This document shows positions 1-64,000 of a stretch of DNA of 64,000 nt, piece after piece. This DNA comes from Escallonia rubra (taxonomy: Eukaryota; Streptophyta; Magnoliopsida; Escalloniales; Escalloniaceae): positions 434,001-498,000 of the forward strand of contig JAVXUO010000473.1 of assembly GCA_033065855.1 (NCBI GenBank), in the 5' to 3' direction. The notes beneath the pieces are model-generated. The model worked only from the letters and a program-made list of their open reading frames with translations. It had not been told where the DNA came from and did not search any database. A program made the translations under genes and the position numbers. Position 1 is the first letter of the stretch; each line of letters starts with the position of its first letter.

Positions 1-3000
1 AGACAGATTAAATGGACAATCAAATACAAGAAAAAGTGTGCAGTAAATACTCACAAAGCCCAATCCTCCAAATCTGTCTTCTCCATATCTTCCGGTGATT
101 CCAGCCACAGTGTAACCCTTGCAATAGTGCTTGAAGAAAGCTTTCTGATAAGGGAGCTCAAGAAATGCTGCGGTGATATTGCCGCTCACAAATTCCTCGG
201 GGTATTCGTATTCAGTGCTAACATTCCTAATGTTTTCAGACTTAAATTGAAGCACATCCTCCAAGTATCTCCTTACAAACGAATCACCGTCGCAGCCAAC
301 TTTTGCATTGGTCTTCTTTAGCCATTCTACGTCGGTCACATTTGGCTCGAGTTGTTGCATGGTGAGCATCGAAGATAGGCTGGCGGTGTAGCTTGAGTTT
401 AAGGCCAGCACAACAAAAAGCCACGCCAAGACTACTACGCGGGCATAATTGTTATGAACTTGTTCTCCTGCATGAACAATATATAGGTTATATTATGAGT
501 ATACACACTTCATTTTTATGGTACTCTCTTCTTCATTGACTGAAGGATAAATAGTACTACCTTTTTAGTGTTTTAGGTTCTTGTTTTTAAAGATAAGTTA
601 TGTGCAGTTAGAATGGGTGCAGGTGGTACTCTCTCCCAGTACACCACCACTTGCCATTCTTACGCTACCCAAGTTTCCAGTCTTGAAGAAGATGTGACAT
701 GAATGTTGTGGTAAGAAGGTACAGATGAACCTAAAAATAGAAAAGTGCAGTAAACAAAATGAAACGTCATCTTGTCAAATTAAAGATCGCTGGATCGGAG
801 CTCACACCTCTGAATGCTCTCAATTGCTATTCTCAGTAACCTATGACAGAATCATAGCATCAATTTGTGCACAAATTTTGTCAACAGATTACTAGTATCT
901 AATCAACGTGGACAAACTTAATTCAAGGAATGGAAAAAGGTTGGAATGAGGCTTACTGTGAGCAAAGAAAAGTGCAGTGGAGGTAAACCAAAATGCGGTG
1001 CCTAGCTGGCTCAGCCATGGGCCTTCAAATTCTGGATTTGATCTACCCTCCAAAAGCCAGACTATCATCACCGTGTACATCAACATGACAGCGGTCAATA
1101 CCCACATTTTCAACGTGAAAGGCTTCAAAAACATCCATGCTTTCTCAGGCTGGGGCTTCAGTGTAACTATCATAGTCAAGCCTGAGTCAGTGAACGGCTG
1201 AGTGAAGTCGACACGTTTTGAGCGGTCGGCTAGTATGGTTACATCGCCAATCACAGCATCATAACTCTTCAAATCAAGTTGGAAAATCAGTAATATTAAT
1301 CAGAAACTAAAAAGTTGGACATGGAGAGATAAATAAAAGCACTAGAGCTTCATTTTTGTATCTTACTTCTAATCTTAGCAAAGTGTTCCTCAAAAGTTTT
1401 CTGGACTATGGAGAAGATCTTTACCCGAGGGTTGTGGTTTATAAGCAAAACCCTGTTAGATTAGGATATTACCTTGCATTGCATTATAGTATATATAGGA
1501 TATTACCATATGTCCATTTACGAAGACTTTGAGATAGCATGCTAGAAATGCAGTCCTTACCTTGTTAGCCACATGATTGACCAGGTCATCGTAGGTACCA
1601 TTGTAGGGGAAAAATTTATAAGGCAGGGAATAATTTTTCTCCAACTGTTTTAGCACCTCTTTGAAAACTTTAATGCAAAAGCCGTCGTAGTCGTCCTTCG
1701 AACTTCCATTCCCTGCAACCTTCACAAATTTTTCAAACGAAGTTCTGGCCGGAACTCCGATATTCATCGGCCTTGCATTAGTAGGCATTGACCATCCCTT
1801 AGGAACTCGCTTTAGATCTCCTGGCCAATTCACTAAACCACTTAAGACTTCCATGCTATCCTTTCTGATTTTCTCTCTACCATTTTCACGAATGAGCCCC
1901 TTCGAGAAACCAAACTTGGATGACCAAAACCCAAGCTCTTTGTACCGCTTTCCTATGACATTTACAATCCTAAATTCAGAGGACTGCAATGAACTTCTAC
2001 CAGAAAAGAGAATATCTCCGCTTAAACCTTTGAAATGGAGAGATAAAATAGCTTCAAGAAGCGAAGTTGAAGTTGTGTTGGCACCAACTAATTTCTCTAT
2101 GGCATTTGTAAGGGCAACAATGCTATCATGTGCTCTTAGGGCATAAATTCCCATCTCAGAGAAGTCTTCCTCAGGGTATTCTGCAAGAAATTTTAGCCTA
2201 AACTGGCGCTTAAATTCATTGAAAGGCATACTTCCCTCAAGAAAGTATGTCTTGATTCCTAGAGCACCTTCCATAGAGGAAATAACAGACGTATTCACCG
2301 ATTCAAGGAGGCTCGCAATTTCATCTGTCGTTATCCATGCTGAATCTTTCCCCATAAGTCCAATTTCCTTTGCTTCTTTAAATAGATGAGTTGCCATTGA
2401 AAATGAAGAATGAAGAACAATAAACACCCTAGACTGTTTGTTTAACAACTTAGTGACCTCGTCACGAACGTAGCTTTGTGGATTGGATAGAGAAGAAAAT
2501 GGGGGAAGAGCTAAACGAAATTCTATCTCTGCGCCAGCATCTCGAAGTGCCTCAGCTAGTGCAGCAAATGTCCCTGAATCGCCACCATAGTTGTCAACTT
2601 CATAGATCGGTATCACCCATCGCCAATTGAAGGAGCCGACAATAGCTGCAATACATTTGATTTGCTCAGTAACATTGCTTGAAAGCTGTACCAAATAAGA
2701 CGACTGTGGTGGCACGAGTGGCAGTGTAATGGCAGATGACGTGAATGAAATAACCGGCACTTTCGCTTGTCTTCCAACCTCAGAAACCAAAGTTGCTTCC
2801 TCCCATGTCTCCATGCCAATAATTGCTTGCACACCCCTCTGTCTAATAAGTTCATCAGCTGCAACAGAAGTTCAAAATGGCCTTGAATATTATTATTTGC
2901 AACAGGTTAACTACCACATCTTCAGTTCACCGTGCAAAATAAATAAAGTCCTGTAATATGCCCTGAGGTTAAGTTATACTCCGTAGTAGTCAATGAGGAT

Positions 3001-4605
3001 ACAAAAGTCAGTTTGGCACAGTTTTTGGTTGTGGCTATGAAAATTTTCCTTTAAGGATAGTAAAATGGCGATCAAAATCCCTTCCTTGTTACCATAGTAC
3101 GCCAATAAGGCCTAGCCGGAGAGGGGATTGGATGGAGCTGACTAGGATTTAATGTAGATTCTTCATGTGCCTGCATGTATGGAAACTTCCCTTTTTTCCC
3201 TTCTTGGTGGTTGGAATAAATGGCAGGATCATATGGTTCTGATATATCCAACCGGCAGGAAGTATTGTGCCTCAGAGACCCGACAAGGCCTTCACATACA
3301 TCTGAGCCCTTGATTCCCTATGTTGGGGCCGAAGCTCACGGGAAACTCGCGTGTGATACACATGCAAGGTAAGGATGTAAGTTTGTCCCTGACAAGAAAC
3401 GACGGGCAGGGGACTCAAACCCAGGTGGTGTGCCTGAATTGAGAACCTGGGATCCACTGAACCAACTCCTTATACGAACACTTCACCATGTGTTTTCTAT
3501 GCTTTTCGGCATAGGGTATATTGGAGCGGACCACCACGAATTGAAGACCATAAACATAGTCTATGCTTCACCAACCCTTTTGTTCGGAGCTATAAGAAAC
3601 AAGAGGAAGAAACTTAAACGTTCCTGTCAATACTATGTAGTGACCAGGAAGGAGATGATTGAAATATGAGCTCTTACAATCTTGAACAAGGCTTCTACAG
3701 TGAGGCTTGAGTGGGCTCTCTCTGAATAATAAAAGACTATGCTTCGGGCCAATAAAATATAGAGGAAACTCTTAAAGGTTGGACTCTTTAGCTATAATAC
3801 TGGAACTGGAATGGTACCTCATCCCTGAAGTGTTAATTGGCATCCGCTAGAGCCTCTAATGCCCAAATGTTTGGTCCCAAAGTTGTTAGAAAAGGGGATA
3901 ACGCAAGGTACTAAGTGGGTATTTGTGTGAAATCACTTTCTTTTTGCTCCTCTTGCTGCTTGGTTATGCTGCTTGAGTGGTTTTTTTGCTTGGTTTCGTA
4001 CTTTTCGTCTTTTTACTTGGTTTTCTTCTTGTTGGATCTGTTGGAAGTGCCGTGTTTGTTTTCTTGTATGTAAAATCAGATTAATCTTTTCAAGACAAAT
4101 AAAGACCCGAAATCTCATATGCAAAGCAGGAAGCTGGAAAAAGATGATGATTTTTTAAAATTTAGTCTATATTGCTAAGCCTAATGGGCAGTTCTTATTC
4201 AACTATTCCACATCAACGCTAAAACCCAGGAAATGGAATTTTAGCAGAATAGATAAGCGAACAACCTAGTACCAAACCAGCTAACAAGAAAGACCGAGTC
4301 ATGAAAGGTGTTACCAAAGACCTACCGGCATAAGCTGCTTGAAGGGGCGTTGATCGCCAGTTCTGCTCGTGAAAATGAAGAGATACCTTGTGATAGCTTG
4401 ATGAACGGTTGTAATACTGAGCAGCTATTTGCATGCCTACTTTTGCTTCTCTCCCGATTCTTGTATCAGCGTTGACAATAGCACCCACGTTTATGGTTTC
4501 GCTTTGAGCTGCGTCTATGGGGGTTACATGTTCCAGGGCGAGACTGATTAGAAGAAAAGTGCTCACCATCACAAGGAAAGGCATTTTTGGCAGCACCATT
4601 ACCAA
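1..4605 (-). CDS. GLR: Glutamate receptor-like channel, copy A (exons 1-4; last exon outside window)
   Basis: A plant ligand-gated cation channel of the ionotropic glutamate receptor family, expected in plasma or endomembranes and involved in calcium entry. Minus-strand exons are 4326-4605, 1561-2858, 957-1266 and 55-467, all with GT/AG borders and matching phase. The start ATG at 4605 opens a hydrophobic signal peptide of about 33 residues. The amino-terminal ligand-sensing domain fills exons 1-2. The S1 half of the ligand-binding domain starts near residue 457 and ends in exon 3 with the motif FTQPFTDSG. M1 and the pore loop (WFTSTALFFAHRE) follow, and exon 4 holds M3 with the gate SYTASL. 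The extracellular part most resembles Arabidopsis clade II (GLR2-type) by recall. I see no disruption in the visible exons. It has two more codons in exon 2 than GLR-B. The final exon (end of S2, M4, C-tail) would lie left of base 1. Confidence 0.93.
3180..3475 (-). mobile_element. Probable tRNA-derived SINE in intron 1 of GLR-A
   Basis: On the minus strand the segment begins near 3475 with a box A-like stretch (TTGGTTCAGTGGATC) and has a box B-like stretch, GGGTTTGAGTCCCC, at about 3407-3421. This resembles the RNA polymerase III box B of tRNA-derived plant SINEs. It lies in the same orientation as the host gene, inside the 1467 bp first intron (2859-4325). This is also the part of the intron where the duplicate copies differ most. 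The tail end is unclear, so the lower boundary is approximate. Confidence 0.5.
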
Positions 4606-4705
4606 GCACGTACTCTATATAACTTTCCTGTCTTTGAATTTTAAGGTCATGTGAGACGAGAGTCTGATCTGAGAAGCTTATGAGAGTTGACTTGGACAAC
4701 GGTAG

Positions 4706-4713
4706 TATATATA
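4706..4713 (-). promoter_or_regulatory. TATA box of GLR-A
   Basis: TATATATA about 100 bp upstream of the ATG at 4605, on the minus strand and in the expected position for a plant core promoter. The matching site in copy B is at 51697-51702. Confidence 0.5.
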
Positions 4714-4779
4714 GACAAATTCATACACATATATGTTGATGGGAAGCTACTCGGAAGTTGGCAAACTAGAATTATCATA

Positions 4780-5430
4780 CATCTTACCGTCTAATTGGTG
4801 ACAAAGTTTATTTGCTTCGACCCCAAGGAAGAGCGACGTGGAGATAATTGCAAAATATTACTCCGACCCACTGACCGATAATTGTTACATCTTACATATT
4901 ACTTCGTTCATGCATTGTTGCAATCACTATCTGTTAATTTATTGATCTATATAGGACATTCTATCGCAATCACATTCCCTCCCCTTGGCTATGGTCTCCC
5001 CCGTGATGGGTAAGTACACGGTAACATGTTATAATTGTTATTGTTGTTTGTGTCTGGTTATGTTGTTTGTGTCTGGTAAGTACAAAGTAATATAACGTGG
5101 TCCTTGTTATGTTGTTTGTGTCTGGTAATAGTATGGGTAAATTGCACCAAAAAAAAAAAATAGTATGGGTAAATGCATAATAACGTGTCATTCTTCTTAG
5201 TGTCTAATTGGTGGCTCAGTTTATTTCCTTCGACCACAAGGAAGAACGCTGTTGAAGATAATTCTCACATATTATTCCGTTGAAGAACGATGTTGAAGAT
5301 AATTCTCTCCCATTTGTTCTAGGCTTCCCCATTGTACGTGATGGGTGTGGTAGTATGGGTGCAATGTGGTCACTATCATGTTGTTTGTGTCTGGTAATAG
5401 TACAGGTAAGTGCATAATAACTTGTCATTG
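4780..5430. repeat. Short direct repeats upstream of GLR-A
   Basis: Two related blocks near 4788-4850 and 5202-5260 share the phrase GTCTAATTGGTG followed by a TTCGACC-CAAGGAAG segment. Between and after them the phrase TGTTGTTTGTGTCTGGTA recurs at about 5050, 5066, 5110 and 5380. Copy B holds only one block and one phrase (51779-51965), consistent with a deletion of several hundred bases between direct repeats. No gene is visible from 4720 to 6480, which is AT-rich. Confidence 0.7.
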
Positions 5431-6498
5431 TTCTTTTGGTCTAATAAATAATTTCTTCGATAATTAAAGGAATTTTTTTTGACATCATATCCTCGTGTTT
5501 GGACCGCAGTATTTATAACTTGGAATTTTCATTTTTGCTCCATGAGTACCAATCACCGTTATTTTGTGTTACTTGGGAGTTGGGCCACTCCTTCCTCATG
5601 CAGATGTCGCTGTTAGTATCGATCAATGAAGATATTTTGTGTTAATTTTGTTCTCTTTTCAACTTGTTTTTTTGAAAGTCAAAATATATGTGGACAGGCA
5701 AATACTTGATTTATTCATTGCTTCCTTCCTAGTTTAACTTCAATTCAATACAGCTTGAATTTCAAAAACGAAAAACTTTGGCAGCTAACATGATTGTAGA
5801 AGATAGTTACAGCTTATCAATAATTTTTTATCATTAAATGTATTGAGTGTCCTTTTTTTTTAATCCTAAAAAGCCACTCCTGAGAATTTTTGCTGCGAAT
5901 ATTATTAAAATTTTTTATCATCAACATTGAGCGACTATTAAATACTGCTGTATAAGAAATTACAACTGTTTTTTTTTTACAACCAAAATAGTAGCAAAAA
6001 CTTATCTTCCAAAAACATTACGAGGGATGAAATTTAAGAACATATATACATATATATATATGCGGGGAGTAAGCTCGTGGAAACATTTCCGTCGGCAACA
6101 TAAAAGAGAGTGCCAGGGTGTATCTTTGAACGGTTCAAATGCTGAATCACCTTAGAGATTCTATATGACTAATTAAATAATAATCATTTTAGCATTAAAT
6201 TGAATTGGGCTGACTTCAGTTATAATTGAGAAAGTTCCTAGATGCTAACACTTGAAGAAATTGACATTGTCTTTCTTTATTTGGTTAGTTTTTGGGGCTG
6301 GTTGAGGTGTCACACATGGCTCTCTGGTTATTTTCCATGCTTACCTCCTGATATAATAAAAAATGACTCCAATTATTAGAATATACTTGACATTTAGGTC
6401 AATTACGATTTATTATATAAATAAGATTCTTAAAGAATTTTAACATGATCCCTTAGGATTTGGCCTAAAGCCCAACTTTACATCCATGCCTGCATAAA

Positions 6499-6560
6499 AG
6501 GGTCCCCCCCCTCCTCCCCCTTCCCCCTAGGAGGGGGGGGGGGGGTGGGTGGGTTGGGGG
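6499..6560. repeat. C-run/G-run self-complementary tract
   Basis: A C-rich block with T interruptions is followed at once by CCTAGG and a long G run, so the two arms can pair as a hairpin, and the G-rich arm could form a quadruplex. The copy B equivalent at 52983-53035 is shorter in both arms. Run lengths are probably unreliable in the assembly. Confidence 0.7.
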
Positions 6561-6689
6561 ATATGTGGACAGATTCACACACAAACAAACATTATCTTTT
6601 ATGCTTTTTCAAATCTTATATCTTATAGATGCGCTCTGACTTACGCATCAGAGATTAATCCGCCGGTAACCCCACCCGACAGCCGCTCG

Positions 6690-7560
6690 TTTTTTCTCTT
6701 GCAGGTCATCGTTCCAAGTTAGGGTTCCCGATTATATTCTTAGCAGTAATAAATTGACGCCATCCGTAGGATCCACTAGCCTAGCTGATTGACCTCAAAA
6801 CAATTCAACCATATTGTAATACAAAAGAATTAACTCAACAAAAGTATCATAAGCCGGCGATGGCAATGCATCAGAACCACCGAGAGAACGACCGATGTGG
6901 GTCTCTAATCCAATAGTTGTAAAAAAAAATACCGCCGATCACTGGTCTGTGGAGAAAATTAAGAACTCGGTAAGCAATAGTCACATATTAAAGGAGCCAC
7001 CGGGCGTCACCACTATCAAAACGGTCCAACGTCTTCACTGTAAAACAAAGAAGAAGAGGAACAATTTGAAGCTCGCAGCTGCACAACGGCCTCCACTGTC
7101 GCAATCCACGTACCGCGACATCACCAAGGAACTGGCCGGTGGGCTGGCCTTGCACACAACAGCCAAGTAATTACCTGTTGCGGTGGCAAATTATCAATAG
7201 GGAGGGAGCTACAAAAACCAACACCAACACACACACATGAAAGCAACGCTGCTAAGGACAGTCTCCATGGCCACAAAATCTCGGGACGGGCACCCCCACC
7301 AAAGTAAGCTACCCCACTGCCGTCATTTATGGTACCGCCAAGGGTAGCCATCCATAACGCCGCTGGAGTCCTAACCCCACTACAACCATCCACAGGGGCA
7401 CTGCAGTCACGGGCACCAAAAACCATCGCCGCCATTACAACGCCACCATAGCAACAATCATATGAAAAAATGAGCAGAGAGGAAGAAACGGCAACAGCAA
7501 TGCCGCCGTCGCAGCCAACCAGCGCAACTGCTAGCGCCAATCGGCATAACCACCGCAATA
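6690..7560. other. Uncharacterised intergenic block with a conserved 91-codon open frame
   Basis: A plus-strand frame at 6895-7170 encodes 91 residues, basic in its centre, and stays open with few changes in copy B (53356-53631). I recognise no domain. The overlapping minus-strand frame (7121-7558) is rich in Ala and Val and is disrupted in copy B by the hAT-like insertion. Just upstream, copy B reads CAACAGTGGTATCA, which resembles the end of an LTR followed by a tRNA-Met primer site, so the block may derive from a non-autonomous retroelement. Confidence 0.3.
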
Positions 7561-7581
7561 AAGCTGCTCATCGCCTCAATT

Positions 7582-7805
7582 ATTGAAAGAATTAGTCTTT
7601 AATTTGTATTTTCTATAACAAAAATATTAGCAATGACTAAACGTAGCAAAAGAATAGTAAATAATTGAAAGTAATTTTGTATAAAAAGTCTTGATAAAAT
7701 TATGTCATCTAGAGTAGTAAAATGATATAAAAATAGCAGGTCCGCGAGAGTTACGAAAAAAGTCGTCGTCCTAAAGATATTATCGCATTCCTACATACAA
7801 GTGTT
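7582..7805 (+). repeat. Dispersed repeat, unit 1 of copy A
   Basis: About 225 bp beginning TTGAAAGAATTAGTCTTT and ending near GTACAAGTGTT. It is clearly related to 14622-14850 in the same orientation, with shared blocks such as TGACTAAACGTAGCAAAA and AAAGATATTATCGCAT. The family is unknown. Confidence 0.7.
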
Positions 7806-8480
7806 TGTTGGAAGTTTTAAAACTTCCATTTATTTGAATTTAAATTGAAGGGTTGTAACCCTTTATTTTGGTGTTAAGAGTTATGACTCTTATTTAATAT
7901 TTTTCTCTCCCTATATATAAAGGGATATTATTAAAAAATAATACTTACAAAAAAAAAAAACTATCATATTGAGATTTATACTTTACTATATACTTTGTGA
8001 TATTTTTTTCGTGGGCAATTGATCGGACGGGTTCGAAAGTCTTCCTGTAGTCGTGCTATCAGAGGAGACGCCGCTGTGAGCCTTTGGGTTAAATTTTGGA
8101 TCGTTGTTCCTCATTAGAACCTGCACGAAAGGAGACAACAACAATTTTAAGTCAGCGAATTTCATTCGTGTCTCTCACAGGCCAGCGGTTCTTTCACTTT
8201 AATTATTTATCTATTTTCAACATATATATATGTTATGTGATTTGCATACTTCGAATCTGATTTTATTACTGTCATCATATTTTCGACAAAGTTTTTAGTT
8301 TCAAATTTTCAGTTTTAAACTAACAGTTAAAATCGCTGTTTGAATAAAGTTAGTTTCTGAAATTTGAAACTGTTTGAACAAGGTTGTTGCATATATTGCA
8401 TTTTCAAATTGTTTGCGTTCTTCCCGCATTTTACCGTCATCTCCTGCGCTGCACTTTACTGACATCCCACTGCTTGGGTG
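7806..8480 (+). other. LTR-like sequence, limits uncertain
   Basis: Starts with TGTTGGAAGTTTTAAAAC, has a TATATATAAAGG promoter-like box near 7913 and a Copia-LTR-like composition. I could not find a convincing CA end with a target-site duplication, so a solo LTR is only a possibility. The copy B match starts at 55313. Confidence 0.3.
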
Positions 8481-11460
8481 TTGGTTAATTTGTTTGCATT
8501 TGGTTTAGACACCACTGTCTGCGTTTTATCTCACAGGCCTTTGTTCAGTTTTGTTCTATCTTCATTCCCATTATCCAGTTGTTTAAAGAACTCCAAGGCA
8601 TTGTTTTCATCATTGCTTTCATCATCAATATTTATATTACATTGCATACGAATTGCCTTGAATTCCTGTGTATGGTACAGTGGCTATATATGCTTCATTT
8701 ACATATCCCAATCTGTTTTAAGGCTTTGAAACGGTGCATGTTCAATTTTGAAGCCACAGTTAGCATTTTCATTTTGACGGGCCAACATTGTTTTCCTTAA
8801 AGAGGCACTACAAGTTTTTTTTTTGGTACTCGGCACTACAAGTTTTAAAACCTATTTCGTAGCAGTGAACTGAAATTTTGTTTTAATAGTTGTTCTTGAA
8901 ATATTGTGCTACAATAATTTTGAGTGTTTAATTGTTTGTGCATGAGTAGAATTATTTATTGAGATTGCAGTTTATAATTTTGCAGTTAAATTATTCTTTG
9001 TCCCTTATAATCCCTAATGGCACCACTAGAGGAAGCCCACACTAAAAGGGTGCTACTTTTATCACGAGTCACGTTCTACGGGTTGTTTCTACCCAGTGAA
9101 CCTTCTTCATGGGATCTACAATCACAAAGGATGGGTTAGGTGACTCCCTGTGGGCTCACCCCATCCGCCCCAGGTGAAAAGGATCTAGTCTCTGGCGCTA
9201 CTCACGAGGCAAATTGCATAGCTTTTTATGAAGCCTCTATAACTTTTTTTTTCTTCGATGAAGTATCACAAGTTTGCAAAATTTTAACGGCCCAATAGTG
9301 CACATCGAAGCAACATTATGGATCTCATCAAGTAAATCAAGTTTCAGTGATACCATTCACTTAACATCAAAGATGATACTAGTCAGTAGCCTCACTACTA
9401 CGAATCAAACCTTTGATCGGTAGTCTACTACTAGGAACTAGTCTTCAACATATTATGACTAGTAGTCTTTTACGTAATAGGAGTCACATTTTCTTCAACA
9501 TGTGTCATACTTCGCATAACATAATCTCACATCAATAGCAACTTCATAAAAATCCTCTGATAAATTTAAAGAATTTTGAATTTCAATTCTGAAGCTTTGA
9601 AAAAGCTAGATAAAACACATTTGCAAATATATTTTCAAATTCGCAATCGTATTATAAATATTTGGTATCTAAGATTTAAAATACCAAAAAATTCAACGCA
9701 CCTCATATTCTAGAAATCAAAACTTAGATACCATTTGAAATAAATATAAATATCACAACTATAAATATCAAAACACTAAGATAATCAGAAGTCAAAGACT
9801 TCGATTATCATGATTTAACATCGTTAGCAAAGCATAATTTCTATTACAAGACTTGCGTAACACTTTTTTTTTTTGCACAATTTAAGCTCAGTTATACTGA
9901 ACAACTATATATGCTCAGAGATCCAAGCTAGCAAAGCTAAGTGCAAAGAACAGAAAGTACATGCATGAAATATGTTGTATAATCTCACTACTTGTACATT
10001 CACGCAACATGCTAAAATATACTGTACTTGAAAACTAAGAACATACTAATGTTGTTATTAAGATCTTCTTTGTTTGTACATGACTCAAGAGATTATAATT
10101 GTGATCATATCATGTACTACCCCCCCCCCCCCCCCCCAACCCCCAAAATTCGGAGCCATGTAGTTATTAAAGAATTTAACATTGAAATAAGGATTTCTAT
10201 TTTTTAAATAATTTTGTCAAACAATTTATTTTATAGACGCACTCAACAAAATAAAACCCGCTTCAAGTTACTTGTTCTACAAAAATCGAGAATCCCATGA
10301 GAATTTTCCTCTCTTGAAAGAGAAGTCCATAAACTGACTTTAGGTGGTTTACCAAACTATAACTCTGTGTAAAATTAAAAAAAATTCCTTTTTCTTTTTT
10401 CAAACCAAAACCATGTGTCAAAAATTAGAAAAGAATAAGTGTGGGTATTTTTCAAGATACAACTGCTTATATACAAACATAATATTCTACAAGTAAAGAC
10501 ATCATTGTTATAGTCACTAAATATTATGTCCTGAGAAGGTCATAACATGGTATCACTACATCTTTATATGAAGTTTTTATTTACTTTAGCATAAACCTTC
10601 TGAAAATGATCCAAATTTGTTTTTCCAAAAAAAAAAAATTTGTATTATTCTAGTACATGACTTTACCCCCACAATTCTTAGCCTTGTTACTTTGCAGTGT
10701 TTGACAACCCAGTTCCTTCTTGAATGGGTTAAATTCTAGACACGTTTTGTACCTTCCTTCGCCATCACATTTTAATATAAAATCTTAAAGTCTTGAAAGA
10801 CCGTTGCCTCTTAATCTATTCGGTTCTAAACATAACGATCTTTTGTTTTTTCTTTTATTTTTTAAACACAATATCTTAAGAAGTCTAAAGCAATAGTATG
10901 CATTTCAAAACGTGTTGATATGGCTATTATGGGAGCCTCTACGGAAATGAGTAATCAATCAAACTATAAGCAAATATTTACAAGCATGCACTAACAAGCA
11001 TATCAACATAATCTGAAGATCAAAATGCAGTATCCATTTCCAATTGGGTGTATCTCCATATATTATTCGTTCTATGGTGACAACTTCATGATATCAAAAT
11101 AAATTCTATTGAAAAGGATGTATAACTTTAGATTACCAAATCTTTTCTTAAAAAAAAACTTGTCAAAAGCTTCGGATGAAGCAAATCCCAAGCAACAGGG
11201 AACTTTAGTGCCATTCAAGAGTTGACTCAGGCAATTACGATAGAGCAAATTTTCTGCTCACGTAATTAGTCATCTTTCGATCTAAACAGTACAAAGACAA
11301 AACAATGGAATTCGAGACGGTCATAGCAAAGTTGATCGACAACTTCAAGAACCGAACAAAATAGAACCTCTTATGCCATGTAAGCTTTGACACCATAGAT
11401 ACACACATCATAACATTGTGCATACAATTCCCACATGGTAGAATTTTTGCCTACTATTAC
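8481..11460. other. Intergenic DNA without recognisable genes
   Basis: AT-rich sequence in which I see no supported gene. Open frames near 8478-8800 are short, overlapping and low in complexity. A C homopolymer of about 18 bases lies at 10121-10138. A GC-richer patch sits at 9010-9210. All is shared with copy B (55988-58950). Confidence 0.6.
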
Positions 11461-11478
11461 TCAAATACGAGTTGCAGT

Positions 11479-11497
11479 GCACACGCAACGCGTGTGC
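11479..11497. other. Perfect 8 bp hairpin
   Basis: GCACACGC, loop AAC, GCGTGTGC. It resembles the hairpin near Helitron 3' ends, but no CTRR terminus sits at the usual distance on either strand. It is conserved in copy B near 58976-58994. Confidence 0.5.
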
Positions 11498-11680
11498 GAG
11501 TGAGATGATAAATTTTCTGAAAATTTTAATATTAAAAAGAGTAGTTAACATTACGTTATCAAAGAGAATCCATTTAAATTAAAAAATATATTATATGTTT
11601 TTATCCTCAAAATGGACACTCCACACGCTTCGCATGTTTACGGGAGCTCGTTTACTATATATATATATATATATATATAT

Positions 11681-12533
11681 ACTACCTATAAAAGTACGAA
11701 TATCGTAAATTATTTCTGGTCGATTATGTCCTCTATTAATTATATCAATAATACTTTTACCCTCCATTTATGACTCCCCTATTAAATTTGGTTGAAATTA
11801 AATGAACATTAGATAATGAATCTAATTATAAACATTGGGACATGAAAAGTCAGATGAGAAAGAAAAACAAAACAAAGAAATTCCTTTATTACTCCCTTTT
11901 TTATTTGGTTGAAATGAAATAAATATTGGATAATGAATTGGGTAATGAGAGCTGTGATTTTTTTTTTTTACAGTTTTAGGTTAGCAAACAATTAACCAAT
12001 TGACAACCTGAAAAACGAAAACAAAGCAAAAAATTGAAATACGTGAAATATTAGTTAAGAAACAAAAAGGCTGTTGGAAAAACGAAAACAGAAAAAATTA
12101 AAAAAAGGGTTAAATATGTATCAAAAAATGATGAAACAAAAATAAGGCTTAAATATGGCGCAAATTTGAACTGAAAATTTATTCACTTACGCACATGGTC
12201 TTGAAAATTACAAATCTTAAGTGTATACCATAAACCAATTTAACTGATTACAAAAAATAAAGACGTAAATTCATTCTTTTAATTTCTCTATTTATTTATT
12301 TTTTTCAGATGCACCATCAAACATTTTTTCAATCCAGAAGCCTCCAAAGAAGATTTTCAAATGTTGAATGGATTACAATTGCGAATATTAAATATATATT
12401 TATTCTAAAACAAGTCACAACAAAAATATGAATATAATTAAATTATATTATTTTGATCCCAAAAAAAATAATGATATTAATTTAAAAATTACTCCCGACC
12501 ACGTCCACGTGCAATGCACGTGCTCAATACTAG
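11681..12533 (+). mobile_element. Probable non-autonomous Helitron, copy A
   Basis: The 3' end has the hairpin CACGTGC-AAT-GCACGTG at 12506-12522, followed 7 nt later by CTAG at 12530-12533 and then T. This matches the Helitron pattern of a hairpin, CTRR and insertion between A and T. The 5' end follows a TA microsatellite with ACTACCTATAAAAGTACG, similar to plant Helitron 5' ends, but the exact TC start is blurred. The body is AT-rich with no Rep/helicase gene, so it would depend on other elements. Confidence 0.5.
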
Positions 12534-12739
12534 TATATATATATATATATAAACTACATAAAGATCAAATTTTATGGCTAAAAATTCAAATAACATTTCA
12601 GATTATTACAACCAAGAATGACATTGACAACCACTGATGCACGTTGTACAACCAATAATTCACAGTGTACAACCCATAATGCTGGAACAAACGGGCTGCT
12701 CAATTCACACATCACCACCCACCACCGCCGGCGACACCT

Positions 12740-13150
12740 TCCGGCCACCTCGATGGCAGCACCCTCCAGCGACACTGCCGGCAACAACCTCCGGCTACCA
12801 TGCCGGCATCATCCACTGCCCCTGCCACCGCTATCCCGATCACCACGACCCACCACGCTGGCCTCCACTTCCCACAAAAACCACCCACCTACGACACCGC
12901 CGGCAGCAGCATTCGGCGACTCGCGCGCCACCCGCCAGCTTCACCCACAGCCCCTGCCACCGCTCTCCCCATGACCACGACCCACCATGCCGGCCTCTAT
13001 CTCCCCAAGAAAACCACCCACCTGCACCAACGCCGCCGCGACACCCTCCGGCGACCACACCAGCGACACCCAACTTTCCCTGCCACCGCAGCCACCGCTC
13101 TCCCCACGACCACCAACCACCACCGATCTCGGTTCCTAAAGGCCACACAT
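12740..13150. repeat. GC-rich tandem repeat, period about 130 bp
   Basis: Three degenerate units, marked by CCTGCCACCGCT at 12821, 12953 and 13079, in a C-rich, CCGCCGGCGACACC-like region. Several long frames are open on both strands only because of composition. It is conserved in copy B at 60270-60665, where the third unit is shorter. Confidence 0.75.
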
Positions 13151-13299
13151 GGGTAGCTGAGGGCCACCACAGCCTCCAATCGACCGCCCATGGCCGCCGC
13201 GGCGACAACCCATTAATCGACCCACCCATGGCCGCCGTGCCCCGCCACCAGACGCCCAACTGCCACCAGTCAATCGCAACCGCATAACCACGAGGAGGG

Positions 13300-14620
13300 G
13301 TAAGGGGAAGGGGAAATGCAGAGAACCAAATAGAAAAATGAGAGATGCATGAAAATTTGTGCGATCAAAACTAACTCTGCAATGACGACGAAGGAAGAGA
13401 GATGGGGAGGAAGAGAGACAGAGCAGTTACCATGAGGTATAAACCGTATAAGGTAGTGGCTAATATTCTTTTATACTTTTGCCCACAAAATGGACCTATG
13501 TCGAATATAGTAAAAATAGAGTTCTCATTATATATAGTATAGATATGCATCGGATGCATGTTTAAATGTCAAATGTTTAACATGTATATTTATAACATAA
13601 AAACTTACCTTGAACGTGATATAAATATCACAAGATCTTGTACAAATCGTTGATTTTAATGTTCTCAAAGTACTCTATTAGTGATCTTTTGTACCTAATG
13701 CCGACATGTGAACTTTGCACCCCAAGTCCTCAATGCCTCGTACCTCCATCCTCGTACTCGCAAGAATATAAAACCATTAGAGAAACTCTTTTTTTTAAAA
13801 AATAATTTTAGCAAGACCAAGTTGAGGACTTTAAATTGGAAACTGTTCTTAGAAGCACAAAAGTAAAATTTTATATAGCTAAGTTTCTTTCTCAAAATAT
13901 AGTCACTCAAAAACATGACAAATCGGGTAAATACATCAACTATATAATATCTACATTTTTTCATTTTTATTTCTCACCAGATTCTTAACTACTACAAATG
14001 CACAATAAGCGAGAAGCTTAATGAATTTTTTAATATCTCAAGACAAATTAAGGCAATATGGTTAACATTTGAAAATCTTGACACATTTTAGTGACCAACT
14101 AGTTCTAGTTGACTAACCGAAAACAGATAAAAAAAAGCTTCCTTAATGTTTTTATTGCAAATATTGCATCTACTACATGGATTCACCATTTATAATAAAA
14201 CCTTGACCCTAGGGTGTGTAACACATATGTTTGTCATATACAAACATATATTTGTGTCTTTTTATAGCAAGTATATAATAGCTACGAAGTTGATAATATA
14301 AACAACCTGTCCATAAGCAAGCTCATTTAGCTCATTCAAGGATGGGGTCCTCTTCAATATTCCAGCCTTGTGCCTCCAATGCACCTCTATCTAAGCTTTC
14401 ATAGGTAAGCTTCAGTATCGTCCTTTCTCCTCTGCATAGTTCTTGGCATGTTTCCTTTTAACTAGATCCATTGGTTACGCATGGACTAAGAATATACTTG
14501 TTTTCTTGCCTTTTTTCTTTTCCATGCATGAATCATTTCAATAAAATACAAGACAAGAATACATTTTTTTTATAAAAAAATTGAGGCTATATACAAATAA
14601 AAAACCATAGCTTCTTTAGT
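13300..14620. other. Intergenic DNA without recognisable genes
   Basis: AT-rich and nearly identical to copy B (60820-62140). Short minus-strand frames at 13371-13559 and 13695-13964 persist in both copies but have no recognisable domain, and at this low divergence persistence says little. Confidence 0.6.
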
Positions 14621-14621
14621 T

Positions 14622-14850
14622 GTTGAAAGATTTAGTCTTTGATTTGTATTTTCTACAACAAAAATATTAGCAACACTAGGTGACTAAACGTAGCAAAATA
14701 ATAGTACATAATTGAAAGTAATTATTGATGAACTCTTGATAAAATTATGTAATCTAGAGTAATAAAAGGATATAAAAATAGTTGATCTGCAAGAGTCGCG
14801 ACAAAATCGCTATGCTAAAGATATTATCGCATCCCTACGTGTAGGTGTTG
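14622..14850 (+). repeat. Dispersed repeat, unit 2 of copy A
   Basis: Related to 7582-7805 in direct orientation, about 7 kb away, with roughly 80-85 percent identity by eye. It is followed by an A-rich run. No coding capacity is seen. Confidence 0.7.
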
Positions 14851-15339
14851 ATGGTAGATAAAGTCAAAAAAAAAAAAAAAAACTCATTAACACAACTATG
14901 TTTTCTTTATGTGCACGTCCACATGAAGACGGCATGAATCAGTCAACGATCACATTGCCTAAGTATAAATATATATAATAGCTATAAAGGAAAATACATT
15001 TCGACAGTATAGTAGAAACACTAATTTTAGAAGTATAATAGCTTCAAGTTTTTTCTATTCACACCTCATGGCCTTATATACATGGCGAGTCATAATCCAT
15101 TTATTGGCCACGTAACTAAGCTTAAAAGCTTTGTAACTCATGGAATAATGATAATAATTCTCAATGATGCCAAATAATAAACTATACTATACACACAATA
15201 AATCAATATGAGTTAATAATTCTCATTATTGCATTTGTAACTCATTTCATAATATGCATGCAAGTAAATACTATATAGCCATAAATTACAATATAATTAT
15301 AATGCTATAATGTAAATTTTATTTTATTAAAATACTTCA

Positions 15340-15780
15340 ACATCAACCACCACGACGGATGGTGCCATCATCGCCACTGCTGGCAAGGGGCCCGTGCACG
15401 CATAGACGATGGGACCACCTTGTTCCCTTCCTCTAGATCTGCTCCAAATCGGTCAACAACAATGACCCACCTTACTGCCTTCCTCCAAATCTGAGCTACC
15501 ATGATCACCAGTATTTTTGTGATAGAACAGCGGCAGGCTGGTGCCATCCCGTTCGGGCAGAAGCTGCAATCGGTTGCATCCCACCATCATCCCGCCAAGA
15601 TGCGCATCATCGCAACCACCAACGCCGGTGAAAGCAAGGCAGGGGTCATTCAAGACAAAGGTTGCGCCACTAGGCTGCTCGTGGAAAAGACTAGTAGAAG
15701 CAAAAATAGGTGATATCCTTCTATCTAAAGTCTACATCTCCCACCATAAAAATGCATATTTAGATCTAAGACCCGCTAGG
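15340..15780. other. GC-richer island in intergenic DNA
   Basis: A block of distinct composition with overlapping 66-81 codon frames on both strands, nearly unchanged in copy B (62860-63305). No domain recognised. It resembles the GC-rich interiors of non-autonomous DNA elements, but no terminal repeats were found. Confidence 0.4.
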
Positions 15781-17100
15781 TCTTAATTATTTGACATGCC
15801 ACTCATCTTTTAAAGTGTTAAGCTTTTAACCCATATAAAATGCATATTTAGATTTAGGACCCACATAGTCTCTTCTATTAAACATACGCTGCTCATTCTT
15901 TACTAGAGCATGCTCGCATTTTATATTGCACATTTGCGGCTAAAAATAAGTGGCTATGATTCTAAGTGTTAGCTATTGACCTACGTGTTTAGATTCTTTG
16001 TTTGATGATTTGAAGTTTATTATTCAATGATTAATCTAACTGTGTTATTAAAGCATGACTTCAGGAACCATCAAACTCAAACACGCGTGGACATTTTTTT
16101 GGATGAAGACTTTGGACTTAGACTAGGCTTTTTTTCTATTCTTTGTAAGTTCTAAACTAAGCTTTCTTAAAGATCTACTAGAAAATCGAAAAGAGCCAAA
16201 ACCGAGAAGCTTTGACTGCCAAGTGTTATTTCATTCGATTAATTTCATCAGAAATAAGTTTTGTTCAAAAGAGCTTTCATTCGAACGATTCCTTAATTCA
16301 TTAGATCGTTTCTTTCAAAGAGTTTTGGGTTTATTCAAAAGACTTTTTCATTCGAATGTTTTCCAAAACCCTTCGACCAATCCATTCCTAACTTTATTTT
16401 TTTAATCAATAACGTTTCTCATTCGAACGATCTCAATTTTATTCGAACTATTCTATCAAAATACTTGATCTCGTTTTCATTTGATTGATTGTTTCAAAGA
16501 CTCAAACGCTATTTTATTCTTCATTTTCATCCGAATGAATTTGATTTTCATTCAGCCAATTTCTTTAGAGTAATCTAGATCTTTCTAGAATAAAATTCCT
16601 TTGAAAGATTTCTAGCATCAGTTGAATGATTCGTTTTAAAACATTTTCGGTCTTGTCCCATTAAATGCTCTTCAACGATCATATCTTAGCAAGTATGAAA
16701 TGGACCTTTAAAGAGTTTATTAATTGCTTTTCCAGTCTTGAAAAATCTCTCTAATCTCTCTCTAAAAACACTCTCAACATATTCATACGTCTTTACGATC
16801 CTTTGTGTAAGAGATTGTTATTTGAGATCTTGTCAAACAAGATTCTTGGTTAAGTTTGTTTTGATTTAGATCTTCTCACCCTAAGAAAGCTTAGCTCGTT
16901 GTCTTTGATTGTAATATCTACTGGCTGGCACATGTGATACCGGTCGAAAAGTAAAAAAACTGTCAGAAAATTTAGTAAATTGACCATATAAAGACTAAAT
17001 AGAAAACACCCTACGTTTGATCAAAGCCAATATAGCCACTTCCTCACAATATTCATTAGAAATTACAAAATAATAGCAATTAAAGATCAACAAAAAAATT
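15781..17100. other. Intergenic DNA with recurrent ATTCGAA-type motifs
   Basis: From about 16230 to 16560 the phrase CATTCGAA or close variants recurs (16277, 16348, 16411, 16440, 16527). No gene is supported. The copy B counterpart runs to the window end, so at least 16482 is inside the duplication. Confidence 0.5.
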
Positions 17101-17479
17101 TATATTATTTGGCCTCACCTGCCTATATCCAGTCCTTGAGTACTCCACACAAGGGAGACCTACTCGAGCCTTCCAGTAACCAGCGAGTTTCGGGTGCTAG
17201 CTCAAACCTCAATACAGTTCTGAAAACCTCTTCAAGTATTCCAACACACAAGTGAAATGAAGATTATAACTAAAATATAGGTTGTGGATGCTTGTTATGC
17301 ACACAAAAGGCTTTCCTGCTATGGGTGGTGGGGGCCATTCTATTCCCAACGATGATGAAGAACACATTCAACGTGAAGTATTTAGCTCTATTACATGTCG
17401 AGTTCAAGCAAAAAATATAGAAATTAACTTAGGGTAACTTGTATCATATTTTGCATGTTACATATTTTGCTTTTAAGGC

Positions 17480-17730
17480 CAATAATCAATAAAAATAAAG
17501 TAGAGAGAAAAGACTTGGCGGGTGCCTAATACCTTCCCGTTACGTAATTTAGTTCCCGAACCTATCTCCCGGTTTTGATAAATCAGTCGTCCTTTTGGAC
17601 ACTTTAGAGTCATTTCTTATGGTTTTTCTTATTTTTTCTTTTGTTCAATTAAATAAGATAGCGACTCCGAATTAAAATTCTCGAGGTGATTTTTTCCGAG
17701 GTGGTTTGCCACATAGGGGTCACCAGAAAC
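17480..17730. mobile_element. Possible LTR relic of a Ty3/gypsy element (Tat/Ogre-like)
   Basis: Contains GGGTGCCTAATACCTTCCCG and GCGACTCC, phrases characteristic of Tat/Ogre-type LTRs in plants. The reverse complement of the first resembles a phrase in the solo LTR at 43771-45118. No boundaries or coding parts were found. Fossil; family assignment tentative. Confidence 0.3.
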
Positions 17731-18390
17731 TTGACACGTGGCAAAGGAAATCTGCACTTGAACCCAAATCTGGGCAGAGTGCAACCAAATTTATGACTAA
17801 ATTATAACTTATCTCAAGAACCAACAAAGGAGAGACACGTGGCATTAAAATTTTGGAAGTGAAAAATTCTTGGCGATGAACAAAGGACATAATGCTAAAA
17901 CCACTGTGATATGAACAACATCTTAATGTAAAAAGAATATAGGATTTTATAAATCGTAAGGGAATAAAAAAAAAAAAAAAAGTGTGATGATTAACAATAA
18001 GTTTAAAGGCAAAAATATTTTTGGAATCAAACAATAGCACATAGATTCTTGTGCATGTAACAAACGATGACAATACTTACCTTAAAGTAGCAAATTTAAC
18101 GTCAGAAATAATCTCCTTATCTTGGATTAATCACAACTTTGTGCTTGAAAACCAAAAGAATGCATAAGCTCATTTATGATCTCTTCCTCTTCTTTGTCTC
18201 AAAAAAATATGACGTCTTCTTCCTTCTTTTATTGTTTTCTTTTGTTATTATAATGGGACCTGAAGTCCTAATTGCCAGTTCAATTATAATACAACTTAAA
18301 GTCCTCATTACTAATATAATCACAATATAACTTAAAGTATTAATCCTAGTCTAAGTCAAAATTTCTTTTAGTGCCTAATTTAATCACATT

Positions 18391-21300
18391 TGACAAAAAT
18401 GCCATTTTTGGGTTTTTTCGAATGTATTCTGGACAACAGCCACTTCCCCGTCCATTACCTATTTAGCAACCCCCCAAACCACTCCCCCCAAAATTTTCTT
18501 CCCTTCACTACATTATTTCAGTTACAGAGAGTGAGAGAGAGAGAGAGATAGAACGAGTAGAGTTTTAGAGAGAGAGAAAGAAGAAAGAAAGTGTAGAGAG
18601 AGAGAGAGAGAGAGAGTGCTTGACCGACGACAGAATCCGGAGTGAAGAGCTTCGTTTCAGAGGGTTTTGATAAGGTATATGGATATATACACGTGTATAA
18701 ATACATAAATATACATATTTTTCTTTACCTAAAACTCAAATTTGATTGTAGATCTCGTATTGTTGTTATAGAATGTACAAGGGTGTTAGAGGAAAGAATT
18801 AGAACAAGAAAAACGAGAAAAAGTGAAGCAAAAATGAAGAAAAACGATTAGGGGTTGCTATGTATTTTGGAGAAGACGATGAACAGTAACCCACGCGCCA
18901 CGGGTGGAAGGGTGTGAGATGGTCTCCGGCCACTTTTTTGGTTTTCACAATGGTGATGTTATTTGAGTTTTAGAATTTTAGAGAAGTTTTAAGAATTTTC
19001 TGAAATCGTTTGATATTTTTTATATTTTGCACAAGTTTGAGACTTCTAGAATCTGTTTGGACTATTTAAAAACACTAATTAATTCTGAAAATATTTGAGT
19101 ATTGTTTATATAGTTCTAAGATGTTTCAGTTCAAATTTAGATTTTTTAGAGGTGATTTTCTATGTTTCTCGTACTGCATTTGTTTGAGCAAAATGAATAA
19201 TGTAAAAAGAGTTTCTTTGGTTTTTTTTGACTTGATTTCTGTTTCTCTATTTTTAATATATTTTTAAACTGTTAATGAAATTATGGTATTTTGTTTTGAC
19301 CTATTAATGGTTATTTTTAAGAAAATTATTTTTAAATAGAAATATATTCAAAGACTTAGATATATAGTATTTTGATCTTATATTCGGTTTAAAACTACAA
19401 AACCAATTTATAAGATTTTTATTGTGAATTTTGAGGTGTCGTTAAGCTTTAGAGTTGTTTTAGGGTTTCTGGCTAGTTTTGGCCATTTGTGGGAACCATT
19501 ATGAATTGAGTTATCTTGATAATTGAATTGAATACTATATGAATAATTAGTTCTGGTCATATTGGATTGTACTGTGGTTTATTTTCTGATAATTGCGATG
19601 CCCCAACTTAGGTAATTCTAAGGATCTTTGACTTTCGGTTGAGAGTATAACTTAGCTTGGATTGAAATAAGGATTTTCTATCTGAACCTTACTTCATCAC
19701 TTGAATTTATATGTATTATAATTGTTTTGAGAATTCCATTGGACCTTGATATTATAAATTATCACAAAAATGTTTGGATTTGTCCATGAAACCCTACCTT
19801 GAGCCTTAAGTGATCATTTGAAGCTCTTATTAATGCTCATCCGTTTTGTTTATTCGAGCATTATACAACATGTTGAATTATGTGTATTTTTTCTAGACAT
19901 TGACATGAGAACTTGTACCTAGATGAACTAGTTTTTATACATATGCATATGTAGTCTGAATTATTGATTGAGCACTACGGGGGTGACTTATGCTATTCTA
20001 TACTACTCATGTTCAATATCATCTGTTTCTATTTTACTATATCTCGAATGTTTGTAATGTCTACTGATTTGAGTTGATAATCTTAGCTATATCTATATCG
20101 AGATGCTATGGTCTTATTTAAATATCCTTTATAAACTGTCACTCGACTTCATATATGTAATTGTTCGATTTGTACAGTTTGGTCTATGATCGACCTTACT
20201 GGGGTCTCAAAAGCTCGCTCTCATTTGGCCGTCCTTTTGCAGGTAAATAACCAACATTAGGTTGCTTGGTATGGAGTAAAGCCGAGTGAGAGAGTTTGGT
20301 TTAGGTTACTGTAATATCTATTAGAACCCTTGCGTGGGTGAACATTACCATTTAAAAATTTTCGACTTAAACTTAGTGTTCCTTTTATGACAGTCTACTG
20401 AGAATATGGTTTAATTAATAATTTAACTGCTCTGATAATGGTTGTCCATTGGTTATGAGAATATTATTGTCTTTGTGTAAATGATCGAGTGAGTGATTCA
20501 CAATCCGGATTTTCAGGGGGTTACAGTTGGTGTCAGAGCAAAAATTTATGATTCTATAGACTTTAGAAATGTATACTAGAACACTTAAATGTTTGACGGG
20601 ATGACTAAGGGGAAAACCTTAATATTTTTAGCTAAATGGTAGGATAGCTCAGATATGTGAGTTCGTTTCGATGAAGTATATTTTATGATGTCTATAATCT
20701 TTGTTGTTGTAGGATGTGGTAGGGGTACATGATGATGCTCACCTTGGCTTAGGAGGGGGTGGATCAAAGATGACATGTTTGATGAGGAACATTCCGATGA
20801 GGATCCTGAGGATGACCTAGATGAGATGGAAGAGCAGGAAGAAGGTCCTGTCGAGATTTTCCTAGAAGGGTCCATTGAGAGAGATGATGAGGTCCAGTTC
20901 TATTGTGCGGACCTTGAACTGGATAAATGGAAGCAAAAGTACTTCCAGATGACTAGAAATAGGGATGAGCTGGCAAGTCAGTTGGTGTCCCTAAAGATCT
21001 ATATCAGACGAGCGATAGATGTACTAGAAGCCAAACCACAAGGATGAAAAATAAGTTCCCAGTCTTACTTTGAAGGTTGTAGTGGACACCAGCAAGAGAG
21101 TAGTCCAAAAAATCCAAGGGATTATCCGAGAATGCCCTGTAAAAAGGTCCTTACTTGTGGTTACACGAGCGTTGCTCCTAGACGAGGAGTATTGAAAGCA
21201 TGAACTGTTTAGGGAACACTTTGGTTTTTCCTAGACTAAGATTTATGCGTTACACTAGAGTCCGTTTTATCGTAAAATAAGTAGACCTACATCTTTTGGA

Positions 21301-24300
21301 ACCAGTAGGAGTGGAAAACCTTATAATGCTAAATTGATGTTGTTTACGATAGCTAACTTTAAATTGCATCTTTCTTCTAAAATGTGTTTGCATAACTCTG
21401 GTAGTAGTTTACTCGTTATAATATGGCACACACTTGTAGAGCTGGCACTATGGGTTACGGAGGCCGAACAAGATGCCGCAAAAATGCACTGAGGGTCATA
21501 CTGGAGATCATGAGATCCCAGTTGAGGGAATACCCCATGTAGAGAAACATCAGCAACACCTAGAACCCATGGCTATAACTCTGAGCATCATGAATTAGAT
21601 TCTAGCATTTATGGCCCATAATTAGGTTAATCAACACTAGGATATACAAAACCCTATTCAGCCACAACCACAGCCTTAGGAGGGGAGTACCCCGAGCGAG
21701 TTTAATAAGCAGAATGCTGTAAACTTCAGTGGATCAGTGGACCCTATAGAGGTAGAGGGTTATATTGCAAAGATGAAGAAGATCTTATGGGCCATTCGAT
21801 GCACCGAGAAGCAGAGGGTTGAATTTGCAGTACATAAGCTGAGGGTGAGGCTGACTAGTGGTGAAGATGGTGGAGAGTTGTACGAGTCCTCAACAACAGG
21901 TTGAGATGACCTAGGAATGGTTCAAGGAGCTGTTCTATAATTGGTATTTCTCTGTGAGATACCGTGAATAAATGTTAAGAGAATTCACCAATGTGACCCA
22001 GGCGGATCGGGAGATAGTGTACGAGTTTGAGGTGCAGTCTCACGTGTGGCAAGGTTTGCGGCTAGGATGTTACTAACATAGGCAAACAGATGTTGGAAGT
22101 TTGAGTGGGGACTTAGGCTAATGCTGAGAGATGGGGTGTTCTCTGCTCGTTTATCGAGCTATGTGGAATGTATAGATCTAGCACGTGCTCTAGAGTAGTC
22201 CAGGTTTGACAACATGAAGAGGTTTCAGTAATGACATGTTGGTCAGAATAGCGAAAGAAAAAGAAGGTAGAGCTTCAGAGGCAAACAAGCGTCATTAGTT
22301 ATCTTTTTAAACGCAACAGGGTGTTTAAAATTAGCGGATATGGTAGAGTCAGGGATTCAGGCCCATTTTGTCTCAGGGATTTATACCTAGGCAGAGTTTT
22401 GGGAATCGACCATGTTAGAACATGGGTTTTAAAGAAGTGCAGAGTGCAGGGCCTCAACAAGTACAGAGTGTTGGGTTCAGACCGCCGCATGGCCAAGGGT
22501 TTTGTGCTATATAGAATACTAGTCTGAATATTCAAACAGCCTTTTTAGTAGTTCTATGTTTTACATGCAGGAGCAATCATGGAGATAGGCCTTGCTACAA
22601 GGTTACCATGGGATGCTACAGGTGTGGTAGCATAGATCATCAGGTTTGAGACTGCCCGTCAATTAAAGAGGATCAGTCAGCTTTTCGCCTTGCACCCACA
22701 TCCAGTGTAGCAGTAACTAGTGCTCCTCGACCTGTAGAGTGTCAGTTCCAGTAGGGGCGGAGTCGTCAGAGCTAGACTCAGCAGGCCTAGACTCAGCAGG
22801 GGTAGAGGCCCAGAACTTCAGCCAGACTCTTTACTATGTCGGCTCAGGATGCTGCGATGTCCAATGATGTGTTGTTAGGTATGCTTCTAGGTAATTCCTT
22901 AGATGCTCGTACATTATTTGATTCTAGAGTGTCATACTCGTTTGTATTTCTTAGCTTTGCATGATGATTGAGGGAGAGAACCTGTCCTTTAGAGTCTGAT
23001 ATTGTGATATGCACTCCAATGGATAGTCTTTGGTAATTTTCTGTGTTCTTTGTTATTGGAATAGAGACTTTCCTATAGATCTTATTCCAATAGCCATGCG
23101 GGGTTTTCATATTATTTTGGGTATGGATTGGTTGTCTTCTAATCATGCATTATTGACTGACACGGGAAATTGGTTAGATTTGATATACCGGGCCAGTTTG
23201 AGTTTGTGTATCTTGGGTCTAAACCAATCGGAATGGTTAGTATTATTTCTACTATCGGAGCACATCGATTACTTTGTCAGAGTTACCAGGGCTATATTGC
23301 TCATGTCATTGATACTCATTAAGGCGGCCCTGAGTTATCATCTATCCCTGTAGTAGATTAGTATCCAGATGTTTTTCCTAAAGAGTTGCCAAGAGGGCCT
23401 ATTGGTTGTTAGATAGACTTTGTGATCGATTTGGTGCCTGGTAATGAGCCTATCCCTAAAACTTAGTATCGTATTGCTCCAGCTGAGATGAAAGATCAAT
23501 TACAGGAGCTGCCTGATCGGGGGTTTATACGTCCTAATGTATCCCTGTGGGGTGCTCCAGTCCTTTTCGTAAAGAAGAAGGATGGCACTATGAGACTTTG
23601 TATTGACTATAGAGAACTGAATTAGATCACTATCCATAAGAAGTACCTTTTACGCCGCATCAAAGAATCGTTTGACCAGCTTCAGGGTGCCTGTTGCTTT
23701 TCAAAATTCGATATGGGTCCAGCTATCATTAATTTAAGGTGAGAGAGGAGGATATTCCAAAGACAATATTTTGGACATGCTATGGGCGTTATAAGTTCCT
23801 TGTCGTGCCTTTTGGTTTGACGAACGTCCTTGCAGCGTTCATGGATCTAATGAACAGGGCATTCAAGGATGATTTGGACTAGTTAATTTGTCATTGATTC
23901 ATCGATGATATCCTGGTATGCTCTAAGTCTGAGGAGGAACATAGGGAGCATTTGAGACATGTATTACACCGATTGAGCGATCACAAACTGTATGCGAAGC
24001 TCTCAAAGTGTGAGTTTTGGCTCCAGCCGTTGGTGTTCCTTGGATATGTTGTGTTTAAGGATGGGGTCTCTGTGGACCCAGCAAAGACTAAGACAGTGAC
24101 CGAATGGTAGAGACCTAGTACAGTGAAAGACGTTCGTTGTTTTCTGGATCTAGCGGGTTACTATAGATGGTTCATAGAGGGTTTCTCTAAGATTGCAGGA
24201 CCGGTGACTCGGTTGACAGGCAAAATTGTGTGATTCGTCTGGACCGATGATTGTGAGTCCAGCTTTCAGGAGCTTAGATAAAGATAAGTAATTACAGCAG

Positions 24301-27300
24301 TTTTGGCACCGCCATTAGGTTCAGGAGGGTTTGTGATTTATAACGATGCCTCTAAGAGAGGACTTGGTTGTGTGCTGATGTAACATGGAAAATTCATTTT
24401 TTATGCCTCGAGACAGTTAAAGAATCATGAGCAGAATTACCCAACTCACGATTTGGAGTTGGTAGCGATGATATTTGCATTAAAGCTCTAGAGGCACTAT
24501 TCGTATGTGAGACTTATGAGACCTATGCAGACAAGTCTCAAGTATATATTTACTCATAAGGATCTTAATATGAGAACATAGATGGCTAGAGCTTTTAAAG
24601 GATTATGACTGCTCGATTCACTATCATCCCTGTAAGGCTAATGTAGTGGTCAATGCTCTTAGTAGGAAGAACATTGGAAATCTGGCAGCATCAATTACGA
24701 GACAACCTCAGAAATTGGAGGAGATGAGGAAATTGGATTAGAGATTGAGGCCCAGGACATGATGCGATGCTGACAGCTATGCAGGTTCAACTATAACTGA
24801 TCAGCAGATCAAGATTGCACAGGCGTGCGACCTTGAGATCGGTAAAATTATTAGAAGTATTGAGAGTGGGAAATAGATTGAGTTCATGATTGACTCTGAG
24901 AGGCTTGTATGGTTTGGGAGTCGATTATGCTTTCCAATGATAAGGAGTTGAGATGATTACTGTTATCTGAGGCTTACATTTCATATTTTTCGGTGCATCC
25001 AGGAGGCACCAAGATGTATCATGATCTTCGAGAACATTTATGGTGGGCAAGAATGAGGAGGGACATAACGGAGTTTGTTTCTTGGTGTTTGGTGCATCAA
25101 AAGATTAAGGACGAACATCAAAAGTCGACAGATGCAGTACAGTCCTAAGAGATTCCTAAGTGAAAATATGAGCATCTTACTCAGGCTTCGTGGGAGGTTT
25201 ACCCAGTACGGTTGAAGGATTCGATATGATCTGGGTATTGATAGATTGGCTCACTAAATCAGTACACTTCTTGCTTATTCGAACCAATTTCCTTATGCAT
25301 TATAGTTGACCCAATTGTATATGGATTCGATTGAGAGACTTCATAGAGTACCTGTGTTGATTATATCCGATAGAGATCCGGGTTTTACTTCGAGGTTTCG
25401 GGAGAGTTTCCAAAATGCTATGGGGACTGACTTGAGGTTTAGTAAAACTTTTCATCCCCAGACAGATGGCCAGTAAGAGCGGACCATTCAAACTTTGGAG
25501 GACATGCTGATGGCTTGTACTATTGATTTCCAAGGTAGTTGGGATACCCATCTGCCGTTGATTGATTTTTCCTACAATAAGAGTTATCAGACAAGTATTT
25601 AGATAGCGCCTTTTGAGACTTTGTATGGTCGGAAGTGTAGGACTCCGTTGTGCTAGGATGAGGTTAGAGAGCGTTGACTCATTGGCCTAGAGTTGGCATA
25701 GGTAACATATGACAAGGTCTACTTGATTCGAGCAGACATGAGAGGGGCACATGAAAGACAATGGATGTATACTTCAAAACGTAGATGAGGCTTGGAGTTT
25801 GTGGTTGGTGACAGGGTAATTATGAGAATATCTCATTGGAAGGGACTAACACGTTTCAGGAAGAAGGGGAAGCTCAACCCTAAATTTGTTGGACCCTACG
25901 AGATTCTTGAGAGGAGTAGACCAGTAGCTTATCATTTGGCGTTAACCTTGAATTTTTTGCGTGTTCACAATGTATTCCACGTGTCAGTGTTGAGCAAGTA
26001 TGTGCATGATCTGACTCACATATTGCAGCATCGTCCCGATGATTTTAAGTCAGACTTGAGTTATGAGGAGGTGCTGATAGTGATTAGACCGATGTGAACA
26101 AGTTCTCTGGACCAATGTGATACGGCTGGTGACAGTACTGTGGAAAAATCTACTTGGGAACCAGAGGATACCATGCGAAATGCTTATCCTTATTTTTTCG
26201 ATGCTGCAGGTGCATAAATTTCAAGGATGAAATTTTAATTAGCTGGGGACAATGTAATACCCTGCTAAAATTCCCATGATATGATGGTAAATTAGTTTGG
26301 GTCTTTTTCATAAAATTTAGAATTTTTTGGGTGAACATTGCAAAATGTCAAAAGTTGGGGTTTGGTAAAATGCCATTTTTGGGTTTTGGAATGTATTCTG
26401 GACAAAAGCACACCCCCGTCGGTTCCCCATTTGGCAACCCCCAAAATCACTTCGCATGAATTTTTCTTCCCTTCATTACATTGTTTCATTTACAGAATGT
26501 GTGTGTGTGTGTAAGACAGAAAGGGAGAAGAGAAGAGAAGAGAAGAGAAGAGAGGAGAGGAGAGGAGAGGAGAGAGGAGAGAGGAGAGAGGAGAGAGGAG
26601 AGAGGAGAGAGAGCCTAATCAATGACGGAATCTGGAGTGGAGAGCTTCATTTAAGAGGGTTTTGATTAGGTAATCACCCCCTAAACCCGTTCCATTCCTG
26701 TGTGTATATGTATGTATGTGTACACGTGAATATATACATTTTTTTTTACCTAGAACTCCACAAATTTGATCGTAGATTCAGTATTGTTGTTATAGAATGT
26801 ATCAGGGTGTTAGAGGAAGGAATTAGAGCAAGAAAAAGGAGAAAAAAATAACTAGAAAAGATGAAGCAGAAATGGAGAAAAACAAAATTAGGGTTTGCTG
26901 TGTATTCTGGAGAAAACAATGAACAATAACCCATGCGTTGCGCGTGGGGGGCGCATAGGGTGGTCTCCGGCCACTTGTTTGGCCAAAAGTTTTCACCACG
27001 GTGATATTATTTGAATCTTAGCAATTTTGAGAAATTTCGTAATTTATTGAAACCGTTTGGTAATTTTTATATTTTACACAAGTTTAAGACTTTTAGAATT
27101 TGTTTGGACTATTCAAAATCATAATTTAGTTCTGATTTTTTTTTGTCTATATTGCTCTAAGATGTTCCGGTTCAAATTTCAGATTTTTTTTAGAGATGAT
27201 ATGCTATATTTTCAATATGGCAATTGTTTGAGCAAAATGAATAATTTAAAAATAGTTTCATGAAAATTTTCATTTAATTTCAGCTTTTTGTGTTTTTCTT

Positions 27301-29408
27301 ATATATTTTAAAATATTATAAAAATTATGTGATTTTTTTTTACCTAGAAATATTAATGGCTATTTTTGAGCTTTTCTTGCATTTAAAGAAATTATTTTTA
27401 AACAGGAAATATTCAGAAATTTAGATATTTTGTTTTAAACTATAAAAGTAATTTATGAGATTTTTATTGTGAATTTGGAGGCGTGGTTAAGCTTTGGGGC
27501 AGTATGAGGTTCCCTGCTAGTTTTGGCTGTTCATGGGAACCATTGTGAATTTTTATGAGATTAGAATTGAACACCGCATAAGTCATTAGTACTGGTCATA
27601 CTTGATTGTAATGTGGTTTATGTTATAATAATTGCAATTCCCCAACTCCGGTCATTCTAAGGATCTCTGACTTTCAGTTGAAAGTATAAATTAGCTTGGA
27701 CCAAGGTCATATTTTCTATCCGAACTCTACTTCATCATTTGAATTCATGTTTTATTCTAATCATTTCGCGGATTCCATTGAACCTTGATATTATATATTG
27801 TCAGCAAAATGTTTGAATTTGCCTATGAAAACCTACCTTGAACCTTAAGCGATTGTTTGAAACTCTTAAGCGATTGTTTAATACTCATCCATATTGTATA
27901 TTGGCATTATACGACATATTGAACTATGTATAGTTCTTCTGGACATTGACATGAGATAGTAAATCTAAGGTGTTATAATGTTAATTTGTATTGTGGATGT
28001 TACAAGGTTGGTCTGTACTGTTTGGGTTACATATTAGTACCTAGATGGACTAGTTTTTATACGTATGCATATATGTTGTCTACATTACTCAACACTGTTG
28101 AGGTGGCTTTGATATTCTATAATGCCCATGTTCAATATCATCTACTTCTGTATTACTGAATCTGAAATGTTTGTAAATCTGCTGATTTGAGGGATTGCGT
28201 ATACTCTTCCCTATATTTATATTGAGATGTTGTGGTCTTATTTAGATCTTTTCTGAATGTCACTCGACTTCATGTATATAATCGTTCGATCTGGGCTGTT
28301 TGGTCTGTGATTGACCTTACTGGGCTATCAAAATCTGACTCTTACTTTACTTCCTTTTTGCAGGTAATAACCAACAATAAGTTGCTTGGGTATGGATTAT
28401 AGCTGAGCGAGAGAGTTTGGTGTAAGTTTCCATGTTGTCTATTAGAACCCCAGCGAGGGTGAACATTACCATTTTAAAGTTTTAGGGTGTGTTTGATAAC
28501 GCAATTAAGCACTTAAAACTTATTATTTTCAATGATTTTTAATTAAGTGCATTTGATAACGCTAAACTTTGTATCACTTAAAAAATTAATTCTTACAAAA
28601 AATAGACTAAAATTTTAAGTCAGGGTGGACTTACTTAATGCTGATCACTTAAAGTGAGATGGTTGAAAGTTATTTAACATATTTTTATATAAAAAAATAA
28701 TTACTATCACGATGTCCCCTTAATTAATTTGCTGGTAACACCGTATCCATCGCAATACAAACACCACCATAACCATTATTTCATGTTGCTACCATCACCA
28801 CAATTACCACAACCTAGCCACTATCACCACTACCACTAACACCATCACAAGGACACCGCCGCCTCTATCATATCGTCGATGTTGTCATCACGTCCATTTT
28901 TGCCAAAATTATTTAAAAATCCATCACACTACAATTACTGCCATGTCGCCGCTTATCGCTATCATCACAACTATAGATACCACGTCTTCACGTACCATTA
29001 CCGCCACCATTGACACATTTTCGCTGCCACCACCACCACCACCATTATTACTCCATCGTCACTGCCACCACCACCACCAACACGATTTTAACCCCCCAAA
29101 CAAAGTTATAAAGTACATAAATAAATGCACAATTTTGGTAAAATAGATAAATTTGTAAATAAATAATTTTCAGACATCTCCTTTTGATTTACCAAACAGA
29201 TTAACTTATTTTTCAGTAAAACTTCAGCCGCTTAAAGTTTTCAGTTTTACGAATTCAGCGCTTAACTTTTTCAACACTTAAATTTCAGTTTTATCAAACA
29301 ACCCCTTAGACTTAAATTTAGTATTCCATTTATGACAGTCTACTGAGAGTATGGTTTGGTAAATGGATTGAGTGAGTGGTTAACCATCTGGATTTCCGAG
29401 GCGTTACA
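18391..29408 (+). mobile_element. Old Ty3/gypsy retroelement fossil (chromovirus-like)
   Basis: 5' LTR about 18391-20525 and 3' LTR 26253-29408 (TGTAATACC to GCGTTACA), the latter enlarged by a nested 821 bp element. A primer-binding site TGGTGTCAGAGC at 20528-20539 is close to the initiator tRNA-Met site. Parts in order: an acidic coiled-coil-like frame (20775-21047), a gag-like region with a zinc knuckle near 22612-22655, protease, reverse transcriptase (about 23400-24240), RNase H, integrase (about 24950-25700) and a C-terminal chromodomain-like tail (to about 26100). The LTRs differ at very roughly 15 percent of sites by eye, pointing to an age of several million years or more. It is heavily broken, with well over ten breaks. 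Confidence 0.9.
28485..29305. mobile_element. Harbinger/Tourist-like element nested in the gypsy 3' LTR
   Basis: 821 bp with terminal inverted repeats GGGTGTGTTTGATAAC and, from the other end, GGGGTTGTTTGATAAAAC, flanked by TTA at 28482-28484 and 29306-29308. The TTA target duplication and GGG-TGTTTGATAA ends fit PIF/Harbinger (Tourist-like) elements. The interior holds CAC/CAT-rich triplet repeats (28740-29090) and no transposase, so it is non-autonomous. The 5' LTR of the host element lacks it at the matching position (near 20370), which proves insertion. Confidence 0.8.
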
Positions 29409-30768
29409 CAATCTCTTCATTTGGATAGTTTAATTTTACCAAAGTCCTTCATGCACCTCTTGAATGTCTAGAACAAATTAAATATAATGTCCATCATCGA
29501 TAAAGTCTTAGAAGTACAATTCGATGGAACATACACATCAAAGGATACCTCCCTGTGGGGCAAGAAAATACAACACATGCACCTTATTTTTTTCACGTTT
29601 TCTTTTGTAACCTTAAAACACAAAGGGGCATTCCCCTAGTTTCCGAGCTTTTAACAAAATTTCCAAATATTACCTTCAACTCTTCTAAGAAAATGTCTCA
29701 TAATCTTGGAAAATGGGTGAAAGCCCAATCCTTCTTTACGATTAAGCGAAGATCCTGTCGAGGCATTTGTGCCAAATTAAGATTCAGATGGAATTGTTAA
29801 ACTCTTAGATCAATTATACATGGAAATTGGATTTAGTTCTTATATGTGGTGGGAATTTCCTAATCTTGAGCATGCTTTTGTGATGGATACAAGGTTTTAA
29901 CACGATATTACAGCTAGATTTTGCCGCCCTATGGTCTTGAGGTCCACCTTACCCGCTTCTATTGGAACGATAGTCCACTTAGCGTGAATCGAGGCTTTGG
30001 ATCATCTTAGATTCCTAAGTTGGAAGGCAATGGGTTGTAACTCCAATAATTAAGATAGCACATTAAAGGACTCTCATAATGGAAATTAACCCAAAGGACT
30101 TAATAAAATAAAAAAGGTTCTCTTCCTTTGGTAGCAGATAGAGAGAAAGTAAGTCAAGAAAAAATTTGTATGTAACATGCTTTTGCACTAGTGAGAGAGA
30201 GAGACCCTTGTAAGGTGAAACACGGGTCGGCTCGGGTATGTATCCAATCCTGACATGGGCAAAGGAACTGACGTGAAGCAATAAGATCAATCCTGGACTC
30301 TTTGTGTCACAAATTACCTCAGGTACGCTTTCGGAGCCATTATTCTTCTTTTTGTGATTCTCGTATGCCCTCTGTATGTTTGAAATCTATATTGCAGGTT
30401 GATGGCTTGTTTAGATTCGTGTAGATTTAAAAATTGGTTTTCATATGTATATGGTTCTTTGACTGTATCTGTAAATCTTGAGCATAAAAATTTATATTTA
30501 GGGAGATATTGTAAACCTAGTTATAATCTTAAATTCTTTGGCTTGAATTCCATTTTTAATGAATTTGATTTACATTTTTGGTGAATACCATTAGTCTGCT
30601 CTGACTTAGCTTTCCATTAGAATAAGAACCATCAAAAACGATTTTGAATTATATTAGCTTTCTCTCCAAAAAGAAAAAAAGAAGTGGGAAGCGCCTGAGC
30701 ACGCGTGGGGCCAGGTTGGTGGTCTCCCATAGATACGCGCAATGTGTGTGGTATATATATATATATAT
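29409..30768. other. Intergenic stretch between the gypsy fossil and the MULE
   Basis: No supported gene. Scattered open frames such as 29555-29800 look like decayed coding sequence of unknown origin. The segment 30240-30335 is related to 46440-46560 just downstream of GLR-B. A TA microsatellite at about 30752-30768 abuts the MULE. Confidence 0.5.
30240..30335 (+). repeat. Dispersed repeat shared with GLR-B downstream flank
   Basis: The phrase GTGAAGCAATAAGATCAATC followed by a GGACT-GTGTCACAAATTA segment and GGTACGC matches 46470-46560 with modest divergence. The family is unknown. Confidence 0.6.
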
Positions 30769-30829
30769 GGGAATAACGAATATACTGCTTGCCTTAGACA
30801 ACTTACCTAAGGCCATAGGATTAAACTAC
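30769..30829 (+). repeat. Left terminal inverted repeat of the MULE
   Basis: About 61 bp matching the reverse complement of 41148-41210 with a few substitutions and a 2 bp indel. Confidence 0.93.
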
Positions 30830-31110
30830 ATGGCTGTAATATTTCTCTTTCTTAGTTATCTCTCATTGTTTGCTCTCTCTTTCATCAGAAAAGACAGGAG
30901 CTCATCGTTGGCCGTCGGCATCAGCACAATCGCCGACGGAAATTCATCTTCTGCCGGCGCCCACCCCAAAAATCACCATCTGCCAGCTCAGATTCCTCTG
31001 ACTTCAACACTGGGCAGCCACTATCAATTGCCCACCTCGCCGGCCCAACCTCGCCCATCGCCGGTGACCTAAACCCCCACCATCACAAACCACCTTGCCA
31101 TCACAAACCC

Positions 31111-31349
31111 ATCGCTGCGGCCGACGAGATCACTGCCAAGCCACTTCATCTCCGGCGAGATCAGCTATCGCCGGAGACAAACAGCTTCCACATCGGCGAC
31201 CCAATACTGCCGCAGATTAGCCAATCCCCATCGCTGCGGCCGACGAGATCACTGCCAAGCCATTTCATCTCCGGCGAGATCAGCTATCGCCGTCACAAAT
31301 AGCCTCCACATCGGCGACCCAACACTGCCGCAGATTAGCCAATCCCCAT
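31111..31349. repeat. Tandem duplication, period 119 bp
   Basis: Two copies starting ATCGCTGCGGCCGACGAG at 31111 and 31230, in the GC-rich left arm of the MULE. They are nearly identical, so recent. Confidence 0.9.
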
Positions 31350-31402
31350 CGCCGGCCAAAAGGGTTCCAAAATAGTATCTTCGAATGTAAAGCTAAGGTA
31401 AA

Positions 31403-34400
31403 TGTTAGAATTTCAAACCCTCATTAAAGTGAGTTGCAAAATTTGACTTAGAAGAAGATAAGAGAAGGTGGCAACCGACTTAAGTAGAACACTCAAGAAC
31501 TTGGAAGAAGATTGATTATCACAAGATAAGGATAAAGAGGTTATCAACTTGAAGAGGATAACTTGATGAAGAGAAGGTGGCTGCCGACTTGGAAGTTTTG
31601 AGAAGATAATGGATAGTTGAAATTGTTGACTCAATTGAATTGGTGAAGTCGGTTAGAACTTTGGAGAAGATGAAGTTGCCGACCTTGTCTATCTATATAT
31701 ATGTGGAGTCTTGTTTAGTTTAGTTTTAAGTCTTAGAGAGTGAGAAGTTAGTGTGTGAGAGAATTAGAGAGTGATTTTGGGAGAGAAAACAAGCAGCAGC
31801 TTGTGTGAGTGAAAATAGAGAATAGAAACAGAGAGAGGTGTTGAAACACCAAGGTTGTGAGTTACAAATATTTTGTTCTAGTGTGTTCTTGTGTAAGAAA
31901 TCTTTGTGTTTCTATATATACACCGCCGTTGTTCGTATCATAAATTTTTGTGATCCCGCTACGCTTCCAACAAGTGGTATCAGAGCCGGCAGGTTCGATT
32001 CTACGTCACAAGAAGGTGAGAGATGGCGAATATAATTCAGCCGCAAATCCCAAAATTAACGAAGACGAATTATGGGAATTGGAGTATCCAAATGAAGGTT
32101 CTACTCGGATCACAAGAATTATGGGAAATCGTTGAAGACGGATACATCGAACCCGCAGATATGGCAGCCGAATCAGCTTTATCAAACGCCCAGAAAACGG
32201 CGTTAAGAGAATCGCGCAAGAAGGATAAGAAGGTCTTGTTCTTAATTTTTCAAGGAGTTGACGAATCAACCTTTGAAAAAATATCAGACGCGAAGACATC
32301 GAAGGAAGCGTGGGAGATTCTGCAGAAATCTCTACAGGGAGTCGAAAAGGCGAAAAAGGTACGTCTTCAATCACTTCGAGCTGAATTTGAGACATTAAAA
32401 ATGATAAGTTCGGAAAATATCAGTGATTATGTTACTCGTTTGAAAACAGTGGCAAACGAGATGAAAAGAAACGGAGAAACTCTAGATGATGTCAGAGTAA
32501 TGGAAAAACTCTTACGTTCTCTGACTCGAAAATTTGATTATGTTGTTACTGCAATCGAAGAGTCGAAAGATTTGTCTCAAATTTCTATCGATGAGCTTGT
32601 GGGATCTCTTCAAGCTCATGAGCAGAGAATAAATCAAAATGAAAATAGCGGAAATTTGGCAAGCTTTGCAAAGCAAATTACATGTAGGTGAAAATCAAGC
32701 TAGCAGTAGCTATGGACGAGGTAGAGGAGAACGTAGTAGCTACAGAGGTGGCTATAGAGGTGGACGTGGTCCACACAGTATACGCGGTGGACGAGGACGT
32801 GGTAGACAATCTTTTGATAGAAGTCAAACAAGCGACGACTATCAAGCATATAGTCGTGGTCGAGGATTTAGAAGCAGAGGAAGAGGTGGATTTCAACAAC
32901 GAGGTGATAAATCCCAGTTAAAATGTTATAGTTGCAACAAATATGGTCATTTTAGTTACGAGTGCAGATCAACTCCTAAAATGGAGGAAAGAAATAATTT
33001 TGCACCAGCTGACGAGAAAAATATGGAAGATGCTATTTTTCTCACTTACAGAGGAAATGAAAAGTGCAAGAAAAATGTTTGGTATCTCGATACAGGTGCT
33101 AGCAACCATATGTGCGGCCGAAAGGAGCTGTTCACAGATTTGGACGAGACTATCAAAGGAGAAGTTACTTTCGGAGACTCGTCCAAGATTCCGATGAAAG
33201 GCAAAGGTAAACTTATGATTACTTTAAAGAATGGAGATAGAAAATTTATATCAGATGTTTATTATGTACCTGCCTTAAAGAGCAATATTATCAGCTTGGG
33301 CCAGCTCTTAGAAAAGGGGTACGATATACACATGAAAGACGGTGCACTTGTTATCAGAAACAAAGATAGAGAATTAATTGCCAAAGTTGAAATGACGAAG
33401 AATCGTCTTTTCACACTTGATATCCGATCTGAAATGATGAGATGCATGAAGTCTGTCATTAAAGATGATTCATGGTTGTGGCATTTAAGATTTGGTCATC
33501 TTGGTTTTAACGGTCTAAAGTTATTATCAAGAACAAAGATGGTGAATGGTCTGCCAGAAATTCATGAACCAGATCAGTTGTGTGAAGCTTGTGTCAAAGG
33601 AAAACAACACAGGCAAAGTTTTGAAGTTGGAAAATCTTGGAGAGCTAGAAGGCCACTAGAGATTGTGCACTCCGATATAGCTGGTCCATTTGATATTCCA
33701 TCACTTGGTGGAAACAGGTACTATCTTACTTTTATTGATGATTTCAGTAGAAAAAGTTGGGTGTACATTCTTAAAGAAAAATCGGAAGCCCTTGATAAAT
33801 TCAAGGAATTCAAAGCAATGGCTGAAAAACAAAGTGGACAGTATCTGAAGATACTCAGGTCTGACAGAGGAGGTGAATACACCTCAAAATTATTTGAGGG
33901 TTACTGTAAAAAGCATGGAATCATTCATCAGTTGACAGCCTCTTACACGCCACAACAAAATGGCGTAGCAGAAAGAAAGAATCGCACGATTCTTGATATG
34001 GCAAGAAGCATGGTGAAGGGAAAGCATTTACCGAGAACGTTTTGGGCTGAAGCTGTTCAATGTGCAGTATATCTGCTAAATCGATGTCCAACAAAGAGTG
34101 TAAAGTTTAAGACGCCAAATGAAGCCTGGAGTGGTAGCCAGCCAAAAGTTGAACATCTCAGAATTTTTGGGTGCATTGCATATGCCCATATTCCTGATCA
34201 AAAGAGAAAAAAGCTCTGTATGGATTAAAGCAAGCTCCGAGAGCTTGGAACACAAGAATAGACGAGTATTTCCAGGAAAATGGTTTCGTGAAGAGTCCTT
34301 ATGAACATGCCTTATACACGAAGAGAAATCAGGACGGTGATATCATGATTGTCTGCTTATATGTGGACGATATGATATTCACGGGAAATAATCCAGGTAT

Positions 34401-35884
34401 GTTCACTAATTTCAAGAAAGCTATGACTAAAGAATTTGAGATGACAGATATCGGTGAAATGTCATACTTTCTTGGAGTCGAAGTAAAACAAATGGAAGAT
34501 GGAATATTTATGTCGCAAAAGAAGTATGCGGAGCAAATTTTAAGCAGATTTAGAATGAAGGATTGCAATCCAGTAGCCATACCAGCAGAAACAGGTGTGG
34601 AGTTGAAAGTTGACTCGAATAGAAAGTCGGTAAACCCGACATTGTACAAGAGTATGGTTAGAAGTTTGAGGTACTTAACTTTTACTCAACCAGATATAAC
34701 ATATGCAGTTGGATTGGTCAGCAGATACATGGAGAGACCAAAACAAGATCATTTCAATGCAGCAAAAAGAATTTTGAAATATGTCAGAGGTACGGTTGAT
34801 CATGGTCTCTTTTATACTCACTCTCAAAATTCAAGATTGATTGGTTATTCAGACAGTAATTATGGAAGAGACTTGGATGATCGGAAGAGCACATCTGGAT
34901 ATGCCTTTCACATTGGATCAGCAATATTTTCGTGGTCATCAAAGAAGCAACAAATAGTTGCTCTCTCAACATGTGAAGCCGAGTATATAGCCGCAGCAGC
35001 GTGCACGTGCCAAGCAATATGGTTGAAGAATATTTTGAGTGAGTTGTCTCTCATTGAAGAAGGTCCGACTACGATATACGTCGACAACAAATCTGCTATA
35101 GCACTTGCGAAGAATCCAGTATCACATAGTCGAAGCAAGCATATAGACACGAGGTATCATTTTATTCGGGAGCAAGTTAAAAATAAAGTCGTGGAATTAG
35201 TTCATTGCAGAACGGAAGACCAAGTAGCAGATATTTTTACAAAGCCATTGAAGACCGACATATTCCACAAACTCAAAGAGAGGCTTGGCATGAAGATTCG
35301 GGTTTGAGGGGGAGTGTTAGAATTTCAAACCCTCATTAAAGTGAGTTGCAAAATTTGACTTAGAATAATATAAGAGAAGGTGGCAACCGACTTAAGTAGA
35401 ACACTCAAGAACTTGGAAGAAGATTGATTATCACAAGATAAGGATAAAGAGGTTATCAACTTGAAGAGGATAACTTGATGAAGAGAAGGTGGCTGCCGAC
35501 TTGGAAGTTTTGAGAAGATAATGGATAGTTGAAATTGTTGACTCAATTGAATTGGTGAAGTCGGTTAGAACTTTGGAGAAGATGAAGTTGCCGACCTTGT
35601 CTATCTATATATATGTGGAGTCTTGTTTAGTTTAGTTTTAAGTCTTAGAGAGTGAGAAGTTAGTGTGTGAGAGAATTAGAGAGTGATTTTGGGAGAGAAA
35701 ACAAGCAGCAGCTTGTGTGAGTGAAAATAGAGAATAGAAACAGAGAGAGGTGTTGAAACACCAAGGTTGTGAGTTACAAATATTTTGTTCTAGTGTGTTC
35801 TTGTGTAAGAAATCTTTGTGTTTCTATATATACACCGCCGTTGTTCGTATCATAAATTTTTGTGATCCCGCTACGCTTCCAACA
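31403..35884 (+). mobile_element. Young Copia retroelement nested in the MULE
   Basis: LTRs of 570 bp each at 31403-31972 and 35315-35884, beginning TGTTAGAA and ending CTTCCAACA, with a perfect 5 bp target duplication GTAAA (31398-31402 and 35885-35889). The primer site TGGTATCAGAGC (31975-31986, initiator tRNA-Met) and a purine tract before 35315 are present. Parts: gag from 32023, zinc knuckle, protease (motif DTGAS), integrase, reverse transcriptase and RNase H regions up to 35307. The LTRs differ at only 2 of 570 sites by eye; at 0.7-1.3 x 10^-8 changes per site per year this gives roughly 0.13-0.25 million years. The element is broken, with one to a few breaks, and shorter than whole relatives. 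Confidence 0.95.
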
Positions 35885-35960
35885 GTAAAAACTGACAAGG
35901 CAGATAACACTTTGCACAGTTCAAAATCCTGATATGAGCTTAATCCTTAGGATGTTATTC

Positions 35961-36124
35961 TTTTTCCAGTGAGATTCTTAGGATGTTATTGATTAAGTTA
36001 AAGATGGGAATACCTTGTTTGCAAAGCAGACACGATTGTTATTATTTTTCCAGTGAGATTCTTAGGATGTTATTGATTAAGTCAAAGATGGGAATACCTT
36101 GTTTGCAAAGAAGACACGATTGTA
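35961..36124. repeat. Tandem duplication, period 84 bp
   Basis: Two copies of a segment containing TTTTTCCAGTGAGATTC (35961 and 36045), inside the MULE just after the Copia insertion. Confidence 0.9.
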
Positions 36125-37290
36125 GTTGTAACGGTGTGCAGGGTAGACCCAAGAGTTGCAGACGAAGTGGACCTTGCCACACCGGCGATGGAAGCATGCA
36201 CTTGCAGAATTTGGAGATTTGGTAGGCTGGGCCTTCCCAAGTTCATATTACAGGTAATTGATTTGACGTTAAGTCATTTGTTATTTGCCATTTTCTTTTG
36301 CTTTCCGATCAAACTCTTTTCAAGTATTTTAAGGTCTCTAATACTTTAAAATAATGAAGACTACAATTGCTATTTTGAATATCAGTAACGAGGATTTGCC
36401 AAGAGACTTGAATAAATGGATTAGCAATCGAATACGTACAGAATGCACTTTATTGCGATGGGTAATTAGGTGGTGTTGTTGTCACACCTAAAACTACGCT
36501 TCACTTTCTTATTTGCGGCGCTTGGTACAGTGTAAATTGAAGTATTGAATCTTCCGATCCCTCAGTCTAGCTAGCCATTGAAAGATGAAAATGTGATCTA
36601 GTGAAGATACACAATCAGTCTAGATAGTGATTCACAGTGGTTCAAGTGAAGATGCACAATCCTTATTGTTCAAGATGTTCTACTGGACCCTCCATTAAAG
36701 CTTTTTAGATCAGAAGGAGATATAAGCTCATCATTCATGATGTTCTTACTTTCCTCTAGCAACATAATTGTGGACTTAAGGTAATTGTCTATTGACGAGG
36801 AAACTATGCTCTTGTGCCTGTGACATATGCTTACACACCTCAGTCAGCTTGACATTACTTGTTCATGGTCATGTGCCTTCTCACACTCCTACCCTCTCTG
36901 AATATCTTGGGTCTGAATTCTTCTTGGTATTATAAACAAGTCTTAGTAATAAACAAGGTTGCCTAAGTTGTAACATCGTATTTAAAAGTGCCTAAGTTGT
37001 AACATCGTATTTAAAAGACGAATGGACCCTAGCAAGGAGATCCTTATTCTTTTAGAAGGACACTAGCAAGTAGATTCATATTTTTCTACCACTGTGAAAA
37101 TCTGATTTATGTACCAGTCTTTAACACTAACAATGGAACTCTTCTAAACATTACTGGTCGTTCATGTTTAACAGTAACAACGTTCGAACTTCACCCCCCC
37201 TCCCCTTTTACTGTTTCCTCTTTTATCTTATCTAATCTTCATTTCTACTGTAACCAGCCATCTAGTTCCTGATGGGAGAAATGAAACCCT
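36125..37290. other. MULE interior, no gene recognised
   Basis: A frame near 36134-36240 ends at a possible splice donor (CAG then GTAATT) and might be a captured exon, but I recognise no protein. A further short duplication of CCTAAGTTGTAACATCGTAT occurs at about 36962 and 36990. Confidence 0.4.
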
Positions 37291-37300
37291 CAACATGATT

Positions 37301-37400
37301 GCAGAAAAATGTTTGATTTTATGCAGTGTCTTCCAAGTCGAACCATGTTTGCAAAAAAGGTTTGATTTCATGCAATGTCTTCCAAGTCGTACCAAATTTC
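37301..37400. repeat. Tandem duplication, period about 49 bp
   Basis: TTTGATTT-ATGCA-TGTCTTCCAAGTCG occurs at about 37312 and 37361. It has several differences, so it is older than the 119 and 84 bp duplications. Confidence 0.8.
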
Positions 37401-37550
37401 ATGATTACCCTATACTTGGTACTGATCTAGTATTAATTGTTCGATTCAGACAACAGATGGCCGAAATGTTATCAGCCATACCAGAGTTTCCCAAGCCCCT
37501 CAAATGCAACAAGCACATGTTTAAGCTCGATCGGGAAGTAATACATAATT

Positions 37551-37710
37551 GTTCTTGACAATGGCCTCACAATTGCAGTCAAGAGGCTTGAGCCAATTGA
37601 GGATGAGTCTCCTGAGGCTCAGAGGAAGTCGGTCAAGAGCTTGAAATGCTTGCTAGGTGTTCACCAGGCACAGGAGCTTGAAATGCTTGCTAGGTGTTCA
37701 CCAGGCATAG
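37551..37710 (+). pseudogene. Captured fragment of a CORYNE-like receptor kinase
   Basis: Thirty codons from 37551 read VLDNGLTIAVKRLEP and then ...ESPEAQRKSVK, matching from memory the start of the kinase domain of CORYNE (CRN), a membrane pseudokinase of the CLAVATA stem-cell pathway. The part includes the beta-3 lysine motif (IAVK). It is followed by QELEMLA, the expected C-helix region, within a 37 bp tandem duplication (37637 and 37674). The rest of the kinase is absent. It lies inside the MULE, opposite to the transposase relic, as expected for gene capture. It is not likely to make a working protein. Confidence 0.75.
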
Positions 37711-38650
37711 GTGGTCGCCGGTTATGGTGGGTTACACTGCAGCAGTGGGGTGATTTTTGTCACCAATCGGTGGGGTGGCTTTTGTGTGTGGCGGTGTGGC
37801 GATGTCTGTGTGTGTATGATGGGCTAGGGATTGGGGAGGGAGCTGATGGCTAATGGGAGTTATTTTTGTTGGTTTATGGTTCATTAAAATAGGTTTTCAT
37901 TCAATACCACCAACCTGCAATGTGATGGCTTTGAATGGCTTTGGAGCTGATGATACAGGCTTTATGGTATGATGATGACATTGGCCGTAGTGTGTTATAT
38001 TACCAAACTGAGATTTTATTGTATTTTTTGGATACTTGAATGGAGTCTTATGTATTCTAATGAATGGAACTGAGATATTATGACTTTCAAGAATGGTAAC
38101 ATTGCACTGTGACGACATGTTACATAGAGTCTAATTGTCTACAAAACACGACATTGATATTTTATTCTCTTCAAAAGCTCGTTGTCTGAATATATTTTAT
38201 GAACAGTCAATTTGGATTGTAGGAACACATAAGTTGAAAGACATGCCTCGAATCAATTCCAATATAGAGTTGCTTGCGAAAACAAAAACAATGTTCAAAA
38301 TTCTACCATTTACAATGACAATTTCAAAACTAAGCTATGTCCCTCAACATCTATCCCTAGCAGTAGCCTCCGCACGTTTATAGCGCCTACTCATTATGTA
38401 ATCCAAACTTCCTTCTGGTAGTGTGCCTACGTACAATCAAGAATAACCAATTAGGCGAATAACAAATTAGGAGAAATGACAAAAATAAAAACATGAAAAT
38501 GACAAGAACATGACAAAGTTATACCAAATCTTACGCGTATTTACAACTATTGACCATAAATGCCTTCTCTTTCATCCCTCTAAAATAATGCAAGTTATAA
38601 ATTAGTTTATGCAACCCAAACATATTACGCAACATGATATTTCATTAGAT
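37711..38650. other. MULE interior between kinase fragment and transposase relic
   Basis: A GT-rich stretch (37700-37850) and then AT-rich DNA. No gene supported. Confidence 0.5.
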
Positions 38651-38656
38651 AAAGAA

Positions 38657-40433
38657 TCAGCAGGTGAGTTTGACTTCAAAATATACCTTGCGCTTTGCGC
38701 AACCAGTCCTGTAATGACCTTTCCCGTGACAATATGCACAAGTTCTTTGTTTCCTTTCTTCTTTTGCTAATTCAATGGAAGATTTCAACCTACTAGCAAC
38801 TCTTGGACGCCCCTTGGTCTTAACCGGGGCAGCAGGGTCACGTATAGATATCTGATTCATACTTTCGACTTGAGAAATACATACACTTGAACCAGCTTGG
38901 CTAACCATTTTGTCACCAATAAGATTCTCCTCGATCTTTCTTGCAGCTTGCTTTTCCAAGAAGCTAGTAAGCCATGAATCAATCTCACATACTTGAAGAA
39001 GAATTACTTGCATTTTCAATTGCCTTTGAAAATTTTGCTCGAACTGACCACAAAGTTAAAAGGCTGACTCCCTTTTCAGTGGATTTTGTACTGATCTCAT
39101 CCATTCTATTGCCAACATCTCCGACCTTGTACCGAGCACTAATTGTCCATCTAGGCAAAATGTAGTACTCAGGAAGATCAATTATTTTCTTCTTCTTCAA
39201 AATATAGAGGATGTGCTTGCATAATATTCCCGCCGTTTCAAATTTTGCACATGAACAACTAGCTCTAAGATCTTTCGACGAATAATAGGAAACTGTTCGC
39301 CATTTCTCCTTATCAACAGCAATCAAACCCACTCTGTATTTCATAACATTAGTTTCCTTACTCCATGTTATGTGCGAACAACTAATACTAGCATTCCATT
39401 CTTTCTTAAAGATCTCAAACAAATTTGTTCGTCATGTAAGTCACATCAAATACGACAACATCACCAAACTGTGCATATGATGCCCTTGACCTTCCGTCAG
39501 CCCAAAAAACACTTCTCAAGAACCATCTATAGCTAAATCCACAGCAAAATAATAACTATCATCCAACGTGGCCTTTTCTTGAAAATGTTTAATAATCCCA
39601 TAGCATTCTTTCCCTACATTATTTTTTCTTTCAACACGTATAATACTAGAACATTGTCTTGGAGTTACGTCAGCTTCTTCGTTGGGCTTCATCACATTCA
39701 CAACTCTAGTAATCTGAGAAGGTTTTAATCCCTCATTGTTAATGTCAGCCACAAGAGACTTGCATACATTTGTACGATGATACTTACTATGAGAGCGATG
39801 CCTGATTACTTTTGATGGAGTAGTAGTGAGAGGATGGTTGTGAACATCTTGAAACTTGTCAACAACCCACATTCCAAGCGACTTCGACAAAGTAACCTGC
39901 ATCATCGCTTCACAACCGGTTCTCAAGTCCCTGCGCCTTTTTTCATTCCCGTTCAGTCTTTTATCATCCAATTTCTTGAAACCCTGCTTATTGCACACAA
40001 ATTGCCTCCTAAAAATTGCACCAGTGGCCATAAGCTTATGTGCATTGTGTTTACGAGTTCCAAAGCCGTTTAAGAGGGCATATTGGTTGTAAAACTCATA
40101 TGCTGCTTCTTGTGTATCAAATGTTTTTCCATCTATATGTTCACTGTTAAAATCTTCAAAACTTCCGAAAGTCTCGTTCTCCTTACGAGTTTCAACCTCA
40201 CCATCGCAATGTGAAAGGCCCCAAACATTGCAATCATCGGTCTCAAGTTCATCATGGGCATGGGTATCTAGGATCTCATGATCCGTCAAATACTCATTCG
40301 CATCAATTTGCTCAATCGACTGAAAATTGTGTGCAACCGTATGTGGCCTTGCGGTGTCGGCCATGTAATTGCACGTAATACAAAGACTTGTAACAAAGAA
40401 TTTAAGTAGTTTAACAGCTTGGTGGAAGGGCAA
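38657..40433 (-). pseudogene. FAR1-like MULE transposase relic lacking the catalytic core
   Basis: A relative of the FAR1/FHY3 family, which derives from MULE transposases. The first frame (40433 to 39516; an inner ATG at 40364 gives MADTARPH) carries an acidic N-terminus and a FAR1 DNA-binding domain at about 40150-39800, with FVCNKQGFK, GCEAMMQV and FQDVHNHPL. A short piece in another frame (about 39515-39425) has FWADGRSRASYAQFGD and FDVTYMTNKF, the start of the MULE catalytic domain. It then jumps straight to FEIFKKEW, so about 200 residues of the DDE core are missing. The next frame (39422-38985) has the SWIM zinc finger (CSC...CKH), and 38657-39019 has a C-terminal CCHC-like knuckle (CAYCHGKGHYRTGC). 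At least two frame changes besides the deletion. A spliced DNA-binding product is conceivable but unproven. Confidence 0.88.
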
Positions 40434-40528
40434 AGCTCTGTAAGGGCAAGAATCTCAAAAAACAACTACGGGTCTATGGCTAGTTGGTGGGGAGAAAGAG
40501 CTACGACAGTTTGGACCAAATAGCGATG

Positions 40529-40880
40529 GCCATGTAAAGCAGCTGCGAATATACCTTTGACATTGCGGTGGCCATGTAAAGCAGCTGCGAATATACCTTT
40601 GACATTGCGGTGGCCTGCGGCAGCGGTGGGTGTTTCTCCCCGGTGAAAGAAGCTGGTTCGCGGGATGGGAAATTGGGCGTAGTGGCTGTTTCACTGTTGC
40701 AGCGATGGTGGTTTTGGTGATTCTACGGGAGGATTGGTCAGGGTCATTTCTGTGATGGTGGTTTCGGTGATTATGCGGGAGAAGAGAGGGGCGGCAATGG
40801 TCAAGGTGATTCCTGCTATGGTGGTTTCGGTGATTATGCAGGAGGAGAGGGGCGGCAACGGTGGGTCACTGGCGTGGCAG
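40529..40880. repeat. Tandem duplications of 42 and 63 bp in the MULE right arm
   Basis: GCCATGTAAAGCAGCTGCGA occurs at 40529 and 40571 (period 42). ATGGTGGTTTCGGTGATTAT occurs at 40755 and 40818 (period 63). Both lie in the GC-rich arm between the transposase start and the right inverted repeat. Confidence 0.9.
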
Positions 40881-41147
40881 GTCGCCGGCGTTGAGCGTTC
40901 AGAATCAGAAACAGAAATGGCTGCGTGGAGGCTAACGGCCGGCGTTGTGCGTTCAGAAACAGAAGTGCGATTGTTGGGTCTATTGGCAATTGGGCGAGTG
41001 CGGTGGGCTGCTATGTTATCTGCTGAGACAGAGAGATTGATGGGGATTGGGCTGCTGACGGCCGGCGAATACTACATGAAAACTACGTAGAGAGAAATTC
41101 ACGGGAATAGATAGATTAGAGAAACAGAAATACAACATCAAAACTAC

Positions 41148-41207
41148 GTAGTTTAATCCTCTAGCCTTAGGCAAGTTGTCTAAGGCAAGCACAGTATATT
41201 CGTTATT

Positions 41208-41210
<3 letters not shown>
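41148..41210 (-). repeat. Right terminal inverted repeat of the MULE
   Basis: Partner of 30769-30829, ending CGTTATTCCC at 41210 and followed by a (TA)n run. The inner border overlaps the palindrome AAACTACGTAGTTT. Confidence 0.93.
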
Positions 41211-41244
<34 letters not shown>

Positions 41245-42019
41245 TAAAAATTCTAGAAAATTTGTTTTCTGCGCAATAGAATATTTTTCATAGTATTCTA
41301 TGTTTGCATCTCGTATACATATTTGGCATGCTTAATTTATTTGTTTGTTTAAATTAAAGGTAATTATTATTCTAAGAATGTTCGTGTGCATGCTTATTTC
41401 TTTTCGCTACAAATGACATGCAAATTGATAGAATAATCTGATGCCTAGTATAACTGTTCTATTGTGTGGAGTTGTATCTTGTTTACATGGCGCACTCAGC
41501 ATACTTGTAGTGGTTGGTGGTTGAAGGGTTACCTTTCAAATGCATAATGTTATATGGGCTCCAACAGGAGATAGACCAAGGCAAAAGTTAATTCTTTTTT
41601 TTTTGAGTCAAATGAAGCTCCTTCAATTTTTTTCTCTTCTAGATTGTAGTAGGTTCCTTAAATAAATAATACATGAAACGTATTATTTGATGAAGCCATG
41701 TAAGAGGGTGTTTTCTTCCATTTTTACTCAAATAAAATTAGTTTTGCATCTCATATGCATATGAAACTCAATAGGTGTTTACAAGGTAGACCCCGCCCTT
41801 TTAAATTGAATGTGATTATTTTTGGTGCAAGTACGTTCGAATAGAGATAATTAATACTTTTTTTGTCATGATGTGATTCTGAGCATAACGGTGTTTCCAT
41901 TCATGAACACGTAATTAGTTATCATTATCCAGTTATGAAGTTGCAACAACAAAAAAACTCTTAGAATACATGTTGCCAATTAAAGATATTCTTATTGCGT
42001 CAATCTCTTGTAATGTAGT
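41211..42019. other. AT-rich stretch right of the MULE
   Basis: Begins with a (TA)n run of about 30 bp that probably formed one microsatellite with 30752-30768 before the MULE inserted. No gene seen. It may include decayed LTR sequence of the neighbouring Copia fossil. Confidence 0.5.
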
Positions 42020-45000
42020 TAATTATGACCTCCGAGTTAGATGGTGACCACAATGATATTTGGCATTGCAAAGTGCAATTTATTCTTGAGTAGCACATAT
42101 GTCATGGCTTGGCTCACTCAGGGTACTGCTTAATTTGAAGAAGATCAAGAACCCTATAAGAAGTGGTTGAAAACGACCATGTTGCTCGTATTATGCTACT
42201 GTTACATGCAAAATGATCTTCTACGCAAATTTGAGTAATACTTTACTGCAAAAAAATGTCACATGCTCTCAAAGCAAACTTTGGTGACACCTCAGCCACT
42301 CGACTCCGTAATGTGACAATCAAGTTTGACGGTTAAGAAACGTGCTGATCGCACAGTGAAACAACACATTTAGACAATGTCAAACATGATCCGTGAAGGC
42401 TTTGGGAAATAATCTTACTAATGATTACAAGTTCATGCAATGATTTGCTTCCTTCCCATGTATTGGGAGCATATGATAGTCAATATGACCTAAAATAACA
42501 ACATCAAGACTTTTGAGGCCATTGCAAGGCACTTAGAGCTCAAGGATGAGCGCCTAAAGGCAACCAAGGCCGTTTAAGCATATGCTGCTGAGTCCATTTC
42601 CTGTCGGACATCTGGGTCCAAAATAGAAGAGGAGAGGTGGGAAGGGAAATCAAAGTGGTGTTGGAACTTCACGAAATTGGTAAGAACAACAAAGGTAAGA
42701 AAAGAAAACGGGGAAAGAAGGACAAGTCAAAGATGACTTGTTACAACTTTGACAGGAAGGGACACTTTGCTCGTGAATGCATTGCAGTGAAGAATTTAAA
42801 TTATTTTCTTACGTCATGTATACTTGTTGCTAAATCTCTCCCTGTTTGGATTGTAAACATAAGATTAACAGATGACATCTTGAGGGGTCGAGTTAGTTTC
42901 GTGGAGTGTCATTGGGTTCCTAGTGGGAGCAGAAGAGTATACACAGAAAATAAGTCCAATATAGAGGTTTTGGGCCTTGGCATTTACAATCTGAAGACAC
43001 GAGGAGGTCGTACATTACATCTCCACATTATAATTAATGATCCGGGGACTCGATGGAATCTTCTCTCAGTCTTTTCTTTGCTTAAGTTAGGTCTATTATT
43101 CCAGATTGAAAATAATAAGGTAAATATCTATCAGATGGCTTTATGGTTTTAAACATCGTCAATAATCCTTCTTATGATAGTTCATTTACTTTGTTCGCTT
43201 TTGTTCATGATGCCGATGATGATTCTATTAAGTGGCATACTAGATTAGGCCATACTAGATAGGCTAGAATTAATTGCAATGGAGCAGTTTTCCTAGTTGC
43301 CTTTTTAATGGTTTTGTAGTTGGCAAGGCATGATATTTCATACTTCATCACTTTCATTAATGATTACACGTGTCTCTCGATCATGTCTACCCAATCTCCC
43401 ATAAGTCAGAAGCATTAGATTACTTTAGATGATATATTAACAAGGTTGAGAATCAATTATACAAAAGGATAAAGGCCTCAAGGCTGATCAAGGACGCACT
43501 ATTTATTTGATCAATTAAACCATTGATGTGAAAATAAAGGAAGTACTAGACTATTAAGGATTCTTGGAATGCCACAACAAAATGGTACATCAGAAACAAG
43601 GAATCAAACCTTGCTTGACATTGTTAGGTCGACGATGGCTCAAACTAATTTGCCTACCACCTTTTGGAGGATGCATTATTGACTATGTCTTGCATCCTTA
43701 ACTGTGTAACCTCCATATCAGTACCCTCCACTCCTTATGAGTTGTGGACTGGCAAAAAGCCTGACCTCAGTGTAGCGAACCGCCTCGAAAAAGAGAGAGG
43801 CGTTTGGGGACTAAGTTATACGACGGGAAGGTGTTAGGCACTCGACATACCCTTTTAGTCTCTACTTCATTTCTATTAGTTTTTGGCCTTTAAACACAAA
43901 AACATACAGTAAATCAAACTCTAAGCTTATTCCTATATTTTTTTGGTTTGAATTCAACATCGGGGGTCAAATGACTTACGTATCCGGTCAGACAAACGGG
44001 AACCAAAACCGTTGTAGTTCGATCGAACCCTACAATAGGCGACTTATGTCTCGTTCTTTGACTCTTATGATGACACTACTTTTTCTAGTTGAGTGGACTT
44101 AGAACTCTAAATTGACTACTCTTCTAGTGGTTTAGAATTCTAAATAAAATGAAAAACTTTGATTTTATTTAGTATATATTTTCTAATCGAGATGCAGTCG
44201 CGGGGAGAGGAAATAATCTAGACTCTTCTAATCTAGAAATAACAATGCTAAAAAGGTGGATAGAGAATCATACCTTGGTCCGGTTTATCCAATCGTTTGG
44301 TCCAATACTCGATTTAAAGTAAAAAATAAAGAACATCAATTTACCCGATTATAAAACTGCTATTCTGGACCTCAATACAATTTCAAACAGATTTGACTCC
44401 TTCTAGAAAATTGTAGCTCTCAAAAAAGTAAATGATTTAAGCTTTTGAATCGATTAAATTGGATATCGAAAGAGCAAGTTAGAGCTAGTAAAAAATCTAG
44501 AAAGAAAATCTGTTCGATTTTAGAAAAAAGAATTATTTTGGACCTGAAGACGACCTTAAGTTTTGACTTATTCTACTGTAGCTCTAAAAAACATACATGA
44601 ATTACGCTTTTGAATCGTCTAAATTGGGTATCGTATGAGCATATTAGAGTCAGACAATTAAAACCCTGGAAAGGGAATCTGTCGATTAGAAAAACCCAAT
44701 TTTGAGCCTCAAGACAATCTGTAATGAATTCAATTTCGTCTGTGAGGTTGCAACTATTGAAAAGATACCCGACTTAAGCTTTCGAATTGCCTGAATCGGG
44801 TAATGTATGGGAAAATTATGGTCTGTCAAAGTTTAGGTGTATGCTTGATACGAGAATTCAAGATTTCTAACCTAGCCACTCTTCTCCTAGGATTTTTTTT
44901 CCTCTCTCCTCTAATCATCCCCAAATGAGGTAAATAACCTTAACTAGGTTAAACTTAACTGGACTGGACTTCACTCAAACTGGATTGGACTAAAGTGAAT

Positions 45001-46040
45001 CATGGTCATTATATGTTATTAGGCCTAAACCTATAATAATCATAACGATGAACATAATTAACAATAAATCCTAATATTCATTTAATAAATAAAAGGACTA
45101 CAAAAATGGGTCTCTACATTCAGTCTTTTAAGAACTTGGAGATCGGCAGCTTTTGTACGCAATACTTCCCACCAATATGGGAAGTTAGGCCCTAGGCTAG
45201 GAAAGAAAAGTTTTGTTTATAAGCTACCATGCTAATTGCTCTAAGGGATATTGTTCATTGGTTAGCAATCAAATGGCGGCATAACTGAAATTCAGTCACG
45301 TGACATGGACTTCCTTGGGGAGGATTTCCCTAACAACGGTGATGTGAGTAAAGAGGTTGAGCTTTATGAATTGGAGGATCTTGACGTAGGCATCTTAGTT
45401 CGCGACATCTCAGTTCGCCCAGTTGAGACTGATGAGCTAATTCCTCAACCTCCTTGGGATAGTGGGAGTGACCCACACAATAGATCACCTCATGTAGAAA
45501 GCTCACAAGATATTGAATCATGCAGAAGCAAATGAGAAAAGGTTCCCAACGTCATCGGAGGTGGGGAAGCTTACATGACTGTCATGCATGATGATGAGCC
45601 AAAAACCCATCATCAAGCAGTCTTATCATATGCGAGTAAAGAGTAGATAAATGCAATGGTAGAACAAATGGACTCTATGAAGGCGGATCACGTTTGGGAC
45701 TTCATTGACCTTCCTCCTGGCCATAAGACTATTCGAAATATATAGGTTCTAAAGGCCAAATGAAAGGCGAAGGTCAAGGCTTATCTTGTAGTAAATGGGT
45801 AATGCAGAATAAAAGGGTATAGCTTACGAGGAAACCTTCTCACCAGTGATAATGTTTGCCTCGATTCATCCGATTCTGGCAATTGTCGGACACTTCGATT
45901 TAGAACTTCACCAAATAGACGCTAAATCAGTTTTTTCTCATTGGAGAGCTGGATGAGGAGATCTATATGAATCAACCTGTTGGCTTGTTATACAAGGTCA
46001 AGAGCGCATAGTCTGCAATCTCATAAGATCCGCCTATGAC
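42020..46040 (+). mobile_element. Old Copia retroelement fossil
   Basis: Parts in order on the plus strand: gag-like region (about 42020-42620), zinc knuckle CYNFDRKGHFAREC near 42750, protease-like region to about 43150, integrase remnants (about 43300-43770, including MPQQNGTSE and FWR), and, after the nested solo LTR, an integrase tail and the beginning of the reverse transcriptase region (about 45640-46030). No LTR pair was recognised. It is heavily broken (well over ten breaks) and clearly old. It belongs to a Copia lineage different from the young element at 31403-35884. Confidence 0.85.
43771..45118. mobile_element. Solo LTR inserted in the Copia fossil (possibly Tat/Ogre-like)
   Basis: 1348 bp beginning TGTAG and ending CTACA, flanked by CTCAG and TTCAG, a 5 bp target duplication with one mismatch. 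It interrupts the integrase part of the Copia fossil. The phrase GACGGGAAGGTGTTAGGCAC near its start suggests a Tat/Ogre-type gypsy LTR. No internal region is present, so it is a solo LTR formed by recombination between two LTRs. Confidence 0.8.
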
Positions 46041-46439
46041 TCGCTCTGGTTGATGTCTAGTTCAACCTATGTGATATTGTGGATGTTAAGTTTGCAAGGA
46101 TTGAATTCTCTCCTTGGGAATTCTCTGTTGTGGGAGTTCATGAGGATTGTCCCATTGCCCTCAATGTTTCTTGTTTTCCTTTTCTTTCTTTCTTTCTTTC
46201 TGCTATTGCACAAATTAAAACGAAACCGACAGGCTGCTCCTAGAATCTGTGCTACGATGATAAAATGGTATATCTTTATTCTGTACTTTTTTCAAATACA
46301 AATATAGCATGTATACAAAACCTAACGTTGGAAGGTATTATCTACGATACATAAACTTAGGCTAGGATTGTTGAAATTGCACAATCAGTTGAAGAGAATA
46401 TTTATAATCTCTCCACAAAACCCTCTATTATAGCTCATG
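46041..46439. other. Spacer downstream of GLR-B
   Basis: Contains a TTTC microsatellite (about 46170-46200) and a low-complexity frame that I do not consider a gene. Confidence 0.5.
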
Positions 46440-46560
46440 CCAACACATAGCTGAGCCTACCGAGCGTGAAGGGACTCAAGTGAAGCAACAAGATCAATCT
46501 TGGACTCGTGTGACAAATTAATTTCAACGGGTACGCCTCGGGATATGACCATATTGGCTT
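46440..46560 (+). repeat. Dispersed repeat downstream of GLR-B
   Basis: Partner of 30240-30335, same orientation, beginning about 85 bp beyond the GLR-B stop codon. It could be an old flank of the gene or an unrelated mobile repeat. Confidence 0.6.
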
Positions 46561-46644
46561 TGTTTTACATCACCAACGGGACGCCGCCTAATCAAGATTT
46601 CATCCATCTACTCCTGAAGCTTGAGCACTAGTTCATAAGCTTTT

Positions 46645-49600
46645 TCATCTATGAAAATGGAGTACTAGCGTTGTCAACCTGTACCACATGTTGTTATATG
46701 CCTCATGGAGGCGTTCGTACGACTGGCGAATGAAAAATGCTAGATAACAGAGGGTGGAAGTGATGGCTGAACAGAGGTAGAGACCCCAGAAACTTCGCCA
46801 ACTCAGACTAGTACTCTTGTCAGGAGCTTGGGAGGTTAAACATTTGGAGGAGGGGGCAAAAGAGACGGTTTCCAAGTCTTTTAGCCAACCACTCTCTAAT
46901 AAGCTTAGAATCACTTGTGAGAAATCCGCTGTCAATGGAGAGCCTTTCTGGAAGACCTACAAAAAAACAAAGAGCGCTCCTCTTCAGACAGATTAAATGG
47001 ACAATCAAATACAAGAAAAAGTGTGCAGTAAATACTCACAAAGCCCAATCCTCCAAATCTGTCTTCTCCATATCTTCCGGTGATTCCAGACACAGTGTAA
47101 CCCTTGCAATAGTGATTGAAGAAAGCTTTCTGATAAGGGAGCTCAAGAAATGCTGCGGTGATATTGCCGCTCACAAATTCCTCGGGGTATTCGTATTCAG
47201 TGCTAACATTCCTAATGTTTTCAGACTTAAATTTATGCACATCCTCCAAGTATCTCCTTACAAACGAATCACCGTCGCAGCCAACTTTTGCATTGGTCTT
47301 CTTTAGCCGTTCTACGTCTGTCACATTTGGCTCGAGTTGTTGCACGGTGAGCATCGAAGATAGGCTGGCGGTGTAGCTTGAGTTTAAGGCCAACACAACA
47401 AAAAGCCACGCCAAGACTACTACGCGGGCATAATTGTTATGAACTTTTTCTCCTGCATGAACAATATATAGGTTATATTATGAGTATACACACTTCATTT
47501 TTATGGTACTCTCTTCTTCATTGACTGAAGGATAAATAGTACTACCTTTTTAGTGTTTTAGGTTCTTGTTTTTAAAGATAAGTTATGTGCAGTTAGAATG
47601 GGTGCAGGTGGTACTCTCTCCCAGTACACCACCACTTGCCATTCTTACGCTACCCAAGTTTCCAGTCTTGAAGAAGATGTGACATGAATGTTGTGGTAAG
47701 AAGGTACAGATGAACCTAAAAATAGAAAAGTGCAGTAAACAAAATGAAACGTCATCTTGTCAAATTAAAGATCGCTGGATCGGAGCTCACACCTCTGAAT
47801 GCTCTCAATTGCTATTCTCAGTAACCTATGACAGAATCATAGCATCAATTTGTGCACAAATTTTGTCAACAGATTACTAGTATCTAATCAACGTGGACAA
47901 ACTTAATTCAAGGAATGGAAAAAGGTTGGAATGAGGCTTACTGTGAGCAAAGAAAAGTGTAGTGGAGGTAAACCAAAATGCGGTGCCTAGCTGGCTCAGC
48001 CATGGGCCTTCAAATTCTGGATTTGATCTACCCTCCAAAAGCCAGACTATCATCACCGTGTACATCAACATGACAGCGGTCAATACCCACATTTTCAAGG
48101 TGAAAGGCTTCAAAAACATCCATGCTTTCTCAGGCTGGGGCTTCAGTGTAACTATCATAGTCAAGCTTGAGTCAGCGAACGACTGAGTGAAGTCGACACG
48201 TTTTGAGCGGTCGGCTAGTATTGTTACATCGCCAATCACAGCATCATAACTCTTCAAATCAAGTTGGAAAATCAGTAATATTAATCAGAAACTAAAAAGT
48301 TGGACATGGAGAGATAAATAAAAGCACTAGAGCTTCATTTTTGTATCTTACTTCTAATCTTAGCAAAGTGTTCCTCAAAAGTTTTCTGGACTATGGAGAA
48401 GATCTTTACCCGAGGGTTGTGGTTTATAAGCAAAACCCTGTTAGATTAGGATATTACCTTGCATTGCATTATAGTATATATAGGATATTACCATATGTCC
48501 ATTTACGAAGACTTTGAGATAGCATGCTAGAAATGCAGTCCTTACCTTGTTAGCCACATGATTGACCAGGTCATCGTAGGTACCATTGTAGGGTACAAAA
48601 TCATAAGGCAGGGAATAATTTTTCTCCAACTGTTTTAGCACCTCTTTGAAAACTTTAATGCAAAAGCCGTCGTAGTCGTCCTTCGAACTTCCATTCCCTG
48701 CAACCTTCACAAATTTTTCAAACGAAGTTCTGGCCGGAACTCCGATCTTCATCGGCCTTGCATTAGTAGGCATTGACCATCCCTTAGGAACTCGCTTTAG
48801 ATCTCCTGGCCAATTCACTAAACCACTTAAGACTTCCATGCTATCCTTTCTGATTTTCTCTCCACCATTTTCACGAATGAGCCCCTTCGAGAAACCAAAC
48901 TTGGATGACCAAAACCCAAGCTCTTTGTACCGCTTTCCTATGACATTTACAATCCTAAATTCAGAGGACTGCAATGAACTTCTACCAGAAAAGAGAATAT
49001 CACCGCTTAAACCTTTGAAATTGACAGATAAAATAGCTTCAAGAAGCGAAGTTGTGTTGGCACCACCTAATTTCTCTATGGCATTTGTAAGGGCAACAAT
49101 GCTATCATATGCTCTTAGGGCATAAATTCCCATCTCAGAGAAGTCTTCCTCAGGGTATTCTGCAAGAAATTTTAGCCTAAACTGGCGCTTAAATTCATTG
49201 AAAGGCATACTTCCCTCCAGAAAGTATGTCTTGATTCCTAGAGCACCTTCCATAGAGGAAATAACAGACGTATTCACCGATTCAAGGAGGCTCGCAATTT
49301 CATCTGTCGTTATCCATGCTGAATCTTTCCCCATAAGTCCAATTTCCTTTGCTTCTTTAAATAGATGAGTTGCCATTGAAAATGAAGAATGAAGAACAAT
49401 AAACACCCTAGACTGTTTGTTTAACAACTTAGTGACCTCGTCACGAACGTAGCTTTGTGGATTGGATAGAGAAGAAAATGGGGGAAGAGCTAAACGAAAT
49501 TCTATCTCTGCGCCAGCATCTCGAAGTGCCTCAGCTAGTGCAGCAAATGTCCCTGAATCGCCACCATAGTTGTCAACTTCATAGATCGGTATCACCCATC

Positions 49601-51594
49601 GCCAATTGAAGGAGCCGACAATAGCTGCAACGCATTTGATTTGCTCAGTAACATTGCTTGAAAGCTGTACCAAATAAGACGACTGTGGTGGCACGAGTGG
49701 CAGTGTAACGGCAGATGACGTGAATGAAATAACCGGCACTTTCGCTTGTCTTCCAACCTCAGAAACCAAAGTTGCTTCCTCCCATGTCTCCATGCCAATA
49801 ATTGCTTGCACACCCCTCTGTCTAATAAGTTCATCAGCTGCAACAGAAGTTCAAAATGGCCTTGAATATTATTATTTGCAACAGGTTAACTACCACATCT
49901 TCAGTTCACCGTGCAAAATAAATAAAGTCCTGTAATATGCCCTGAGGTTAAGTTATACTCCGTAGTAGTCAATGAGGATACAAAAGTCAGTTTGGCACAG
50001 TTTTTGGTTGTGGCTATGAAAATTTTCCTTTAAGGATAGTAAAATGGCGATCAAAATCCCTTCCTTGTTACCATACTACGCCAATAAGGCCTAGCCGGAG
50101 AGGGGATTGGATGGAGCTGACTAGGATTCAATGTAGATTCTTCCTGTGCCTGCATGTATGAAGACTTCCCTTTTTTCCCTTCTTGGTGGTTGGAATAAGT
50201 GGTGGGATCATATGGTTCTGATCTATCCAACCGGCAGGAAGTATTGTGCCTCGGAGACCCTAGGCCTTCACATACATCTGAGCCCTTGATATCCGCACCG
50301 GGGCCGAAACGCACGGGAAACTCGCGTGTGGTACACATGCAAGGTAAGGACATAAGTTTGTCCTTGACAAGAAACGACGGGCAGGAGACTCAAACCCAGG
50401 TGGTGTGCCTGAATTGAGAACCTGGGATCCACTGAACCAACTCCTTATACCAACACTTCACCATGTGTTTTCTATGCTTTTCGGCATAGGGTATATTGGA
50501 GCGGACCACCACGAATTGAAGACCATAAACATAGTCTATGCTTCACCAACCCTTTTGTTCGGAGCTATAAGAAACAAGAGGAAGAAACTTAAACGTTCCT
50601 GTCAATACTATGTAGTGACCAGGAAGGAGATGATTGAAATATGAGCTCTTACAATCTTGAACAAGGCTTCTACAGTGAGGCTTGAGTGGGCTCTCTCTGA
50701 AAAATAAAAGACTATGCTTCGGGCCAATAAAATATAGAGCAAACTCTTAAAGGTTGGACTCTTGCTAGACACATCACTAGCTATAATACTGGAACTGGAA
50801 TGGTACCTCATCCCTGAAGTGTTAATTGGCATCCGCTAGAGCCTCTAATGCCCAAATGTTTGGTCCCAAAGTTGTTAGAAAAGGGGATAACGCAAGGTAC
50901 TAAGTGGGTATTTGTGTGAAATCACTTTCTTTTTGCTCCTCTTGCTGCTTGGTTATGCTGCTTGAGTGGTTTTTTTGCTTGGTTTCGTACTTTTCGTCTT
51001 TTTACTTGGTTTTCTTCTTGTTGGATCTGTTGGAAGTGCCGTGTTTGTTTTCTTGTATGTAAAATCAGATTAATCTTTTCAAGACAAATAAAGACCCGAA
51101 ATCTCATATGCAAAGCAGGAAGCTGGAAAAAGATGATGATTTTTTAAAATTTAGTCTATATTGCTAAGCCTAATGGGCAGTTCTTATTCAACTATTCCAC
51201 ATCAACGCTAAAACCCAGGAAATGGAATTTTAGCAGAATAGATAAGCGAACAACCTAGTACCAAACCAGCTAACAAGAAAGACCGAGTCATGAAAGGTGT
51301 TACCAAAGACCTACCGGCATAAGCTGCTTGAAGGGGCGTTGATCGCCAGTTCTGCTCGTGAAAATGAAGAGATACCTTGTGATAGCTTGATGAACGGTTG
51401 TAATACTGAGCAGCTATTTGCATGCCTACTTTTGCTTCTCTCCCGATTCTTGTATCAGCGTTGACAATAGCACCCACGTTTATGGTTTCGCTTTGAGCTG
51501 CGTCTATGGGGGTTACATGTTCCAGGGCGAGACTGATTAGAAGAAAAGTGCTCACCATCACAAGGAAAGGCATTTTTGGCAGCATCATTACCAA
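46645..51594 (-). CDS. GLR: Glutamate receptor-like channel, copy B (complete, five exons)
   Basis: Exons on the minus strand: 51315-51594, 48546-49837, 47942-48251, 47040-47452 and 46645-46956. Together they make 2607 nt, 868 residues, in frame with canonical GT/AG junctions. Approximate layout: signal peptide 1-33; amino-terminal domain 35-400; S1 457-560; M1 576-596; pore loop 611-625; M3 with gate SYTASL 638-660; S2 661-810; M4 818-840; short C-tail. It is slightly shorter than many plant GLRs (about 900-950) because of the short tail. Relative to copy A the conserved S1 motif reads FTQSFADSS instead of FTQPFTDSG, and the pore helix has STT instead of STA. Family membership is certain; clade II is likely. 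Whether the protein still works as a channel cannot be told from sequence. Confidence 0.95.
50165..50450 (-). mobile_element. Same probable SINE in intron 1 of GLR-B
   Basis: Counterpart of 3180-3475, with the same box A-like and box B-like motifs on the minus strand. It was present before the duplication. It shows many substitutions against copy A, several of the CG to TG/CA type expected from methylated repeats, whereas neighbouring introns are identical between copies. Confidence 0.5.
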
Positions 51595-51696
51595 GCACGT
51601 ACTCTATTTAACTTTCCTGTCTTTGAATTTTAAGGCCATGTGAGACGAGAGTCTGATCTGAGAAGCTTATGAGAGTTGACTTGGACAACGGTAGAA

Positions 51697-51702
51697 TATA
51701 TA
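51697..51702 (-). promoter_or_regulatory. TATA box of GLR-B
   Basis: TATATA about 103 bp upstream of the ATG at 51594. The surrounding sequence is conserved with copy A except for one substitution and a short insertion next to the box. Confidence 0.5.
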
Positions 51703-52982
51703 GATTATAGTCAAATTCATACACATATATGTTGATGGGAAGCTACTCGGAAGTTGGCAAGCTAGAATTATCATACATTTCCTTCGACCACAAGGAAGAA
51801 CGTTGTTGAAGATAATTCTCACATATTATTCCGTTGAAGAACGATGTTGAAGATAATTCTTTCCCATTGTACGTAATGGGTAAGTACATGGTACCGTGTC
51901 ATTGCTATTGTTGTGTGGTAGTATGGGTGCAATGTGGTCACTATCATGTTGTTTGTGTCTGGTAATTGTGATATCCTCGTGTTTGGACCGCAGTATTTAT
52001 TACTTGGAATTTTAGTTTTTGCTCCATGAGTACCAATCACCGTTATTTTGGGTTACTTGGGAGTTGGGGCACTCCTTCCTCATAGAACATATGTCACTGT
52101 TAGTATCAATCAATGAAGATATTTTGTGTTAATTTTGTTCTCTTTTCAACTTGTTTTTTTGAAAGTCAAAATATATGTGGACAGGCAAATACTTGATTTA
52201 TTCATTTCTTCCTTCCTAGTTTAACTTCAATTCAATACAGCTTGAATTTCAAAAACGAAAAACTTTGGCAGCTAACATGATTGTAGAAGATAGCTACAGC
52301 TTATCAATAATTTTTTATCATTAACTGTATTGAATGTCTTTTGTTTTTTTTTTAATCCTAAAAAGCCACTCCTGATCATTTTTGCTGCGAATGCTATTAA
52401 AAATTTTATCATCAACATTGAGCGACTATTAAATACCGCTGTATAAGAAATTACAACTGTTTTTTTTTTATAACCAAAATAGTAGCAAAAACTTATCTTC
52501 CAAAAACATTACGAGGGATGAAATTTAAGAACATATATATATATATATATGCGGGGAGTAAGCTACAGTCAATGTTGGAATGCCCGTGGAAACATTTCCG
52601 TCGGCAACATAAAAGAGAGTGCCAGGGTGTATCTTTGAACGGTTCAAATGCTGAATCACCTTAGAGATTCTATATGACTAATTAAATAATAATCATTTTA
52701 GCATTAAATTGAATTGGGCTGACTTCAGTTATAATTACGATTTATTATAACTGAAGTCACACATGGCTCTCTGGTTAGTTTTTGGGGCTGGTTGAGGTGT
52801 CACACATGGCTCTCTGGTTAGTTTTCATGCTTACCTCCTGATATAATAAAAAATGACTCCAATTATTAGAATATACCTGACATTTAGGTCAATTACGATT
52901 TATTATATAAATAAGATTCTTAAAGAATTTTAACATGATCCCTTTGGATTTGGCCTAAAGCCCAACTTTACATCCATGCCTG

Positions 52983-53035
52983 AGGGTCCCCCCCCTCCTC
53001 CCCCCTAGGAGGGGGGGGGGGGGTGGGTTGGGGGA
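52983..53035. repeat. C-run/G-run tract, copy B
   Basis: Shorter counterpart of the tract at 6499-6560 with the same arrangement of a C block, CCTAGG and a G run. Confidence 0.7.
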
Positions 53036-53084
53036 TATGTGGACAGATTCACACACAAACAAACATTATCTTTTATTTTCAAAT

Positions 53085-53754
53085 CTTATATCTTATAGAT
53101 GCGACTGCATCAGACCACACGCATGTAATCCGGTAACCGCCGATCCTGGTCTGTTTCTCTTGCAGGTCATCGTTCCAAGTTAGGGTTCCCGATTATATTC
53201 TTAGCAGTAATAAATTGACGCCATCCATAGGACCTACTAGCCTAGCTGATTGACCTCAAAACAATTCAACCACATTGTAATACAAAAGAATTAACTCAAC
53301 AGTGGTATCATAAGACGCCGACGGCAATGCATCAGAACCACAGAGAGAACGGCCGATGTGGGTCTCTAATCCAACAGTTGTAAAAAAAAATACCGCCGAT
53401 CACTGGTCTGTGAAGAAAATTAAGAACTCAGTAAGCAATAGTCACATATTAAAGGAGCCACCGGGCGTCACCACTATCAAAACGGTCCAACGTCTTCACT
53501 GTAAAACAAAGAAGAAGAGGAACAATTTGAAGCTCGCAGCTGCACAACGGCCTCCACTGTCGCAATCCACGTACCGCGACATCACCAAGGAACTGGCCGG
53601 TGGGCTGGCCTTGCACACAACAGCCAAGTAATTACCTGTTGCGGTGGCAAATTATCAATAGGGAGGGAGCTACAAAAACCAACACCAACACACACACATG
53701 AAAGCAACGCTGCTAAGGACAGTCTCCATGGCCACAAAATCTCGGGACAGGCAC
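53085..53754. other. Counterpart of the uncharacterised block, left of the hAT-like insertion
   Basis: Matches 6640-7288. The 91-codon frame at 53356-53631 has three or four changes against copy A. The stretch 53100-53160 is rearranged relative to copy A. The block is cut by the hAT-like insertion at 53755 and resumes at 54794. Confidence 0.3.
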
Positions 53755-54785
53755 TAGGGGCGGAACCAGGAATATTTTTTAGGGGGGGCAAAAATTATAT
53801 GTCCGATACCAATTTTTTTTAAAATAATATTAAAAACAAAGTGTACTTATAAAACATACAAAAAATATTATTAAGTTTCACGAGAGTCATTAAAGACTCT
53901 TTACAAGTACAAAAAAAAAATACAAATACAAATTATACTCCGAACATTACAAGCAAAATTACTAAATTACTAAATTATACTAAATTACTTTCTTGGATAG
54001 TGGTAGAATTTTCTAGCAAAGCCTAGGAACTGATCTCTTTTTTTAAATTTAATTCGTATGAAAAGCCAATAACTCAAGGACATCCTTCACTGTTGGAACT
54101 TGGCCACTTGGGAACTATAATATAAAGCCAACTAGTACACTGAACTAGCCAAGACAGAAAAAAGAACCCGACTCATATAGTCATATTTTGACTAAAAAGG
54201 GAAGACTGGAAACTGGAAGACAGGAAGAGAAGAGAATGTACCAACTACGCCACTACGGTACCAAAGCTCCAAAACAGGGAAGACTGGAGAGGCAGCAGCA
54301 GCACCGCAGCAGCCGGCGTCGCGTCGGCGTCGGCGTGGGACTCGCGGCCGCGGGACTGCGGGTCTGCGCCTCTGCGGACTGCGGGAGGCAGGGGAGGAGG
54401 GTCGCTTCGCTGCGGGAGGCAGGGGAGGAGGGTCGCTTCGCTGCGGGAGGCAGGGCTGCGGTCTGCGGACTGCGGGTCTCAGATCTGGTTCTTCTTCTTC
54501 AAGAATCAAGGGCGTCGCCGACTCGCCGGAGTGAAGCCGTGAAGGAGAGTGGCCGGTGAAGCCGAAGGAGAGTCGCCGGTGAAGCCGAAGGAGAGAGTCC
54601 GTGAGAGAGAGAGAGACGATTGTGTTTGTGGGTCTCTCGGAAAACGGGGAACGGGGTATTGGGGATTGAGCCTCGGGGAACGGGATCTTGGGAACGGCGT
54701 CAGCGCGATTCCCGAAATTATTATTTTTCCCCTGAAGCCAGGAGGGGCTTCAGCCCCCCCTTGCCCCAACGTGCGTCCGCCCCTG
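53755..54785. mobile_element. Non-autonomous hAT-like element, present only in copy B
   Basis: 1031 bp with 10 bp terminal inverted repeats YAGGGGCGGA, flanked by an 8 bp target duplication ACAGGCAC (53747-53754) and ACGGGCAC (54786-54793). The empty site in copy A reads GACGGGCACC at 7287. The TAGGG/CAGGG ends and 8 bp duplication fit the hAT superfamily. The left part is AT-rich. The centre (54290-54680) is very GC-rich, with a 31 bp tandem repeat at 54381, 54412 and 54443 and a second short duplication near 54545-54590. There is no transposase, so it depends on an autonomous hAT elsewhere. Confidence 0.88.
54381..54460. repeat. 31 bp tandem repeat inside the hAT-like element
   Basis: GCGGGAGGCAGGG starts at 54381, 54412 and 54443; the first two units are complete and the third partial. 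Confidence 0.9.
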
Positions 54786-54793
54786 ACGGGCAC

Positions 54794-55080
54794 CCCCACC
54801 AAAGTAAGCTAACCCACTGCCGTCATTTATGGTACCGCTGAGGGTAGCCATCCATAACGCCGCTGGAGTCCTAATCCCATTACAACCATCCACAGGGGCA
54901 CTGCAGTCACGGGCACCACAAACCATCGCCGCCATTACGACGCCACCATAGCAACAATCATATGAAAAAATGAGCAGAGAGGAAGAAACGGCAACAGCAT
55001 TGCCGCCGTCGCAGCCAACCGGCGCAACTGCTAGCGCCAATCGGCATAACCACCGCAATAAAGCTGCTCATCGCCTCAAT
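54794..55080. other. Continuation of the uncharacterised block after the hAT-like insertion
   Basis: Matches 7297-7580 of copy A with about ten substitutions. No gene supported. Confidence 0.5.
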
Positions 55081-55081
55081 T

Positions 55082-55312
55082 ATTGAAAGAATTAGTCTTT
55101 AATTTGTATTTTCTATAACAAAAACATTAGCAACACTAGGTGACTAAACGTAGCAAAATAATAGTAAATAATTGAAAGTAATTCGGTATAAAAAGTCTTG
55201 ATAAAATTATGTCATCTAGAGTAGTAAAATGATATAAAAATAGCAGGTCCTCGAGAGTTACGAAAAAAGTCGTCGTCCTAAAGATATTATCGCATTCCTA
55301 CGTACAAGTGTT
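55082..55312 (+). repeat. Dispersed repeat, unit 1 of copy B
   Basis: Counterpart of 7582-7805. It keeps the block AACACTAGGTGACTAAAC, also found in unit 2 but shortened in copy A unit 1. Confidence 0.7.
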
Positions 55313-58300
55313 TGTTGGAAGTTTTAAAACTTCCATTTATTTGAATTTAAATTGAAGGGTTGTAACCCTTTATTTTGGTGTTAAGAGTTATGACTCTTAT
55401 TTAATATTTTTCTCTCCCTATATATAAAGGGATTGTATTAAAAAATAATACTTACAAAAAAAAAAAACTATCATATTGAGATTTATACTTTACTATATAC
55501 TTTGTGATATCTTTTTCGTGGGCAATTGATCGGACGGGTTCAAAAGTCTTCCTGTAGTCATGCTATCAGAGGAGACGCCGCTGTGAGCCTTTGGGTTAAA
55601 TCTTGGATCGTTGTTCCTCGTTAGAACCTGCACGAAGGGAGACAACAACAATTTTAAGTCAGCGAATTTCATTCGTGTCTCTCACAAGCCAGCGGTTCTT
55701 TCACTTTAATTATTTATCTATTTTCAACATATATATATGTTATGTGATTTGCATACTTCGAATCTGATTTTATTATTGTCATCATATTTTCAACAAAGTT
55801 TTTAGTTTCAAATTTTCAGTTTTAAACTAACAGTTAAAATCGCTGTTTGAATAAAGTTAGTTTCTGAAATTTGAAACCGTTTGAACAAGGTTGTTGCATA
55901 TATTGCATTTTCAAATTGTTTGCGTTCTTCCCGCATTTTACCGTCATCTCCTGCGCTGCACTTTACTGACATCCCACTGCTTGGGTGTTGGTTAATTTGT
56001 TTGCATTTGGTTTAGACACCACTGTCTGCGTTTTATCTCACAGGCCTTTGTTCAGTTTTGTTCTATCTTCATTCCCATTATCCAGTTGTTTAAAGAACTC
56101 CAAGGCATTGTTTTCATCATTGCTTTCATCATCAATATTTATATTACATTGCATACGAATTGCCTTGAATTCCTGTGTATGGTACTGTGGCTATTTATGC
56201 TTCATTTACATATCCCAATCTGTTTTAAGGCTTTGAAACGGTGCATGTTCAATTTTGAAGCCACAGTTAGCATTTTCATTTTGACGGGCCAACATTGTTT
56301 TCCTTAAAGAGGCACTACAAGTTTTTTTTTTGGTACTCGGCACTACAAGTTTTAAAACCTATTTCGTAGCAGTGAACTGAAATTTTGTTTTAATAGTTGT
56401 TCTTGAAATATTGTGCTACAATAATTTTGAGTGTTTAATTGTTTGTGCATGAGTAGAATTATTTATTGAGATTGCAGTTTATAATTTTGCAGTTGAATTA
56501 TTCTTTGTCCCTTATAATCCTTAATGGCACCACTAGAGGAAGCCCACACTAAAAGGGTGCTACTTTTATCACGAGTCACGTTCTACCTAGTGAACCTTCT
56601 TCATGGGATCTGTAATCACAAAGGATGGGTTAGGTGACTCCCTGTGGGCTCACCCCATCCGCCCCAGGTGAAAAGGATCTAGTCTCTGGCGCTACTCACG
56701 AGGCAAATTGCATAGCTTTTTATGAAGCCTCTATAACCTTTTTTTTTCATCGATGAAGTATCACAAGTTTGCAGAATTTTAAGGGCCCAATAGTGCACAT
56801 CGAAGCAACATTATGGATCTCATCAAGTAAAACAAGTTTCAGTGATACCATTCACTTAACATCAATGATGATACTAGTCAGTAGCCTCACTACTATGAAT
56901 CAAACCTTTGATCAGTAGTCTACTACTAGGAACTAGTCTTCAACATATTATGACTAGTAGTCTTTTACGTAATAGGAGTCACATTTTCTTCAACATGTGT
57001 CATACTTCGGATAACATAATCTCACATCAATAGCAACTTCATAAAAATCCTCTGATAAATTTAAAGAATTTTGAATTTCAATTCTGAAGCTTTGAAAAAG
57101 CTAGATAAAACACATTTGCAAATATATTTTCAAATTCGCAATCGTATTATAAATATTTGGTATCTAAGATTTAAAATACCAAAAAATTCAACGCACCTCA
57201 TATTCTAGAAATCAAAACTTAGATACCATTTGAAATAAATATAAATATCACAACTATAAATATCAAAACACTAAGATAATCAGAAGTCAAAGACTTCGAT
57301 TATCATGATTTAACATCGTTAGCAAAGCATAATTTCTATTACAAGACTTGCGTAACACTTTTTTTTTTTGCACAATTTAAGCTCAGTTATACTGAACAAC
57401 TATATATGCTCAGAGATCCAAGCTAGCAAAGCTAAGTGCAAAGAACAGAAAGTACATGCATGAAATATGTTGTATAATCTCACTACTTGTACATTCACGC
57501 AACATGCTAAAATATACTGTACTTGAAAACTAAGAACATACTAATGTTGTTATTAAGATCTTCTTTGTTTGTACATGACTCAAGAGATTATAATTGTGAT
57601 CATATCATGTACTACCCCCCCCCCCCCCCCCCACCCCCAAAATTCGGAGCCATGTAGTTATTAAAGAATTTAACATTGAAATAAGGATTTCTATTTTTTT
57701 AATAATTTTATCAAACAATTTATTTTATAGACGCACTCAACAAAATAAAACCCGCTTCAAGTTACTTGTTCTACAAAAATCGAGAATCCCATGAGAATTT
57801 TCCTCTCTTGAAAGAGAAGTCCATAAACTGACTTTAGGTGGTTTACCAAACTATAACTCTGTGTAAAATTAAAAAAAATTCCTTTTTCTTTTTTCAAACC
57901 AAAACCATGTGTCAAAAATTAGAAAAGAATAAGTGTGGGTATTTTTCAAGATACAACTGCTTATATACAAACATAATATTCTACAAGTAAAGACATCATT
58001 GTTATAGTCACTAAATATTATGTCCTGAGAAGGTCATAACATGGTATCACTACATCTTTATATGAAGTTTTTATTTACTTTAGCATAAACCTTCTGAAAA
58101 TGATCCAAATTTGTTTTTCCAAAAAAAAAAAAAATTTGTATTATTCTAGTACATGACTTTACCCCCACAATTCTTAGCCTTGTTACTTTGCAGTGTTTGA
58201 CAACCCAGTTCCTTCTTGAATGGGTTAAATTCTAGACACGTTTTGTACCTTCCTTCGCCATCACATTTTAATATAAAATCTTAAAGTCTTGAAAGACCGT

Positions 58301-58950
58301 TGCCTCTTAATCTATTCGGTTCTAAACATAACGATCTTTTGTTTTTTCTTTTATTTTTTAAACACAATATCTTAAGAAGTCTAAAGCAATAGTATGCATT
58401 TCAAAACGTGTTGATATGGCTATTATGGGAGCCTCTACGGAAATGAGTAATCAATCAAACTATAAGCAAATATTTACAAGCATGCACTAACAAGCATATC
58501 AACATAATCTGAAGATCAAAATGCAGTATCCATTTCCAATTGGGTGTATCTCCATATATTATTCGTTCTATGGTGACAACTTCATGATATCAAAATAAAT
58601 TCTATTGAAAAGGATGTATAACTTTAGATTACCAAATCTTTTCTTAAAAAAAAACTTGTCAAAAGCTTCGGATGAAGCAAATCCCAAGCAACAGGGAACT
58701 TTAGTGCCATTCAAGAGTTGACTCAGGCAATTACGATAGAGCAAATTTTCTGCTCACGTAATTAGTCATCTTTCGATCTAAACAGTACAAAGACAAAACA
58801 ATGGAATTCGAGACGGTCATAGCAAAGTTGATCGACAACTTCAAGAACCGAACAAAATAGAACCTCTTATGCCATGTAAGCTTTGACACCATAGATACAC
58901 ACATCATAACATTGTGCATACAATTCCCACATGGTAGAATTTTTGCCTAC
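55313..58950. other. Intergenic DNA, copy B counterpart of 7806-11450
   Basis: Includes the LTR-like start at 55313 and the C homopolymer near 57615-57632. No gene is supported. Confidence 0.6.
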
Positions 58951-59148
58951 TATTACTCAAATACGAGTTGCAGTGCACACGCAACGCGTGTGCGAGTGAG
59001 ATGATAAATTTTCTGAAAATTTTAATATTAAAAAGAGTAGTTAACATTACGTTATCAAAGAGAATCCATTTAAATTAAAAAATATATTATATGTTTTTAT
59101 CCTCAAAATGGACACTCCACACGCTTCGCATGTTTACGGGAGCTCGTT

Positions 59149-59199
<51 letters not shown>

Positions 59200-59203
<4 letters not shown>

Positions 59204-60048
59204 TACGAATGTTGTAAATTATTTCTGGACGATTATGTCATCTATTAATTATATCAATAATACTTTTACCCTCCATTTATGACTCCCCTATTAAATTTGG
59301 TTGAAATTAAATGAACATTAGATAATGAATCTAATTATAAACATTGGGACATGAAAAGTCAGATGAGAAAGAAAAACAAAACAAAGAAATTCCTTTATTA
59401 CTCCCTTTTTTATTTGGTTGAAATGAAATATATATTGGATAATAAATTGGGTAATGAGAGCTGTGATTTTTTTTTTTTACAGTTTTAGGTTAGCAAACAA
59501 TTAACCAATTGACAACCTGAAAAACGAAAACAAAGCAAAAAATTGAAATACGTGAAATATTAGATAAGAAACAAAAAGGCTGTTGGAAAAACGAAAACAG
59601 AAAAAATTAAAAAAATGGTTAAATATGTATCAAAAAATGATGAAACAAAAATAAGGCTTAAATATGGCGCAAATTTGAACTGAAAATTTATTCACTTACG
59701 CACATGGTCTTGAAAATTACAAATCTTAAGTGTATACCATAAACCAATTTAACTAATTACAAAAAATAAAGACGTAAATTCATTCTTTTAATTTCTCTAT
59801 TTACTTTTTTTTTTAGCAGCACCATCAAACATTTTTTCAATCCAGAAGCCTCCAAAGAAGATTTTCAAATGTTGAATGGATTATAATTGCGAATATTAAA
59901 TCTATATTTATTCTAAAACAAGTCACAACAAAAATATGAATATAATTAAATTATACCGAGTATTATTTTGATCCCAAAAAAAATAATGATATTAATTCAA
60001 AAATTACTCTCGACCACGTCCAAGTGCAATGCACGTGCTCAATACTAG
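59200..60048 (+). mobile_element. Probable non-autonomous Helitron, copy B
   Basis: Counterpart of 11681-12533, with CTAG at 60045-60048 and one mismatch in the hairpin. The TA microsatellite before it (about 59152-59199) is much longer than in copy A. Confidence 0.5.
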
Positions 60049-60085
<37 letters not shown>

Positions 60086-60269
60086 CATAAAGATCGAATT
60101 TTATGGCTAAAAATTCAAATAACATTTTAGATTATTACAACCAAGAATGACATTGACAACCACTGATGCATGTTGTACAACCAATAATTCACAGTGTACA
60201 ACCCATAATGCTGGAACAAACGGGCTGCTCAATTCACACATCACCACCCACCACCGCCGGCGACACCCT

Positions 60270-60665
60270 CCGGCCACCTCGATGGCAGCACCCTCCGGCG
60301 ACACTGCCGGCAACAACCTCCGGCTACCATGCCCGCATCATCCACTGCCCCTGCCACCGCTATCCCGATCACCACGACCCACCACGCTGGCCTCCACTTC
60401 CCACAAAAACCACCCACCTACGACACCGCCGGCAACAGCATCCGGGGACTCGCGCGCCACCCGCCAGCTTCACCCACAGCCCCTGCCACCGCTCTCCCCA
60501 TGACCACGACCCACCATGCCGGCCTCTATCTCCCCAAGAAAACCACCCACCCGCACCAACGTCGCCGCGACACCCTCCGGCGACCACGCCGGCGACACCC
60601 AACTTTCCCTGCCACCGCTCTCCCCACGACTACCAACCACCACCGATCTCTGTTCCTAAAGGCCA
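60270..60665. repeat. GC-rich tandem repeat, copy B
   Basis: Counterpart of 12740-13150 with a small deletion in the third unit. Composition-driven open frames only. Confidence 0.75.
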
Positions 60666-60819
60666 CACATGGGTAGCTGAGGGCCACCACAGCCTCCAAT
60701 CGACCGCACATGGCCGCCGCGGTGACAACCCATTAATCGACCCACCCATGGCCGCCGTGCCCCGCCACCAGACGCCCAACCGCCACCAGTCAATCGCAAC
60801 CACATAACCACGAGGAGGG

Positions 60820-62140
60820 GTAAGGGGAAGGGGAAATGCAGAGAACCAAATAGAAAAATGAGAGATGCATGAAAATTTGTGCGATCAAAACTAACTCTGC
60901 AATGACGACGAAGGAAGAGAGATGGGGAGGAAGAGAGACAGAGCAGTTACCATGAGGTATAAACCGTATAAGGTAGTGGCTAATATTCTTTTATACTTTT
61001 GCCCACAAAATGGACCTATGTCGAATATAGTAAAAATAGAGTTCTCATTATATATAGTATAGATATGCATCGGATGCATGTTTAAATGTCAAATGTTTAA
61101 CATGTATATTTATAACATAAAAACTTACCTTGAACGTGATATAAATATCACAAGATCTTGTACAAATCGTTGATTTTAATGTTCTCAAAGTACTCTATTA
61201 GTGATCTTTTGTACCTAATGCCGACATGTGAACTTTGCACCCCAAGTCCTCAATGCCTCGTACCTCCATCCTCGTACTCGCAAGAATATAAAACCATTAG
61301 AGAAACTCTTTTTTTTTAAAAATAATTTTAGCAAGACCAAGTTGAGGACTTTAAATTGGAAACTGTTCTTAGAAGCACAAAAGTAAAATTTTATATAGCT
61401 AAGTTTCTTTCTCAAAATATAGTCACTCAAAAACATGACAAATCGGGTAAATACATCAACTATATAATATCTACATTTTTTCATTTTTATTTCTCACCAG
61501 ATTCTTAACTACTACAAATGCACAATAAGCGAGAAGCTTAATGAATTTTTTAATATCTCAAGACAAATTAAGGCAATATGGTTAACATTTGAAAATCTTG
61601 ACACATTTTAGTGACCAACTAGTTCTAGTTGACTAACCGAAAACAGATACAAAAAAGCTTCCTTAATGTTTTTATTGCAAATATTGCATCTACTACATGG
61701 ATTCACCATTTATAATAAAACCTTGACCCTAGGGTGTGTAACACATATGTTTGTCATATACAAACATATATTTGTGTTTTTTTTATAGCAAGTATATAAT
61801 AGCTACGAAGTTGATAATATAAACAACCTGTCCATAAGCAAGCTCATTTAGCTCATTCAAGGATGGGGTCCTCTTCAATATTCCAGCCTTGTGCCTCCAA
61901 TTCACCTCTATCTAAGCTTTCATAGGTAAGCTTCAGTTTCGTCCTTTCTCCTCTGCATAGTTCTTGGCATGTTTCCTTTTAACTAGATCCATTGGTTACG
62001 CATGGACTAAGAATATAATTGTTTTCTTGCCTTTTTTCTTTTCCATGCATGAATCATTTCAATAAAATACAAGACAAGAATACATTTTTTTTATAAAAAA
62101 AATTAAGGCTATATACAAATAAAAAACCATAGCTTCTTTA
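60820..62140. other. Intergenic DNA, copy B counterpart of 13300-14620
   Basis: Nearly identical to copy A; no gene supported. Confidence 0.6.
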
Positions 62141-62143
62141 GTT

Positions 62144-62372
62144 GTTGAAAGATTTAGTCTTTGATTTGTATTTTCTACAACAAAAATATTAGCAACACTA
62201 GGTGACTAAACATAGCAAAATAATAGTACATAATTGAAAGTAATTATGTATGAACTCTTGATAAAATTATGTAATCTAGAGTAATAAAATGATATAAAAA
62301 TAGTTGATCCGCGAGACTCGCGACAAAATCGCTATGCTAAATATATTATCACCTCCCTACGTGCAGGTGTTG
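62144..62372 (+). repeat. Dispersed repeat, unit 2 of copy B
   Basis: Counterpart of 14622-14850 with a shorter A-rich run after it. Confidence 0.7.
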
Positions 62373-64000
62373 ATGGAAGATAAAGTTTCCAAAAAAAAAC
62401 TCATTAACACAACTATGTTTTCTTCATGTGCACGTCCACATGAAGACGGTATGAATCAGTCAACGATCACATTGCCCAAATATAATATATATATATAATA
62501 GCTATAAAGGAAAATACATTTCGACAGTAGAGTAGAAAACACTAATTTTGGAAGCATAGTAGCCAAGTTTTTTCTATTCACACCTCATGGCCTTATATAC
62601 ATGGCGAGTCATAATCCATTTATTGGCTACATAACTAAGCTTAAAAGCTTTGTAACTCATGGAATAATGATAATAATTCTCAATGATGCCAAATAATAAA
62701 CTATACTATACACACCATAAATCAATAAGAGTTAATAATTCTCATTATTGCATTTGTAACTCATTTCATAATATGCATGCAAGTAAATACCATATAGCCA
62801 TAAATTACAATATAATTATAATGCTATAATGTAAATTTTATTTTATTAAAATACTTCAACATCAACCACCACGACGGATGGTGCCATCATCGCCACTGCT
62901 GGCAAGGGGCCCGTGCACGCATAGACGATGGGACCACCTTGTTCCCTTCCTCTAGATCTGCTCCAAATCGGTCAACAACAATGACCCACCTTACTGCCTT
63001 CCTCCAAATCTGAGCTACCATGATCACCAGTATTTTTGTGATAGAACAGCGGCAGGCTGGTGCCATCCCGTTCGGGCAGAAGCTGCAATCGGTTGCATCC
63101 CACCATCATCCCGCCAAGATGCGCATCATCGCAACCACCAACGCCGGTGAAAGCAAGGCAGGGGTCATTCAAGACAAAGGTTGCGCCACTAGGCTGCTCG
63201 TGGAAAAGACTAGTAGAAGCAAAAATAGGTGATATCCTTCTATCTAAAGTCTGCATCTCCCACCATAAAAATGCATATTTAGATCTAAGACCCGCTAGGT
63301 CTTAATTATTTGACATGCCACTCATCTTTTAAAGTGTTAAGCTTTTAACCCATATAAAATGCATATTTAGATTTAGGACCCACATAGTCTCTTCTATTAA
63401 ACATACGCTGCTCATTCTTTACTAGAGCATGCTCGCATTTTATATTGCACATTTGCGGCTAAAAATAAGTGGCTATGATTCTAAGTGTTAGCTATTGACC
63501 TACGTGTTTAGATTCTTTGTTTGATGATTTGAAGTTTATTATTCAATGATTAATCTAACTGTGTTATTAAAGCATGACTTCAGGAACCATCAAACTCAAA
63601 CACGCGTGGACATTTCTTTGGATGAAGACTTTGGACTTAGACTAGGCTTTTTTCTATTCTTTGTAAGTTCTAAACTAAGCTTTCTTAAAGATCTACTAGA
63701 AAATCGAAAAGAACCAAAACCGAGAAGCTTTGACTGCCAAGTGTCATTTCATTCGATTAATTTCATCAGAAATAAGTTTTGTTCAAAAGAGCTTTCATTC
63801 GAACGATTCCTTAATTCATTAGATCGTTTCTTTCAAAGAGTTTTGGGTTTATTCAAAAGACTTTTTCATTCGAATGTTTTCCAAAACCCTTCGACCAATC
63901 CATTCCTAACTTTATTTTTTTAATCAATAACGTTTCTCATTCAAACGATCTCAATTTTATTCGAACTATTCTATCAAAATACTTGATCTCGTTTTCATTT
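62373..64000. other. Intergenic DNA, copy B counterpart of 14851-16482
   Basis: Contains the GC-richer island at 62860-63305 and the ATTCGAA-type motifs after 63750. No gene supported. The duplication continues past the window end. Confidence 0.6.

Follow-up and report, generated by a model that had tools for sequence, protein, structure and literature searches.

A TA-repeat-inserting MULE in Escallonia rubra carries transposase remains, transduplicated gene pieces and a nested Copia element

The stretch of Escallonia rubra DNA analysed here (64,000 nucleotides, hereafter the window) carries at 30769-41210 a MULE unit of 10,442 bp, which is reduced to a 5,955-bp element once a nested Copia retrotransposon (4,482 bp) and its duplicated target (5 bp) are subtracted. 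The first-pass annotation had proposed that inverted repeats of about 60 bp delimit a single 10-kb unit, and the ends agree with this: the left terminal inverted repeat lies at 30769-30829 on the plus strand, with a 61-bp core common to the family and weaker similarity to about 30861, and the right one lies at 41149-41210 on the minus strand. A repeat search aligned the two over an ungapped core of 58 nt at 84%, while a gapped alignment extended over 93 nt at the left end and about 100 nt at the right one. Next to the left repeat is a G+C-rich subterminal region (30830-31356, plus strand) with an internal duplication at a spacing of about 119 bp, common to the window copy and a sister copy on contig C1797. 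Further out in the window, minus-strand matches to the ANF_receptor and ligand-gated channel domains at 1459-2871, 46935-47477 and 48444-49850 mark glutamate-receptor-like genes on both sides of the MULE, which perhaps form a tandem pair. Just outside the unit, a weak plus-strand Pol_BBD match at 42592-43149 (E=8.6e-5, under the curated cut-off) is perhaps another Copia-type relic.

The same ends recur across the genome, as had been anticipated. The 19-bp tip GGGAATAACGAATATACTG is exact at both ends of the window copy and was found with at most 2 mismatches at 96 sites of the 566-Mb genome, against 7 for a reversed control pattern, and a 162-bp query from the left end returned at least 40 genome matches, 40 of 81 candidates having been scored; these family copy counts are lower bounds. 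Terminal inverted repeats, a MULE feature, are common to the window copy and other family copies. MULEs typically produce target site duplications (TSDs) of 9-11 bp; an exact 9-bp match brackets the window copy, but it carries little weight alone because both flanks are TA repeats and the match is located in a (TA)n run. Twelve elements whose boundaries were set by hand gave 6 exact 9-bp duplications, 2 with one mismatch and 4 unmatched (the sister included), and a 771-bp relative at C1801 has an exact duplication that is not purely TA. Of 27 distinct ends, which are a non-random sample of the family, 25 have a run of 6 or more alternating T and A within the first 25 bp outside the element, and for 22 the run reaches 10 or more; among 5000 positions picked at random from the same loci, the corresponding shares are 2.9% and 1.1%. 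The window copy's family inserts into TA microsatellites. A genome search with the left flank of the window copy gave 20 further matches, all of 65-77% identity except for one of 116 bp that reaches 92% and is located on the window's own contig, some 42 kb upstream.

Inside the unit, the transposase gene occupies the minus strand and is degraded, in agreement with the earlier description of a FAR1-type MULE. Its N-terminal part (39516-40374) matches the FAR1 domain at E=4.4e-25 and ends at a premature stop, a second fragment (38985-39431) matches the SWIM zinc finger at E=7.7e-6, and a C-terminal fragment (38657-39055) lies in another frame. The MULE domain (PF10551) had no match in the window copy, and alignment with relatives places a deletion of about 680 bp at 39421-39423, which removed the catalytic core, and also reveals the loss of a single base, after which a stop codon is met. 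The FAR1 DNA-binding domain together with the SWIM zinc finger identifies the transposase relic of the window copy as FAR1-type, the link from FAR1 to Jittery-like transposases being drawn in PMC2528002 and PMC4486113. A query with the 3' half of the transposase hit at least 40 distinct genome places, the window and sister copies among them, 40 of 81 candidates having been scored. Relatives with long open transposase frames exist, and two of them hold FAR1, MULE and SWIM in one stop-free frame: C1010 (789 codons, MULE domain E=7.8e-31) and C2973 (707 codons, E=5.1e-31). Judging from their sequence, such relatives might supply transposase in trans. The sister on C1797 retains a MULE-domain fragment (E=8.7e-17) and has its own single-base deletion; a disabling mutation common to both copies was considered and, for the region near the first transposase motif, rejected, the single-base deletions there lying at different positions.

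Between the left subterminal region and the transposase remains lies captured cargo (31357-38138, Copia excluded), a mosaic of pieces on both strands that match separate loci, which may be paralogues of the true sources. It begins with a lipoxygenase piece on the minus strand, whose first part (31357-31402) is separated from the rest by the Copia insertion and whose second part (35890-36178) contains an 84-bp tandem duplication; the piece matches C1405 at about 95-96%, from the last part of a PLAT-domain frame into what follows it, and a lipoxygenase-domain frame comes next at that locus. There follows a plus-strand TIR-NLR piece (36189-37156), composed of the end of a TIR-domain exon and the non-coding sequence after it, with matches at C207, C54, C1494 and others that recur along several contigs. 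Its first 143 bp, including the TIR frame end, are 90-92% identical at C207, C54 and C1494 and its later parts 71-94% identical, and the C207 copy, the sole one tested for domains, has a TIR domain at E=7.1e-40. At 37215-37522 (plus strand) two pieces from C1414 have changed places relative to that locus and overlap by 3 to 6 bp where they meet (about 37471-37476), one matching over 37215-37473 at 75% with a large gap and the other over 37471-37522 at 94%; the C1414 frame at the matching spot had no Pfam match.

The kinase piece had been described as lying opposite the transposase, and it is indeed on the plus strand at 37524-37693, with a 37-bp tandem duplication, although at about 170 bp it makes up a small part of the cargo. 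Its match to the coding sequence of a C1434 kinase, made up of 116 bp at 90% and two short stretches of exact identity, is confined to 37524-37693, so that the kinase homology stays well within the inverted repeats, as the earlier interpretation required. The source frame on C1434 (L022 4080-5066) matches Pkinase at E=9.1e-23 and reads HYNLKPSN and ADCG. Active kinases carry HRD and DFG motifs, and by sequence the non-canonical motifs at these sites are consistent with a pseudokinase. We call the C1434 kinase CORYNE-like as a provisional name; none of the best 60 of 462 PDB sequences is named CORYNE, SOBIR1 (1.6e-28) and BRI1 (1.9e-28) being on top, and the literature searched contained nothing combining CORYNE with Pack-MULEs.

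The last piece of the cargo (37693-38138, plus strand) matches sequence beside ankyrin-repeat frames at C1010 (E=9.8e-18 for the frame near the match) and C1894, with further copies at C1133 and C3194; identities are 82-93%. On C1894 (L057, C1894:85000-91000, 1-3285), the 3' part of a family transposase is followed by a 2.3-kb ankyrin-frame stretch that is 96% identical to C1010, with a near-identical ankyrin frame, and another family copy therefore seems to hold a larger piece of the ankyrin-side source. No family ends, at up to 12/36 mismatches, were found within about 5.5-7 kb at each of the ankyrin-side loci L038, L039, L056, L057 and L058. The cargo is thus more than the simple kinase fragment first reported, being a mosaic with four further captured sources and no notable reading frame. 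A new fusion protein was considered and finds no support: within the 2,417 bp of captured sequence no ATG frame exceeds 87 codons, a length reached in 39 of 200 block shuffles, and a 102-aa frame over the kinase piece had no Pfam match. The cargo is most likely non-coding debris.

The lipoxygenase piece is interrupted by the Copia LTR retrotransposon (31403-35884, plus strand), which is framed by 570-bp LTRs at 31403-31972 and 35315-35884 with 2 mismatches between them and by the 5-bp TSD GTAAA. Domain matches to gag, integrase and reverse transcriptase were obtained, and the paired LTRs, the 5-bp duplication and the position of integrase upstream of reverse transcriptase establish the nested element as Copia. 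A later Copia hit had been recognised in the first-pass annotation, which missed the internal deletion: the stretch from integrase to the middle of the reverse transcriptase is missing, with SH3 matched over 2-29 of 73 and RVT_2 from 117 of 244.

The sister copy at C1797:350221-358188 provides a comparison. It carries the cargo as in the window copy, except that 37796-37980 is absent and the 84-bp duplication is present as a single copy, and it runs uninterrupted through the Copia target, with a single GTAAA and no Copia. The flanks of the two copies, compared over about 3 kb to either side of the window copy and about 0.9 kb to either side of the sister, shared just 17-bp chance matches, and segmental duplication, considered as an alternative to transposition, is not supported. 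In place of the right end of the window copy (41120-41210), about 1.7 kb of the sister repeat its own other end in inverted orientation. This inverted copy reaches window position 37047 and thereby includes the lipoxygenase piece and most of the NLR piece, with the kinase piece outside. Aligned over 1,800 bp, a length that takes in the flanking TA repeats, the arms show 95.6% identity, and the sister's right tip is without its last bases.

Divergence between the two copies is not uniform. In 200-bp bins, the difference is 0-1.5% between 36085 and 38484; the two bins that follow show 3.5% and 1.0%, those between 38885 and 39684 show 10-13%, and those further right 2-10%. This places an approximate mosaic breakpoint at 38800-38950 (about 38,880), where divergence from the sister rises from about 1% to about 10-11%. 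For a copy on C1378, by comparison, the difference from the window copy is 1.15% across 39421-41119 and 3.5% across 39195-39423, with no match further left in the stretch compared; C1378:175001-190900 contains a Copia-type element and had no left end at up to 8/29 mismatches. The window copy is therefore near the sister on its left and near the C1378 copy on its right, and we conclude that copies have exchanged parts.

The arms of the sister bear on this exchange as well. Over 36037-37047, the window copy differs from the sister's right arm at 9 of 1011 positions and from its left arm at 20 of 1011, while the two arms differ from each other at 19 of 1011; of the 24 sites that vary, 15 set the left arm alone apart, 5 the window copy and 4 the right arm. 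That the arms differ more from each other than the window copy does from the right arm is at odds with a recent arm duplication in the sister, and under a clock the inverted arm would be older than the split between window copy and sister, in which case the recombinant would be the window copy. The arm differences are explained as well by an unseen third copy or by a faster left arm, and the sister's centre, an outlier among the copies compared, points away from the window copy as the recombinant. We raise only tentatively, as a minority reading, the more general idea that family copies are modules swapping halves and ends, so that gene scraps would accumulate by exchange between elements and not by capture in each element. 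If true, cargo from one copy would pass to copies with other transposase halves and ends.

The timing of these events can be bracketed using substitution rates of 1.3e-8 to 2.5e-9 per site per year, uncalibrated for this plant. The cargo of the window copy and that of the sister differ at 16 of 1,759 positions (9/1011 plus 7/748), and with these uncalibrated rates the split in the cargo would date to about 0.4-1.8 million years ago and the Copia insertion to about 0.1-0.7 million years ago. The order in which the cargo came before the split and the split before Copia holds whatever the rate.

Taken together, these observations make it highly probable that a TA-targeting MULE captured pieces of several host loci, moved or was copied, exchanged parts with relatives, lost its core and then gained a Copia element. 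The starting point would have been a FAR1/Jittery-type family of TA-microsatellite MULEs, one element of which acquired pieces from several host loci. Capture would most likely have proceeded via template switching in gap repair or at stalled replication, a route to which a single short junction overlap lends slight support; PMC8277862 makes the case for it in animal TIR elements and brings it up for plants too. Because the two copies sit at sites with unrelated flanks, we infer that the composite then moved or was copied, the transposase probably being provided in trans by relatives. The copies would have traded halves or ends, leaving the mosaic seen in the alignments. In the window copy the transposase was deprived of its core and of its reading frame, and a Copia element inserted afterwards, both of which can be read directly from the comparison. 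The window copy is now a non-autonomous passenger, for which a protein product of its own is very unlikely.

Several other explanations deserve weighing against this history of capture. The cargo could be old internal sequence of the MULE family, with the host loci containing MULE remnants and not the reverse, and this may hold in part, since the ankyrin-side piece adjoins a family transposase at C1894 too and no Pfam family was found in the C1414 frame at the matching spot. The remaining pieces speak for host origin, however: the kinase match sits in a Pkinase-containing frame, the NLR match includes the end of a TIR-domain frame, the lipoxygenase match includes the last part of a PLAT-domain frame that has a lipoxygenase frame next to it, and none of the other family stretches compared matches 35885-37690, which leaves this explanation very unlikely. 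Still less credible, to the point of being extremely improbable, is the view that nested insertions and rearrangements piled up by chance and never formed a mobile composite; the window copy is itself a mosaic with a nested Copia, but C1797 holds near-identical cargo in the same order, with the same ends and between flanks that do not match.

A functional alternative would cast the composite as a regulator, with transcripts over the captured pieces giving rise to small RNAs that lower donor-gene expression. A regulatory role for the cargo is possible in view of its sequence, as captured pieces lie on both strands and the sister's long inverted repeat, foldable if transcribed, takes in the lipoxygenase and nearly all of the NLR piece, though not the kinase. 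Identity is just 90% to the kinase locus and 90-92% to C207, C54 and C1494 over the first NLR part, and we regard such regulation as unlikely. The history of capture, movement, exchange and loss stays our preferred reading, and we class the window copy as a MULE that inserts into TA repeats, retains transposase remains and carries transduplicated pieces of genes.

Most features of this element have counterparts in known systems. The first-pass annotation had called it Pack-MULE-like with part of its transposase kept; both the host pieces and the transposase are present, but the arrangement is not unusual, as MULEs described in grapevine likewise join transposase sequence and transduplicated host gene pieces in one element (PMC2528002). 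Compared with those elements, the window copy has five captured sources and signs of exchange between copies. Like Pack-MULEs and Pack-TYPE elements it has inverted ends around fragments from several host loci, but unlike them it retains much of the transposase gene; under strict usage, in which host gene fragments lie between the ends and transposase is absent, it is not a Pack-MULE because transposase sequence is kept. One published pipeline (PMC8903248) sets elements matching transposase aside as autonomous or autonomous-derived.

Insertion into TA microsatellites and tips with G runs are shared with MuTAnT of Medicago truncatula, whose 9-nt TSD may be a further common feature and whose autonomous element AutoMuTAnT has a Jittery-like transposase (PMC4486113). 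The ends differ, with GGGAATAACG in the window copy against GGGGTTTGCT in the MuTAnT search mask, and the mask GGGGTTTGCTAGAACA differs likewise from the window-copy ends; the term "gene fragment" is absent from the text of that paper. Microsatellite-targeted MULEs are known in guayule and rice too, according to PMC5907723. The sister resembles, in its rearranged ends, the multiple-TIR MULEs of tomato, maize, rice and Arabidopsis; those mostly have tandem extra TIRs, as PMC3310237 describes them, whereas in the sister an inverted copy of about 1.7 kb, cargo included, replaces one end.

Although the individual features are already known, their combination makes a rich example, in which a MULE with transposase remains holds fragments of kinase genes and of defence-type ones (NLR, lipoxygenase), and in which copies have different parts in common with different relatives. 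The case is a clear one: a second copy allows comparison, the source loci can be identified and the later insertion can be placed in the order of events. It is useful for studying how gene fragments build up in transposons, leaving the existing picture of the family unchanged. On C1797, the TA repeat next to the sister also holds a second, diverged family end (L021 9000-9069) about 110 bp further out, and family elements may pile up in one microsatellite. On C2910 (L025, C2910:600500-610490, 352-9641), a 9.3-kb pair of family ends surrounds a stop-free frame of 1,286 codons, which, recognised by eye, resembles a LINE-type reverse transcriptase.
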